From contig CAUYUJ010011159.1 of assembly GCA_963575745.1 (NCBI GenBank), forward strand, positions 401,374-465,373: 64,000 bases of DNA, written 5' to 3'. This DNA is from Prorocentrum cordatum (Eukaryota; Sar; Dinophyceae; Prorocentrales; Prorocentraceae). How positions within the stretch are numbered: the first letter of the stretch is position 1; the number at the start of each line of letters is the position of its first letter. Positions 1-64,000 of this stretch are shown here, piece by piece. The notes below the pieces were generated by a model, which saw only the letters and a program-made list of their open reading frames with translations, was not told the origin of the DNA and did not search any database. A program made the position numbers and the translations under genes.

Positions 1-24
1 GACGACGACGACGACGACGACGAC
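1..24. repeat. GAC trinucleotide microsatellite at window edge
   Basis: The window opens inside a pure GAC run that continues off the left edge. The same triplet builds the long tracts at 31.0-32.5 kb and 46.5-47.4 kb. Confidence 0.9.
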
Positions 25-104
25 TACTACTGAGACTAGTGCTACTCCTGGAATTACTACGACAACTGATTCGTCACATGTATACCAATTAGTTTGGCGA
101 AGGA

Positions 105-1595
105 CCCAACCATATGCAGTTGTGAGTAATGCTGGTGTGAGTACCGTCTTCGGTGGATCTCCCTATGGGGCCACGAAACGTGTGAGGGGTGTGCCGAAAT
201 GGGTGGTGGGGAGGCATGCGAACCCTGCCACTGGGGCCTTCGGTGGTGCTCCCTATGGGGCCACGAAACGTGTGAGGGGTGTGCCGAAATGGGTGGTGGG
301 GAAGCATGCAAACCCTGCCACTGGGGCCTTCGGTGGAGCTCCCGATCGGGCCACGAAACGTGTGAGGGGTGTGCCGAAATGGGTGGTGGGGAGGCATGCG
401 AACCCTGCCATTGGGGCCTTCGGTGGAGCTCCCTATGGGGCCACGAAACATGTGAGGGGTGTGCCGAAATGGGTGGTGTGGAGGCATGCGAACCCTGCCA
501 TTGGGGCCTTCGGTTTGGAGCGCCTGTGGGGCCGAAACGTTGTGAGGGGTGTGCCGAAATGTTTGTTGGGGAGCATTGCCAACGCAGCCATTGGGGACTT
601 CCAGTGGAGCTCTCTTATGGAGCCACGAGGGCCACGAAATTGTGTGAGGGGTGTGCCGACATGGGTGGGGGAGGCATGCGAAACCCTGCCAACGGGGCCT
701 TCCGGTGGAGCTCCCTATGGGGCCACGAACGTGTCAGGGGTGTGCCTGAAATGCGTGGTGGGGAGGCATGCGGACCCTGCCATTGGGGCCTTCGGTGGAG
801 CTCCCTATGGGGACACGAAACGTGTGAGGGGTGTGCCGAAATGTGTGGTGGGGAGGCATGCGAACGCAGCCACTGGGGCCTTCGGTGGAGCTCCCTATGG
901 GGCCACGAAACGTGTGAGGGGTGTGCCGAAATGGGTGGTGGGGAGGCATGCGAACGCAGCCACTGGGGCCTTCGGTGGAGCTCCCTATGGGGCCACGAAA
1001 CGTGTGAGGGGTGTGCCGAAATGGGTGGTGGGGAGGCATGCGAACGCAGCCACTGGGGCCTTCGGTGGAGCTCCCTATGGGGCCACGAAACGTGTGAGGG
1101 GTGTGCCGAAATGGGTGGTGGGGAGGCATGCGAACGCAGCCACTGGGGCCTTCGGTGGAGCTCCCTATGGGGCCACGAAACGTGTGAGGGGTGTGCCGAA
1201 ATGGTGGTGGGGAGGCATGCGAACGCAGCCACTGGGGCCTTCGGTGGAGCTCCCTATGGGGCCACGAAACGTGTGAGGGGTGTGCCGAAATCGGTGGTGG
1301 GGAGGCATGCGAACGCAGCCACTGGGGCCTTCGGTGGAGCTCCCTATGGGGCCACGAAACGTGTGAGGGGTGTGCCGAAATGGGTGGTGGGGAGGCATGC
1401 GAACGCAGCCACTGGGGCCTTCGGTGGAGCTGCCTATGGGGCCACGAAACGTGTGAGGGGTGTGCCGAAATTGGTGGTGGGGAGGCATGCGAACGCAGGA
1501 GGGAGGAGGGCGAGGAGAAGGAGGAGGAGGAGGAGAAGGAGGAACGCGGGGACCGTTTCTTCAAAACGAGGACCCAACACCACAGGATGGTTGGG
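105..1595 (+). mobile_element. Array element A: inverted-terminus element carrying a 90-bp tandem array
   Basis: The left terminus CCCAACCAT (105-113) is followed by ATGCAGTTGT. The right terminus ATGGTTGGG (1587-1595) is its exact reverse complement. Between them lie about 15 units of a 90-bp repeat with the core GGGGCCTTCGGTGGAGCTCC followed by GGGGCCACGAAACGTGTGAG. Units at 850-1200 are nearly identical; units at 500-700 are diverged and of irregular length. A purine-rich GGAGGAGG stretch (1498-1545) separates the array from the right end. Because 90 is divisible by three, long open frames run through the array, but they are repeat-driven and I do not call them genes. Element status is inference from the shared termini seen in elements B-J; no transposase is present. 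Confidence 0.7.
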
Positions 1596-2284
1596 AAAAA
1601 ATCACGAAGAGTTGGTTATGCGGGTAGCCGGGGCGAGGGTGGTGCGAAATTCTGGGCGAGTTTTTATGGATCGCCTGCAGGTTTGAGAAATCGAAGTTCG
1701 ATTGAATGTTGACGATCCATAATGTGGTTTCGCCCGGAGAACCAGCTCCACTGCCAGAAGCATCAGAGTCCCATCAGGATCCAGAAGTCTACCCGGAGAA
1801 CACACCCCTTTCGCGGGGAACCAACCCACTTCCCGGAGAACAAACCCCTCGCTCCTTTGAAGGGGGGGGTTCTGCGAGCAACGCCCCCCCGCCCTTTTGA
1901 ATTACGGGGGGATCCACTGGCGCACTTTCCGCATTTGTGATCGGCATCAAGTGTGCCCTTGACATGCCAACAATATGTCCGATCATATGCGTACGCTCTG
2001 CGTATATCGTTAGAATAGGAAGAAAATGAAGAGACGGACAATGAGGAACGAACAATTTGATTAATTGGAGTGTGACCATTGAGGATTATGCAAGAGTGGC
2101 CACGTAGACAAAACTAAACAGAAAAGGAGGAGGTGGATGAGGGCGGGGAACCGCATCAACACCAAACGGAGCAGGAGGTGAAGGAGGGTTGATGGGGATT
2201 TCGTGGGGAGGTGGACGAGGAGGAGAAGAAAACGATGATGACGAGGATCCAGACGGACAAAGCAAGTTGAGGAGTAGTATTAGT
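1596..2284. other. Gene-free spacer
   Basis: I see no gene here. A short imperfect repeat built on CCCGGAGAAC recurs three or four times at 1732-1850, followed by G-run and C-run DNA at 1860-1900. The rest is unremarkable. Confidence 0.5.
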
Positions 2285-2362
2285 AGGAGGAGGAGGAGGA
2301 GGAGGAGGAGGAGGAGGAGGAGGAGGAGGAGGAGGAGGAGGATACGATACGATACGATACGA
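2285..2362 (+). repeat. AGG microsatellite followed by a GATAC pentamer run
   Basis: About 18 AGG triplets (2285-2340) run directly into four to five copies of GATAC (2341-2361). Confidence 0.9.
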
Positions 2363-2723
2363 AAGCATTCCGATAGCCTGGAGTCTGCCTTGCCCCGCCG
2401 TCGCTATCTATGCAAGCCGTTAAAGCTTTACCAAAACATTCCGCCTCCAGGGAACCCGGCTGGCGAGAACATCGCTCGGGCCCTAGGGGCACCCAAAAAG
2501 CACAGCAGTGCCGACAGGGGCCCCCGTCGAGCACCTCCAGATACGTACATATGGATTCACGCGCCACCGGCCAACGCCCGGCAGGGCGGACGACATGGAT
2601 GGATACGAAAATGGGTTACTCCGTATCCCTGATCTGCTCGGCTCGGCCGGCCGAGTAAACGTCACCGCCGCACTGCCGCGACCGTTTAGATTGCCACCTA
2701 AGTTGCGTCAGACCGGTGTTTTT

Positions 2724-2948
2724 CTACGCCCGACCCCTGCCCTGCCGACGACCCCCTTTAAAGCCGAGGGCAGGTCGTGGAGTCGCTTTGCCTTTTCCCT
2801 TCCCACACGCCTCCCCGCCCCCCCGCCCCTTACGCTGCTCCTCCCCCGGCGGGCTCGCAATATGTACAAAAGCGTCAGCCGCCCACTCGGGAGGAGGCAC
2901 GAACTGGCCCGAAGCCACAAGCCCTCGCAAGCGCGCGCTGCTACTCAT
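2724..2948 (-). CDS. Small LINE terminal ORF, 74 aa, overlapping by ATGA
   Basis: An ATG at 2946-2948 overlaps the TGA stop (2945-2947) of the 248-aa ORF in an ATGA arrangement. It begins MSSSARLRGLVASGQF and ends in a Gly/Lys/Arg-rich tail. The tidy overlap suggests coupled reinitiation or a frameshift product, but the frame is the same as the RT frame, so it could also be the tail of the RT ORF reached by chance. Confidence 0.4.
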   Translation of the reverse strand: MSSSARLRGLVASGQFVPPPEWAADAFVHIASPPGEEQRKGRGGGEACGKGKGKATPRPALGFKGGRRQGRGRA

Positions 2949-5900
2949 TTGCCCAGGCGCTCGAGCAATCGCCCAGCTTCCCGCTCGAGAGAGCCCCGCG
3001 GCGCGGGGCCGATCACCCTTTCCGCCCCGACCTCGGCCAGGGCCGCGACCAGCAGCTCGTGTACCTCCAGGGCCTTCGGAACGCCCTTGTCGATGTGAAC
3101 TTGCAAGCGCACCTTGCCTTCCATTTTCTTCGAGACCGTCCCTTTGGGCTTCCGGACGCGGAAGTACGGCACCATCTCTGCGATCTCCTCGCGGCTGGAC
3201 CCCTTGAAGACCTCCCTCCACACCTTCTCTGCCTTCTCCTTGTACTGCTCCCCGACGTTCTGGCGCATGTTCAGAAAGACTGCCATGAGCACCACCAGGA
3301 ACGGCGGGCCGAGCTGAGACATGTCGACCTGCGGGTCCGACTCCTTCTGCTCGCGCAGCGCCTCCACCTGCTCGTGGTAGTGCTTCCCCGCCGCAATCGC
3401 CGCCAGCGCGATCCAGCATTGCTCTGGGAGGATGAAGGTGTGAAACGTCGATGCCGTGAGGTCGGCGAGCTCCCGCGCGTTCATGAGCACGAGGCGCCCG
3501 AGTATGAGCACGAGCGCCATGAGGGTGTCCTTGTTGCCCTTCTGGCTCCCCTTGGCCAGCTTGCTCGCTTCGGACGCGAGAGCCTTGGCCGACCCTTGGT
3601 CTGCGGCGGACGCCTTGCGCTTGGGGCGCATGGGCGCTGACCACTCGGGGAGTTCCACGTCGTCTCCGGCCAGGTCCACCAGCATCGACATGCTGCCGTC
3701 CAGGGCCGAGCTGCTGAAGCCGCGGTGTAAAAGGAAGATGCGTACTCAGATGGTCAGTGAAGGCTGAAAGGTCGCCGAACTCTGAGCCGCAAATTTGACA
3801 GCACATGGACGCCGGAATCTGCAAGCTATTCAAAGAAGAGGCCTTATCCACCAAGCAACGCTGATGCTGGAGAGCCCCCGAAAGATGATGAATCGCAGCC
3901 AATCTCGTGGAAAATATCTGACGGCAGGCCACGCACTGGTTCGTGACTGTCACCGCTGCTGAAAATGTCTTGACTTTATGGGCCGATCGCAAATGATTAA
4001 GAAGACCCCGTCTATCTGCGAAAGCTGCGTCGCATGCTCCCTGAGAGTCGCACCAGCTACAAACGTGGCATCGTTCTGTCAAGAGGGCGTTAGACTCAGC
4101 CCTCGCAGCTTCCTCTCGGCAATCCCACGGTGGAACCTCCACCGTAGTCGCGGCCCGACGTAGGATGCCCACGTCGATTCTCGAAAAGGCCTGGGCGACC
4201 TCGCACTCGAAAAAAGCAGCGATCGACTCGTTGACCGACCCCCACAAGACCGCCGCCTCCTCCGAGCACTGGGCCAACACCACAATATCCTCCTGGGCCC
4301 TCAGAGCCCACGGGTTGGCCCCAGGAACAACCCGGCCCCCCTCGTCGAACACAGCCTGGTCGAAACTGAATTTGCCGAAGATTGCCCCCACTACTTGCCG
4401 ATGCTGCTCGGGTCGTCGGAAAATCTCTTGCAGCCAACGCAGGCGACGAACCCGGAGTTCCACCCCAGTAGGTGGGATTCCCCACCATTCCAAAACTGCC
4501 TGGGACGACAAGCACCGGATACCCCTTTCAGTCTCCCATGCTGCCGCCCCGCGCATCGCACGACGGCAGAGCCCAGCCAGAGCAAGGTCCATGCGTTTCG
4601 TTTGTGCCGGGCTCGGGAGAAAGCACTCACATGCACTAAGGAGTCCATTTGCAACTCGGCATACCATAAGACATTTTTTCCATCTGAAGGGGACGTTGGG
4701 CGCAGACCAAAACTTCCCCATCATGAAATAAGACTGCTTCATCGCCGCTATTCTTTTGACGAGCTCCCCCGAAAACGACTGGCTAGCAGAAAGCACAGGC
4801 CCCAGGTACCGAACGTGTTCAGCAGCACTAATGTTATATTTCTTCAGCTCGTTTGCTAGCCTCCGCTTAGCCCTCCCTCCCACAGATAGAATAGCTTCTT
4901 GCTTGCTGATGTTCCTCCGGTACCCCGCACCCGCTAGTTCTCGATCTAGTATTTGGTCACATAGCTGCACTTTGCGCTCTACGTCCTTGACTGTCCAGCC
5001 CTTGTTCAAAACTACCTTTTTCTTCAGATCGTCAGCGAACTTGAACAGCCCCAGGTAAACTTTAGTAGGGGACACGAAGGGAACCTCTGCCTCAAGCAAT
5101 GCATCATCCTCGTCAGACGCACGGTACTCCGCTATCCAAGCGTCCACTGGGACGCGGAACGCCTCGAGGAAGGTGTGGACGGCAAATGGGTCGCCCATGA
5201 ATGCGCCACACGAGTTTTTAATCAGAAGCTGCCCCTCCGGCGTGGGCAACAAACACGACGACACTCGATACCTCTGAACCCCCAGACCGTGATGGAAGTC
5301 TCCCGTGTAGCACCTCGTGGCACGATCGAGCGCCCTCCACGAAGTCGAAGCGAATGCGTTTGTCATGTCTTTCAAAAGATCGATCCAGTCAAAACCAGCT
5401 TGGCGGAGTCTCCACCCCGTGCACATTGATGAAACGATCGCATCTTCACGACGTCTGCGTCTCAAGAAACCATGGTCACACTCGGACGGACGAGGTCGGG
5501 ACCCTGGGTCCTCCAGGGATGCCACAAAACACTTTCCGAGGGGATCAAGACCATGAACAACTCTTCTACCACGAGCTCCCGGTTGTGTATTTTTGAAGAG
5601 GGGGAAGCCCTGACTGCACGACCACTTGATTGGTAGAGCCCAACACTGTCGGAGCTTAGTGAAGGAGGCGAGCAGCCAGTCGCGGACACTTTCGGAGAGC
5701 ACTGCACGCGGTTCGTGCCCAAGGCCACGACGCTGTACTATGCCACTGGGCGGGATGAGGCACATGTGAAAAAGCTCAAGTGGACAAGCCCAAGTCGGTA
5801 CTCCCCGCCTTTTTGGAGCTTTGCGTAAATATTTGATCAATTTCTTCATGTCTCTTTCAGCCATTTCCTGGGCTACAGCTTCTGGAATGGCCAGCCTACC

Positions 5901-7085
5901 GGCGCGCACGTAATCGGCCTGCCTCGCCTGGAGCTGGGGCCAGTCCACTTTTACTGCCTCCATTCCGCCATCCCCCCCATGAAGTCCCCAGAGATCCAGC
6001 CATTCTTCGGAAGTAGGAAGACTGCCCCGGATTTTCGAAAAGTCCCGCCTCCGTGATCCCCTCGTTCCCCCTGCCAGGAGTAGAGATAGATTATGTACTC
6101 GTGCGATCTTTCTCTGATTCCACGCCTCGTAAATTTCTTCAACCAGTTTGTCCTGTTGAGCTCGACGTTGTTTTCCGAGAATGTTTCTGCACTGTTTGTC
6201 AACTACTTTCAACTGTGCGAGCACCCGGTCCAACTCCTCCCCGCCGGACCGACCCAGCGTTTCACGAAGGTGGCGGCGATGGCACAAGAGCTCCTCGCGC
6301 TCCTGGATATACTTCTGGCGATCGGGGTCCTTCCGGCCCGCCGCGAAGAACATCTGCCCTGCCTCCTGAAGGACCTTGTTAAGTTCCTCAAACATCTTAT
6401 CAGAGGTGGTCGCCTGCCTCATCTCCTCCAACTCCTCCCCCTTGGACTCCAAAACTTCCGTGACCTTGGCCAGAAAATCTTCTCGTTGAAGGGACCCCAC
6501 CACCCCCTGCATCAGGGCATCCTTATCCCACGGAATGCGTTCCATCGGGACTCCGTCAGGTCCCACTAGGACCGGTTGTTTTCCCCCTGGGTGGAGCGGA
6601 AGCCGAAGAACAGCGTGTACTGGAACATGGTCCCGGGGCTCCTTACACGAGATTAGTTGTAGCCGGCGCGCCATCCGTCTCAAGGCACCACTACTCTGGA
6701 GCAACGGCACCATATTCCCAGGAATAGCTAGATGATCCAGCATGGACCACCCTCCGTCCGTCCCGAAAAAAGTCGGCACCACGGCCCCCAAAGACATCAC
6801 CGTGACAAGTCCCGCGCGTTCAAGAAGATGTCGAAAACACTGCCCCGCTCCCCCGATATGAGTTTCACGGCCAACCGCAGGGCCGAGAGCAGACGACTGC
6901 ACGGCACTCCATTTCTGGTCCTCCTTGAGAGGAAGAGGAGCATGAGGAGGAGGAGGAGGAGGAGGAGGAGGAGCATGAGGAGGGAAAGAGGCGGAATGGA
7001 GATGGAAGGGGGCCGAAAAATATGAGGAGTTTTGGAGGACGCCAGCGTTGTTTGTTTCGTCCAGCCTTTTGGCAAGATCGGTCAC
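2724..7085 (-). CDS. LINE polyprotein fragment: partial endonuclease, reverse transcriptase and zinc fingers
   Basis: The open frame is 1453 codons. Residues 1-65 are low-complexity flanking DNA with a Pro run. Residues 66-160 match the end of an APE endonuclease: PTFFG, then MLDHLAIPG, then RDHVPV at 151-156, in the place of the family SDH motif. Residues 200-420 are a charged, probably helical linker. The RT begins near 440; motif A has D573 in DMTNAF and motif C is FADD at 683-686. Three finger-like clusters follow: C1006/C1009 with H1031/H1036, C1051/C1054 with H1066/H1067, and C1096/C1099 with H1112/H1116. After about residue 1131 the frame stays open but overlaps the 248-aa ORF in another frame, so this tail is probably not native. 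The first Met is not a genuine start because the element is truncated. The RT core has no stop and keeps its catalytic aspartates, suggesting fairly recent insertion. Confidence 0.85.
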   Translation of the reverse strand: MTDLAKRLDETNNAGVLQNSSYFSAPFHLHSASFPPHAPPPPPPPPPHAPLPLKEDQKWSAVQSSALGPAVGRETHIGGAGQCFRHLLERAGLVTVMSLGAVVPTFFGTDGGWSMLDHLAIPGNMVPLLQSSGALRRMARRLQLISCKEPRDHVPVHAVLRLPLHPGGKQPVLVGPDGVPMERIPWDKDALMQGVVGSLQREDFLAKVTEVLESKGEELEEMRQATTSDKMFEELNKVLQEAGQMFFAAGRKDPDRQKYIQEREELLCHRRHLRETLGRSGGEELDRVLAQLKVVDKQCRNILGKQRRAQQDKLVEEIYEAWNQRKIARVHNLSLLLAGGTRGSRRRDFSKIRGSLPTSEEWLDLWGLHGGDGGMEAVKVDWPQLQARQADYVRAGRLAIPEAVAQEMAERDMKKLIKYLRKAPKRRGVPTWACPLELFHMCLIPPSGIVQRRGLGHEPRAVLSESVRDWLLASFTKLRQCWALPIKWSCSQGFPLFKNTQPGARGRRVVHGLDPLGKCFVASLEDPGSRPRPSECDHGFLRRRRREDAIVSSMCTGWRLRQAGFDWIDLLKDMTNAFASTSWRALDRATRCYTGDFHHGLGVQRYRVSSCLLPTPEGQLLIKNSCGAFMGDPFAVHTFLEAFRVPVDAWIAEYRASDEDDALLEAEVPFVSPTKVYLGLFKFADDLKKKVVLNKGWTVKDVERKVQLCDQILDRELAGAGYRRNISKQEAILSVGGRAKRRLANELKKYNISAAEHVRYLGPVLSASQSFSGELVKRIAAMKQSYFMMGKFWSAPNVPFRWKKCLMVCRVANGLLSACECFLPSPAQTKRMDLALAGLCRRAMRGAAAWETERGIRCLSSQAVLEWWGIPPTGVELRVRRLRWLQEIFRRPEQHRQVVGAIFGKFSFDQAVFDEGGRVVPGANPWALRAQEDIVVLAQCSEEAAVLWGSVNESIAAFFECEVAQAFSRIDVGILRRAATTVEVPPWDCREEAARAESNALLTERCHVCSWCDSQGACDAAFADRRGLLNHLRSAHKVKTFSAAVTVTNQCVACRQIFSTRLAAIHHLSGALQHQRCLVDKASSLNSLQIPASMCCQICGSEFGDLSAFTDHLSTHLPFTPRLQQLGPGRQHVDAGGPGRRRRGTPRVVSAHAPQAQGVRRRPRVGQGSRVRSEQAGQGEPEGQQGHPHGARAHTRAPRAHERAGARRPHGIDVSHLHPPRAMLDRAGGDCGGEALPRAGGGAARAEGVGPAGRHVSARPAVPGGAHGSLSEHAPERRGAVQGEGREGVEGGLQGVQPRGDRRDGAVLPRPEAQRDGLEENGRQGALASSHRQGRSEGPGGTRAAGRGPGRGRGGKGDRPRAAGLSRAGSWAIARAPGQMSSSARLRGLVASGQFVPPPEWAADAFVHIASPPGEEQRKGRGGGEACGKGKGKATPRPALGFKGGRRQGRGRA
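2945..3691 (-). CDS. LINE accessory ORF, 248 aa, function unknown
   Basis: The ATG at 3689-3691 begins MSMLVDLAGDD just after the RT zinc fingers, in a different frame. The product has a basic patch (residues 22-28, MRPKRKAS), a lysine/alanine-rich helix and a hydrophobic segment around LGPPFLVVLMAVF. Codon use with G or C at third positions runs through the whole frame, whereas the overlapping RT-frame tail becomes Gly/Arg-rich and unprotein-like, so I take this frame as the real one. I recall similar small ORFs accompanying dinoflagellate LINEs but cannot name a domain. A packaging or RNA-binding role is only a guess. Confidence 0.6.
   Translation of the reverse strand: MSMLVDLAGDDVELPEWSAPMRPKRKASAADQGSAKALASEASKLAKGSQKGNKDTLMALVLILGRLVLMNARELADLTASTFHTFILPEQCWIALAAIAAGKHYHEQVEALREQKESDPQVDMSQLGPPFLVVLMAVFLNMRQNVGEQYKEKAEKVWREVFKGSSREEIAEMVPYFRVRKPKGTVSKKMEGKVRLQVHIDKGVPKALEVHELLVAALAEVGAERVIGPAPRGSLEREAGRLLERLGK
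6936..6976 (+). repeat. GAG microsatellite beside the LINE truncation point
   Basis: About 12 GAG triplets flanked by GGAGCATGAG copies. It lies immediately upstream of the retained endonuclease segment and may mark the insertion site. Confidence 0.8.
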
Positions 7086-7089
7086 GTTC

Positions 7090-7940
7090 TCCGTTTCTTC
7101 TCAGTCCACGGACAGGGTTGGGGTGGGGTCTTCCCGAGAAGACATTGAGGGCGCATCTCTTTCTCAGACGGCGCCCCCTTTACCGGCGCAGCCTGGCTTT
7201 CATTTGCGCGCAGTAAGCTGACAACAATTAACAATTGACTGGTCGGACCAGCCGTTGGATTGCAGTTTTACCCGTGGGGGGAGAGATTCTGGCTCGTAGT
7301 TTTGGGCCAACAGGTGAAGAGATCTTGCTGGCAGCACTTTCTGGCCACGGGGTGAGGATATTTGATGTAGGGCTGCCCCCCCTCCCCCTCCCCCGATGGG
7401 TCCCCCCCCTTCGTGTGCGTATGCGGAGTGGTGCTGCGGTGCTCCCCATTCCCCCCATTCCCCATGTGGGTGTAGGGTGGTGCGGTGGCCTCCCCTTGTC
7501 GACGGGATCGTCGTCATCATCGTCATCGTCGTCGTCGTCGCCCCCCCATGCCATCTGTGGGAAGGGAGGTTTGTGGGGCCCTGGGGCCCATCCCATCTGG
7601 CGGTGGGCCCGAAGCCCGTCTGTTTGAGGCCAGAGGGTGATTATATCTGATCGGCAGTGTGGGGCCAAGAGGTGCCCCCAACGGTGAAGATGTTTCGTGT
7701 GCTGCGCCCGTAGGTGTGCTCGCCCCTTGGCGTGAGGATGGCTGTGGGCCAAAGGGCGATGATTGTCCGAGGTTGCAGGGTCCAGTCCGCAGCTCTGGGA
7801 ACCGGGGTTGGATCCGTAGCCCTTTGGGCCTTCGCCTCGGGGGTGAGGCGAGGCCTCGTGGTCCAAGGCGGCAGGCCCTGGAGCCACGGGTGCCCACGTG
7901 GCTGGCCGTGGGCAGCTGGCCCGCGCGCGGGCCGGGCGGC
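7090..7940. other. Gene-free spacer upstream of the alveolin-like gene
   Basis: I see no convincing gene. The segment holds a C-run patch (7375-7410) and a GTC/ATC microsatellite (7507-7543). Part of it is likely the promoter and leader of the gene that follows, but no dinoflagellate promoter motif can be assigned with confidence. Confidence 0.4.
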
Positions 7941-7943
7941 GAT

Positions 7944-8206
7944 ATGCAGGTGCTGCAGCCGCCCTCGCTGAACCCCCTGGCAGGACGCCTGGACTCCCAG
8001 CTGCCCTGCGGCGCGGTACTCTCCCCCAGCGGCGCCGCGGGGCCGAGCGGGCAGTTCGGCTCGGCGAGCAGCTGTGGCGGCAGCGCGGTGGTGCGGCTGC
8101 CCGAGCGAGGAGGCGCCGCGGCGAGACAGGCGTTCGAGAGCATCCCCTGCGGGCAGACCGTGCAGTTCCAGGGCGGGAGCCGGGCGGTCCAGGCCCAGGC
8201 TGTGAA
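7944..8206 (+). CDS. Candidate 5' exon of the alveolin-like gene
   Basis: From the ATG at 7944 the frame MQVLQPPSLNPLAGRLDSQL shows strong G/C third-position bias for about 87 codons, ending near QAQAVKK. It is in a different frame from the zinc-ribbon exon downstream, so an intron somewhere in 8200-8440 would be needed; several AG acceptors lie at 8380-8435. I could not choose donor and acceptor. If wrong, the gene starts at the ATG at 8284 or 8479. Confidence 0.4.
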
Positions 8207-8283
8207 GAAGTGGGGGTCCTGGAGTTGGAGCTTTTCGCTCGCGGGCTCACGGGAGGCCCTTCCGCTCCAAGAAACGATTCAGG

Positions 8284-11200
8284 GTGAAAGGCCATTCCTG
8301 GAGAAGGCCCGGGGTCCAGGGCCCGTTTCCACCAGGACCCTGCTCACTCGTGCCAAAGGCCGCCCCGCCTTGCAGCGGAGCCACCAGCAGCGGCGGCTGG
8401 ACGCCGTCCCGGCCGGCCAGCTACGGTAGCCCTCTGCGGTCCGCGTACGATTCGGCCAGCGTCGGCCACGCGACCAGCATGCAAGGCCCGCCGCAGTCCC
8501 CCTTCCCCGGTAAGGAGCCACCGCAGCAGTTGCAGCCCGCCGCGACGGTGGGGGGGCCTGTGACGACAGTCCATCGAGCCGACGTCTGCCCTTCGTGCGG
8601 GAACGTCTATATGCTTGATTCCAATTTCTGCCGCAAGTGCGGCAGGCGCAGGGACTCGATGGCGATCGTGGAGCACCCTCGCGAGCAAGTGGTGGAGTAC
8701 CATGAGAGGCAGGTGGGCGTGGCGGTGCAGCTCACCAAGGAGCAGATCGTTGAGGTCCCAGAAATCACCCAGATTGATTTTGCCAAGGAGGTGCCACGTC
8801 AGGAGCTGCAGCAGGTGCCGAAACCCGTGGAGAAGCCCGAGGTGCAGCTTGTCGAGAGGGTGATCGAAGTACCGTGGGTGGAGTATCAGGAGCGCATCGT
8901 AGAGGTCCCTCAGGTGGAATACCGCGAGGTCGTGAGGCAGGCTCCGAAGTACGAAGTGCGATACATAGACAAGCACGTCCCAAAGGCAATCGTGGAGTAC
9001 GTCGAGAAGATCATCGAGGTGCCCCACATCGTGCAGCAGGAACGGGTGATCGAAGTGCCACAAGTGGAGTATTGCGAGGTTGTGAAGGATCGGCGGCGAG
9101 CGAGGGGGGGGACATGAAAAGGAGAAGGCCTCCTCAGACGGAGGCGGGACTTCTCAGCAGCCCTCACGCCTTCTGAGAAGTGATACTTGTCTTCGGGGAG
9201 CTCACGCCTTCTGAGAAGTGATATTTGTCTTCGGGGAGGCTTGGGGAACTTCTCAGAAGGCCGGGGGATTTCCGAGCCTTCTGAGAAGGCCCGCCCCTTC
9301 TCACTTCTCCCCCTCACTCGCCGCCGAAAGGAGGTCAAGGTGCCCGTGCCCCATCTCGTTGGGAAGCACATTCCCAAACCAGTGATGAACTATTTCGAAA
9401 AAGTAATCGAGGAGCCAGTGGTCCTGCGGCACGAAGTGCCGGTGGAGATTCCCCACGTGATCCACGTGGAAACTGTGACGCAGGTGGCCAAGCCGATGTA
9501 CGAGGATGTGATGGTGCAGCTCCCACGGGAGCGACAGACGCCAGAAGATCAGCGCCAGGTAGCCAACACAGAGGCCAGCGCTGCGACGAGGACTGTCGTC
9601 GGGCCGCCCCCCCAGATTGAAGCGCACTCCGTCGCTGAGCTGCCAGCACAGGCCATGCAGCTGCCAACATCGGGCGCGAATCCGCCGAAAGTCTTCGCGC
9701 AGGCGATGGGCACGGCCGCGGTGGGCGACGACATCTTGCCTCTCCCGCCGCCGTCGCAGCATGCGCTCCCCGTGACAGCATTCCATAATTCCATGACAGG
9801 ACCTGTCGGGCTAACCATGGCCACGGTGCAGACAGGCGGCGTGGGCATGGCGGGGGCCGTCGTCCCAGATCCTTTCCAGCCGATCCCCCTGCCGCCGTCA
9901 CAGCAGGTGCTTCCGGTGACAGTATTTCATGACTCCATGACAGGGCCTGCTGGGCCACCCATGGCTGCCGGCTTCGCCGTCCCAGAGTCATCATTCCAGC
10001 ATATCCCGCCGTCGCACATGCAGGTGTTGCCGCAGACCACAGTGCAGACGGGCGGCGTTGGTACTGCCGGGGCCGTCTCACCCGACGCATTCCAGCAGAT
10101 CCCGCCGCCGCAGCAGCCGCAGGTGCTGCCGCTGACCAGCTTGCAGACGAGAACGGGGGCCGTCGTCCCGGACGCGTTGCTGCCGCCTCCAGGGCCAGTG
10201 CCCTCGTCGTTCCAGGAGATCCCGCCGCCGCCGCAACCAGCGGTGCTGCCGCAGACCATCATGCAGGGCGTCGCCAGTGCGGATCCTGTGGGCTTACCCA
10301 TGGCGTCGATCCAGGCGGCACCGCTCACAGGTTTGCAGTGGCAGAGGCAGTCGCAAGGCACCGGCCAGGCGGCAATGCCCGTGACAGAGCATTTCGCGCA
10401 GCAGTCTATGGCCACTGGCCATGCCGTCATCTCCATACAGCTGGCGCAGCTGGCGGCGGGTCGCCAGGCCACGATTCAGACTAGCCAGCTGCCGCAACAC
10501 CAAGCGCTCGCGGCTGAGTTAGCCGCGCAGACGCAGATGCTGCAAGTCCCTGGAGGGGAAGTGCAGTCGCAGCTGCTGCCAGGTACTGCTGGCACGCAGG
10601 CCCTACGGGGCGTGACTGGGACTCTGCAGGGGTATGGTACCCAGATGCTGCAGGCCAGTGCCAGCACTCAAATGTGTCAGGGCGGCATTGAAACGCAGAT
10701 GCTGCCTGGTGACCAAGGGGCACAGGTGCTGCAGGGATCTGCTGGGACGCAGATGCTGCCAGGCGCCACTGGCACGCAGATGCCTCCGGCTGCCACAGGC
10801 ACGCAGATGCTGCCAGGCTTCGCTAGCACGCAGATGCTGCCGGGTGGCTACGGGACGCAATTTGAGCAACCCTCTCCTTTAAGGCAGGGCTTTCCCGGCA
10901 CTCAGTTGCTCCATGGTGGCGTTGAGACGCAGATGGTCTCGAGCGTCCACGGGATACAGATGTTGCATGGATCCCCTGGGACGCGTATGTTGCCGGGCGC
11001 CGGGAGCACGCCGATGCTTCCAGGGGCCGCTAGCACGCAGATGCTGCAGGGTTCCCCCGCAACGCAGATGTTGCAGGGCGCTTTCGGCACACAGATGCTC
11101 CAGGGTGGCGTGGAGACGCAGATGGTGCAGGGCGCAGCTGGAACGCAGATGCTGCTAGACGTAACTGGCACGCAGATGCTGCAAGGCGATGCTAGGCTGC

Positions 11201-11610
11201 AGATGCAGCCCAGCGGGGCTGAAATGCAGATCCTGCATGGCGGGGCTGTCACCCAGATATTGCCTGACGCCTCTGGAACGCACGTGCTGCCAAGTGCCGC
11301 TAGCACGCAGATGCTACCAGGTGGCTTCGGAACGCAGTTTGTGCAGGGCTCCGCGGGGCCCCTGTTGCAGGTCTCACCAGGGACGCAGATGCTTCCCGCT
11401 GACGCTGAGGCGCAGATGCTGCACGGCGCCCCTGGGACACAAATGCTGCGAGGTGTCGGTGGGCCAGAGGTGTCTTCGCTCCAGCCCGTCGCTCCGACGC
11501 AGATGCTGGACGTGACCCAGCAGGAAGTATCCCAGCAGGATCTTCCCGCTCAGGCGCCGAGGGATCGCGGCTTCCTCGAGGGGCTCTTCGATGACCTCGC
11601 CAGGGCTTGA
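8284..11610 (+). CDS. Alveolin-like cortical protein with N-terminal zinc ribbon and nonapeptide repeats (exons 8284-9078 and 9334-11610)
   Basis: Alveolins are structural proteins of the network under the alveolar sacs in alveolates. Exon 8284-9078 has a zinc ribbon (C102, C105, C116, C119) and then valine/proline/glutamate repeats such as VIEVPQVEY and VEYVEKIIEVPH, the hallmark of the family. Exon 9334-11610 continues the same repeats (VPVPHLVGKHIPKPV, VIEEPVVL) without a break in phase. After about 9550 it becomes Gln/Pro-rich and then a long run of 9-residue repeats of the type TQMLPGATG (10640-11460). The stop is TGA at 11608-11610 after FLEGLFDDLARA. The splice joins GAG at 9078 to GTC at 9334 in phase 0. 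Zinc ribbon plus nonapeptide tail is an unusual architecture for an alveolin, as far as I know. The start codon is uncertain. Confidence 0.8.
9079..9333 (+). other. Intron with repeated palindromes (introner-like candidate)
   Basis: A 255-nt GT-AG intron (GTTGTG to AAGGAG) interrupts the alveolin repeats; removing it restores an uninterrupted repeat pattern. The interior holds the palindrome CTTCTGAGAAG or close variants five times (near 9151, 9170, 9208, 9252 and 9278). Two of these sit in a direct duplication of about 38 bp ending in GTCTTCGGGGAG. Similar GAGGT words occur at both splice sites. Introner elements with inverted repeats are known from dinoflagellates; membership here is inference. 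Confidence 0.65.
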
Positions 11611-12000
11611 CGCCGCTAAGCGGCTGGGGCCCTCGCTGGGTGCGCCGAGGGATGGCCGAGATTATCCGAGCCGGCTCCTCGCGGGAGCGCAGGCAGATGA
11701 CTGATCGTTGTCGGGGATCATCGTAGGTCTGTCTTCGGTGCGATGCGGCCAATGCTCGCGAGAGGCGATAGGCAGAGTTGAGTGCACTCGGCGTCCAAAA
11801 GTGTAAAACCTATTTCGCTTCGGCTGAGAGTGCGCGCGGCATGTCCGCCAGCATGGCCAGCATCCCTGCAGTATGCCAAAGGCCAACACCTCTGAGTGAA
11901 CGGCCGCACCAACTACAAATGCCGCTGGGAGACTCGACCACAACCACACACAGAGCATGTAAACCCAAACAGCGTTTGCACTTGGGGGTTCTCACTGGGT
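11611..12000. other. 3' flank of the alveolin-like gene
   Basis: No further coding sequence is evident. The segment probably includes the 3' untranslated region, which would carry no recognisable polyadenylation signal in a dinoflagellate. Confidence 0.4.
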
Positions 12001-12009
12001 TTGCTCAGC

Positions 12010-12450
12010 AATTGGGTGGGTCCGCCGAGGATGTTCCACGTGCCCGGCCGTGGGCGCCCCGTGCTTCGGGGGGGTCCGCCGAGGTTTCGGCTGGTGTCCG
12101 CCCGTGGGCGCTTCGTCGGCGCTCGTGGGCGCCCTGTGCCTCGGGTGGATCCGCCGAGGGGGGGTCCGACTGGTGCCCTCCCGTAGGCGCCTCGTGGGCT
12201 ATCCGGGCGTTCCGTGCCATCATTGGGTCCGCCGAGGTTTCGCCTGGGTGCCCGGCCCCGTGGGCGCCTCGTGGGCGCTCGCGGGCGCCCCGCGCCCGTG
12301 GTGTGTCCGTTGAGGTTTCGCCTGGGTGCCCGGCCCCGTGGGCGCCTCGTGGGCGCTCGTGGGCGCCCCGTGCCGTGGGTGGGCCTGCCGAGGTTGTGCC
12401 CGGTGCCCGCGCGTGGGCGCCTCGTGGGCTCCCCGTGCCTCGGGTGAGAA
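12010..12450 (+). repeat. GC-rich minisatellite of about 80 bp
   Basis: Imperfect units built on GTGGGCGCCTCGTGGGCGCT followed by CCGCCGAGGTTTCG recur about five times. The clearest pair is at 12240-12320 and 12321-12400. The repeat creates open frames in several phases, which I do not call. Confidence 0.75.
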
Positions 12451-12454
12451 GACA

Positions 12455-12610
12455 CAGCTGGCACGGCATAGCTCACACCGCACAGGTCACAACGCATAGC
12501 TGACACAACACATGTCACAACGCATAGCTGACATAACGCAGTGTACACCACACAGCTCATTTCCCATAACTTACACAACACAGCTAGCCACATAGCTTAC
12601 TCCGCATAAC
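12455..12610 (+). repeat. Short imperfect repeat based on CATAGCTGACA
   Basis: Roughly 20-bp units of the type CACAACGCATAGCTGACA recur about seven times with decay. Nothing else is recognised up to 13047 apart from G- and C-runs at 12785-12830 and CT-rich runs at 12940-13045. Confidence 0.65.
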
Positions 12611-13047
12611 TTCCATTTCCACCGTGCAATTGCTATTTGTTTGGGGCCCACCCAGACCAACGTATTAATGCTAGACAGTCTGAAATCCACTAGGCAGGCC
12701 GCCATCGACCCATGGACACGGTCCCCAGGATATACAGGAAAGCGCGCGTTCAGTGGGCGTTTGAAGGGAAGGGTCCCGAACTGCTCCCCCCCCACCTGGT
12801 TCGGGAGGGGGGGGGCGTGCGAGCCCCCCCCGTAAAGGGCACATCTGGCTGGGACTATTTGGGAAGCGTGTTCGTGGGGTTTGTTGATCTGTTTGATTTA
12901 GCTTGGTTGTTGAGGCTCGTTTTCTTTCAAGATGTACTTCTCTCAGTCTCTCTCTCTGTTTTTTTGTTTGTTCTCTCTCTCTCTCTCTCCTTCGCTCGTT
13001 CTCTATATACTGGTTGGTCTCCCTTTCTCTCTCTTTCTTTTTTTGTT

Positions 13048-14997
13048 CCCAACCATCCTGTGGTGTTGGGTCCTCGTTTTGAAGAGACGGTCCCCGCGTT
13101 CTCCTCCTCTCCTCTCCTCTCCTCCTCCCCCTCCTCCTCCCTCCTCCCCCTCTTCCCTGCGCTTCACCCACCCAGTACAGCGTTTCGTAGCCCCATAGGG
13201 AGCTCCACCGAAGGCCCCAGTGTCACCGTCCACATGCGTCCCCCCCACTCAGTACAGCGCTTCGTGGTCCCATAGGGAGCTCCACCGAAGGCCCCAGTGC
13301 CACCGTCCACATGCGTCCCCCCCACTCAGTGCAGCGCTTTCTGGCCCCATGCGAGCTCCACCGAAGGCCCCAGTGCCACCGTCCACATGCGCCCCCCCCA
13401 CTCAGTACAGCGAATCGTGGCCCCATAGGGAGCTCCACCGAAGGCCCCAGTGCCACAGTCCACACGCCCCCCACCCTCAGTACAGCGGTTCGTGGCCCCA
13501 TAGGGAGCTCCACCGAAGGCCCCAGTGCCACCGTTCACATGCGTCCCCCCACTCAGTACAGCGCTTCGTGGCCCTATAGGGAGCTCCACCGAAGGCCCCA
13601 CTGCCACCGTCCACATGCGTCCCCCCCACTCAGTGCAGCGTTTCGTGGCCCCATAGGGAGCTCCACCGAAGGCCCCAGTGCCACCCTCCACATGCGTCCC
13701 CCACTCAGTACAGCGCTTCGTGGCCCCATAGGGAGCTCCCGACCGTGCCAACATGCGGTGCGTTTCGTGGCCCCATAGGGAGCTCCACCGAAGGCCCCAG
13801 TGCCGTCCACATGCGTCCCCCCCACTCAGTACAGCGCTTCGTGGCCCCATAGGGAGCTCCACCGAAGCCCCCAGTGCCACCGTCCACATGCACCCTCCCC
13901 ACTCAGTACAGCGCTTCGTGGCCCCATAGGGAGCCCCACCGAAGGTCACAGTGCTACCGTCCACAGTGCTACCGTCCACATGCGTCCCCCCCCACTTAGT
14001 ACAGCGCTTCATGGCCACATAGGGAGCTCCACCGAAGCCCCCAGTGGGACCGTCCGAGTGCGTCCTGAAACGCCCAATTTGGCATTTTCACCCACCCATT
14101 ACAGCGTTTCGTGGCCCCACAGGGAGCTCCACCGAAGGCCCCAGTGCCACCGTCCGCATGCGTCCCGCACACCCAATGTGGCATTTTCACTCACCTAGTG
14201 CAGCGTTTCGTGGCCCCACAGGGAGCTCCACCGAAGGCTCCAGCGGGACCGTCCGCAAGCGTCCCGAAACACGCATTGAGGCATTTTCACCCACCCAGTC
14301 CTGAATTTTGTGGCCCCGTAGGGAACTCCACCGAAGGCCCCAGTGCCACCGTCCGCATGCGCCCCGAAAACCCAACGTGGCATTCTTACCTACCCAATAC
14401 AGCGTTTCGTGGCCCCGTAGGGAGCTCCACCGAAGCCCCCAGTGGGACCGTCCGCATGCGTCCCGGAACACCCATTGTGGCATTTTCACCCACCCAGTCC
14501 TGAATTTCGTGGCCCCGTAGGGAACTCCACCGAAGCCTCCAGTGGGACCGCCCGCATGCGTCCCGGAAGCCCAATTTGGCATTTTCACTTCCCCAGTACA
14601 GCGCTTCGTGGCCCCTTAGGGAGCTCCACCGAAGCCCCCAGTGGGACCGTCCAATAAGCGTCCCGGAACACCCATTGTGGCATTTTCACCCACCCAGTCC
14701 TGAATTTCGTGGCCCCGTAGGGAACTCCACCGAAGCCTCCAGTGGGACCGTCCGCATGCGTCCCGGAAGCCCAATTTGGCATTTTCACTTACCCAGTACA
14801 GCGCTTCGTGGCCCCATAGGGAGCTCCACCGAAGCCCCCAGTGGGACCGTCCGCATGCGTCCCGGAAACCTTACTTGACACACCACTCACCCAGAACAGC
14901 GTTCCCCCCCACCCAGTGCAGCGCTTCGTGGCCCCATAGGGAGTTTCACCGAAGAAGATTTTCACAATTGCGGTACCCACAACTGCATATGGTTGGG
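13048..14997 (-). mobile_element. Array element B (minus orientation)
   Basis: Termini CCCAACCAT (13048-13056) and ATGGTTGGG (14989-14997) enclose about 20 units. Units are about 77-84 bp up to roughly 14050 and then about 100 bp, because a linker resembling CCAATTTGGCATTTTCACCC is added. The constant core, CGTTTCGTGGCCCCATAGGG then AGCTCCACCGAAGGCCCCAG, is the reverse complement of the element A core. The array-proximal TCCTCC tract after the left end matches the purine tract of element A. Confidence 0.7.
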
Positions 14998-15344
14998 TCC
15001 TTCGCCTGGATAATTTGTCTCTCTTTCTCTCTCTCTCTCTCTCGGGCCAGCGCGCCGCCAGGGGCGGGCAGGCGAACATACGAACAATGCTGAACACATA
15101 CAACACACACAAACACACACACACACCAAGGGCATCCTCAGAAAGCCATGCGGAAAAGCTGCAAGCACTAAGGAAAGCAAGGCTTTGGCCAGCTAACTAG
15201 TGCCACAAAACATGTGAACACAGTGTTTCGTGACGTCGATGAGTCAACGCCTTGTGTTTTCACATGCGGGCGCCAGAAACATTGATTATCCTTAGGCTGC
15301 GCAGTTCTCTCGCATGGCTTTCTTAGGATGTTTTAGTTTTTCGT
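14998..15344. other. Spacer between elements B and C
   Basis: It contains a CT microsatellite (15015-15044) and an AC-rich tract (15098-15130). No gene is seen. Confidence 0.5.
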
Positions 15345-17439
15345 CCCAACCATCCTGTGGTGTTGGGTCTTCGTTTTGAAGAGACGGTCCCCGCGTTCCT
15401 TCCGTCCTTCCTTTCTCCTCCCCCTCCTCCCTCCTCTCATCCCTGCTTCTGCCCTGCGCATGTCATCGTCGTCGCCCGTGGCTCCATAAGGAGCTCCACC
15501 GAAGGCCCCAGTGGCGATGTCCACATGCGTCTCCCTCAGCACACACGGCGCTTCGTGGCCTCAGAGGGAGCTCCACCGAAGGCCCCAGTGGCGGTGTCCA
15601 CATGCGTCTCCCCCACCCAGCACGGCGTTTCGTGGTCCCATAAGGAGCTCCACCTAAGGCCCCAGTGGCGGTGTCCACATGCGTCTCCCCCACGCAGCAC
15701 AGCGCTTCGTGGCCTCAGAGGGAGCTCCACCGAAGGCCCCACTGGCGGTGTCCACATGCGTTTCCCCCACCCAGCGCGACGTTTCGTGGCCCCATATGGA
15801 GCTCGACCTAAAGCGCCACTGGCGGTCTCCACATTTGCCCCCCCACCCAGCACAGCATTTTTGGCTCTGTAGGGGGTTCCACCGAAGGCCCCAGTGGCGG
15901 TGTCCACATGTTTTTCTCCCACCCAGCAAAACGTTTTGTGGCCCCAGAGGGAGCTTCACCGAAGGCCCCAGTGGCGGTGTCCACATGCGTCTCCCCCACC
16001 CAGCACTGCGTTTCGTGGCCCCACAGGGAGCTGCACTTCAGGCCCCAGTGGCAGTGTCCACATGCGTCTCCCCACCCAGCACGGCGCTCTGTGGCCCCAT
16101 AAGGACTTCGACCGAAGGCCCCAGTGGCAGTGTCCACATGCGTCTCCCCCACGCAGCTCAGCGCTTCGTGGCCCCAGGGGGAGCTGCACTTGAGGCCCCC
16201 GTGGCAGTGTCCACATGCGTCTCCCCCACCCAGCACGGCGCTCCGTGGCCCTGAAGGGAGCTCCAACGAAGGCCCCAGCGGTGGTGTCCACATGCGTCTC
16301 CCCCACCCCGCACAACTTTCCGTGGCCCCAGAGGGAGCTCCACCGAAGGCCCCAGCGGCGGTGTCCACATGCGTCTCCCCCACCAAGCACTGCGCTTCGT
16401 GGCCCCATAGGGAGCATCACCGGAGGCTTCAATGGCACAGTCCACATGAATCTCCCCCATCCGGCACTGCGCTTCGTGACCCCATAGCGGGAACCACCGA
16501 AGGCTTCAGTGGCGGTGTCCACATGCGTCTCCCCCCCCCCAGCACGGCGTTGCGTGGCCCATACGGAGCTCCACCGAAGGCCCCACTAGAACCGTTCACA
16601 TGCGTCTTCCCCGCCGCGCTTCGTGGCCCCATATGGACCTCCACCGACGGCCCCAATCGACCCGTTCACATGCGTCCCCCCCATACAGTACAGCGTTTCG
16701 TGGCCCATAGGGGGCTCCACCGAAGGCCCAAATGGCAAAGTTCGCATGCGTTTCCCTCGCCCAGTCCAGCGTTTCGTGGTCCCACAGGGAGCCCCACCTA
16801 CGGTCCCAGTGGTGGTGTTCGCATGCGTCTCCCCCATCCAGCACAGCGTTTCGTGGCCTTACAGGGAGCTCCATTTTAAAGCCCCAGTGGCGGTGTTCGC
16901 ATGCGCCTCCCACCCAGGACAGCGTTTCGTGGCCCCACAAGGAGTTCCACCCAAGGCCCCCGTGGCGGTGTTCGCATGCGTCTCCCCCGCCCGGCACAGC
17001 GTTTCGTGGCCCCACAGGGAGCTGCACCGAAGGTCCCAATGGCAAAGTTCGCATGCGCTTCCCCCACCCAGGATAGCGTTTCGTGGCCCCACATCGAGCC
17101 CCACCTACGGCCCCAGTGGCGGTGTTCGCATGCGTCCCCCCACACAGGACAGCGTTTCGTGGCCCCACTGGGAGCTCCACCTAAGGCCCCCGTGGCGGTG
17201 TTCGCATGCGTCTCCCCCACCCTGGAAAACGTTTCGCGGCCCCACTTGGAACTCTACATGGGTGGAGCGACCTGCGGAGCTGCGGAGCCCTGGATGGCAT
17301 ACTGCAAAGCAGGCGCCGCCTCGTGGCCTCGTGGCCCACAGAGGGGGACACCCTCACACATTTCGCGCCCCCCCCCCCTAAGAAACCCCACCCAAGATTA
17401 TACACGCGATCGCGGTACCTACAGCTGAATATGGTTGGG
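15345..17439 (-). mobile_element. Array element C (minus orientation)
   Basis: Termini CCCAACCAT (15345-15353) and ATGGTTGGG (17431-17439) bound about 22 units of about 78 bp that share the core but carry the array-specific linker GGCGGTGTCCACATGCGTCT, changing to GGTGTTCGCATGCGTC after 16740. About 170 bp of unrelated DNA (17255-17400) lies between the last unit and the right end. Confidence 0.7.
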
Positions 17440-17465
17440 TCCTTCGCCATGCTGATTTGGTTCTT

Positions 17466-18439
17466 CCCGACCATCCTGTGGTGTTGGGTCCTCGTTACGA
17501 AGAGACAGCGCACCGCGTCACTAACCTCACCTCCCGCTGCCCCGTCCCTCCTCCCCTCCTGTGTATCTGCTCTTTGCATGTCTACAATTTCGGCACACCT
17601 TCCATTAGGATCGTGGCCCCACAGGGAGCTCCACCGAAGGCCCCAGTGGCACAGATCGCATGCGCCCCACGCCTCTTTTGGCACACACTTCACACGGTTC
17701 GTGGCCCTATAGGGAGCTCCACCGAAGGCCCCAGTGACACAGGCCGCGTGCACCCGACGCCCCGATTGTGGCACACCCCTCACACGCCTCGTGGCCCCAT
17801 AGGGAGTTCCACCGAAGGCCCTGGCACACCCCTCACACGGTTCGTAGCCACATAGGGAGTTCCACCGAAGGCCGCAGTGGCACAGACCGCATGCGCACGA
17901 CGCCGGTTTTGGCGTACCCCTCGCACGATTCGTGGCCCCATAGGGACCTCCATCGAAGGCCCAAGTGGCATAGGCCGCATGCGCCCGACGCCAATTTCGG
18001 CACACCCCTCACACGGTTCGTGGCTCCGTAAGGGGCTCCACCGAAGGCCCCAGTGGCACAGGCCGCAAGCTCCCGACGCCCACTTTCGCACACCTCTCAC
18101 GCGGTCCGTGGTCCCATAGGGAGTTCCGAAGGCCCCAGTGGCACAGGCCACATGCGCCCGACGCCCATTTTGGTACACCCATCACACGGTTCGTGGCCTT
18201 ATCAGGAGCTCCACCGAAGGCCTTCGTGGCACAGGCCGCATGCGCCCTACGTTCATTTTGGCATTCCCCTCACACAGTTCGTGGCCCTATAGGGAGCTCC
18301 ACCGAAGGCCCCAGTGGCACAGGCCGCATGCGCCCGACGCCCCCATTTTGGCAAACCCCTCACACGGTTCGTGGCCCCATACGGAACTCCACCGAAAGCG
18401 GTACCCACAACGCGGTACTCACAACTGTGCACGGTCGGT
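17466..18439 (-). mobile_element. Array element D (minus orientation, degenerate termini)
   Basis: Left terminus CCCGACCAT (17466-17474) has one change; right terminus ACGGTCGGT (18431-18439) has three. Eight or nine units of about 89 bp carry the linker CATGCGCCCGACGCC. It lies head-to-tail with C, separated by only 26 bp. Confidence 0.65.
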
Positions 18440-18474
18440 TCCTTCGCCAGGATGTTTTTCCAAGTTTTACATTT

Positions 18475-20317
18475 CCCAACCATCCTGTGGTGTTGGGTCC
18501 TCGTTTAGAAGAGACGGTGCCCCGCGTTCCTCCTCTCCTCTCCTCTCTTCCTTCCCTCCTCTTTCCTCTTCTCCCCCTCCTCCCTCTTCCCTGCGCTTCG
18601 CCCACCCAGCACAGCGTTTCGTAGCCCCACAGGGAGCCCCACCGAAGGTCGCAGCGCTACTGTCCGCATGCGTCCCCCCCCCACCCAGTACAGCGTTTCG
18701 TGGCCCCCTCCTCCCTCCTCCTTGCGTTTCACCAACCAAGTATCGAGCTTCGTGGCCCCATAGGAGCCCCACCGAAGGTACCAGTGCTACCGTCCGCGTG
18801 CGTCCCCCCCACCCAGTACAGCGTTTCGTGGCCTCCTCCTTTACCTTGCGTTTCAACCACCCAGTACAGCGCTTCGCCGCCCTATAGGGAACCCCACCGA
18901 AGGTCGCAGTGTTACCGTCAGCATGCGCCACTCCCACCCCGGACAGCGTTTCGTGGCCCCCTCCTCCCTTCCCCCCCTGCGCTTCACCCACCCAGCACAG
19001 CGCTTCGTGGCTCCATAGGGAGCCCCACGGAAGGTCCCAGTGCTGCCGTCTGCATGCGTCTCCCCCACACAACACATCGTTTCGTGGCCCTATCGGGGGC
19101 ACCACCGAAGGTCCCAGTGCCACCGTCCGCATGCGCTCCGCACACCCAGTACAGCGCTTCGTGGCCCCATAGAGGGCCCCACCGACGGCCCCATTGGGAC
19201 CGCCCGCGTGCGTCCCGAAAACGCAATTTTGCATTCTCACCCACTCAGTACAGCGCTCCGTGGCCCCACAGGGAGCTACCGAACCCCCTGGCGGGACAGC
19301 CCGCATGCGTACCGAAAACGTAAGTTGGCATTTTCACCCACTCAGTACAGCGCTTCGTGGCCCCATAGGGAGCTCCACCGAAGGCCCCAATGCCACTGTC
19401 CACAGGCGTCACGAAACCCAGAATGTTGCATTTTCACCCACCCAGTACAGCGCTTCGTGGCCCCATAGGGAGCTCCACCGAAGGCCCCAGTGGGACCGTC
19501 CGCGTGTGTCCCGAAAACCACATGTGGCACTTTCACTAACCCAGTGCAGCGCTTCGTGGCCCCATAAGGCCACGCCGAAGGCCCCAGTGCCACCGTCCGC
19601 AAGCGTCACGAAAACGCATTTTCACCCACCCAGTACAGCGCTTCGTGGCCCCATAGAGGGCTCCACCGAGGCCCCCAGTGGGACCGCCAGCACGCATCCA
19701 AAACACTTACTTTTACATTTCCACCTAACCAGTACGGCGTTTCGTGTCCCCATCGGTAGTTCCACCGAGGTCCCCATTGTGACCGCCCGCGTGCGTGCCA
19801 CACACACACACACAACTTTACACCTTCACCCACCCAGTGCAGCGCTTCAACCGTCCGCATGCGTCCCGAAAACCAAATTCGGCATTTTCACAGGTCTAAT
19901 ACAGCGCTTCGTGGCTCCATAGGGGGCTCCACCGAAACCCCCAGTGGGACCGCCCGCATGCGTCCCACACACCCAACTTGGCATACGTTTCACCCACCCA
20001 GTACAGCGCTTCGTGGCCCCATAGGGAGCTCCACCGAAGCCCCAAATTGGACCGCCCCCGTGGGTCCCACATACCACATTTATCGTTTTCGCCCATCCAC
20101 TACAGCGCTTCGTGGCCCCATAGGGAGCTCCACCAACGGCCCCAGTGCTACCGCCCGCTTCGTGTCCCCACAGGGAGCTTCACTGAAGAAGAATCCAAAA
20201 CCGAGGCCAGCTGCGGAAGAAGTGCCATCGGTGCCCTTTGGGGGTCGGCACGGGAGCAGAAAAGCGCACCGAAGAAGAGATTCACAATTGCGGTACCCAC
20301 AAGTGCATATGGCTGGG
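18475..20317 (-). mobile_element. Array element E (minus orientation)
   Basis: Left terminus CCCAACCAT (18475-18483), right terminus ATGGCTGGG (20309-20317, one change). Units vary from about 85 to 105 bp and several carry internal CCTCCTCC insertions (18700-18990). It follows element D after 35 bp. Confidence 0.65.
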
Positions 20318-20339
20318 TCTGTCGCAAGGATAACGTTTC

Positions 20340-21013
20340 CCCAACCATCCTGTGGTGTTGGATCCTCTTTTGAAATGACGGTCCCCTCGTTCTCCTCCTC
20401 CCCCTCCTCCCTCCTCCTCTTTCTTCCCCCTCCCCCCTGCATCTCACCCACCTAATACATCGTTTCGTGGCCCCGTGGGGATTTCCACCGAAGCCTCCAG
20501 CGGGACCGCCCGCATGCATCCCCCACACCCAGTTTGGAATTTTTCGCCCACCCGGTACAGCGCTTCGTGGCCCCATAGGGAACTCCACCGAAGCCCCCAG
20601 TGGGAGCGCCCGCATGCGTCCCCCACACCCAATTTGGCATTTTCACCAACCGAGTGCAGCACCACGTGGCCCCATAGGGAACTCCACCGAGGCCCCAGTG
20701 GGACCGCCAGCATGCGCCCGGCACGCCCAATTTGGCATGTTCATCCACCTAGTACAGCACCACGTGGCCCCATAGAGAGCTCCACCGAGGCCCCCAATGG
20801 GACCGCCCGCATGCGCTCCCGAAGCCCAATTTCGTTTGCACCCACCCAGTACAGCGCTTCGTGGCACCATAGCGAGCTCCACCGAAGGCCCCAGTGGGAC
20901 CGTCCGCGTGCGTCCCGAAAACCCAGAATGTAGCATCTTCACCCACTCAGTACACCGATTCGTGACCCCATAGAAGCTCCACCGAAGCCCCCAGTGGGAC
21001 CGTCCGCATTCGC
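20340..21013 (-). mobile_element. Array element F, truncated
   Basis: A left terminus CCCAACCAT (20340-20348) lies 22 bp beyond element E. About six core units follow, but the array stops at about 21013 in unrelated DNA with no right terminus. Confidence 0.6.
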
Positions 21014-21560
21014 ATCGCGGTTTCGCGGCGCCGGGACGGATGCGACGTCTGGGCGATCGAGGTAGATGGGTTCTACAACTCCCTCGTGGGAGTGTTGCAT
21101 CAAGCCCCGTTCGGCGAGAAGCAGCAGGCCGCGGCGGTCGGCGGGCCCCCGCCCCCCCCAGTTCTTCCGACGGTTCAACGCAAAAACAGCGACCTCAACG
21201 TCGAGGGGGCGCCTACCGATCATGCGCCTGATCTTGCGAGCGCCTTCCGGAACGCAGCGCCGAGTGGCCGACCGCATCCCGTGGAGATGGTGCACTTCTT
21301 TGCGCCGCCCTCGCTGCGCAGCCGCGCCAAGCTGCGCGAGGTCCCCCCGCGCCGCAAGTCAAGGATTTGATGCGCTTCGCATTGAAGCTGGAGAAAGTGC
21401 TCTATGGAAGACCGACCACGTTGTCGCGCGCTGCGAGGCGCTGTTTAGCCGAACTCCGCATGGGTGGCACCGGACACACGAGATATCGCAGGGCAGCCCA
21501 GGGAGAGCCCTCGTCTTCCAAGCTCCAGTCGGGAATGGCAGCCATGGCGGTTTCTAAGCG
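21014..21560 (-). pseudogene. Possible decayed coding fragment, unrecognised
   Basis: On the minus strand an ATG at 21543-21545 opens MAAIPDWSLEDEGSPWAALR with plausible codon use, ending at a TAG after 47 codons. A second frame at 20939-21295 reads NWGGRGPADRRGLLLLAERG. Neither belongs to a family I recognise, and the two are not in one frame. It may be a broken gene or retroelement piece abutting element F. Confidence 0.25.
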
Positions 21561-21639
21561 CCGTCACTTGCGTGAAGGGGCCCAAAAGTATTCCGACGTC
21601 AACAAATCTTATTTAATCGTTTCGCTCATTCCGCCAGCC

Positions 21640-22370
21640 ATACCGCAGTGGCCTGGCCGAGAGGTCGTCGGCAGTGCGGAGCTACAGGGAGCGGCGGCCC
21701 CAAAACGTTTCCACAGGCTCTCAAGAGGGCTTCAAAACGGCTTCAGAGCGCCTCCGGACCGCCCAAGAGAGCCCCAAGACGGCCCAAGGAGGGCTTCACA
21801 GAGTCTCAGAGCTTCCCAGGAGAGGCGCAAGGAGGCCACAGGAGGTTCCGTGGAGCCTTTTGGCAGCCTTTTCGAAGTTTCTTGGGAGCCTCTGGGGGGC
21901 CTGTTGGGGCCTCTCTTGGAGCCTCCTGGGGACCTTTCCGGGTTAAAAGTTCGAAATTTCCGTTCGGGTGCCCCGTCTGGGCTCGCTTTTAGAGCCGTCT
22001 TGAAGGCGTCTTGGGCCATCTTGGAAGTCTCTGGGGCTGTCTTGGGGTCCTCTTGGGCCGGTGGTTTTTTGGGGGCCGTCTTGGGGCGACCTTGGGGACC
22101 TCTTGGGCACGTTTGGACGCTGTGAACCCCAGACGTTGTATATGCGAACAAAAATGTACGTTTTCCCATAGGGAATGGGATGATTTTTGCTTGTTGCAGC
22201 CCTCTTGGAGGGCCTGTTGAGGCTCTCTTGGGCTTCTCGGCGGCCTGGAGGGCCGTATGAAGGCCATCTTGGGCGTCTTGGACCGCTCGTTCGGTGACTC
22301 GGGGCTGTCTTGGAGGCCTTTTGGGGCCCTCTTGGCGCTCTCTGGGCGGCCTCAGAGACCCCACCCAGGA
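21640..22370 (+). repeat. TCTTGGGGCC-type short-period repeat
   Basis: Imperfect 12-15 bp units such as GTCTTGGGGTCCTCTTGGGC run through most of this stretch. On the minus strand they read as Pro/Arg/Gln/Asp-rich frames, which I treat as repeat artefacts. The same family recurs at 42465-42665 and 45720-46135. A non-repetitive AT-richer patch sits at 22125-22190. Confidence 0.7.
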
Positions 22371-23069
22371 GGAAAACCATCTCTGACAAAGGGTGGCCGG
22401 GCGGCGGGCGGGGTACTTTCGGCCGGGGCACCCCCAGGGGCCGCCCCGCGCGCGCGAACTAGAATATCCTTAACCAGTTAACGGAGATCTTAGCACGCCT
22501 CTGGCCCGTTGGGTCGGCGAATTCGACCATGGAGGGCTTCGAGGCAGACGTCGCCGCCATATGCTTGACCCGCGCAGACGCGCTCGCGAGGGCGGCGGGG
22601 GGCGGCAAGGCGACCGCGAGGAGCCGTCTCCAGCGCGCGACGATCCGCGACGGTCTAAGTTGATCCCAGCCGCGTAGAATCGGAATTCGAGCTTTAAGTT
22701 CACTCGAGTACGAAAACCGCAGGTCCTAGATCCATATAGTTTCAGTAACCGTGCAATCGGAATCCAATTGGCATGAGGCAGACACGTTTCCATAAGGGTC
22801 CGCTTCGATGGGAGTAGTGCCCCAACGAGATGTCAATAAGAATGGGGCACGTCCCAGATGCAGCGTGACCAACTTGGGCTTAAGTGCGGTTCCAAGACGG
22901 ACGAGACATGCCAGGTGGATTCTCGTAAGTTGTCACTCGGGATGTAACAGACGCAAGACCTAGAACACGTCGAAACGTAGCAGACATGCTTCACAACGGG
23001 AAAGGGAAGATAACGCGAGAGAGAGAGAGAGGAGGGAGAACAACATATTTTAATTAGCCTGGCGAAGAA
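22371..23069. other. Gene-free spacer
   Basis: No gene or clear repeat is seen, apart from a GA run at 23017-23030 just before element G. Confidence 0.5.
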
Positions 23070-25239
23070 ACCAACCATATGCAGTTGTCAGTACCGCAGC
23101 TGGGGGGTTCATCTTCAGTGGAACTCCCCATAGGACCACGGAACGTGTGAGGGGTGTGCCGAGATGGATGCCACTGGGGCATTCGGTGAAGCTCCCTATC
23201 GGGACATGAAACACGCGCGGGGCGTGCCGACATGCGTGGCGGAAACGCATGTGAGGGCCGCCACTGGGGCCTCCAGTGGAGCTCCCTATGGGCCCCCGAA
23301 ACATGATGCTGCTGCGGGGGGGGTGCCGGGATGGGTGGCGGAGACGCATGTAAGCGCCGCTACTGGGGCCTTCGGTGGGGCTCCCTATGGGTCCACGAAG
23401 CGCGTGAGGGGTGTACTGGGATGTGCGGCGGGGACGCATGTGAGCGCCGCCATTGGGGCCTTCGGTGCAGCTCCCTATGGGGCCACGAAACGTGTGAGGG
23501 GTGTGCCGAATTGGGTGCGGGTGGTGACGCATGCGGGCGGTGCCACTGGGGCCTTCGGTGGAGCTCCTTATGGGGCCACGAAACCTGTTGTTGTAGGGGT
23601 GTGCCGGGATGGGTGGCGGGGACGCATGCGGGCGGCAGCACTGGGGCCTTCGGTGGAGCTCCCTATGGGGCCACGAAACGTGTGAGGGGTGTGCCGAATG
23701 GGGTGGGTGTGGGTGACGCATGTGAGCGCCGTCAGTGGGGCTTCCGGTGGATGATGGGGCCACGAAACTTGTGAGGGTGTGCCGAAATGGGTGCGCGGGA
23801 CGCATGCGCATGTGAGCGCCGCCACTGGGGCTTTCGGTGGAGCTCCCTATGGGGCCACGAAACGTGTGAAGGGGTGTGCCGAAATGGGTGTGCGGGACGC
23901 ATGCGGGCGGCAGCACTGGGACCTTCGGTGGAGCTCCTTATGGGGCCACGAAACGTGTGAGGGGTGTGCCGAATTGGGTGTGCGGGACGCATGCGGGCGG
24001 CATCACTGGGGCCTTCGATGGAGCTCCCTATGGGGCCACGAAGCGTGCGAGGGGTGTGCCGAAATGGGTGTGCGGGACGCATGCGGGCGGCAGCGCTGGG
24101 GCCTTCGGTGGGGCTCCCTATGGAGCCACGAAACGTGTGGGGGGTGTGCCGAAGTGGGTGTGCGGGACGCATGCGGGCGGCAGCACTGGGGCCGTCGGTG
24201 GAGCTCCCTATGGGGCCACGAAACGTGTGAGGGTTGTGCCAAAATTAATGTGCGGGACGCATGCGGGCGGCAGCACTGGGGCCTCCGGTGGGGCTCCCTA
24301 TATGGGGCCACGAAACGTGTGAGGGGTGTCCCGAAATGGGTGTGCGGGACGCATGTGGGCGGCAGCCATGGGGCCTTCGGTGGAGCTCCCTATGGGGCCA
24401 CGAAACGTGTGAGGGGTGTGCCGAAATGGGCGTGCGAGACGCATGCGGGCGGCGGCTTTGGGGCCTTCGGTGGAGCTCCTGGGGCCACGAAGCGTGTGAG
24501 GGGTGTGCCGAAGTGGGTGTGCGGGACGCATGCGAGCGGCAGCACTGGGGCCGTCGGTAGAGCTCCCTATGGGGCCACGAAGCGTGTGAGGGGTGTGCCG
24601 AAGTGGGTGTGCGGGACGCGTGCGGGCGGCAGCACTGGGGCCTTCGGTGGAGCTCCCTATGGGGCCACGAAACGTGTGAGGGGTGTGCCGAATTGGGTGT
24701 GCGGGACGCATGCGGGCGGCACCACTGGGGCCTTCGGTGGAGCTCCCAAAGGGGCCACGAAACGTGTGAGGGGTGTGCCGAAGTAGGTGTGCGGGACGCA
24801 TGCAGGCTTCAGCACTGGAGCCTTCGGTGGGGCTCCCTGTGGGGCCACGGAACGTGTGAGGGGTGTGCCGAAATGGGTGTGCGGGACGCATGCGGGCGGC
24901 AGCGCTGGGGCCTTCGGTGGGGCTCCCTATGGAGCCACGAAACGTGTGAGGGGTGTGCCGAAGTGGGTGTGCGGGACGCATGCGGGCGGCAGCACTGGGG
25001 CCTTCGGTGGAGCTCCCAAAGGGGCCACGAAACGTGTGAGGGGTGTGCCGAAGTGGGTGTGCGGGACTCATGCGGGCGGCAGCACTGGGGCTTTCGGCGG
25101 AGCTGTTTATGTGGCCACGAAACGTGTGAGGGGTGTGCCGAAATGGAGGAGGGAGGAGGGAGGGGGCAGCGGGAAGGAAGGAAGGAACGCGGGGCGACGC
25201 CCCTTCAAAACGATGACCCACCACCACAGGATGGTTGGG
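23070..25239 (+). mobile_element. Array element G
   Basis: Left terminus ACCAACCAT (23070-23078, one change) within GGCGAAGAAACCAACCATAT; right terminus ATGGTTGGG (25231-25239). About 23 units, mostly 90 bp, share the element A core with the linker TGTGCGGGACGCATGCGGGC. Units between 23880 and 25140 are highly uniform; the first nine (23130-23820) are more diverged, consistent with homogenisation toward one end. Confidence 0.7.
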
Positions 25240-25354
25240 AAATGGTCTTGCGTAGCACCCCGCAATTGCGGATAAGAGTGAGCTGCGGGCGCGGGCGACG
25301 CGGGCGTCGTCGAGCTGGCGGACCTCGTGGCCCCCACCTTCCCTGTCGATGGCG

Positions 25355-25460
25355 CTCTCCTCCTCCTCCTCCTCCACCTCGTCCTCGTCCTCCTCCTCCT
25401 CCTCCTCCTCCTCCTCCTCCTCCTCCTCCTCCTCCTCCTCCTCCTCCTCCTCCTCTTCCT
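25355..25460 (+). repeat. CTC microsatellite directly upstream of the spliced-leader relic
   Basis: About 30 CTC triplets with few interruptions end at 25455. The spliced leader begins six bases later. Confidence 0.9.
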
Positions 25461-25482
25461 TCCGTAGCCATTTTGGCTCAAG
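25461..25482 (+). other. Genomic copy of the dinoflagellate spliced leader (DinoSL)
   Basis: All 22 positions of the trans-spliced leader are present, with T at the first, degenerate position (TCCGTAGCC at its start, GGCTCAAG at its end). It is followed by TCACCATG, not by a GT donor, so this is not a spliced-leader RNA gene. It is the 5' end of a mature mRNA copied back into the genome, a process described for dinoflagellates as recycling of processed cDNAs. Confidence 0.93.
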
Positions 25483-25487
25483 TCACC

Positions 25488-28400
25488 ATGTCGCGCTGCG
25501 GCCGCATGGAGACCTCTGAGCCGAGGCCAGATCCCAACTGTTTCCAGCCACCAACAGGGGTGAGCTGGCACCCAAGCGTTCTGCCGCCACACTCAGGGGC
25601 TTGCGGCCGCCCATTCCTGCTCATTGTGCTGGCATTGCAGGCTGCCCTTCATATTGCGCGGTCGTGCATACCTACTCCCGTCGCCGCGCACCAGCTGGAC
25701 TTCGGCCTGTCCTACGTCGCCGTCGTTCACATCCATAACCCGCTGGACGTCGACTTGCTCGTTCCCCAGCTACAGCTGCTTCCACGCGGTGACTCCGCGA
25801 AGGCCCTGGAGTCCGACGCTCTCGCCCTCAACTTCCTGAAGCAGAACAGCAGTTTGCTCGACGGCAGCCCTCAGTCTCAGCCATGTCATCCTCCAGCGAA
25901 GAACGCTCTACCTCCCGAAGTGCCCCATCTGCTAGCCGAAGAAGGAAAGACCGCCGACGAGAGCGCGAACGTCTCGATCAAGATCGCGCTGCACGAGCTC
26001 ACCTTGACCGTGCTGATAAAAATGGGCGAGCAGCTGCAGGGCTTGCCACGCTGGTCTCGCTCGGCGACGCCGTCCCCGCTACCCAGGCTGCGCCGCGCTC
26101 AGGACGCGCATCTGGACATGCCGCCCGCTCCTGTCCCTCATCAGCTCGTACGCACCAACAGCCGCCTCACATCGCCATGGACACTGGAGAAGAAGAAGCA
26201 GCAGCTCCAGCGCGCGCCGCCGTCGCCGTCAATGCACGCCAATTTCAAGCAGCTGAAGGGACCGAGCCGCCCTCGCAACCTCCAGGCGAAGCACTACGCC
26301 ACGTTCCTCTCGCTGCTGCTGACCCATGGCGCTCTGGAAGCGCAGCAGCCGTTGGAGCTGCCGCCGTCGGAGCCACCGCCGATACCGAGACTGCCACGCC
26401 AGGCGGCCCCGTTCGTCTACCAGGCCTGGACCCCGATCTTGACAAAGCTCTTCAAGATCTCATGCAAGCTCAAGTTGCACACGCTGCTAGCACATTTCAA
26501 GCTCAAGCAAACATATTGCTCAATGATACACGCGAAAGCTTTCGCCAACTTCTCGCACAGCAAGTCCAAGCTACCGAACGACGAGTCGACACCCCCCATG
26601 ACGTCGTCGCTCGAACACGTAGAGAACAAGACCGTCAGGCAGAGGAACACAAGAAGATTTGGCTGCAGATCGACCAGATGCGAGAGACCTTCGCGCTCGC
26701 CGAGGCCCAGGCGCCGATCGCGGACCTTACCAAGCTCGCTGATTGGGACCGCGAGATCGACCCCACGATCTTCACCATCGGGGCTCAGCGGCTCATCGCG
26801 CCCGACGCGCTCCTCAATGACCTTCAGGAGTGGATCGCCTCCGCCAATCTGGGCTCTGACGACGTCGAACTTCACAGAGATGAACCCGCTCGTAGGTTTG
26901 TGCTACAAGTCAAAGGCGGGCGCGACGTGGCCATCCCGCGCGCGCTGGCACTCGCGCGTGCCCTTCGCGGCGCGGGAGGCAGATGGAAGCGCTTCGCATC
27001 TGTCGACACCTCGGGCACGCCAACGGACATCTTTCTCAACCCTGGCAAGTCGCCTAAGCAGATTCGCACCGAAATCCAACGCGAGAAACTTCTCCAGCTC
27101 CTTCAACACCGGCATCCTCAATAGTCTTGGAGAGCCTACCGAGCCAAGGGCGAGATCCATTGCAACACCACGCCCGTCGCGCGCCTCGACGTCAAGAGAC
27201 AAGCCGACCCCGCCATCCTGGAGTGGAACGAGAAGGCGTTCGAGTACGCCACCTTCCGCGACCTTGAGCGCGGAGCCATCCTCTTGTCGTTCCAGTCGCT
27301 CTTCGCGGACACAGCGGAGGCCACGCGGCGCGTCTAGCCATCCCTGGGCGGTCTGGCGCCAGGACGTTCGCCTTGCACGGCGCTTGCATTCCACCACCGA
27401 GCTCGGCGCCAAGTCCCCCATCATCGACGTTGGACACATCGCGCCCAAGGACACTGCCGAGTTCAATATGAAGACGGCCGCGCCGTACCGTGACCTCGAG
27501 GCCCAGCAGTGCATTGTCATGCGCATGCTCAGCCACCCCATCATTGTCGTCGGGCTCGACCTCTTGCTGCACTGCACCCAGCTTGCCGTCGTCGAGCCAC
27601 TGGACCTGCTAGAGGACCTCACCTGGCATCCCTGCTCCAACGCTGTCTTCCTCCTCGGCCTGAACGACTCTGACCTCGCGCTCCTGCCGAAGGGTTACAA
27701 CCTCACAGGCGAGCTCAACGCAGATCGCCCCCCTGTGGACACACGCCCGCGGCTCCTCAAGTACACCGATATCAGGGCCATCGCTGACGCGGCCAACTTC
27801 CTCGACAAAACCGTTGTGGCAGAGCGGACTTATTACTCGCAGCAGGGCATTGCCGTGGCCCGCTATCTCACCAAGCACGTCGTCAACTGCGGCACCGAGA
27901 GGCGCCAAGCTGGAGCTCAACCTGAGGCCGTCAATCACAAGCTCGTCCTCAACAGTTTCGACCTCGCGGCTGCGCCCACGCCGCTCGGCCGCGGCTGGCT
28001 CCTCGCGTCGCTGGAGCACCCCGGCGTCCTTGAGGGCCTGATGAACTTCTCTCGCCAACTGGGCCTCGTCTCCAACAGCTTCCTCAAAGTTGCTGGCGTT
28101 CATTACTTCATGTTCCCGCTCGAATTTGGCGCGCCCCAGGGCTACCCCGTGAGCGGCACGGCCTGGGTGCTCGCCATGGACCCGCCCGTTCGCCACACCG
28201 CCTCGCTCGTCAAAACCTACAACGGCATGCACGACTACGACAAGCGCTTCCTGGGCGACTGCGCCGTCGACACTGGCCTCCACGCGCTCTCGTTCGACAC
28301 GCTGCGCGCCGACAGTGAGCCCTTTGCCGCAGCTCAGCTGCTTGCGCCCTTCCCCGCGAAGCCCCGCAAGTGGGTTGTCGCCACGCTTGGGGAGAATTCT

Positions 28401-29345
28401 TTTCAGCTTATGCAGAGTGGCAGTGTTGCCACCGCTCGCCTCCATTTCACCTCAGTCGTTTCAGCGCTCAGTTTTTTCTCGCAGTCCATTCCGCCCAATC
28501 AGAAGTTTGCCCGCAGTGAACAGTACATTTTCCTTAAGATGTACAATCCCCTGCCTGTCGCACTTCGCAAAGTAGATATCAGCGCCATTGCTGCATGGCG
28601 CCCGCCTTCTGTCCCTCTCCCAGATCAGATTTCAGCCGTCGCCGCTGCCACTCGCTCAGCCACTTTCACGCCCCGCGAGGAACGGGAACTATTCCCCACT
28701 GCCGACCCGTTGCTAGCAGCTGCCGCGGCCGCGGCGAACCGCGCAGCTGCCCGTGAACTTCACGAGGCCCCGAGTGCTGAGCCACCGCACCGCCCCAGGG
28801 TGCAGCTCGCGGTTGCGATCGCGCTGCAGCGGGCCCCCCTCTCATCGCCATTCACAGCCATGCCCGTGAAGTGCTCCGCAGCCTGGGGCCTCTCTCAGCC
28901 GCCTCCGCCCCCAGAGCTCGCTACTTGCTGCAATGCTCTCACGAATGCCATGCTATCCGTCCGTCCGTTCTGGCGCTGGGCGGCACATGAGACATTCTCA
29001 GGTGGGTGGACGACGTCCCATAGCACGCACGTTCGCCTGCAGCAGTCGAGCGTGTCAGGGTGCCCCGCGGCGCCCGAGTCATTCCCCCGCTTCCTCGCCC
29101 GCTCGGTCCTCCTGGGCCTCCTCTGCTCCCCCGTCTCGCCCAACCTCCACAGCGCGCTTGCACACTTGGGCTTTGGTCCCGTCGCAGCCTATCCGTCTGA
29201 GCCTGCAAGCGAGATCTCGTTGATGCGGTCGATTCAGTGGAATGCGCTTGCCTTTAACTGCTTTTGCAAAATGAAGCTCGCCTCGCCGCCCCGAGCTTCG
29301 TTAGCTGAAGGGTCGAGCGCCGTCAAAGCATTGCTCTGGCAGTAG
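25488..29345 (+). CDS. Spliced-leader-tagged long ORF (1285 codons), unknown protein, interrupted by a LINE fragment
   Basis: The ATG at 25488 lies five bases after the spliced-leader relic; the frame is open to the TAG at 29343-29345. Residues 1-130 include a hydrophobic segment (PFLLIVLALQAALHIA, about 37-52) and the motif VVHIHNPLDVDLLVPQLQL. After the inserted LINE piece (about 25870-27337) strong coding bias resumes at about 27340 and continues to about 28560 with DLLLHCTQLAVVEPLDLLEDL, HYFMFPLEFGAPQGYPVSG and FLKMYNPLPVALRKVDISA. The repeated NPL-x-V-x-L pattern resembles the asparagine-proline strand of LEA-2/DUF3712 domains, which are beta-sandwiches, but I cannot confirm the family. 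A one-pass membrane or secreted protein is plausible. The last 260 codons are Ala/Pro-rich with weaker coding character. No intron is evident, as expected of a retrocopy. Confidence 0.6.
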   Translation: MSRCGRMETSEPRPDPNCFQPPTGVSWHPSVLPPHSGACGRPFLLIVLALQAALHIARSCIPTPVAAHQLDFGLSYVAVVHIHNPLDVDLLVPQLQLLPRGDSAKALESDALALNFLKQNSSLLDGSPQSQPCHPPAKNALPPEVPHLLAEEGKTADESANVSIKIALHELTLTVLIKMGEQLQGLPRWSRSATPSPLPRLRRAQDAHLDMPPAPVPHQLVRTNSRLTSPWTLEKKKQQLQRAPPSPSMHANFKQLKGPSRPRNLQAKHYATFLSLLLTHGALEAQQPLELPPSEPPPIPRLPRQAAPFVYQAWTPILTKLFKISCKLKLHTLLAHFKLKQTYCSMIHAKAFANFSHSKSKLPNDESTPPMTSSLEHVENKTVRQRNTRRFGCRSTRCERPSRSPRPRRRSRTLPSSLIGTARSTPRSSPSGLSGSSRPTRSSMTFRSGSPPPIWALTTSNFTEMNPLVGLCYKSKAGATWPSRARWHSRVPFAAREADGSASHLSTPRARQRTSFSTLASRLSRFAPKSNARNFSSSFNTGILNSLGEPTEPRARSIATPRPSRASTSRDKPTPPSWSGTRRRSSTPPSATLSAEPSSCRSSRSSRTQRRPRGASSHPWAVWRQDVRLARRLHSTTELGAKSPIIDVGHIAPKDTAEFNMKTAAPYRDLEAQQCIVMRMLSHPIIVVGLDLLLHCTQLAVVEPLDLLEDLTWHPCSNAVFLLGLNDSDLALLPKGYNLTGELNADRPPVDTRPRLLKYTDIRAIADAANFLDKTVVAERTYYSQQGIAVARYLTKHVVNCGTERRQAGAQPEAVNHKLVLNSFDLAAAPTPLGRGWLLASLEHPGVLEGLMNFSRQLGLVSNSFLKVAGVHYFMFPLEFGAPQGYPVSGTAWVLAMDPPVRHTASLVKTYNGMHDYDKRFLGDCAVDTGLHALSFDTLRADSEPFAAAQLLAPFPAKPRKWVVATLGENSFQLMQSGSVATARLHFTSVVSALSFFSQSIPPNQKFARSEQYIFLKMYNPLPVALRKVDISAIAAWRPPSVPLPDQISAVAAATRSATFTPREERELFPTADPLLAAAAAAANRAAARELHEAPSAEPPHRPRVQLAVAIALQRAPLSSPFTAMPVKCSAAWGLSQPPPPPELATCCNALTNAMLSVRPFWRWAAHETFSGGWTTSHSTHVRLQQSSVSGCPAAPESFPRFLARSVLLGLLCSPVSPNLHSALAHLGFGPVAAYPSEPASEISLMRSIQWNALAFNCFCKMKLASPPRASLAEGSSAVKALLWQ
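25883..27337 (+). pseudogene. 5' fragment of a LINE ORF (413 codons plus a post-stop remnant)
   Basis: In a different frame from the surrounding ORF, ATG 25883 opens MSSSSEERSTSRSAPSASRR. A Gln-rich helical middle follows (LMQAQVAHAASTFQAQANIL), then RRFVLQVKGG and FLNPGKSPKQIRTEIQREKL, a pattern I associate with the segment upstream of the endonuclease in dinoflagellate LINEs. A TAG at 27122-27124 ends the ORF, but the same frame continues as SWRAYRAKGEIHCNTTPVAR to a second TAG at 27335-27337. The first stop is therefore probably a point mutation. The fragment stops before any endonuclease motif. Confidence 0.6.
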
Positions 29346-29439
29346 TCGCGCGGTAGTCGGACAGGAACGGACAGTCTTTGCCCTCGTCTCGCTTATTGCC
29401 CGCTTGCCCTCGTCTCTTCCTCTTTGGGTGCGTGCACTC

Positions 29440-29770
29440 CTCCTCCTCCTCCTCCTCCTCCTCTTCCTCGTCCTCGTCGTCATCGTCATCGTCATCGTCG
29501 TCCTCCTCCTCCACCTCGTCCTCCTCCTCCTCTTCTTCCTCGCCCTCCCTCTCTCCCCCTCGTCCTTTCATCATCGTCCTCCAATGTCGTCATCCCCGTC
29601 ATCGGCCTCCATCATCGTCCTCCCATTGTCGTCCATCATCATCATCATCATCGTCCTCCCCCTCCTCCCCCTCCTCGTCCTCCTCCTCCCCCTCCTCCCC
29701 CTCCCCCCCCTCCTCGTCCTCCTTCTCTTCCCCCCCCTCCTCGTCCTCCTTCTCTTCCTCCTTTTTTCTT
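29440..29770 (+). repeat. CTC/TCG/ATC compound simple repeats
   Basis: Blocks of CTC (29440-29475), GTCATC (29475-29505), CATCAT (29636-29655) and CCTCCTCC (29660-29760). Open frames here are repeat-driven. Confidence 0.85.
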
Positions 29771-29999
29771 TTTTCTTTCTCCACATTATCCTTGCATCCT
29801 GTCTTCTTTCGCGTTCTCCTCGTCCCCGGTTTACTCCTCCTGCCTCCCCCTCCTTTCCCAAGATAACTGCAACGCAATCCTTTTTTCCACTTTATGCTCC
29901 CCGCCTTCCCTGATCAAGGCAACTCGCCAGGGCAGAGTTGCTGGGCGGGCTGGTGTGGATGCGCGGGGTTTGAAGAGGTCCTTGCGGGCTCAGACGGCA

Positions 30000-30460
30000 C
30001 GCAAAAATCCGCCGCCGCGTTTTTGCGGCATTGGTTTGTTCAGTGAACGTAGTTTAGGTCGCGGGTGGGTCGCGGGCTCTCCACCTCCACATGGAAGGGA
30101 TGCAGAAGCAGCCCGCCGCAGGCGCCAACAAAATTGGTTTGTACACTGAACGTGGTTTGATTCACGGGTAGGCCGCGGGTTCCCCACCGGGAACGAATGC
30201 AAAAGATGCCCGCCGCAGGCGCCGAAAAATGTGGTTTGCACCCTGAATGTGGTCGCGGGTGGGCCGCGGGCTCTCCGCCTGAAACGAATGCAAAGGATGC
30301 CTGCCGCAGGCGCCGAAAAATGCGGTTTGTACCCTGAACGTGGTTTGGGTCGCGGGTTGGTCGCGAATTGGTCATGGGGTGGGTCGCGGGCTCTCCACCT
30401 GGAAGGAATGCAAAAAAAAACCGCCGCAGGCGCCGAAAATATTGATTTGTACCTTGAGCT
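30000..30460 (+). repeat. Minisatellite of about 85-95 bp
   Basis: Five imperfect units share GAATGCAAAAGATGCCCGCC, then AGGCGCCGAAAA, TTTGTACCCTGAACGTGGTT and CGCGGGCTCTCC. The last unit grades into the GGGTCGCGGGT array. Confidence 0.75.
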
Positions 30461-30665
30461 TGGTTTGGGTCGCGGGTGGGTCGCGGGTGGGTCGCGGGGT
30501 AGGTCGCGGGTGGGTCGCGGGTGGGTCGCGGGTGGGTCGCGGGTGGGTCGCGGGGTGGGCCGCGGGCGGGTCGCGAGGTGGGTCGCGGGGTGGGTCGCGG
30601 GGTGGGTCGCGGGGTGGGTCGCGGGGTGGGTCGCGGGTGGGTCGCGGGGCGGGTCGCGGGTGGGA
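30460..30665 (+). repeat. GGGTCGCGGGT minisatellite, 11-12 bp period
   Basis: About 18 copies of GGGTCGCGGGT or GGGTCGCGGGGT. It begins inside the preceding minisatellite, whose units end in the same word, so it looks like a secondary expansion of that word. Confidence 0.85.
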
Positions 30666-30790
30666 CGACGACAACAAACAACAAACAACAACATACAACA
30701 ACGAGAATCCGCACCGCGGAGTTCCACTTCAGCCACGCACCCAGGGACAGTGAATGACCGTTCGGCCCCCTCACTCTGATATGCCTTCCA
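30665..30790 (+). repeat. Interspersed repeat copy 1 (CAA tract plus unique-like segment)
   Basis: A CAACAA tract is followed by TCCGCACCGCGGAGTTCCAC and GGGACAGTGAATGACCGTTC, ending near CCTCACTCTGATA. The same arrangement occurs at 41700-41835 with only a few differences in the second half. Confidence 0.75.
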
Positions 30791-30989
30791 CACACACCCA
30801 CTCCAGGGGCGGGGGGTCGAAATTCCCCCTTTCTCCCCGGGCCTGGGCTGGCGCCCGCGGCAGCCCCCCCTCCCGGGCCGGCGCTTGCTCCGGCGGCAGC
30901 TGTCGGCGGCGGCGGGGAGCGTCGACGAGGACGACGATTCAAAGGGCGGAGATAGGGTTCGTATCCCCCTCCCCTTCCTCCGGGCGAGG

Positions 30990-31061
30990 CCGGCGCCAGC
31001 GCCGGCGACGACGACGACGGCGAAAACGACGGCGAAAACCACGGCAACACGACGGCTACGA

Positions 31062-31111
<50 letters not shown>

Positions 31112-31213
31112 TTGACGACGGCGACGGCGACGTCCACGACGACGGCGGCTACGACGACAACGACAACGAGTACGACGAGTACGACGACGACGGCGACGAC
31201 GACGACGAACACC

Positions 31214-31264
<51 letters not shown>

Positions 31265-31393
31265 ACGGCAACGATTGCGCCGACAGCAACGACGACGACG
31301 ACAACGACGACAACGGCAACGACTTCGACGACCACGACGACGAAGACCACGGCGACGGCGACGACGACGGCGACGACAGTGAGGACGACGACT

Positions 31394-31488
<95 letters not shown>

Positions 31489-31715
31489 TACGGAGAGGAC
31501 GACGACAACGACGACGACGATGACGACAACGACGGCAACGATGGCCACGACGACGACGAAGACGACGACGACGAAAACGACGACGACGATGACGACGACG
31601 ACGACGACGACGACGGCAGCGGCGACGACGAAGACGACATCGACGGCGACGACGACGACGACGACGGTGACGACGACGGCTACGACGACGACGACGACGA
31701 TGACGACGACGACCA

Positions 31716-31748
<33 letters not shown>

Positions 31749-31909
31749 CAAAGACGACGACGACGAACACGATGGCGACAACGAAGACGACGACTACGAC
31801 GGTGACGGCGACGACGACGACGAGACGACGACGACGACGGCTGTAACGACGACGACGACGACGACGGCGACGACGATGACGACGACGACAAGCACGATGA
31901 CGATGACGG

Positions 31910-31945
<36 letters not shown>

Positions 31946-32231
31946 CAATGAGGACCACGACGACGACGACGACAACGACGATAATAACGACGACAATAAC
32001 AACGGCATCGACAACGAGCACAATTGCGACGACGACGACGACGACGAGCATGACAACGACGACGGCAACGACGACGACGACGACGACGGTGACGACGGTG
32101 ACCACCACGATGACGAGCACGACGACGACGGCGACGACGACAAGCACGATGACGGCGACGACGGCAATGACGACGACGACTATGAAGACGACGACGACGA
32201 CGGCGACGGCTACGATGACGACGACGATGAA

Positions 32232-32286
<55 letters not shown>

Positions 32287-32455
32287 GTGAAGACGACGAC
32301 GACGACGCCATCGACGACAACGACGACGACGACGACGGTGACGACGACGATGACGACGACGATGACGACAACGACGACGACGCTGACGACGACGTCGACG
32401 ACGACGACGATTGCGACGACGACGACGACGATGACAACGACGGGAGCGCGGCGCT
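30990..32455 (+). repeat. Imperfect GAC trinucleotide tract, about 1.45 kb
   Basis: GAC dominates throughout, with GGC, AAC, GAT and TAC substitutions; the purest part is 31390-31490. Frames of 814, 725 and 584 codons cross it on both strands (poly-Asp, poly-Thr, poly-Val, poly-Arg and poly-Ser). These are repeat-driven and are not called. Confidence 0.95.
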
Positions 32456-32464
32456 TTAATAGAT

Positions 32465-32675
32465 TGCGGGGAACTCCAACGCAAGAACGCGACTTTCCGG
32501 CAAATTGAAAACGAATCTCCCGTGAGCGCGACTCCAGAGCGCCGAGAGACCGATTGCTGAATACATTGTAAGGAAGTCCCCAGCGACAGCGCGACCCCTG
32601 AGTAAAGTGCGAGGAAGTCTCAGGCGGGAGCGGGGGTCCTGGCTAAACTGTGAGGACGTATGACGCGGGAGCCGT
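32465..32675 (+). repeat. Repeat of 30-70 bp based on GAGGAAGTCxxAGCGAGAGCG
   Basis: Four or five degenerate units contain GCGAxAGCGCGAxTCC and GTxAGGAAGTCxC. The block ends with GGCGGGAGCCGTTGTT just before element H. A homologous block is at 39365-39597 and ends with the same GGCGGGAGCCGTTGTT. Confidence 0.7.
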
Positions 32676-32679
32676 TGTT

Positions 32680-34730
32680 CCCAACCATCCTGTGGTGTTG
32701 GGTCGTCGTTTTTCCCCACATGCTTCGTGGGGTCGCACCCGCGTCGCACCCGCGTCTCCTCACCCCTCCCCTCTTCCTTTTCACACACAACGACACAGCA
32801 CAGCACAGCACAGCACATGCAGCGCGGCCTCTATACGCCCCAGTCGTTCAGGCACAACAGGCGAGGCAGTTTCTCGACACCAGAAGGGGGTGCGCAGGGG
32901 GTGATCTCTCACCGCGGCCGCTATCCGTGACTGTCGTCCAGAGGGTGTGCGCAGGGGGTGGTCTGTCACCGCGGCCGCTATCCGTGACGGTCGTCCATCA
33001 CAGCAGGCATGGCAGATTCTCGACACCATAGGGGGTGCGCAGAGGGTTGTCTCTCCGGGTGGCCGCTACCCGTGACGGTCGCCCAGTGCCAGGGCACAGC
33101 AGGCATGGTAGATTCTCGACACCACAGGGGGTGCGCAGGGGGTGGTCTGTCACCGCGGCCGCTATCCGTGACGGTCGTACAGGGCACGGCAGGCATGGCA
33201 GATTCTCAACACCTTAGGGGGTGCGCAAGGGGGGGTCTCTCCGGGTGGCCGCTATTCGTGACGGTCGTTCAAGGAACAGCAGGCATGGCATATTCTCGAC
33301 ACCGAAGGGGGGTGCGTAGGTGGTCTCTCACCGCGGCCGCTATCCGTTACGGTCGTCCAAATCACAGCAGGCATGGCAGATTCTCGACACCATAGGGGGT
33401 TGCGCATTGGGTGGTCTCTGACCGCGGCCGCTATCCGTGACGGTCGTCCAAGGCGCAGCAGGCATGGCATATTCTTGACACCATAGGGGGTGAGCGGGGG
33501 GTGGTCTCTCACCGCGGCCGCTATCCGCGACGGTCGTCCAAGGCACAGCAAGCATGGCATATTCTCGACACCACAGGGGGGGCGCAGGGGGGGTCTCTCA
33601 CCGCGGCCGCTATCCGCGACGGTCGTCCACGGCACAGCAGGCATGGCAGAGTTTCGACACCATAGGGGGTGCGCAAGGGGTGGTCTCTCACCGCGGCCGC
33701 TATCCGTGACGATCGTCCAGGGCACAGCAAGCATGGCATATTCTCGACACCACAGGGGATGCGCAGGGGGGGTCTCTCACCGCGGCCGCTATCCGCGACG
33801 GTCGTCCAAGGCACATCCGTGACTGTCGTCCAAAGCACAGCAGGCATGGCAGATTCTCGCCACCATAGGGGGTGCGCAGGGGGTGGTCTTTCACCGCGGC
33901 CGCTGTCCGTGACGGTCGTCCAGGGCACAGCAGGCATGGCATATTCTCGACACCAAAGGGGGGTGCGCAGGGGGTGGTTTCTCCGGGTGGCCGCTATCCG
34001 TAACGGTCGTCCAGGGCACAGCAAGCATTACATATTCTCGACACCGCAGGGGGTGCGCAGGGGGTGGTGTCTCACCGTGGCCGCTATCCGTGACGGTCGT
34101 CCAGGGCACAGCAGGCATGGCAGATTCTCGACACCATAGGGGGTGCGCAGAGGGTGGTCTCTCACCGTGGCCGCTATCCGTGACGGTCGTCCAAGGCACA
34201 GTAGGCATGGCAGAGTCTCGACACCATATGGTGTGCGCAGGGGTTGGCCTCTCTGGGCGGCCGCTATCCGTGACGGTCGTCCAGGGCACAGCAGGCATGG
34301 CATATTCTCGACACCAAAGGGGGGGCGCAGGGGGTGGTCTTTCACCGCGGCCGCTATCCGTGACGATCGTCCAGGGCACAGCAAGCATGGCATATTCTCG
34401 ACACCACAGGGGATGCGCAGGGGGTGGTCTGTCACCGCGGCCGCTATCCGTGACGGTCGTCCAGGGCACAGCAGGCATGGCAGATTCTCAACACCATAGG
34501 GGGTGCGCAGGGGGGGTCTTTCCGAGTGGCCGCTATCCGTGACGGTCGTCCAAGGCACAGCAGGCATGGCACATTCTCGACGCCAAAGGGGGGGGCGTAG
34601 GTGGTGGTCTCTCACCGCGGCCGCTGTCCGTGACGGTCGTCCAGGGCACAACGGTAACGGCGGGGCAACGGCCACCAACATCATTCTCACATGCTTCACT
34701 TCAGCTATCATCGCTGCAGCCATAATATAA
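32680..34730 (-). mobile_element. Array element H: same left terminus, unrelated 90-bp repeat
   Basis: The left terminus CCCAACCAT (32680-32688) continues with CCTGTGGTGTTGGGTCGTCG as in B-F. The array (32900-34650, about 19 units) is built of a different sequence: CACCGCGGCCGCTATCCGTG, ACGGTCGTCCAGGGCACAGC, then AGGCATGGCATATTCTCGAC. Successive CTATCCG words at 34083, 34174, 34264, 34354 and 34444 give periods of 91, 90, 90 and 90 bp. No right terminus is found before element I; the two may be one chimaeric element ending at 35498. Confidence 0.55.
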
Positions 34731-34734
34731 GTAT

Positions 34735-35498
34735 GTGGGCTTCTTCGGTTGTGAATGAAGAAGCGGTCCCCGCGTCTCATCCTCCCCGTCCGCCACACCC
34801 AGTACTGGCCTCATAGGGAGCTCCATCAGCGGCCCCAGTAGGGGTGGTCATATGCGTCCGCCACACCCGGTACAGTTTTTTGTGGCCAGTGAGACCGTCC
34901 GCATGCGTCTCGCACACCCAATTTGGCAGCTTCGCCCACCCAGTAAAGCGTTTCGTGGCCCATAGAGAGCTCCACCGAAGCCACCAATGAGACCGCCCGC
35001 ATGCGTCCCGCAGACGCAATTTGGCATTTTCACCCACCCAATGCAGCGCTTCGTGGCCCCAATACGGAGCTCCACCGAAGTCCCCAGTGGGACCGCCCAC
35101 ATGCGTCCCACACACCCAATTTGGCAGTTTCACCCACCCAGTACAGCGCTTCGTGGCCCCATCGGAAGCTCCACCGAAGCCACCAATGAGACCGCCCGCA
35201 TGCGTCCCGCACATGTGATTTGGCATTTTCACCCACCCAGTACAGCGTTTCGTGGCCCCATTAAGAGCTCCACCGAAGCCCCCAGTGGGACCGTCCGCCT
35301 GCGCCCCGGAAGCCCATTTTGGCATTTGCACCCACCCAGTGCAGCGTTTCGCGGCCCCATGGGGAGCTCCACCAACGCCCCCAATGCTACCGCCCGCATG
35401 CGTTCACCCCCATCCAGTGCAGCGCTTCGTGGCCCCATAGGGAGCTTCACGGAAGAAGATATTCACAATTGCGGTACCCACAATTGCATATGGTTGGG
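34735..35498 (-). mobile_element. Array element I (minus orientation, left end eroded)
   Basis: It starts with AAGCGGTCCCCGCGTC (34760-34775), the inner part of the usual left end; the outer terminus is unrecognisable. About seven core units of about 100 bp with the CCAATTTGGCATTTTCACCC linker follow, then the right terminus ATGGTTGGG (35490-35498). Confidence 0.6.
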
Positions 35499-35547
35499 TC
35501 CTTCGCCAGGAGGATTTTCGAAATCCGGTAACCGGCAACGCAGTTTG

Positions 35548-35615
35548 AGCCTGGTGACTTTCCCTGACAACAGGGTGCGAGCCTTGGGCGAAGCACTTCA
35601 ATTGAAAACCACGAT
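35548..35615 (+). repeat. Interspersed repeat with copy at 39618-39690
   Basis: GTTTGAGCCTGGTGACTTTC, then ACAGGGTGCGAGCC and GAAGCACTTCAATTGAA match 39618-39690 closely. GGGTGCGAGCC loosely resembles a pol III B box, which is a weak hint of a SINE. At 39 kb the copy abuts element J; here it follows element I. Confidence 0.55.
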
Positions 35616-35640
35616 GGTTACCGGAGGGGGGGATCAACAT

Positions 35641-35666
35641 TGGTTATTCTCCAGTAGTGAATTTTC

Positions 35667-35711
<45 letters not shown>

Positions 35712-35712
35712 C
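35641..35712 (+). repeat. CAA microsatellite with shared flank
   Basis: About 14 CAA triplets preceded by TTATTCTCCAGTAGTG. Similar flank-plus-CAA units occur at 36836-36918 and 41683-41720, suggesting one dispersed sequence with a CAA-rich end. Confidence 0.75.
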
Positions 35713-35999
35713 ATTTTACCCGAACGCTCAGTGTTCTCACCAGTGCCAGGGTTTTCATGCGACGCGAGACAATACCCCCACTTCGTGGGGGGGCAGTTCA
35801 AGCTCTACCAAATATCCAAACGACTCTTCGCGACCACCCAAACCCAGCTTCCCGCCCTATGACGTTGGGACACTTCACTTCGTGGCGTGCGGACGACCGT
35901 GGCTACTACACTGGCGTGGGGTACACACCCACAGAACTTGGTCACTTATTCGGGGCGCGCGTGTGCCCAGCATCCTGCAATTGTGACATACAATACATG

Positions 36000-36060
36000 A
36001 CACAGACAGACAGAGAGAGAGACAGAGAGCAGACAGAGAGAGAGACAGAGAGAGCGGAGT
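36000..36060 (+). repeat. GACAGA microsatellite
   Basis: GACAGACAGAGAGAGACAGA-type dinucleotide and tetranucleotide run with no other content. Confidence 0.85.
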
Positions 36061-36110
36061 TGGTCACATTTTTGGGGCAAGTTCCTGAGATCGTCGTGTT
36101 TTTTGTTGGT

Positions 36111-36700
36111 CTTGCGCGCGCGAATGTCCACTTTACTTTTTTTTTGCAAGGGATGTTGAAATTTGATTATGTAAGAACAAGAAAAAGTAGCTCGCGCGAG
36201 CTTATGTAACATAAATGTTGAAAAACCATTGGTTTTGTGGGAGTCGGACAGCGCGCGCGGGATGAAATTTGGACATTTTTTTTTGAAAAACCATTGGGTT
36301 TTTGATGTTTTTATGTTGAAATCGTTACGAAACCTAAGGTTCTGGAAGGATTTCGTCTTGCGCGCGCGAATGTCCACTTTACCTTATTTTTTGCAAGGGA
36401 TTATTGAAATTTGATTATGTTAGAACAAGAAAAAGTAGCTCGCGCGAGCTCATGTAACATAAATGTTGAAAAACCATTGGTTTTGTGGGATTCGGACAGC
36501 GCGCGCGGAAGGACATTTTGACAATTTTTTCTTAAAAAACCATTGGGTTTTTGATGTTTTTATGTTAAAATCGTTACGAAACCTAAGGTTTTGGAAGGAT
36601 TTCGTCTTGCGCGCACGAATGTCCACTTTACCTTATTTTTTGCAAGGGATTCTTGCAATTTGATCAAGTAAGAACAAGAATTTTCATTTTATATGTTTTT
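36111..36700 (+). repeat. AT-rich tandem repeat, period about 247 bp
   Basis: Units start at 36111, 36357 and 36606 with CTTGCGCGCGCGAATGTCCA. Each holds the palindrome AGCTCGCGCGAGCT and two copies of GAAAAACCATTGG. The third unit is partial. A diverged relative lies at 47440-47960. Confidence 0.85.
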
Positions 36701-36835
36701 TGCAAGGGAAAACGAGCGTCAACAAAAAACCGGATCCGGTACCAATCGTTTTGCCTGAGACTTCCTCACGAAAATGATGAAAATGTAGGCTGCGGCCTAG
36801 GCGCGGCGGGGGGGGTCGCGCACCAGGGGTCCCAA

Positions 36836-36866
36836 CAATAATTATTCTTAAGAAGAAATAATGTTC

Positions 36867-36920
<54 letters not shown>
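36836..36920 (+). repeat. AATTATTCTTAAG flank plus CAA microsatellite
   Basis: The second copy of the dispersed flank-CAA unit, with about 17 CAA triplets at 36866-36918. Confidence 0.75.
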
Positions 36921-37094
36921 TATTCACTGCGTGGAGCTCCCCATATGTGCATCTACTCGCATGGACCTGTCCGCCGTGAATGTCTAGGCGCAAGAGCTTT
37001 CGAATATTAACGGGCTTCAGTTGTGACGGTCTGGACATCAATCTAACTGCGAATGAATTGGAGTGTGAATGAGCCTCAGTAGTACGAGCGCGTC

Positions 37095-37740
37095 TCTGTG
37101 CATGAGCCTGGGGCCTCCTGGGGCCTCCTGAAACCTACTGGGGCTTCCTGGGGTCTCCAGGAGCCTCTTGGGACCTCCTGGGACCTCCTAGGAAGGTTTC
37201 GTGCCCCAGGGGAGGCGCAATCTATAGCAACAGACGTACATAAACATTGCGGATTAGAGCCACAGGAGAAGGGCAATCTATAGGAACACGCGTAAAACAC
37301 CAAGGACTCGTGCCCCAGGAGAGGCCCAATACATAGGAACATGAGTAAAACATTTAGGATTGTGTACACAGGAGAAGGACCATCTATAGAAACATACGTA
37401 GAACATCAAAGAATCGTGCTCCAGGTGAGGCCCAATCGATAGGAGCATACGTAAAACACATGGGATTGGAGCCACTCCTGTTGCCTTCTGAGGCCTCCTG
37501 CTCCTGGGGCCTCTCGGGGCCTCCTGTTGCCTTCCGAGGCCTCCTGGCGCTTCCTGTTGTCTCCTGGGGTCTCCTGTGGTTTCCTGAGGCCTTCTGGAGC
37601 TTCCTGGGGCCTCCTGGAGCCTCTTGGGACATCCTGTGGCCTCTTGAGTCTTTCTGTGGCCTCCTGATGCCTCCTGGGACCTCATGTGGTCTCCTGGAGC
37701 CTCCTGGAGCCTGTTGGAGCCTCCTGTGGCATCCTGAGAA
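37095..37740 (+). repeat. CCTCCTGGGG short-period repeat with an embedded 60-bp repeat
   Basis: Blocks of CCTCCTGGGGCCTCCTG-type units (37110-37190 and 37480-37740) flank four to five units of about 60 bp (37200-37480). The latter contain AGGAGAGGCCCAATACATAG followed by GAACATGAGTAAAACAT. Confidence 0.75.
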
Positions 37741-37825
37741 GAATCTGCGCCCACGAGCCTGGCCACCAAAACTAGCAAACCGATCGAGACATCCTCAAAA
37801 TCTGGCCCACCTGGGGGGTGAAAAT

Positions 37826-38584
37826 GAGCGCCTCGCTCGAGACATCCTCCAAATCTGCTCCGAAAGCGAAGGATGTTGGGCACAGAAACAGCAAACCGCC
37901 TGAGACATCCCCACAAAATGGCCGCGAACGAGCCCGTGCAACCACCCCTGGCGGCTCCCCTTAGGGGTGCTGAAATGAGCGCCTCGCTCGAGACATCCTC
38001 CAAATCTGCTCCGAAAGCGAAGGATGTTGGGCACAGAAACAGGCAAACCGCCTGAGACATCCCCACAAAATGGCCGCGAACGAGCCCGTGCAACCACCCC
38101 TGGCGGCTCCCCTTAGGGGTGCTGAAATGAGCGCCTCGCTCGAGACATCCTCCAAATCTGCTCCGAAAGCGAAGGATGTTGGGCACAGAAACAGGCAAAC
38201 CGCCTGAGACATCCCCACAAAATGGCCGCGAACGAGCCCGTGCAACCACCCCTGGCGGCTCCCCTTAGGGGTGCTGAAATGAGCGCCTCGCTCGAGACAT
38301 CCTCCAAATCTGCTCCGAAAGCGAAGGATGTTGGGCACAGAAACAGGCAAACCGCCTGAGACATCCCCACAAAATGGCCGCGAACGAGCCCGTGCAACCA
38401 CCCCTGGCGGCTCCCCTTAGGGGTGCTGAAATGAGCGCCTCGCTCGAGACATCCTCCAAATCTGCTCCGAAAGCGAAGGATGTTGGGCACAGAAACAGGC
38501 AAACCGCCTGAGACATCCCCACAAAATGGCCGCGAACGAGCCCGTGCAACCACCCCTGGCGGCTCCCGTTAGGGGTGCTGAGTA
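37826..38584 (+). repeat. Five near-identical 152-bp tandem units
   Basis: Units start at 37826, 37977, 38129, 38281 and 38433, each with GAGCGCCTCGCTCGAGACAT. Differences are a single base or so per unit, apart from a changed end (GGCTCCCGTTAGG) in the last. A partial, diverged unit precedes the array at 37760-37825. Near-identity implies recent expansion or homogenisation. Confidence 0.92.
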
Positions 38585-38780
38585 TGAGTAAGTCTGTGTA
38601 TGAGTAAGTCTGTGTACGTGTACGTCTGGGTATGACTAATACTGTGTATGAGTAAGTCTGTGTATGAGTAAGTCTGTATATGAGTATGTCTGAGTGTGAG
38701 TAAGTCTGAGTATGAGTAGGTCTGAGTATGAGTATGTCTGAGTATGAGTAAGTCTGTGTATTAGCAAGTCTGAATATGTC
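38585..38780 (+). repeat. 16-bp minisatellite TATGAGTAAGTCTGTG
   Basis: About twelve imperfect copies. It starts directly where the last 152-bp unit ends. Confidence 0.85.
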
Positions 38781-38871
38781 CGACAGGAGGGGAGGAGAAA
38801 AGAGGAGGAGGAAGAAGGAGGAGGAGTAGGAGGCGTCCAAGTAATAACAAGAATCCCATCTTAGGATATGG

Positions 38872-38911
38872 GGAACAACAACAACGACAACGACAACGGC
38901 AACGACAACGG

Positions 38912-38985
<74 letters not shown>

Positions 38986-39025
38986 GCAACGACAACAGCA
39001 ACAGCAACAACAACAACAACAGCAA
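38872..39025 (+). repeat. CAACGA/CAA microsatellite
   Basis: CAACGACAACGG units pass into pure CAA and then CAACAG. Confidence 0.9.
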
Positions 39026-39364
39026 TGTCAAGACTATTCGCTCCTACTTGCCCACGTGCCAACCAACGCGTATTTCCCTAACCCTTTATACCCTCCCTCG
39101 TCGTCTTCGATCGTACCCCCTTGGGGGCATCTCTTCCTTACCTGCCACGTGCATTTACTGCAGCCGTTACAACAAGGGAACAGAAGACGGGTGAAAGGGG
39201 GAGGGGGAAGAATGTAACATGAGAGACATGAATAGGAGGGGGGCAAGGAACAAAAAACAAGTGGTAGAACCAGACAGGCAGATCGGGTGGGCAGACCCAT
39301 AGCGGGCAGGTCGGGAAGGCGGGCTCAAGCGACCAGGTCGAGCAGGCGGGGTGCTGAAGCGTGG
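39026..39364. other. Gene-free spacer
   Basis: No gene or repeat recognised. Confidence 0.4.
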
Positions 39365-39597
39365 ATCTTGCATGAATCGCAAGGAAGTCTCGAGCGACAG
39401 CGCGATTCCCAAGTAAATCGTGAGAAAAGCCCAAGCGAAAGCGTGATTCCGGAGTGCCGAGGGCACATCGTCTGAATACATTGCGAGGAATTCCGACGCG
39501 AGAGCGCGATTCGTATACACATTATGACGAAATCACGCGCGAGAGCGCGATTTGGGAATCTGTTGTGACGATGTATCAGGCGGGAGCCGTTGTTGTT
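39365..39597 (+). repeat. Second copy of the GCGAGAGCGCGATTC repeat block
   Basis: Five or six degenerate units of about 36-40 bp with GCGAGAGCGCGATTC; it ends in GGCGGGAGCCGTTGTT exactly as at 32660-32680. Confidence 0.7.
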
Positions 39598-39706
39598 GTA
39601 AAATGGCGGCCACGGGCCCAGTTTGAGCCTAGTGATTTTCCCAGATAAAAGAACAGGGTGCGAGCCCCGGGGGGAAGCGCTTCAGTTGAATTAGCCTGGC
39701 GAAGAA

Positions 39707-41231
39707 CCCAACCATATGCAGTTGTCAGTACCGCAGCTGCGGGTTTCATCTTCAGTGGAACTCCCCATAGGACTACGGAACGTGTGAGGGGTGTGCCGAG
39801 ATGGGTGCCACTGGGGCATTCGGCGAAGCTCCCTATGGAGACATGAAACACGCGCGGGGCGTGCCGACATGGGTGGCGGAAACGCATGTGAGGGCCGCCA
39901 CTGGGGCCTCCAGTGGGGCTCCCTTTGGGTCCCCGAAACATGATGCTGCTGCGGGGGGGGGCCGGGATGGGCGGCGGAGACGCATGTAAACGCCGTTATT
40001 GGGGCCTTCGGTGGAGCTCCCTATGGGGCCACGAAGCGCGTGAGGGGTGTACTGGGATGTGTGGCGGGGCCGCATGTGAGCGCCGCCACTGGGGCTTTCG
40101 GTGCAGCTCCCTATGGGGCCACGAAACGTGTGAGGGGTGTGCCGAATTGGGTGCGGGTGGTGACGCATGCGGGCGGTGCCATTGGGCCTTCGGTGGAGCT
40201 CCCTATGGGGCCACGAAACCTGTTGTTGTGAGGGGCGTGCCGGGATGGGTGGCGGGGACGCATGTGAGCGCGGCCGCTGGGGCCTTCGGTGGAGCTCCCT
40301 ATGGGGCCACGAAACGTGTGAGGGGTGTGCCGAATTGGGTGGGTGTGGGTGACGCATGTGAGCGCCGCCACTGGGGCCTCCGGTGGATGATGGGGCCACG
40401 AAACCTGTCAGGGACGTGCCGAAATGGGTGTGCGGGACGCATGCGCATGTGAGCGCCGCCACTGGGGCCTTCGGTGGAGCTCCCTATGGGGCCACGAAAC
40501 GTGTGAGGGGTGTGCCGAATTGGGTGTGCGTGGACGCATGCGGGCGGCAGCACTGGGGCCTTCGGTGGAGCTTCCCATGGGGCCACGAAACGTGTGAGGG
40601 GTGTGCCGAATTGGGTGTGCGGGACGCATGCGGGCGGCAGCACTGGGGCCTTCTGTGGGGCTCCCTATGGGGCCACGAAACGTGTGAGGGGTGTGCCGAC
40701 TTGGGTGTGCGGGACGCATGCGGGCGGCAGCACTGGGGCCTTCGGTGGGCTCCCTATGGGGCCACGAAACGTGTGAGGGGTGTGCCGAATTGGGTGTGCG
40801 GACGCATGCGGGCGGCAGCACTGGGGCCTTCGGTGGAGCTCCCTATGGGGCCACGAAACGTGTGAGGGGTGTGCCGAATTGGGTGTGCGGGGCGCATGCG
40901 GGCGGCAGCACTGGGGCCTTCGGTGGGGCTCCCTATGGGGCCACGAAGCGTGTGAGGGGTGTGCCGAATTGGGTGTGCGGGACGCATGCGGGCGGCAGCA
41001 CTGGGGCCTTCGGTGGGGCTCCCTTTGGGGCCACGAAACCCCACGCTCCTAGGCTCTGCAAAGCGCCCCAGGAACACAGGAAAAGGCATTTGGGAGGTGC
41101 CGGCGGGAACCCCAGGAAAGGCACTTTGCAGGTGCTTGCGAGCGCCTGGGGAAGGCACTTGTGCAGTGCCTGCGTGCAGCCCAGGAAAAGCACTTGGGAG
41201 GTGCCAGCCCTGGAAAGGCACTTGCGAGGTG

Positions 41232-41263
<32 letters not shown>

Positions 41264-41643
41264 TGGCCGTGGCCGTGGCCGTGGCCGTGGCCGTGGCCGT
41301 GGCCGTGGCCGTGTGAGGGGTGTGCCGAATTGGGTGTGCGGGACGCATGCGGGCGGCAGCACTGGGGCCTTCGGTGGGGTTCCGTATGGGGCCACGAAAC
41401 GTGCGAGGGGTGTGCCGAATTTGGTGTGCGGGACGCATGCGGGCGGCAGCACTGGGGCCTTCGGTGGGGCTCCCTATGGGGCCACGAAACGTGTGAGGGG
41501 TGTGCCGAAATGGAGAATGATGACGATGATGATGGTGGGAGGAGGGAGGAGGGAGGAGGGGGAGGAGGAGGGGGCAGAGGAGGATGAGGAATGCGGGGCG
41601 CTGTCTCTTCAAAACGAGGACCCAACACCACAGGATGGTTGGG
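39707..41643 (+). mobile_element. Array element J with internal insertion
   Basis: Left terminus CCCAACCAT (39707-39715) within CCTGGCGAAGAACCCAACCA; right terminus ATGGTTGGG (41635-41643). About 16 units of about 90 bp share the core and the element G linker. The order of variant units at 39740-40450 parallels that of element G (23100-23810), so G and J are paralogous copies. A 275-bp foreign block (41040-41313) interrupts a unit near its end. Confidence 0.7.
41040..41313 (+). repeat. Insertion in element J: AAGGCACTTGGGAGGTGCC repeats plus GGCCGT microsatellite
   Basis: Five or six imperfect units of about 35 bp with GGAAAGGCACTTGxxAGGTGCC (an imperfect palindrome, GGCACTT...AGGTGCC) are followed by about 13 copies of GGCCGT (41234-41313). 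The flanking core resumes after CCGTGTGAGGGG. Confidence 0.8.
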
Positions 41644-41682
41644 AAGAAATTCAAAGGTCACCGGAGGTAGGCCTAACAATAA

Positions 41683-41838
41683 TTATTCTTAAGTAGTGGG
41701 AGTTCAACGACAACAACAACGACAACCAAACGAACAAACAAACAAACATACAACAACATTAATCCGCATCGCTGAGTCCCAGTTCAGCCACACCCAGGGA
41801 CAGTGAATGACCGTTCGGCCCCCTCACTCTGATACAGC
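41683..41838 (+). repeat. Interspersed repeat copy 2 (CAA tract plus TCCGCATCGCTGAG segment)
   Basis: AATTATTCTTAAGTAGTGGG is followed by CAACGA/CAAACA runs, then the segment GGGACAGTGAATGACCGTTC shared with 30665-30790. The spacing to CTCACTCTGATA is the same in both. Confidence 0.75.
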
Positions 41839-42464
41839 CTTGGTGTCCCTGTGGCCTATAAGAACGGGTCTCAGATGATCAATCAGTATTGGCACAGTGA
41901 AGACGACAGGAAGGAGGCGGTTTGAAGTGCCGCTTGGTATTGTCGAGATTTCCTTGCCTCGTCCCTCCCACGGGCTCCGCGCCGCGACTAGTAAACTCTG
42001 GCTGTTTGCTTCTGCATCTTGGTACCGCGTCTGGAGCGGTTGGGTAATGATGCTCGCCGCAGTCGCCGCAGTCTGGCAGCCGTGGCTTTGGGTCCCGCGA
42101 TCGTTCGCGCGACGACGGACCTCACTGGGAACCCCCATCTACATCACCGCCTGTCCCCACCCCACTTGCATCTGGCGGTCGGGACGCCGCCGCCTTTTCG
42201 TGCGCACGCCAAGAGCCTGCCCTTGGTCCTGTACCTCCGCTGATGGTCTCAAGGCCCCCCACCGCTTCTGGCGTTCGGCAGGTCGTACTTCGCCTCGCAG
42301 GTCGGGCGTCTCCCTCATGGAGAAAGTCCATCTGCAAAAGAGGACTGGCGGACTGGCGGCGCTCTCACAGGCACGGTCTCTTTGAGCTTGGGATTGGTTG
42401 CCCCTGCGTTCCCAGGAGTAGTCCCGGGTACTCTTCCGCGGGTGGAGGCTGTGTGATTGGTTAA
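41839..42464. other. Gene-free spacer
   Basis: No supported gene. Short frames on both strands lack recognisable motifs. Confidence 0.4.
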
Positions 42465-42665
42465 TCCACCTTCCAAGGGCGAGGCCCTCTTGGAGCTCCT
42501 CTTGAAGCCCTCTCGGGGTGCCTCGGAAGCCTCTTCTTGGGCCGTCTTGAGTCAGTTGGGGGCGTCTTGGAACGCTTTTGGGCCGTTTCGGGATCCTCAT
42601 AGACCATCTTGGAAGCCTCTTGGGACCCTCTTGGCCCGTCTCGGCGCTCTGTGGCCGATGGGAAA
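42465..42665 (+). repeat. TCTTGGGGCC-type short-period repeat, second locus
   Basis: Units such as GCCTCTTGGGACCCTCTTGG match the repeat at 21640-22370. Confidence 0.65.
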
Positions 42666-43355
42666 GTCAAGCGAAAACATGCGACAAGCCCCAGAAGGCA
42701 TGCGGGGAACCCAAGCGAATCGGGAAATTGGGCCTCCAGGCCCTCCAAATGATATCCAATTACCAGCGTTGAGACCTCTAGAGGACTTGAGAACACTCCA
42801 CTGCGTGCCCAGCGGCACGGTGGCGGATTCGAACACCTCTGAGGGCATTTTGTTATCGGCCCTGCACTGGGCTTAGTCGCACACATGCTACACAAAGAGT
42901 GGTGGGAGTGACCAGGCGGCAGAGCACGATCTGGAGGAGGTATATGATGGTGGTCCTGCACTTGCGTGTGTATTAGAAACTATTTAGCTGGCCACTGTGG
43001 TTTACAGTCTGTCATTCTCCTTGGTTTGCTGTCTTCCCCATTGCGCTCTCCCTCTCTCTCTCTCTCTTTTTCTGTATCTCTCTCCACGCCGCAGGTTCAC
43101 CGTACTGTCCTTGTTCGCATCGTTCTGATGATCGCGCACGTTCTGAGGCTTCTTTTTGCTCCGCATAATACGCTGAGACGCTGCGGCCATCCTTGCCCAA
43201 GTCAGGGCAACAGAAAGTGGAGGAGGAGAAGGAGGAGCAGGGGGAGTAGCTCCTCTGACCGCGACCATCCGTCTTTCCAGCAACTCTCCCAGCACCGGCC
43301 GGGGGAGGGCATCGAGGGCATCGGGGCGATCGCTCGACACTATCCCGATCACCGA
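42666..43355. other. Region upstream of the kelch gene
   Basis: No gene seen. A CT run at 43045-43085 is the only clear feature. Probably contains promoter and leader of the kelch gene. Confidence 0.4.
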
Positions 43356-43359
43356 GTCA

Positions 43360-43492
43360 GCGAGGAGGAGGAGGAGGAGGAGGAGGGGAAGGAAGAGGAG
43401 GAGGAGGAGGAGGAGGAGGAGAGGAGGGAGAGGAGGAGGAGGACGAGGAGGAGGAGGAGGAGGAGGCGGAGAACAGGAGGAGGAGGAGGAGG
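43360..43492 (+). repeat. GAG microsatellite
   Basis: Imperfect GAG run ending 18 bp before the kelch ATG; it would lie in the 5' untranslated region. Confidence 0.9.
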
Positions 43493-43509
43493 GGGCGCCG
43501 CGCCGCGCG

Positions 43510-45133
43510 ATGCCCAGCCCGCCGACCGCGGAGCGCCCTCCGTGCGGCGCGCCCGTCGCGGCGCTGGGACGCGCGGGGCGTTGGGGCGCCGTGGCGCTGG
43601 GCGCCGCCGGCGCCGCGCTGGCGGCGCTGCTGCTGGGGCCCGTGCTGCGCCGGCTGCGGCTCCGCCAGCGCGGCGCCAGCAGCAGCGACGCGCCGCCGCT
43701 GCCGGCGAGGCGGGGGCACGCCGCTGGAGCGACGCGGCGGCCGCTCCGCGAGCTCCTCGGGCACGAGCGCCGTGGTCGGTGGGCCGTGCTGGCAGCCAGC
43801 GGGGGCCCAGAAGCGGCGAGGGCAGCCGTACGCCGCTACCGTCCCTGGTCAGAGCCGTCCGTGGTATTGGCCGGTCTGGCGGAGTTCAGGAGTCAGTGTG
43901 CGAATCCAGGGCCCAGGACGGCCCTAGCCAGCGATGGTGTTGGTAGTGAACAGCTGTCGTTTCCACATCCGTGCGGAGGCGACACGGAATTTTCAGATGG
44001 CCCAGGATCGATCGGTTCTGTTGTCTCTTGGCTCTGGAGGGTCTGTCTAGCTGGTTCTTGGCCGCCCACCAGCCAACCGACCGCGGCACGAGCAGCTCGC
44101 GGCCCACCTCGCGCGCATCGCTGGCCCCCGCGCCGCCGGCCGGGCGGCCGCGGCCAGCAGCACAAGTTGCGGCGCCCTGCGCGTGCCGTTGACGGCGCTG
44201 GAGAGGGATCAGGGGCGGGCGGAGCTGTACGTTTTCGGCGGACGCTCCAACGGCGAAGTGAGCAGCGCGGCCCAGGTACTCTGGCCTGCGACAGGGGTGG
44301 TGATGATGCTGCAGCCGATGCCAACGGCTCGCTGTGGATGCGCGGCCGCGGCCGCTCACGGGCGCGTGTACGCCATCGGGGGCCACTCCAGCGGGGAGGA
44401 CTTGGACTGCGTCGAGTGCTTCGATTGCGGCGCAGGTTGCTGGGCAGACATCCCCCCGCCGCCAATGCCGTCCCGCAGATCTTTCTGCGCGGCAGCGGTG
44501 GTGGACGGGCACATCTTCGTGATTGGCGGCGCAGGCGTCTGCGGAGAGGAGTTGCCGACCGCGGAGCGTTTCTCCCCAGGTCCCTTGACGCAGGACGGCT
44601 TCTGGAGTACCTCGCCGTCGATGCTGCATGCACGCTTCGCTGGCGCGCTTGCGTCCACTGGGGGGGCGCTGTACGCGTGCGCAGGCTATTTGAGAGGTCA
44701 ATGCTTGCGCGCGGCGGAGCGCCTGGATGTTGACGCAGGGGGCTTGGGCGAGCGGTGGGTGGATCTACCGTCCATGCCCACTGCGCGCTTCGCATGTGCT
44801 TCGGCTGCAGTGCGGGGAGCGGTGCTAGTGTGCGGCGGCAGCAGCGGCTGGGAGCCGCTGGGCACGGTGGAGCGCTTCGACCCAGTAGCAGGCGCTTGGG
44901 AGGTGCTGCCAGCGAGGCTGCAGATTGCCAGGAAGTGGTGCGCTGCTGCGGCGGTGGCGGGGGATCTGTTCGTCCTGGGCGGTTTCGACGGCTCGCGCTG
45001 CGTGGGTCAGGTGGAGCGCCCGCTGGCTGGGGCCAGCCCCAGCTCCCGGCCGCACGGGCCTGAGCTGCCTGATCTGGCAGTGCCTTTGGAGTGTTTGTCG
45101 GCGGCCGCGCTGTGCAGACACGTGGCCAGCTAA
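43510..45133 (+). CDS. Kelch-repeat protein with N-terminal membrane segment (exons 43510-43774 and 44073-45133)
   Basis: Six kelch blades are visible, each with a beta-strand and double-glycine turn: ELYVFGG near 44221, RVYAIGG near 44363, HIFVIGG near 44507, ALYACAG near 44665, AVLVCGG near 44816 and DLFVLGG near 44959. Spacing of about 47-53 residues fits a six-bladed beta-propeller. The first exon encodes an Ala/Leu-rich hydrophobic segment (WGAVALGAAGAALAALLLGP, residues 27-46), likely a signal anchor, followed by an Arg-rich stretch. The splice gives LRELLGHERRANRPRHEQLA in frame. The stop is TAA at 45131-45133. Kelch propellers are usually protein-binding scaffolds; no BTB or F-box domain is attached, so the partner is unknown. 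Third positions are strongly G/C, and CTAT is almost absent, in contrast to the 50-55 kb island. Confidence 0.8.
43775..44072 (+). other. Intron in the kelch gene
   Basis: A 298-nt interval GTCGGTGGG to CGCCCACCAG joins exon frames in phase 1. The word GGCACGAGC occurs at 43760 on the upstream side and at 44085 downstream, so an alternative excision between these direct repeats would also keep the frame. Confidence 0.55.
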
Positions 45134-45394
45134 GGCAAACAAGTGTTACATTATGGCCACCATGCAGTTGCAGCGCGAGGCCGCGGAGCACCAGATGCTG
45201 CCCACCACCACGCACAGGAGCTAGCAGGTCCACTCGCGCAGGCGCGCCAGCTGGCCGCTGGCGTTGTTGCCTGGCGCGCGCAGCGCCCGCTGGTCGAGCA
45301 GTGCAGAAGGTGTGGGCCCTACCCGCACGCGACCCGCGCCTGCTAGCGGCTACACCCAGCATGCAATTATGGGATCCGTCTTGCGGGCACGCCC

Positions 45395-45560
45395 TCACGC
45401 TCTCCCTCTCTCTTTCTCTCTCTTTCTCTTTCTCTGCCTCGGCCTCTGCCTGTCTGTGTGTGTGCGTGTGTTCAAATGTTTTTGTCTGGATGTGTTATTG
45501 CTGTTGTGGTTATCTCTCTCTCTCTCTATCTTCCTCTCTCCTGTTTCGTTGTGTGCTCTC

Positions 45561-45598
<38 letters not shown>

Positions 45599-45605
45599 CT
45601 GCAAT
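45395..45605 (+). repeat. CT-rich microsatellites
   Basis: CTCTCTCT runs at 45400-45435, 45513-45540 and 45558-45598, separated by TGTGTGTG-type DNA. They lie in the 3' flank of the kelch gene. Confidence 0.9.
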
Positions 45606-45719
45606 GCCTCTCGCTTTGCGGGGTTTGCGTCCAGAGCACGTAAGCTCTGGGTGTTGGCTGGTTTACCCCGCTCTTCTGCCGTGTGGGTCTACCGCCGTTC
45701 TGCCGTCTTGGCAGCATAT

Positions 45720-46135
45720 TGGGGGCCATTGGTGACTTTTGGATTCTTAGAGGCCTTTGAGATCCTATTGAGGCTTCTTGGAATCGTTTTCTGGGGGGCT
45801 TCTGGGTGAAAGGCGCCCAAAGCCAGTTCGATGTCGATCTCTCGGGCCCCTTTGGTGCCCCTCCTGCGGGCGTCTCAGGTCGTCCTGGACGATCTTGGGG
45901 GCCTTTTGGGCTCGCTTGGGCCGTATTGAACCGACGTTGGGGACCTTTTTATGCCCTCTTGAGCTTTGCAACGCTTCAGACAGCGAGACAGGGGAACTCA
46001 TTGAATACCCCAGGGGGGATGAGTGATGGTTGCCTATGCCTGCCCTCTTGTGGATCCTCCTGGGGTCCTTTCTGAGCGTCCAGGGGCCTCTTGGGCCGCC
46101 CTGGGACACTCCCAGACCGGTTTGGGAGCCTCCTT
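45720..46135 (+). repeat. TCTTGGGGCC-type short-period repeat, third locus
   Basis: Units such as GATCTTGGGGGCCTTTTGGG recur with decay. Same family as at 21.6 and 42.5 kb. The following 46136-46490 shows no gene, only a short repeat of CTATGTGGTGCAA words at 46310-46365. Confidence 0.65.
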
Positions 46136-46489
46136 GGTTTGTTTGTTTCAAAACGCCCACAGGGCCGAAGCCATCGGTTTCAAGGCTTACGCTACACACC
46201 GACCCATTTAAGCCTTTTGTGATTTATCCGACGGTGGCTTGGACGCGCCAGGCAATTCGATGTTGATTCGCCAGCGCTGGCCCCAAGCATGGTTTTTCGA
46301 GCAATCAATGTGGTGCTCTCTATGTGGAACAAGCTACGTGGTGCAATCTATGTGGTGCAAGTTAATTTCTGTTCGCAGTGAGTTGTCCACTCCACTGCTC
46401 GCGCAAACATCCCACCCACCCACCCGCAACTTGCTTTGCAAAATCTCTTAAGACCGTGACGGTGGGTACCACATGGCACTTGGCAACAA

Positions 46490-47435
46490 CAGCGACGCCG
46501 ACGACGACGGCGACAACGACGATGACGACGCCGCCGACGCCGACGACGACGACACCGACGACGTCTCCAACGACTTCGACGACGCCGGCAACGACGACGA
46601 CGACGACACCGACGACGACGACGACGACACCGACGCCGACGACGACGACGATGACAACGACGACGACGACTATGACGACGCCGACGACGACGATAACGAC
46701 GACACCGACGACGACGACGACGTCAGCGACGCCGACGACGACGACGACGACGACGACGACCTCGACGACGACGGCGGCGACGACGACGACGCCGACGTCG
46801 ACGCCGACGACGACGACGATGACAACAACGACGACGATGACGACGCCGACGACGACGATAACGACGACACCGACAACGACGACGACGACGTCAACGACGC
46901 CGACGACGACGACGACGACGACGACGACGGCGGCGACGACGACGACGCCGACGTCGACGACGACGAAGACGACAACGACGCCGACGCCGACGACGACGAC
47001 GAAGACGACGACGACGTCGCCAACGAAGACAACGAGGGAGGAGGGAGGACGACGACGGCGACAACGACGACAACGACGACAACGACGAGGGAGGAGGGAG
47101 GACGGCGACGACGCGAACGACGAAGAAGGAGGAAGGACGGCGACGCCGACGACGACAACGACGAGGGAGGAGGGAAGACGACGACGACAACGACGACGAC
47201 GACGACGGCGACGAAATAGGAGGGACGACGACGAGACGCCGACGACGGACGACGACGACGACGAGGGAGGAGGAGGAAGGACGACCACGGCGACAACGAC
47301 GACGGAAACGACCACGACGCCAAAGAGGACGACGACGACGAAGACGAGGAAAGGCAGAGGACGACGCGGGCGACGACGACGACGACAACGACGCGGGAGG
47401 AGGGAGGACGGCGACGACGACGACGACGACGACGC
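46490..47435 (+). repeat. GAC/GCC trinucleotide tract, about 0.95 kb
   Basis: GACGACGACGCCGAC-type DNA with a higher-order pattern: a block of about 200 bp at 46640-46820 is repeated at 46820-46985. The downstream part gains GAGGGAGGAGGGAGG interruptions (47030-47290). Long frames on both strands are repeat-driven. Confidence 0.95.
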
Positions 47436-47439
47436 AAGA

Positions 47440-47965
47440 GCGCGCGCGCACGCTCTTGTTGAAAATCCGTGTTGCGAAACCTTGTGTTTTTGTAGGTTTT
47501 TTGGGCAAGCGATTTTGAAATCCTTCCGAAACCGATGGGTTTTGAAGGTTTTCGGCATACGCGCGCGACGACGCGCGCGTCTGCACTTCGTCCTATTTGT
47601 TGCAGGGGATTCTCGCGACGGCACACGCGCAAGGGCGTTCGACAGATTTCGACATGAGCGCGCGCGAAGCCTGTTTGGTAGCATTTTGTGAAAATGTTGA
47701 AAACCTATGGTTTTCTCAAGATTTCGCAAGAGCTTTCGCGGAAGCTGTTTTAGCAATTCTGTGTTGTGTATGTTTTTTGGAAGCTCGATTGCGAAATCCT
47801 TCCCGCACCGAAGGTGTTTGAAGGATTCCGGAATGCGCGCGCGACGACGCGCGCGTGCGCACTTCGTTTCATTTGTTGCAAAGGAATTCGCGAAAAAGTG
47901 CGATGCTAGAACAAAAAATGTCACCGCAAAATATTTTTTACCAGGGAACCTCAGGGGGGGAACAA
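47440..47965 (+). repeat. Diverged AT-rich repeat with CGCGCG palindromes
   Basis: Two units of about 280 bp carry GAAAACCTATGGTTTT-like dyads and GCGCGCGACGACGCGCGCGT palindromes, plus TTGTTGCAGGGGATTCTCGC. They correspond to the 247-bp units at 36111-36700. A short third relic is at 48525-48640. Confidence 0.7.
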
Positions 47966-48640
47966 GGTTTGGCTGGGATGATCTGATTTCATATTTAGGA
48001 TGGACGAGTGTGCAGAATATATAGATATATGAAATCATACTATCCCAGGGGGAGCTGATAAGTCTGGGAGGGGTAGAGTCTATTATTTTTTAACATGGAG
48101 AATTATGTTTTCAGCTTGTTGACAAGCCCCATGTTCTTGCAAACGTCCCACCTAGCCACCCGCAAGTTGGCTTGCAAACCCATGCGGCGGCAACTGCGAT
48201 GAGTGCTTTGCGTTGGCTGGTGCATCTCTGCGGCCGCGCTAGCCCGCGCATGCTCGCGCGCGCAGCGGCCAGTTAGTTTGGCTCGACCGACGCGGCCGTG
48301 GTGACGCTGTCCGTTGGGCACTTCCTAGCGGGCGCTTCAGTGCGAATCGGTGGCGTGGGCGGGCGCGGTGTCATGGCGACGCCGACAACGGCAGACTTGT
48401 TTTATATGAGTAGCGATGATGGTGACGGTGACGACGGTAGCAATGACGACGGCAAGGCTTACGACGGCGCCGACGTCGATCATGCCTGCCGATCGCGATG
48501 ACGATGCCTACGCGTTGGCGTTGAAGGTTTTTGAAGAAGTTCAACATACGCGCGCGGCTAACGAGCGCCAGTGGCCCGGGTGGGATGATTTCGCGCCCCC
48601 CCTCCCCCCACACAGCACGCGCGCAAGGGCGTTCGATTGA
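47966..48640. other. Gene-free spacer
   Basis: No supported gene. It contains short GAC/GGT tracts (48410-48475) and a fragment resembling the preceding AT-rich repeat. Confidence 0.4.
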
Positions 48641-48679
48641 ACTCTCGGCGCTTCGCTATCCCCACCAGCAGACAGGCGC

Positions 48680-49928
48680 GGTCTCAACGACGACGCCAGG
48701 CGGGCTTTGCGGGCCACCGCGGGCGCACCACGTCACCGTTGTCCACGGCCCCCCAGGCACAGGCAAAACCAAGCTGTCCACTGCGACGCTCGACATTTGG
48801 GGAGGCACTCTCATTAGCGGACAGGCGGTCGCGCTCGCCGCAGGGTCGAACACGGCAGCCGACCAACCCGCCCTCGCTACGGTCGCCGCGCACCGCGGGA
48901 ACCAGCTGGACCCCGACACCTGCTTTCCTGCCCGGTTCGCACGGCTGAGCTGATCAACCTAACCCCAGAAGGACACTTCCAGAAGGCCACAGGGAGTTTC
49001 TCAAACACACCGGAGGGCACCGCGCCGGACTTGGCGCATTTCCGCACCGACCTCATCAGCAAAGCAAATTTGATCATCTCCACGCACGAAGCAGCGGAGG
49101 CGCGAGGCGGGCGCCCCAACCAGCTCGCGCTCCTGATCATCAATATAACCAGGCAGACCACAGGGCTACACTCCACCATGTCCCTGGTCAACCTGGTCCG
49201 CAGCGGAGGCCACCTGGTCCTGGTGGGGGACCCCAAGCAGCTGCCACCGACGGTCATCTCCAAGTTCGCCACCGACCTGGGGCTCTGCGTCAGCATCTTT
49301 GACCGGTTGCCCCACGCCCTGCGAGGTCAGGACTCCGCAGTCATTCAGCTGACAGCGTGCTACAGGGTGCACCCGCAGATCCTAGCCTGGCCGAGCTGGG
49401 CGTTTTACCATAGCTGCATGGTCAGCGGCCTCATCAGCCCTCTAGCAGAGCGGCCCCTGGTCGAAGGCCCCCCCTGGCGCCCCATCGAAGCCTGGGAGAG
49501 CAGCAGGCTCGAAAAACTGGCCGAGCTCACAAACTCAGAAGGAGACGACTTGGAGAAGACCTTCTCACCGCTGCACCCCGCCAGCGCAGACCCCAGCGAC
49601 ACGCACCGCTTGCTCCTGGTCGACAACCCTTCCCTGGAAGGCACCTCCGGTATCCACGCCGGCTACGCCGACCCACCTGAGGCGGCCCAGGCAGTCGACA
49701 GCGCCCGCGCTCTCCTACCTGCCCTCGAGGGCGCGGCTAGTAGTCGGCTACCACCTGCAGACGGCAATCTTGGAAGACGGCTGGCCGCAAGGCCCAGGCA
49801 ACATGTCGGGCGTCCTCCGCCACGCGCGGGGCGGGACAGGCAAACCGAAAGGCGGCGAAGGCAAGGGCGACAACGCCTCAGCCGCTCCCCCGCGCCGGGC
49901 GCAGGGGCCGGCGACGACCGACCAGTAG
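48680..49928 (+). pseudogene. Decayed UPF1-like SF1 helicase copy
   Basis: In order: a Q-motif-like LNDDARRALRATAGAP from 48683; Walker A VHGPPGTGKT at 48741-48770 in another frame; a second frame change near 48925 into RTAELINLTPEGHF; motif III LVGDPKQLPPT near 49220-49250; CYRVHPQI at 49358-49381; and a C-terminal piece VVGYHLQTAILEDGWPQGPG from about 49740 in a third frame, to the TAG at 49926-49928. The expected DEAxQ Walker B box is replaced by NITRQTTGLHSTM, and motifs V and VI appear to be deleted. SF1 helicases unwind RNA or DNA with ATP; this copy cannot be active. No introns are evident, so it may be a processed copy, but no spliced leader is visible. Confidence 0.7.
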
Positions 49929-50171
49929 ACGCCGCCGGCTGGGGCCGGGTCTTCGACAAGTTTTAGGCCTTAGGCACTACGTCTTAGCGTTTGCGGCGTG
50001 CGCCACGGTTCCAGTTGGTGCCAAGGAGGGCTCGCCTGCTGCGAAGCGCGCCGCGCTCGCTCCTAGCGATGTTGCGACGCGCGCGCGAAACGCAGCGACT
50101 GCGGCATTCTCGCACTACGTATTAGTAGCGTTCGCGGGGCTTGCCGCGGGCCCAATCGGGCTGGGACCGTT
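49929..50171 (+). other. Spacer with a duplicated word before the CTAT-rich island
   Basis: CACTACGTCTTAGCGTTTGC (49974) and CACTACGTATTAGTAGCGTT (50113) form a degenerate pair about 140 bp apart. No gene is seen. Confidence 0.4.
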
Positions 50172-50614
50172 GGACAGCATCCTCTCCGCAACCCTTCCGA
50201 GCGCCAGACCCCGCTTGGTGCGTTTTATTATCTATGCAGGAACCGTCGGAAGTTTGCCGTTCTGTCAAAGAGCATCGCGTACTATCTGGAGGAAGCCGGC
50301 ACCACCACTTCCGTCGCGCGTATCATGGATGTCATGAAGGACGCGGGGTTCGGCCGCTATCATGACCAGGTCACGTACACGACAGTGCGCTTTGCGCGTT
50401 CTATCGCGCTGGCAGATCGGCGCGAGCACAGTGATTCTATCGACGATTGGCGCGCGTTGCGTTCTATGTCCGGGCACGTCCGCAAACGCATCATGAAATG
50501 GGCGATTTGGGAATACGAGACCGCTATTTTTTCCGAGATGGCATGCGGGATATCCTGTCGCAATCGGATTACAGCTTGCTCGACCTCATTGTCTATACAT
50601 GTCTCATGCGGTAG
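50172..50614 (+). pseudogene. Unrecognised coding fragment with a frame change at a T6 run
   Basis: The frame at 50172-50525 reads QHPLRNPSERQTPLGAFYYL, continuing to WAIWEYETAIF. Directly at TTTTTT (50527-50532) the minus-one frame takes over as FFRDGMRDILSQSDYSLLDL and ends at TAG 50612-50614. Both halves look protein-like. No ATG is found at the upstream end, so the 5' part is missing or lies in another exon. The change of frame could be an indel in the T run or programmed slippage. I recognise no domain. The segment shares the CTAT bias of the island. Confidence 0.45.
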
Positions 50615-50711
50615 CGCTCAGTGCTTCCACTGCCGCGAACTGCAAGACCAGTATGCTTCTATGCTTTGCAGTCGCTTGCATGCCTGTACCTCCACGGGGC
50701 CTTAGATTACA

Positions 50712-50860
50712 ATGCTGCAGGACATATGTTCAGAGCCAGCCTGGCTCTATCCCAGGCCGTAAGTGTCAGGGTCTGCATTGTCATCATGTTGCAGGACATA
50801 TGTTTACAGCCAGCGTGGCTCTATCCCTGGCCGTAAGTGTCAGGGTCGCCTGGACTTAGC
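50712..50860 (+). repeat. Two-copy repeat of about 76 bp with CAGCCAGCxTGGCT dyad
   Basis: Each copy reads GCAGGACATATGTT, then CAGCCAGC, TGGCTCTATCCC and GGCCGTAAGTGTCAGGGTC. The first starts near 50714 and the second near 50791. A third partial copy of the end (CTGACCGTAAGCGTCAGGTC) is at 52482-52501. Confidence 0.75.
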
Positions 50861-50869
50861 CTGCGTTAA

Positions 50870-51140
50870 TTAAGGTAACAACGACCTCGACGAACATGAC
50901 GACGACGACGACGACCACAGCGAGCGACGAAGAGTGACGATGAAGGCGGCCCTTTTGTATCAGGCGCCTGTGGCCTATGCCGACACCCTGCTATGGCAGC
51001 ACAGCGTGGGTCTCAGATATGGGAGGACTGTGCTAATTCGTAGTAGGCTATATTCTCTGGTATGCTACAGTGAAGCTAACACATGACGTAAGGCTTGGGG
51101 AACTATGTCTTTGCTATGTCTTGTGTTGCTATTTGCTATT
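50870..51140. other. Non-coding part of the CTAT-rich island
   Basis: A short GAC/GAA tract (50882-50945) and otherwise no recognised feature. Confidence 0.4.
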
Positions 51141-51144
51141 TGTC

Positions 51145-51300
51145 CGAAGATGATCTATACAATGAGTATCTGATATTCTCGGAAGCTGTCCACGCTATAA
51201 TATCAAGGTCTTGTAAGGTCCGGTGCTGTTCTGTCGTGCTATGTTATGCCATGGTCACGCGAAATCTGGATCTTGCATCGGTTCTATGTTTTGCTTTCAT
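51145..51300 (+). repeat. Island repeat R1, copy 1
   Basis: CCGAAGATGATCTATA, then CCACGCTATAATATC, AGGTCTTGTAAGGTCCGGTG and TGCTATGTTATGCCATGGTC. It matches 52536-52660 over about 125 bp; its end (GAAATCTGGATCTTG) also matches 54315-54330. Confidence 0.7.
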
Positions 51301-51514
51301 TACGTCGCATTGCCGAGTTGGCATCGCTGTTCCCTACTAGGGTGTGCAACGGATAGCACCGGAGCCCCATAAGTGGGGATCCCTGTGGGGTGTGTGCTGT
51401 CTTAGCCTTGTCTATTCCGGGGAGCAGAGCATGGCATAGTTAGGTCAAAAAGTAGAGCATAGTGTAGGCCGGTCCCGAATTGCGGTTCTATTCCCATCCG
51501 GAGTTTGGCACGGC

Positions 51515-52312
51515 GTGGTATGCCAGACCTATGCACGTACCGTGCCAGGGCTTGGTACAGCACAGCACGTCATCTCTTCCTTGCAGCCGTCTCGGATCCA
51601 GGGCTGCTTCGCATTGGGCAGCGCAGAGGCGGTCTATATAGCGTGTGACCAATCGTCTGCTGGACTGTCGCTTCCCGCCAACCCTATGCCGCGCTGGGTT
51701 CCCATGGCGAACGTTGACTCGACCGCTATGTTCATCGCCTTCATCGCCTGGTATCGGCAGCCCTGTTCCCGCCGCATGTTCTATGCCATGCGCATGGACA
51801 CGATCGCGACGCAGATCGATCATGGAGCTATCGGCCCGGTGACCGACACTGAGTGGGTCGAGGATCATTACGTTCCTATCAGGAAGGTGCTATGCGATGG
51901 TATTTTGTGCAGGCGGTGTCGAGCACATGGTGGGCATTCTATTCTCCCGAATGGCTTCATATTCCGCTGGTTCAGCCCTTTGTGGGGAAGCCTATACATG
52001 AGTTACCGGAAGCCACACCTGAACTCGTGGGTTCCCGCGGACGGCTATGAGTACCGTGTTCCAGCCGACGGTGCACGCTATCGTGGCAATGTTGCGCGTG
52101 ACCAGCATGGGACTTGCTTGGTTCCGCGGAGCAGGTGGGCGGAGGTGGCCGCTATCATAGGCATCGAGCCACCTGACGGACTGGACTCTGCATCGGACGT
52201 CACGGTGGACATGGCATTGGACGCTATTACGGATCACGTAACCGCCTCTGCGCAGGAAGAGGCTCTGGATCCAATCTATGAGCAAGCGGACGCGGACGAC
52301 TCGCAGCTCTGA
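51515..52312 (+). CDS. Unrecognised ORF of the CTAT-rich island, 265 codons (frame uncertain)
   Basis: The frame is open from before 51515 (GTG there) to TGA at 52310-52312; the first ATG is in NPMPRWVPMANV. It holds a Cys/His cluster (CDGILCRRCRAHGGHSI) that could bind zinc, and ends in an acidic tail (EQADADDSQL). At 51853-52050 a second frame reads MRWYFVQAVSSTWWAFYSPE and on to LHIPLVQPFVGKPIHELPEA, which looks at least as protein-like. Two compensating indels, or an intron, may therefore disturb the annotated frame. No family recognised. Fifteen CTAT words lie in it, against two ATAG. Confidence 0.45.
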   Translation: MVCQTYARTVPGLGTAQHVISSLQPSRIQGCFALGSAEAVYIACDQSSAGLSLPANPMPRWVPMANVDSTAMFIAFIAWYRQPCSRRMFYAMRMDTIATQIDHGAIGPVTDTEWVEDHYVPIRKVLCDGILCRRCRAHGGHSILPNGFIFRWFSPLWGSLYMSYRKPHLNSWVPADGYEYRVPADGARYRGNVARDQHGTCLVPRSRWAEVAAIIGIEPPDGLDSASDVTVDMALDAITDHVTASAQEEALDPIYEQADADDSQL

Positions 52313-52535
52313 TCGCTCCACATCAGTATCAGTCAGGGCTATTGGCAGCTTCGCATGCAGTTTTGTGTGCGCGTGTCCCAGAGATGCGTGCTTCTATGCT
52401 AGCGTGTTTGCCTGGTCTCATGAGCCATGTACGTTCTCTGTGTGCCGCAGCTTCCTTTGATTAGGCAGAGCTGGACTATTCCTGACCGTAAGCGTCAGGT
52501 CGCATGCTGTCTGCTTCAATTTGTCAGAGAAAAGA

Positions 52536-53000
52536 AAAGCCCGAAGATGATCTATAAAATCAGTTCCTGATACTCTTGGAAGATGTCCACGCTATAATAT
52601 CCAGGTCTTAGAAGGCCCGGTGCTAGTCTGTCCTGCTATGTTATGCCATGGCCACGCTACACTATGTGGTTTCTCTCATTCAGGGGAACCTCGCGTCTGC
52701 CGTGGGTGCGTTGCCATCTCTATTATAAAAAAACCGGGTTCCTATAGCATCAGGTTATTGGAGCTGGTATTCTCTGCTATATCATGGCATGGCCACGCTA
52801 TACTATCAGGGTCCTCTAACCTCAGGTCAACGACCTGCTCTGCTGCACCTTGTTTTGGCATGGCCACGCTATAACATGAGTTTCCCTAGAGTTTGGGGAA
52901 CCTCCCGTCCTTCGTCCTTGTTCTGGAATTGTGGGAAACGCTTCTGTGCTATGCCAGGCTTGCTATTCAACGCTATGTCATGCTATAGCCATTATATATA
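52536..53000 (+). repeat. Island repeat cluster 1: R1 copy 2 and two hairpin units
   Basis: R1 copy 2 (52536-52660) is followed by units containing ATGCCATGGCCACGCTATA, then a GGGGAACCTCGCGTC hairpin arm (near 52683) and a fuller stem GAGTTTCCC with GGGGAACCTC (52880-52910). It lies directly upstream of the 246-aa ORF. Confidence 0.65.
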
Positions 53001-53168
53001 TTGTATTGCTCGCTCCTCTCTGCTATTCTCCTTTGCCAAGCAATGAAATGCTGAGGTAGAGCTAGCATAACATCAGCTTCGCCGTAATTGTCATGAAATG
53101 CTGTTGCTGCTGATTAGTGCTCAAGCTGTCAGCTGCTCCTCGTATCTGAGCCGGGGTCTCTATCTATT

Positions 53169-53909
53169 ATGGGTGACTTCTCCGCTATGTTTGGGGCGAG
53201 CGCGGGGGGTGACGACAAGGAGAAGCCGCAGGAGAAGAGCAACAAGCTATGGCCGTGGGCTACGGCGCCTGCGCAGTTGCTGAACGCGTGCGGTTCCAAC
53301 CACCTATCCGATGCAGAACTACCGCAGTTGTGGAAAGTGCTCGCGCAGGGGAACAAGTCGGCGCCGTTCTTCTATGAGGGTGTTGACGAGGATACGCTGC
53401 GCCAGTCTGTCGCCGTGTCCCGCGCCGCCCAGGCTATCCAGGCCTTCGCGACGGACGTGTTGTCGGCGCCTTTCATCGACCAAGTGCTCGAGGATCCTAT
53501 TCACAACAACGCCAAGAAGGAGGCCGCGGACCTATTGCCTCATTTGCAAGTGCTGAACGCCGCTGGTGTGCCTATGCCGGACAGCAAGTCCAAGGATGAC
53601 CGGAGGGCTATGTTCAAGCGCCAGCGCACTGACGCTGTTGTGCCGGAGAAGGCGAAGGTCGAGAGTGCTGCGACTGCGCTATACACGTGGATCAACAAGA
53701 AGCCCTCGGACTTGAAGTTGCTCATCATGATCTTCGGTGCGAATGGGCTATCGCACAGTGCCCAGGTCTATGAGAAGTGCCTTCGTGCGCATGTGTCTGA
53801 GCGTCAGCTGGACAAGGACGCCTTCGTGGCTATGATGATCCGGCGCTTTGACGGCGCGCAGGCGTCCGGGTCGTCGGGGTCGAGTGACTATGCTGCTTTC
53901 AAGGCTTAG
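53169..53909 (+). CDS. Unrecognised intact ORF of the CTAT-rich island, 246 aa
   Basis: ATG 53169 (MGDFSAMFGASAGGDDKEKP) to TAG 53907-53909. The product is soluble and mainly helical by eye: Lys/Glu-rich N-terminus, LLNACGSNHLSDAELPQLWK, a middle segment IDQVLEDPIHNNAKKEAADL, a basic stretch DDRRAMFKRQRTDAVVPEKA that could be a nuclear localisation signal, and a Ser/Gly tail. There is no stop, frameshift or low-complexity tract, and coding bias is even, so it is very probably a real gene. Five of its leucines use CTA, and all five are followed by a codon starting with T, creating CTAT. Fourteen CTAT and no ATAG were found by eye. I recognise no domain. Confidence 0.7.
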   Translation: MGDFSAMFGASAGGDDKEKPQEKSNKLWPWATAPAQLLNACGSNHLSDAELPQLWKVLAQGNKSAPFFYEGVDEDTLRQSVAVSRAAQAIQAFATDVLSAPFIDQVLEDPIHNNAKKEAADLLPHLQVLNAAGVPMPDSKSKDDRRAMFKRQRTDAVVPEKAKVESAATALYTWINKKPSDLKLLIMIFGANGLSHSAQVYEKCLRAHVSERQLDKDAFVAMMIRRFDGAQASGSSGSSDYAAFKA

Positions 53910-53954
53910 GTGGCTATACTCATTCGGGACCGTTGCGTGGCCAGGGCTTCGCAC

Positions 53955-54063
53955 ACGAGCGCGGGTACCGTTTTCCTTGTATGAAGAGGCAGAGCGCATC
54001 TATTGACCGCACACGGGCGCCGGCGCCGTTTTCCATGTATGTAGAGGCGGAGCGCATCTATTG
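53955..54063 (+). repeat. Two-copy 56-58 bp repeat downstream of the 246-aa ORF
   Basis: CGTTTTCCTTGTATGAAGAG, then GAGCGCATCTATTGAC; the second copy follows immediately with a few changes. Confidence 0.8.
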
Positions 54064-54299
54064 ACATCTTGTTAAAACGAACGGTTCGCATCGCTTCTGG
54101 CGCTCTTGATCTTGAGCGTGAACTGGCAGTTGTATGGTAACATGCGCTCATGCTTATGCATATCTACACACGGGCATTCGTTATCATAGTTGGTCGTGTG
54201 CCAATCTGCCATGAGCACTGGTCTCCCCAGCCTTTTCACAGGCCTTGTTTGTTGTTCTCTGTTTCCTATCTGCAATGCGGCCTCTGCTGGGACCACGTT

Positions 54300-54890
54300 T
54301 CGTTATGTAGCTTTGAAATCTGGATCTTGGACCGGTACTTTCTATGTTTCGGAATATGTCATGTTATACTATCAAGGTATTATAAGCTCTGGTGCTGTTA
54401 TGTTGTGCTATGTTAGGCCATGGCCACGCTACAATGTGAGGTTCCCCTAATTCAGGGGAGCCTCGCGTCTGACGTAGGTGCTTTGCTATCCCTATTGTCA
54501 TGCCATAGCATGAGGTCCCTATAGTATGAGGTCCTGGAGCTGGTATGGTGTGGTATATTATGGCATGGCCACGCTATACGATCCGGGTCCTCGAACCTCA
54601 GAGCAACGACCTGCTATGCTGTGCTTCATTATGTCACGACGACGCTATAACATGAGGTTCCCCAGATTTGGGGGAACCTCGCGTTTTTCGTCGTTTCTAT
54701 GATACAGCCACGCCATAACATGAGGTTCCTATAGCATGAGGTCTTCGAGCTGGTATGCTGTGCTATGTTGTGCGACGGCCTTGCTATAACATGACGTTTT
54801 CTAAATGCTGGGGAACCTTGTGTCATTCGTATGTCCTTTGCTATGCGATGCTACTGCCGTGCTATAACATGAGCTCCTCATAGTTTCGGT
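54300..54890 (+). repeat. Island repeat cluster 2: GCCACGCTATA units with GAGGTTCCCC hairpins
   Basis: Four or five units of about 110-130 bp contain TATGCCATGGCCACGCTATA-like words followed by a hairpin. The stems GAGGTTCCCC / GGGGAGCCTC (54441-54471) and GAGGTTCCCC / GGGGGAACCTC (54654-54682) are the best; a decayed form is at 54796-54816. Same family as cluster 1 at 52536-53000. Confidence 0.7.
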
Positions 54891-54904
54891 ACATCTTCAC
54901 CTTT

Positions 54905-55125
54905 GTCGTCGTTGTCGTCGCCGTCGCCCTTGCCGTCGCCGTCGCCGTCGCGGTCGTCGTCGTCGTCGTCGTCGTCGTCTTCATCGGCGTCATCATCATC
55001 ATCATCATTCATCATCATCATCGTCATCAGCATCATCATCATCCTCATCATCATCGCCATTATCATCATCGTCATCATCACCATCATCATCACCATCATC
55101 ATCACCATCATCATCATCAGCATCA
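54905..55125 (+). repeat. GTC/ATC trinucleotide tract
   Basis: GTCGCC/GTCGTC (54905-54980) followed by ATCATC/GTCATC (54985-55123). Confidence 0.92.
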
Positions 55126-55240
55126 TGTGTGCGCCTTTGTGTTCGGTCTGTCCGCGGCCGCGGCGATCTCTATGCTGAACGTACGGTCGCGTATTCACGC
55201 CAGCCGGTGTTTTTGTTTTCTTGCAAGCGCCCGGCATGCG

Positions 55241-55270
55241 GGTTTAGGGTTTAGGGTTTAGGGTTTAGGG
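55241..55270 (+). repeat. Interstitial telomere-like tract, four GGTTTAG units
   Basis: GGTTTAGGGTTTAGGG-type DNA, 30 bp. TTTAGGG is the plant-type telomere unit, also used by dinoflagellates. Confidence 0.9.
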
Positions 55271-55278
55271 CTTCTGCG

Positions 55279-55340
55279 CAGAACCATCCTATCCCCCCCT
55301 CCTCAGGAGGTAGGGGGGGATGGATGGATGCGTTCTGTCC
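55279..55340. other. Inverted repeat with C/G runs between telomere-like tracts
   Basis: CAGAACCATCCTATCCCCCC on the left pairs with GGGGGGATGGATGGATGCGT plus TCTG on the right around a TCCTCAGGAGG centre, giving an imperfect stem of about 25 bp. Confidence 0.75.
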
Positions 55341-55365
55341 CACCCCATCCACCCAGAGTCATTGC

Positions 55366-55430
55366 TTTTAGGGTTTAGGGATCTACCCCCCACGCTCCCC
55401 CCTATCAAGGGGGGAAGGAGCGCTGGCGTC
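55366..55430 (+). repeat. Second telomere-like tract followed by a second C/G hairpin
   Basis: TTTTAGGGTTTAGGG (55366-55380) is followed by CGCTCCCCCCTATC/AAGGGGGGAAGGAGCG (about 55393-55424), a stem of about 13 bp with a short loop. Confidence 0.75.
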
Positions 55431-55597
55431 AGCCTGAGTGAGTGATGTGCGTCCCAGAAACAGATATGTCAGCATTAGCGCGATTCGAGAGTCGTCCTTC
55501 GCGAAAGTCACGCGCGCGACCCCGACCCTTGCGGGTGCAGAGTCGCCCGCGTAGCCTTCCCCGGGGGCCGCCGCGTGGAGGCTGGACGTGGCCCCCT

Positions 55598-55700
55598 GGG
55601 CTTCCGCGCGGCAGTGGGCGCCGCGCCGCGCGTGGAGTCCGACGGGCTTTCTCGCTCGCGGACTCGGCGCGGCGCGGCGGCCACTCCCGCGCGGAAGCCC
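55598..55700. other. Long imperfect palindrome, arms of about 42 bp
   Basis: The left arm (55598-55641) begins GGGCTTCCGCGCGG and ends GTGGAGTCCG; the right arm (55659-55700) begins CGGACTC and ends CCGCGCGGAAGCCC. Only a few mismatches interrupt the pairing, and the loop is 17 nt. It would form a stable RNA hairpin or a DNA cruciform. Frames on both strands are open here only because of high GC. Confidence 0.8.
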
Positions 55701-55754
55701 CCCTCGACCGCGAGCTTCCGCGTTCCTGGTGCAAGCCCGCGGAAGAGGGCACAA

Positions 55755-56020
55755 CTGCGCCTTGCCGAGAGTTCGCGGGGGCGCCGTTGTTCGTGGGGTC
55801 GGCGGACGTCGGCTCTGCGACGCGCGTGAGCGCTGCGGGATGTGCATGCCAGGAATGACAGGGAGCATCGGCATGTTGGACCTTTGCATCGCGACCGAGG
55901 CAGAGAGAAGAGCAGCTGCGTCTCGCCGAGATGTCGCGGGGGCGCCGTTGTTCGCGGGGGCACGGCGGACGTCGGCATGGCGACGCGCGGGAGCGCTGCG
56001 GTATGTGCATGCACAGAGAG
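55755..56020 (+). repeat. Two-copy repeat of about 155 bp
   Basis: CGCGGGGGCGCCGTTGTTCG, then GGCGGACGTCGGC, GACGCGCG, GAGCGCTGCGG and ATGTGCATGC occur at 55771-55850 and 55927-56014. Confidence 0.8.
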
Positions 56021-56344
56021 AATCTGCGGGGACGTATTGTAGGTTGGAATTTTTAACGCAACAGCGGCTGGCAGCAGGCCGCGGCGGCGCCGCAGCGGGT
56101 CAAAGATAGTCATAAAGACGTCTCTCTGTCAGAGTTTCTGAGGACGCAAACAATGTCCTGGCGCAGCGCCATTGCATCGGCGTCTGCATCTTCCGCACAG
56201 TGTTTTTTTTGGAGGTGTTCGCACGCATGCATATGCACCGAGAGGTACGAGTCCCGACAGCGTGCCTGCCTTGTGCGGAGTGAAACACGCGCATTTTGAG
56301 AGGCCCCCAAAGCAGAAGAGGGGAGCCGGCGCAACAAGGCTAAC

Positions 56345-56960
56345 TGAAGACGCGCGACTGGCACTTCCGCGCGCCTGTGTGCCCTTCGAGGCACGGCAGG
56401 GCGGTTCAAGTAGCCCGAAGGCTAAGAGTCCCGAAAGGGACATCATGGCATAAGAGCGCCGACAGCGCTCGGATGGCACTTCCGCGCGCCTGCGTGCTCT
56501 TCAAGGCACGGCAGGGCGGAGGACGAGCGCCGACAGCGCTCGGATGGCACTTCCGCCCGCCTGCGTGTTCTTCAAGGCACGTCAGGGCGGTTCAAGTAGC
56601 CCGAAGGCTACAGCATGGCATCGGAAGAGCGCCGAAAGCGCTCGGAGGACACTTCCGCGCGCCTGCGTGCCCTTCAGAGCACGGCAGGCGGTTTCAGTAG
56701 CCCGAAAGCTACAGCATGGCATCGGAAGAGCACCGAAAGCGCTCGGATGGCACTTCCGCGCGCCTGCGTGCCCTGCAAGGCACGGCAGGGCGGTTTAAGT
56801 AGCCCGACGGCTACAGCATGGCATCGAAAGAGCACCGAAAGCGCTCGGATGGCACTTCCGCGCTCAGATGACACCTCCGCGCGCCTGCGTGCTCTTCAAG
56901 ACGCGACAGGGCGCTTCAGGTAGCCCGAGGGCTATCGCATGGCACAGGAAGAGCGCCCAA
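56345..56960 (+). repeat. 102-bp tandem repeat with three hairpins per unit
   Basis: GCACTTCCGCGCGCCTGCGT recurs at 56361, 56478, 56547, about 56649, 56750 and 56852. Complete units contain GTAGCCCGAAGGCTAC (6-bp stem, CGAA loop), GAGCGCCGAAAGCGCTC (6-bp stem, CGAAA loop) and TGCCCTTCAAGGCA. Stem bases sometimes change in pairs or with wobble, for example CCGACGG for CCGAAGG. Confidence 0.85.
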
Positions 56961-56984
56961 GCGCTCGGATGGCATCTCCGCGCT

Positions 56985-57075
56985 GCACCGCCGGGCGCAC
57001 ACAGGCTTTAATTTCGCGTTCCTGGACGGCACCGCCGGGCGCACACAGGCTTCATTGTCGCGCTCCTGGACGGCG
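56985..57075 (+). repeat. Two-copy repeat GCACCGCCGGGCGCACACAG
   Basis: Two adjacent units of about 50 bp ending in TCCTGGACGGC. Confidence 0.8.
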
Positions 57076-57094
57076 CTGCCCGCGGCGAAGTGTC

Positions 57095-57495
57095 GCTTCA
57101 GCCTGCTGCTGTCTCTAGCGTGTCTTTTTCGAGCTCTCCTGGGTGTGCGCGCGGCCCGTTGCTGTCTCAAGCGTGTCTGTTTCGAGCTCCCCTGGGTGCT
57201 GCTTCGGCCCGCTGCTGTCTCAAGCGTGTCTGATTTGAGCTCCCATAGGTGTCGCTTCGGCCCGCTGCTGTCTCAAGCGTGTCTGTTCCGAGCTTCCCTG
57301 CGTGCATGTTTGGAACTACTCTGGGTGTCGCTTCGGCCCGCTGATGTCTCAAGCGTGTCTGTTTCGAGCTCCCCTGCGTGTCGTTTCGGGCCGCTGCTGA
57401 CTCAAGCGTGTCTGTTTCGAGCTCCCCTGGGTGTCGCTTCGCCCCGCTGCTGTCTCAAGCGTGTCTGTTTGGAGCCTTCCTGGGCGTCGGCTTAG
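57095..57495 (+). repeat. 53-bp tandem repeat
   Basis: CTCAAGCGTGTCTGTTTCGA then GCTCCCCTGGGTGTCGCTTC recur with starts such as 57166, 57219 and 57272 (period 53), about seven or eight units. Confidence 0.88.
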
Positions 57496-57524
57496 GAGAG
57501 GAGCTCAGGGGAAGAGCTCTGGGG

Positions 57525-58010
57525 CGTCACGAGCTCACGGGATCACGGACTCACGGGCTCAAGGACTCACGGACTCACAGGCTCAGCGGCTCACGGGTCA
57601 CGGGCTCACGAGATCACGGGCTCGCGGGCTCACCCGGCTCGCGGGCTCACGGGGTCACGGGCTCACGGGCTCACGGACTCACGGGCTCACGCGCTCGCGG
57701 GCTGGCTCACGGGCTCACGCGCTCACGGGCTCACGCGCGATCCTCACGCGCTCCCGGGCTGCCGGACTCCCCGGCTCCCGGGCCCCCGGGCTCACGGACT
57801 CACGGACTCACGGGCTCGCGGGCTCACGGGCCCACGGGCTCACGGGCTCACGGGCTCACGGGATCCCGGGCTCACGGGCGCCCGGGCTCAAGGACTCGCG
57901 GACTCACGGGCTGACGGGCTCACGGGCCCACGTGCTCACGGGCTCACGCGCTCACGGGCTCACGACCCTCAGGGGCTCACGCGCTTCCGGGCTTCCGGGT
58001 TCCCGAGTCC
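57525..58010 (+). repeat. GCTCACGG octamer minisatellite
   Basis: About 50 copies of GCTCACGG and variants. Read in frame they give repeated GSRAHGLT peptides; I do not call a gene. Confidence 0.9.
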
Positions 58011-58249
58011 CGGGATCGAGTTTGGAATCTCGAATTTACGCTCTGGGAACGCGTCTGCGAACGCGTGAAAACCTCTCACGCACGGCCTGGAAAGGAGTCT
58101 TGGGGATATGGTGGGTTCACCACCGTGGGAACGATGCTCTGGGAGCTCTGAGCGCGCGAGCGCCGAGAGAACCCTCTGGCTAGTGCTTCGGGCCGCGCAC
58201 GAGGCGCCAGAGACTTCTCCGGGGAGTGCTTCGGGCCGCGCACGAGGCT

Positions 58250-58370
58250 CCCGAGGATGCTCTGGGGAGAGCTCTGGGGGGGGGCTCTGGGGGAGAGCTC
58301 TGGGGGAGCGCTCTGGGGGAGCGCTCTGGGGGGGAGCTCTGGGGGAGAGCTCTGGGGGAGAGCTCAGTTA
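58250..58370 (+). repeat. GAGCTCTGGGGG minisatellite
   Basis: About nine units of 12-14 bp. Confidence 0.88.
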
Positions 58371-58841
58371 GTTTTCCAGCGTGAGCTGTCGAACCATTGA
58401 TGGCTTGAGCCATACCGTTTACGGATAGTCGAATAAACATTCAAACATATCTCAAACATCTCTGATGGTTCTGAAGCCTCTTACCCCGAACTCATACACA
58501 CAATCTAACTCCGATGCCTGTCCTTTACAGAACCGTAGGAAAACAAACACAGCGGAGCGTGGAGCGATCCACAACTGCTTTAAACATACAGCTTAGCTCT
58601 ATCTCGATAGCTTCTGTAAGACATGCAACAATGCTTTTCGAACATCAGGCTGGTTTGCTAGGCTAACGTGAAAAACTCCTGTGCTTTCGAGCTTTATCGA
58701 GGAAGCTGGAGGTAGGACGAGTGAGGAGCAGCAACGCAAAGGCAAACGCTCATTTCTCCTCATCACATGAATCAACTCATGTCTCTCTCGCGGGTCGTTC
58801 CCACGACTGCAACGCATGTCGTAGTAGACGTCGTGATCTAG
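58371..58841 (-). other. 3' flank of the copia element
   Basis: AT-richer than the surroundings. It should hold the 3' untranslated region and possibly part of an LTR, but with only one end in the window no LTR pair can be shown, and no clear polypurine tract is recognised. Confidence 0.35.
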
Positions 58842-61800
58842 CTACTCCTGGAGGTTCTCGATCTCCTTCTCGGTAGCTTCCGGGTGTTGTGCTGCTCTCT
58901 TGTGTCGAACTGCCTGGCCCTCGATGAGGGTGATCTTCCACTTACCGGTAGTGCAGTACACCAAGAGCTGATCGAACCAGCCTTCCTTCGTGAGGCCGTC
59001 GGCTAGCATGATCCTGGTTGGAACGTGTAGTAGAGAGCGAATACGATGATGAACTCGATCTTCGCGAAGTGCCATGGCGGCCACTCTCTGCGACTTATCA
59101 GATGGTATGCCACGGCCACCTGTGATCAGCTCGAAGAGGTCCATGCAATCTGTCACCGCATCATGCGGTATGATCGTGATATCCTTCTGGCTTAGCTCCA
59201 GCATGTCATGTGCGGTGATCGTGGCACGCGGAGACAGCAGCATCTGGCAGAACAACTCTGTGAGCCTTGCCGCGATCAGCTGACCCATCTGAGTACATCC
59301 GATGGCTGAAAGCGTCTCCGCATGCGATGTCGAGTGAGAAACTCTTGAGGCCTTGCGAGCACTGAAGAACAACGTGTGTGCATAGCCTCCAACCTTGGAC
59401 AAATCCTGACCAGTGATCCACTCAGGCGTGTCAATAGTCAGGTCGTCATGCATCATCATAACGAACTTTCCTTCGTACGGATAGCAGCTCTTCTTGCTTG
59501 CATGCCCACAGTCGTGTATGCTGCAGAGCCTCAGTGGAAACGGCACTCGATGGTAGTGCAGGCCGTTCATCTCCTTCGTCTTGCGAGCCTTCGCAAGTAC
59601 ACGATTGGCCATCTTCATATGCTGAACTTGAGGGCACACCATCTCTGACTGCAACGAAACCACATCATGAGCAATATCCACTCGCGTGAGACACAGCCAT
59701 AGCAAACTGCAGACCAGCGACCTGAACTGGTGGTGCTCGTACTCGTCCAGCTCCTGGAAGTCCTTCTTAATATTGTACGCGTTCGTGAACTTGGCCTCCG
59801 GCAACTTCTCGAGGTAGTGCTGCTGGTGAACCAGCAGATGTCCTGGGGTGAGCATCTCGTGCTTCATGCCCAGGTAGGTGAACGGAAGGCCTGTCCTCTT
59901 CGGGTTCCCGAACTTCTGTCCGAGCTTCTTGGCGATATGATCGAGGAAGTCCTTCGTCGCTGCTAGAAGAAGATCGTCCACGTGAATGATACACAACGAT
60001 ACAACCTGCCAGCCATTGATGATCATCAGGAAACACTCGTCATGGGTACTCATCCTGTAGCCGATGTCCAGCTTCAAGTAGTGCAACAGCGCCAGCTGCC
60101 ACAGCAGCGGAGCGTCCACCAGGCCGTATAGCGCCTTGAGGCACTTCAGGATGAAGTGTGGAATATCTCCATCCAGTACTGTGATCTTGCTCTTCGGAAT
60201 GTTCCTCCAGTGCCTCCATATGTTCGCCGGCGGGCGAAACCAGACTTGGCGCGCCTCCTTGACCTCGTGGCCTAGCTCCTTCGCTTTGGCCACCACCTCG
60301 GAGAACTTCAACCCTTGAAGAAAAGCTGTTGAGATGTCGAAGCTTTCGAGGGTCAATTCGAACTGCATGGCCAGTGAGCAGAGTAGCCTGTGGCTTAGCC
60401 GCGAGGCTGTTGACGAATGGCGACTCACCGTCGTCTTCTGGCGGTCCAGAAAACCGCGACCACAGCACCTTGACTTGACAATCCGCTTCTGCCGATTCTT
60501 CCACTTGCGCACCCAGATGCCGTCCACGACGTTCGTGGCATTCGAGGACAGGTCGATCTCGAAGACATCGTGGCTGTACAGCGACACTGCCTCCTCGTAG
60601 TCACCGATCTCCACGACATCCCAGCTGTCGATCACCCCTTGTGGCGTGAGGAGATCATCAGATGAGACCGAAAAACACTGGTCCTCGCGAGCGTCGCAAT
60701 AGAAGCACATGGGCCTCGTCATCGGCCCTTCAAGTACTGCAAACGCCTCTGATGCCGTCCAGGGCAGCTCGCCTCGCTCAGCTTGCTGACTGAAATGTAG
60801 GATCTGCTCTGCGTCGGCAATGGCGTGCGTGAAGTGTTCCTCGTCAAAATGTGGCTTGAAGCCAACTGGAGCCACTTTACGCAGAGGCTGTCCCAGTCGG
60901 TGCTCAGCGTGGTGTACATCGAACCACACCTGGTAACTGTGCATCTCGAGCTTCTCCTGCTTGTCCTCGTCGATATTCTCGCTTGTTGCCGGGCCGTAGT
61001 CGATAGTCTCGTCGACGTCGGCGGGCTCAGCGATGGGCAGGACTGGCTCTGGTGGAGCCAGGGCTCCCGATGATGCCGATGCCGCTGAGGCGCGAATTCC
61101 AGGCGCCACTCGATCGTCGGGCGGAGCGTCTGGTGCTTCTCGCTTATGCGGTTGTGTTCTGGCTGTAATCGGCGATGCTGTTGATCGATGCCTTAGAGAT
61201 TCTTGACGAACTTGTCGGTCATGCTCATCGTGCTGGGCTCGTGGATCTGGAGCAGGTCCATAGTCTCTCGTGCGAGACCTGTCCAACTCTGATGTAGTTG
61301 GCGATGGTCCTTCGTGACTTGCTCCTGGTAGAGGTATCTCCGGCAGAGGTCCCAAGATCGGCTCCTCTGGCTGACCATAGTCGAGAGTAGGCTCATGCGT
61401 GTTGCCGTAGTCCAGCGTGTCCTGCTGACTAGCTGGTGAAGACGGTGTCGAGGCCTTGGCCGCTGGAGGCGGCGTGGCTGCTCTCAGAGGTGATGCTGAG
61501 ATTGCCACCTCTGGTTGCGGAGTCTTCGGTACGGCCACATTCTCGCCCGATATCGGCACCCGTCTTGAAGGTGCCTCCGGCCTGGGAGCCCGCTCGAATA
61601 CTCTTGATCTTGACCGATCTGCCGTAGCTGGTGAACTGCTGGAGGACTCCGACAGCTTGACGATGTCGGTGTCCGCTTGGTCGTCTGGGTCGATCGCGCC
61701 TGTGCTCGCAGGCGGCGCAGGAGGTGGCGGCACGAAGCCTGCGACTGCTGCTGCTCCTCCTCCTGGCGGCGGCGGCGGCGGCGGCCGCGCGATGTCAGCC

Positions 61801-64000
61801 TCGACCTCAGGTATGACGTCGAACGACACGTTCGGAGACAGCGGCCTGCGCCTCGATGGTGGAGGCGTCTTGGGCACATATGACTGTGTTGTTGGCCTTG
61901 GCACATGTCTCACTGGTGGAGCTGGCACTGTAGGTTCAGCTGGTGTCTGTCGGGCAGCAAGCGGAACCTTCGCTGGCAGCTGAGGCTGCTGACCACCTGG
62001 TCTTGGAAAATCTCCTTGTTGACGATGGTCATCTTCATCGTCGCCAGCTTCCAACCAAGAGCCTCCAAACGACGTCCATGGTGATGCTGTCCATGGAATG
62101 GGAGATGGACCACCAACTCCACTGAGGTCGACTTCGGGCGTGTCCTCGATCTCGTCGTTCGGCTTGTTGTAGCTAAAGTATAGCATGAAGCTCTCGTCCT
62201 TCCAAGGGCCTGAAAATGAGAGCGGCAGTGCCTTGTCCGGCACCACATCGCGGATCATGTAGCTCTCTCGGCGACTGTTGTTCCAGGTGATGAGCTGTCC
62301 GCGCTGTGCCGCTGAGATGGCATCTGTCCTCTTGCACTTGTTGCCAAACTGGATGCCATCGAACTTCGTGCCGTTGAGAACTCCCGTGAAAACCTTCTGA
62401 GCGACCGTCCACAGCGGTGGCGGATTCTGCTCAAGGTCGGGCGGCACGACGATGTAGCTGTGGTCCACACTCGAGTAGACCAGGCCGTAGGTGTATGACG
62501 AGAAAGCCGCTCCTGTCTCCACCATCTCCATCATCTGCTTGACCGTGTCGTTGAATTCGTGCTGTGTGGCGTAGACCTGGCTGCTGTGTGACTTGTGGTG
62601 GAGCAGCCACACGAAGCCGACATGCGGGCGCAGGTGCCTGATGGGCACCAGCATGATGTGGCCTCTCCAGTCGACCACAGCTCTTGAACCGCCCTGGTAA
62701 ACCTTAATAACCTCGCATGGTCCACGCCAGCCAGGGTCATCCTTTGAATCTGGCTCGCGCCAGAGATCTGCCTTCGCGCCGTCGATGATCTTCGCACGGT
62801 CCTCGGGCTTGAACTTCTGCATCTTGGTGTTCTGAGCCACCGCCAGTCGGTCCTCGACAATGCTCTGTAGTATCGCCTCCTTGGCCATCATACGGAGGCG
62901 GATGGACACCTCGATGGCGTCTGGAGCTGTCTCCAGCGCTCCGGCAGCGGCTGAGATCGTCTTGACCTCTGGGTCATATAGCTCTCTGGGCTGATAGCCC
63001 AGCAAGCCCTGGTTGGGCGTGTGGCCGTTGTAGCTGAGCATGCTGTTGGTGGACATCGCAGTCTCGCAGACCACCTGACTCTGCGTCGTGTTCAGGCCCG
63101 TCTTCTGGACTGTTGCCCGCAGCTTCTGAGCCCCCGTACGAATGATCTCGATCCTTCTCTCTGCGATGGGCGCGGCTGTGTGTCCTTGCGATCCGCCGAA
63201 GTCGCGGATGATATCAAACTTCTCGCAGCACTTGCCGACGAGGTCGCTCGTGATGGCGCCCTCCTGGTCAGTAACCAAGTAGGTCATCGGGCCGAAGTAC
63301 CTGATCCAGCTCCTGAAGACCACGGCCATCCACTCGTCGGCGGTCTTGCGCGGAAGCTCTTCCACCAGACACCAGCGAATGCATTCGTCAACTAGCACGA
63401 TGAAGGTCTTGTCAAAGATGAAGAAGAGGTCCGTCTGGACCCTGTAGTTGAAGTGCTCTGGCAACATGGCCTTCACTTGCGGTCGAGTCAACTTGCGCTT
63501 CCACTGGCTGCACTCCTTGCAGCACTCAATCACGCCATCGACTAAGTCGAGCACCTCCTTGCCATAGCCAGCCCGGTAGAGCATCTTCTTGAGCTCCATG
63601 GCAGCCGCATGCCAAAACTTGACATGGATGCCCATGATGATGGCCTTCTTCTCCTTGACTGAGGCCTTCGAATCACGAAGCACCTTCTTGGCGGCCTTGA
63701 GGTCGAAACTCGGCTCGATGTACGTTGGCGGTGCCACTGCCTCTGGAGGAGGCTCGATGTCCGCAGCTGGAGCTGCAGCCGCTGCTGCCGCTGCTGGTGC
63801 AGCGGGCGCCTCCTCCTGGGCTGGTCCAGGAAGATCTGCTGCTGCCACTGGTGCTGCAGGCGCGGCAGGTGGTGCTGCAGGTGCAGCTGGCGGTGGTGCT
63901 GCTGCTGGCTCCACTCCCGGCAAGGGCGGATGAAGCCCTGGCGGTGCTGCTGGCGCACCTCCGCCAGCATCTGGGACACCTCCAGGTGGTATACCCTGAC
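58842..64000 (-). CDS. Copia-type retrotransposon polyprotein (integrase, RT, RNase H), 5' end outside the window
   Basis: One uninterrupted minus-strand frame runs from the window edge to TAG at 58842-58844; the first visible codons are Pro/Ala/Gly-rich linker, with no start. Numbering from 63923: zinc-binding H/C cluster around H100, H105, C135 and C138; integrase triad D165, D219, E255 with exactly 35 residues between the last two; a Pro/Ser/Asp-rich variable region at about 600-1000; copia RT with FDISTAFLQG (motif A) and HVDD at 59973-59984 in place of the usual YVDD; RNase H with SIHDCGHA, STSHAET and the terminal ADGLTKE. Gag and protease must lie upstream of the window edge. The absence of stops over 5.1 kb suggests a young, possibly active copy. 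Confidence 0.92.
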   Translation of the reverse strand, partial: QGIPPGGVPDAGGGAPAAPPGLHPPLPGVEPAAAPPPAAPAAPPAAPAAPVAAADLPGPAQEEAPAAPAAAAAAAAPAADIEPPPEAVAPPTYIEPSFDLKAAKKVLRDSKASVKEKKAIIMGIHVKFWHAAAMELKKMLYRAGYGKEVLDLVDGVIECCKECSQWKRKLTRPQVKAMLPEHFNYRVQTDLFFIFDKTFIVLVDECIRWCLVEELPRKTADEWMAVVFRSWIRYFGPMTYLVTDQEGAITSDLVGKCCEKFDIIRDFGGSQGHTAAPIAERRIEIIRTGAQKLRATVQKTGLNTTQSQVVCETAMSTNSMLSYNGHTPNQGLLGYQPRELYDPEVKTISAAAGALETAPDAIEVSIRLRMMAKEAILQSIVEDRLAVAQNTKMQKFKPEDRAKIIDGAKADLWREPDSKDDPGWRGPCEVIKVYQGGSRAVVDWRGHIMLVPIRHLRPHVGFVWLLHHKSHSSQVYATQHEFNDTVKQMMEMVETGAAFSSYTYGLVYSSVDHSYIVVPPDLEQNPPPLWTVAQKVFTGVLNGTKFDGIQFGNKCKRTDAISAAQRGQLITWNNSRRESYMIRDVVPDKALPLSFSGPWKDESFMLYFSYNKPNDEIEDTPEVDLSGVGGPSPIPWTASPWTSFGGSWLEAGDDEDDHRQQGDFPRPGGQQPQLPAKVPLAARQTPAEPTVPAPPVRHVPRPTTQSYVPKTPPPSRRRPLSPNVSFDVIPEVEADIARPPPPPPPGGGAAAVAGFVPPPPAPPASTGAIDPDDQADTDIVKLSESSSSSPATADRSRSRVFERAPRPEAPSRRVPISGENVAVPKTPQPEVAISASPLRAATPPPAAKASTPSSPASQQDTLDYGNTHEPTLDYGQPEEPILGPLPEIPLPGASHEGPSPTTSELDRSRTRDYGPAPDPRAQHDEHDRQVRQESLRHRSTASPITARTQPHKREAPDAPPDDRVAPGIRASAASASSGALAPPEPVLPIAEPADVDETIDYGPATSENIDEDKQEKLEMHSYQVWFDVHHAEHRLGQPLRKVAPVGFKPHFDEEHFTHAIADAEQILHFSQQAERGELPWTASEAFAVLEGPMTRPMCFYCDAREDQCFSVSSDDLLTPQGVIDSWDVVEIGDYEEAVSLYSHDVFEIDLSSNATNVVDGIWVRKWKNRQKRIVKSRCCGRGFLDRQKTTVSRHSSTASRLSHRLLCSLAMQFELTLESFDISTAFLQGLKFSEVVAKAKELGHEVKEARQVWFRPPANIWRHWRNIPKSKITVLDGDIPHFILKCLKALYGLVDAPLLWQLALLHYLKLDIGYRMSTHDECFLMIINGWQVVSLCIIHVDDLLLAATKDFLDHIAKKLGQKFGNPKRTGLPFTYLGMKHEMLTPGHLLVHQQHYLEKLPEAKFTNAYNIKKDFQELDEYEHHQFRSLVCSLLWLCLTRVDIAHDVVSLQSEMVCPQVQHMKMANRVLAKARKTKEMNGLHYHRVPFPLRLCSIHDCGHASKKSCYPYEGKFVMMMHDDLTIDTPEWITGQDLSKVGGYAHTLFFSARKASRVSHSTSHAETLSAIGCTQMGQLIAARLTELFCQMLLSPRATITAHDMLELSQKDITIIPHDAVTDCMDLFELITGGRGIPSDKSQRVAAMALREDRVHHRIRSLLHVPTRIMLADGLTKEGWFDQLLVYCTTGKWKITLIEGQAVRHKRAAQHPEATEKEIENLQE

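Follow-up and report, generated by a model that had tools for sequence, protein, structure and literature searches.

The window analysed here is a 64-kb stretch of the genome of Prorocentrum cordatum (4.13 Gb in total), and it contains a fragment of a repeated element that carries two of its genes and the remnant of a third. All features are on the forward strand and are given by position in the window:

50148..50705, + strand: 5'-truncated C-terminal remnant of ORF324 (genome matches C11159:451521-451928 and 451894-452064)
50160..55242, + strand: CTAT-element fragment, delimited by its homology to other copies in the genome
50232..54862, + strand: maximal-scoring CTAT-rich segment
51515..52312, + strand: ORF265, a conserved gene with a CDGxLCxRC pattern (9 database homologues, 92 genome matches)
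52313..53168, + strand: CTAT-rich spacer with inverted repeats of the GGTTCCCC/GGGGAACC type
53169..53909, + strand: ORF246, a conserved 246-aa gene and distant homologue of ORFB (15 database homologues)
53910..54890, + strand: CTAT-rich 3' spacer with inverted repeats
55240..55270, + strand: telomere-like GGGTTTA repeats, immediately adjoining the fragment's 3' cut

The alignments of L011-L014, L020, L021, L027 and L028 begin at window position 50160, and those of L012, L016 and a separate piece of L011 finish at 55242. The element extends beyond the latter point in L011, L012 and L016, and several copies carry additional CTAT-rich DNA upstream. Full-length copies of ORF324 show a CLYC...H pattern; the frame of the remnant (50067-50705) contains 9 CTAT against 3.95 expected, a count reached in 2/1000 codon shuffles. 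The start of ORF265 is tentative, since 3 of its 9 database homologues begin at MSLPxNPMPRW, which lies at about residue 57 of the window copy. The segments 52578-52919 and 54351-54695 are 78% identical, and 53950-54065 in the 3' spacer is a 58-nt tandem duplication.

The original observation was that CTAT heavily outnumbers its reverse complement ATAG on one strand, in coding and non-coding DNA alike; equal counts over the island had been named as the outcome against it, and a Markov check had been set beforehand. Direct counting over 50172-54890 gave a CTAT/ATAG ratio of 92/12, with 14/0 in ORF246, 15/2 in ORF265, 20/2 in the non-coding spacer 52313-53168 and 1/0 in the kelch exon at 44073-45133. 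The 92 copies exceed the 65.3 expected from trimers (maximal-order Markov model, z 7.0). The observation was confirmed, and CTAT ranked first among the 256 tetramers in over-representation as well as in strand asymmetry. The proposed limits of about 50.2 and 54.9 kb agree with the best-scoring segment of the 64 kb (50232-54862, + strand), but the 4.7-kb island proved to be a fragment of a larger element. CTAT copies in the island are spaced more regularly than random (gap CV of 0.63 versus 0.98±0.10, 0/2000).

Shuffling of synonymous codons, which preserves protein and codon usage, yielded on average 5.2 CTAT in ORF246 (14 observed) and 5.3 in ORF265 (15 observed); the observed number was reached in 0/2000 shuffles in either case. 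Seven further long open stretches in the window, two of them overlapping and not all of them proven genes, had no CTAT excess. That the signal stems from base composition, codon usage or satellite DNA is extremely improbable, as the excess survives the codon-shuffle and Markov controls, several genes of the element carry the identical word and the seven control stretches lack it; these tests rule out chance and composition for CTAT. The spacers do contain GCTAT runs, and other words can reach high shuffle z-scores in some ORFs, for example CGAA at 8.9 in the tandem repeats of window 130-1683 and CAAG at 8.7 in L010 (7 versus 0.6). The all-word shuffle survey left aside L001-L008, L025, L026 and low-complexity ORFs. 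A Copia polyprotein was considered as a further word carrier (CAAG 61 versus 35), yet its spacing is uneven (p 0.32), and it served as the control for the spacing test. No strongly supported period was detected for CTAT, and a longer motif was rejected, the flanking information being at most 0.10 bit per position.

The CTAT bias was present in 20/20 fetched loci (L025 is the window's own copy; L023 and L026 overlap). The codon-shuffle excess was found in 17/17 copies of ORF246 and 12/12 copies of ORF265; the per-copy test left aside ORF246 of L023 (two copies, one of them the L026 duplicate), L027 and L028 (split frames), and ORF265 of L014 and L023. In 8/9 genes of the CTAT element the word is more evenly spaced than random subsets of the possible sites. 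The island of one copy is about 29 kb long, and 118/155 of its opposite-strand CTAT copies lie within local inverted repeats. Copies of subfamily 2 share a common 3' end followed by CCCTAAA-like repeats, and several copies are 5'-truncated. Pfam assigned no transposase family to the five CTAT-element genes scanned or to eight more ORFs from the C14417 island; reverse transcriptase was found neither by Pfam among the ORFs scanned nor by eye among those read. The two retroelement proteins of the window had no tblastn match in the loci.

A related element uses GTAT instead: it contains 175 GTAT against 83 expected and is depleted of CTAT (7 versus 27.2), while the CTAT element is low in GTAT (9 versus 16.2) and TTAT (6 versus 14.6). 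The mean gap between words is 51 nt in the CTAT element and 53 nt in the GTAT element (medians of about 50 and 47 nt), and in 7/8 stretches GTAT is spaced more regularly than subsets drawn at random from the possible sites. ORF246 and ORFB aligned over 222 columns (probability 98.5) and form the sole gene family found in both elements; homology of ORFC with ORF324 was rejected by comparison. Locus L035 of the GTAT element (3492-5999) encodes GTPHWH, recognised by eye, a HUH-like candidate for a Rep motif. Pfam gave a REP_ORF2-G2P match with an E of 0.008 and bits under its cutoff, and in the same frame downstream an AAA_30 helicase-type domain (residues 639-817, E 2.4e-13, above cutoff); Helitron_like_N was absent from the 8 families matched by L035 at E ≤ 0.01. 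The RepHel frame continues to 1141 aa in most copies (54 of 503 candidates scored), and the helicase stretch of L031 is its end. Stop-to-stop genes (ORF249 of L033 and 6829-7893 of L034) take in spacer ends, which inflates their counts. Among the rows of the spacing and wobble tests, three for ORF324, three for ORFB and two for ORFC are homologues and not independent genes.

In coding DNA CTAT occurs in all three codon phases, and all four of its letters are set by synonymous choice. In the CTAT genes, CTN before T ended in A in 28/46 cases versus 5/86, NCN before AT ended in T in 54/80 versus 80/415, C preceded TAY in 24/52 versus 296/1036, and TAT followed C in 44/48 versus 24/54. The same four tests in the GTAT genes gave 49/89 versus 6/144, 29/37 versus 60/337, 39/57 versus 478/1402 and 83/100 versus 11/37. 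No excess was seen in five control stretches (lowest p 0.11), and one crossed comparison was nominally positive (CTAT genes, GTN before T ending in A, 9/44 versus 9/116, p 0.027). Roughly 40–75% of the possible synonymous positions are used by the word, and 14/19 in the window's ORF246. Since all four letters are kept at wobble sites and the word differs between elements, composition and any single mutation type are excluded. The strand bias by itself would suit a footprint of strand-specific editing, deamination or biased repair, and where most of the close ORF246 copies have CTAT, the word departing from it is most often CCAT (7/19). Creation of the word in this way is nevertheless very unlikely: a context-dependent multi-base mutator would be required, the spacing is even, related elements carry different words, and the enforcement of four letters rules out one mutation type or editing as the source.

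The data indicate sense-strand selection for a word specific to each element. The fragment belongs to a large, multi-copy, unidirectional element with CTAT recurring on the sense strand at intervals of about 50 nt, inside genes and between them, selection acts on the whole word, and a relative does likewise with GTAT; of this combined description we are highly confident. The original suggestions of a maintained strand-specific word and of a signature left by an element that has machinery of its own hold in this form, as synonymous choice upholds CTAT in a multi-copy element whose relative maintains a different word.

Who reads the word is less certain. Host machinery could read it on the transcript, whether in export, in suppressing splicing or in escaping an RNA surveillance system, each lineage having its own solution. 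The one-strand bias, alike in coding and non-coding DNA, would fit, as would the long introns, enriched in introner elements, that are reported for the P. cordatum genome (PMC10666404). A single host reader, however, should favour one word, whereas the elements differ, each depleted in the other's word, and the window's control stretches lack both; we regard this explanation as unlikely. Slightly less likely still is anti-silencing or licensing at the DNA level, in which a protein of the element recognises the word in duplex DNA along the whole element, keeping it active. The model is VANC of the Arabidopsis VANDAL elements, for which the cited sections describe short family-specific motifs that differ between related families, are bound by an element-encoded protein and occur in non-coding tandem repeats (PMC5735166). 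The CTAT/GTAT pair and the word-rich spacer repeats resemble this arrangement. In the same sections the VANC21 motif is a 9-mer with its signal strongest in non-coding regions and coding-region probes without it, and neither even spacing nor a pattern at synonymous sites is described there (PMC5735166), whereas here an evenly spaced word of 4 nt saturates coding DNA through synonymous sites. Four bases are few for a double-strand binder, and a duplex site should serve either way round, but one strand is favoured about 6:1 to 8:1 and opposite-strand copies in the 29-kb island fall mostly within inverted repeats. The comparison with VANC concerns the motif pattern and implies no kinship with ORF246/ORFB.

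We favour, at a probability of roughly 0.45, a reading in which the element encodes a protein that attaches to the word, either on its own RNA of the sense strand or on single-stranded DNA displaced from it; confinement of the bias to one strand suggests a target that is single-stranded or RNA. A putative nucleic-acid-binding protein would coat the sense-strand molecule, either transcripts or the strand displaced in rolling-circle transposition, and if each site held a single protein covering about 50 nt, the observed spacing would follow. The family-specific word would confine the coat to the element's own molecules, allowing self-recognition, cis-preference and shielding from host surveillance. 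The best candidate reader is ORF246/ORFB, the only gene family shared by the two elements, with a specificity that would have shifted between CTAT and GTAT. No binding domain was found in it by Pfam, PDB or fold comparison, and the fold of ORF246 had no PDB match at E ≤ 0.001; the structure models were weak for ORF246 (pLDDT 60) and useless for ORF265 (pLDDT 34). A 35%-identical relative elsewhere in the genome (L039), its frame apparently broken, lacks the word, which counts against the mechanism. Presentation of CUAU in loops was rejected: in predicted RNA the probability of being unpaired is 0.23 versus 0.16 for all 4-mers, and many A/U-rich words equal or exceed it. For the CTAT element rolling-circle transposition is hypothetical, as tblastn of the RepHel pieces (E 1e-4) found no relative in the CTAT loci read, C14417 being the one full element among them, and matched only the pieces' own loci among L009-L039.

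Helitrons are rolling-circle transposons, recognised by 5' TC and 3' hairpin-CTRR ends and insertion at A|T, and a word confined to one strand would fit their transposition through a single strand. The GTAT element resembles them in its candidate HUH-like motif, with a helicase-type domain downstream in that frame, and in its accessory genes, but differs in the missing Helitron_like_N match, and the CTAT loci in the missing RepHel relative. Single-stranded RNA viruses carry dispersed packaging signals, many short motifs in the sense RNA bound by coat protein; the numerous copies of a very short motif over the coding and non-coding sense strand are similar, but CUAU has no predicted loop preference and no capsid gene was recognised. 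HIP1, uptake sequences and Chi are short words kept above expectation genome-wide, coding DNA included, as CTAT is within its element; they are longer and span whole genomes, whereas this word has 4 nt, is confined to one element and one strand, is evenly spaced and differs between relatives. Terminons are telomere-attached retroelements, which the 3' ends of subfamily 2 and the 5' truncations recall, but no reverse transcriptase was noticed by eye among the ORFs read. No relatives of ORF265 or RepHel were confirmed in IMG/VR or GTDB contigs, nor of ORFB in IMG/VR.

We found no published description of such a word pattern in the literature, and we know of no mobile element or virus with an evenly spaced sense-strand tetramer that includes coding DNA and differs between related elements. 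The pattern reveals a dense layer of selection on synonymous sites and offers a means of locating such elements by sequence where other recognisable genes are lacking. Somewhat more tentatively than the binding itself, we propose a self-recognition code: each lineage would write its own NTAT word at about 50 nt and avoid its relatives' words, and its own protein would read the single strand, coating and mobilising no copies but its own. On this view ATAT, TTAT or other words should turn up in additional lineages, and the interaction of ORF246/ORFB proteins with CUAU/GUAU is a prediction testable in vitro. Overall, the word suggests a route by which selfish elements distinguish their own molecules from others, acting as if it were the password of each mobile element family in this bloom-forming alga.

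CTAT occurs 92 times in the island at 50172–54890 by direct count, and its reverse complement ATAG 12 times. The sub-counts of both words in the original prediction were correct on recount; CTAT exceeded the maximal-order Markov expectation (92 vs 65.3, z = 7.0), ranked first of the 256 tetramers by this measure and had the highest strand asymmetry of all 256. The bounds found by maximal-segment search were 50232–54862. The view that a one-strand word spans a unit of DNA was borne out for the strand bias; the 4.7 kb are not the whole unit, since the window's copy of what we call the CTAT element is cut at both ends, at about 50160 and 55242.

The CTAT content of coding DNA was assessed by shuffling synonymous codons, which keeps the protein and its codon usage. 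CTAT was found 14 times in ORF246 (53169–53909; expected 5.2) and 15 times in ORF265 (51515–52312; expected 5.3), numbers that none of 2000 shuffles reached for either gene. These sites represent 14/19 and 15/25 of those the proteins permit, and together they span all three codon phases. Seven more long open stretches in the window, a copia polyprotein, a kelch exon and a helicase-like ORF among them, lacked this excess. It was present in all 17 ORF246 copies tested (at most 7/500 shuffles as high) and all 12 ORF265 copies tested (at most 15/500). When ORFs of 250 aa or more from the window and from fetched loci were scanned (n = 124), CTAT came first in 30, GTAT in 11 and ATAG in 7. High shuffle scores were reached by further words as well: CGAA in the tandem repeats at 130–1683 (z = 8.9) and CAAG in one ORF of locus L010 (8.7; 7 vs 0.6). 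The copia-type polyprotein (58842–63998, reverse strand) has a mild CAAG excess (61 vs 35 by codon shuffle), without even spacing. Repeated peptide-like units (GAPYGATKRVRGVPKW and similar, translated) at 1–1.7, 13–20, 23–25 and 40–41 kb show lesser CTAT or ATAG biases, which look unrelated to the CTAT element.

The 4.13-Gb assembly (21,875 contigs) was searched for further copies. ORF246 gave at least 138 matches, of which 9 were at 90–100% identity (the window's own included, 2 partial), some at ∼54–78% and a large group at 25–35%; ORF265 and the upstream gene ORF324 gave 92 and 37, pieces counted. All 20 loci read around ORF246 copies (L009–L028; L025 is the window's own copy and L023 overlaps L026) showed the one-strand bias, with CTAT/ATAG counts in CTAT-rich 500-nt bins from 44/18 (L024) to 135/12 (L013). 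ORF265 copies at 83–94% identity numbered 31 (contigs C10069, C13343, C13591 and others), and in 17 a 304-aa frame is open; the 31 outnumber the close ORF246 copies, which suggests a further type of ORF265-carrying element. ORF246 also has a 96%-identical match in EukProt, a 139-aa protein (P0009) from a set that bears the label Pyramimonas; expression, transfer or culture contamination could account for it.

The CTAT element contains five genes on the same strand, ORFY, ORF249, ORF324, ORF265 and ORF246, separated by runs of GCTAT and GGTTCCCC/GGGGAACC inverted repeats. The gene order is 324-265-246 in the window's kind and 324-246-265 in a second kind (subfamily 2). The island on contig C14417, ∼29 kb, holds 923 CTAT and 155 ATAG; 118 of these ATAG lie within local inverted repeats (control words: 8/42, 5/25, 3/62 and 12/80). 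No transposase or reverse transcriptase families were found among the scanned ORFs. The dN/dS values of ten pairs (0.36–1.48 for close and 0.35–0.46 for distant copies) fit a mobile element of which many copies are decaying. An RCC1-repeat gene lies inside the islands of L017 and L018 (about 2.9–4.1 kb, counted in element orientation) and is perhaps a captured host gene; the L018 passenger has a weaker CTAT excess (11 vs 6.4, 14/1000 shuffles as high; evenness p = 0.18), so that neither excess nor even spacing is clear in it.

All eight subfamily-2 copies examined at their 3′ ends (L019–L024, L026, L028) share one end point, ...CCAAGCCTGGTAGA (one has T for C), beyond which lie degenerate CCCTAAA-like repeats. 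A block opening with CCCTAAATTTCT adjoins this point in L028, and the homologous block in L020 starts with it. These ends may have arisen by telomeric-repeat targeting or by telomere-primed insertion. Two window-type copies (window 55240–55270; L010 at ∼5781–5802) have different 3′ cut points, each joined to GGGTTTA repeats in the orientation opposite to that in subfamily 2, as if broken ends had been given telomere repeats.

The ORF246 relatives at 25–35% in L029–L032 (ORFB) are located in a different element, which has no CTAT excess and uses GTAT. Three ORFB homologues from the databases (P0027, P0028, P0104) bear the name Prorocentrum cordatum. In L031 and L035 this GTAT element has a gene, RepHel, with GTPHWH and a helicase-type domain. 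GTAT was the top of all 256 words in each test (RepHel, 51 vs 22.4; ORFB plus ORFC, 46 vs 22.8; a third gene, 53 vs 26), and 8/8 stretches lay above all 500 shuffles. Pooled over five stretches per element, GTAT was 175 vs 82.8 and CTAT 7 vs 27.2 in the GTAT element; CTAT was 84 vs 37.5, GTAT 9 vs 16.2 and TTAT 6 vs 14.6 in the CTAT element. Of 503 RepHel candidates 54 were scored; at least 50 copies (L035:3492–5999 and others) match at 95–100% identity over 829 residues or more, and 43 of these have no stop. The GTAT element, which is rolling-circle-like, was therefore active recently, and its near-identical copies point to a burst in P. cordatum. The GTAT element qualifies only in part as a Helitron; for the CTAT element, in whose loci as read tblastn found no RepHel relative, such membership is unsupported.

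The words are also evenly spaced. CTAT gaps in the window island had a CV of 0.63 (random, 0.98±0.10; 0/2000), and in 8 of 9 CTAT-element genes the synonymously possible sites in use were spread more evenly than random subsets (p<0.05; the ninth, 0.057). GTAT spacing was even in 7/8 stretches (the eighth, p = 0.37), and the mean gaps were 51 nt for CTAT and 53 nt for GTAT. Selection was distinguished from mutation letter by letter, by setting the synonymous choices made next to bases that could complete the word against those made at other places. Each element enforced all four letters of its own word (p from 7×10−3 to 3×10−19), which rules out a single mutation type as the source of the word. 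Seven of eight crossed comparisons gave nothing and one was nominally positive (GTN before T ending in A in CTAT genes, 9/44 vs 9/116, p = 0.027); five control stretches showed no enforcement (lowest p = 0.11). Flanking positions carried at most 0.10 bit each, so the word consists of the four letters only.

Overall, a one-strand word in coding and non-coding DNA, spaced by ∼50 nt and differing between related elements, looks like a set of sites for the element's own predicted coat protein. The original prediction knew of no such case, and the open-licence PMC literature searched likewise yielded no account of sense-strand words that are evenly spaced and specific to an element; VANC/VANDAL offers the nearest known logic. 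No fold or domain match backing ORF246/ORFB as binding proteins was found, and a relative elsewhere in the genome (L039) carries no word. ORF246 and ORFB are homologous (222 columns) and the sole gene seen in both elements, and are thus the first candidate readers; ORF265 (CDGxLCxRC) and ORF324 (CLYC...H) are other candidates. The coat protein would bind the word on single-stranded sense RNA or DNA of its own element.
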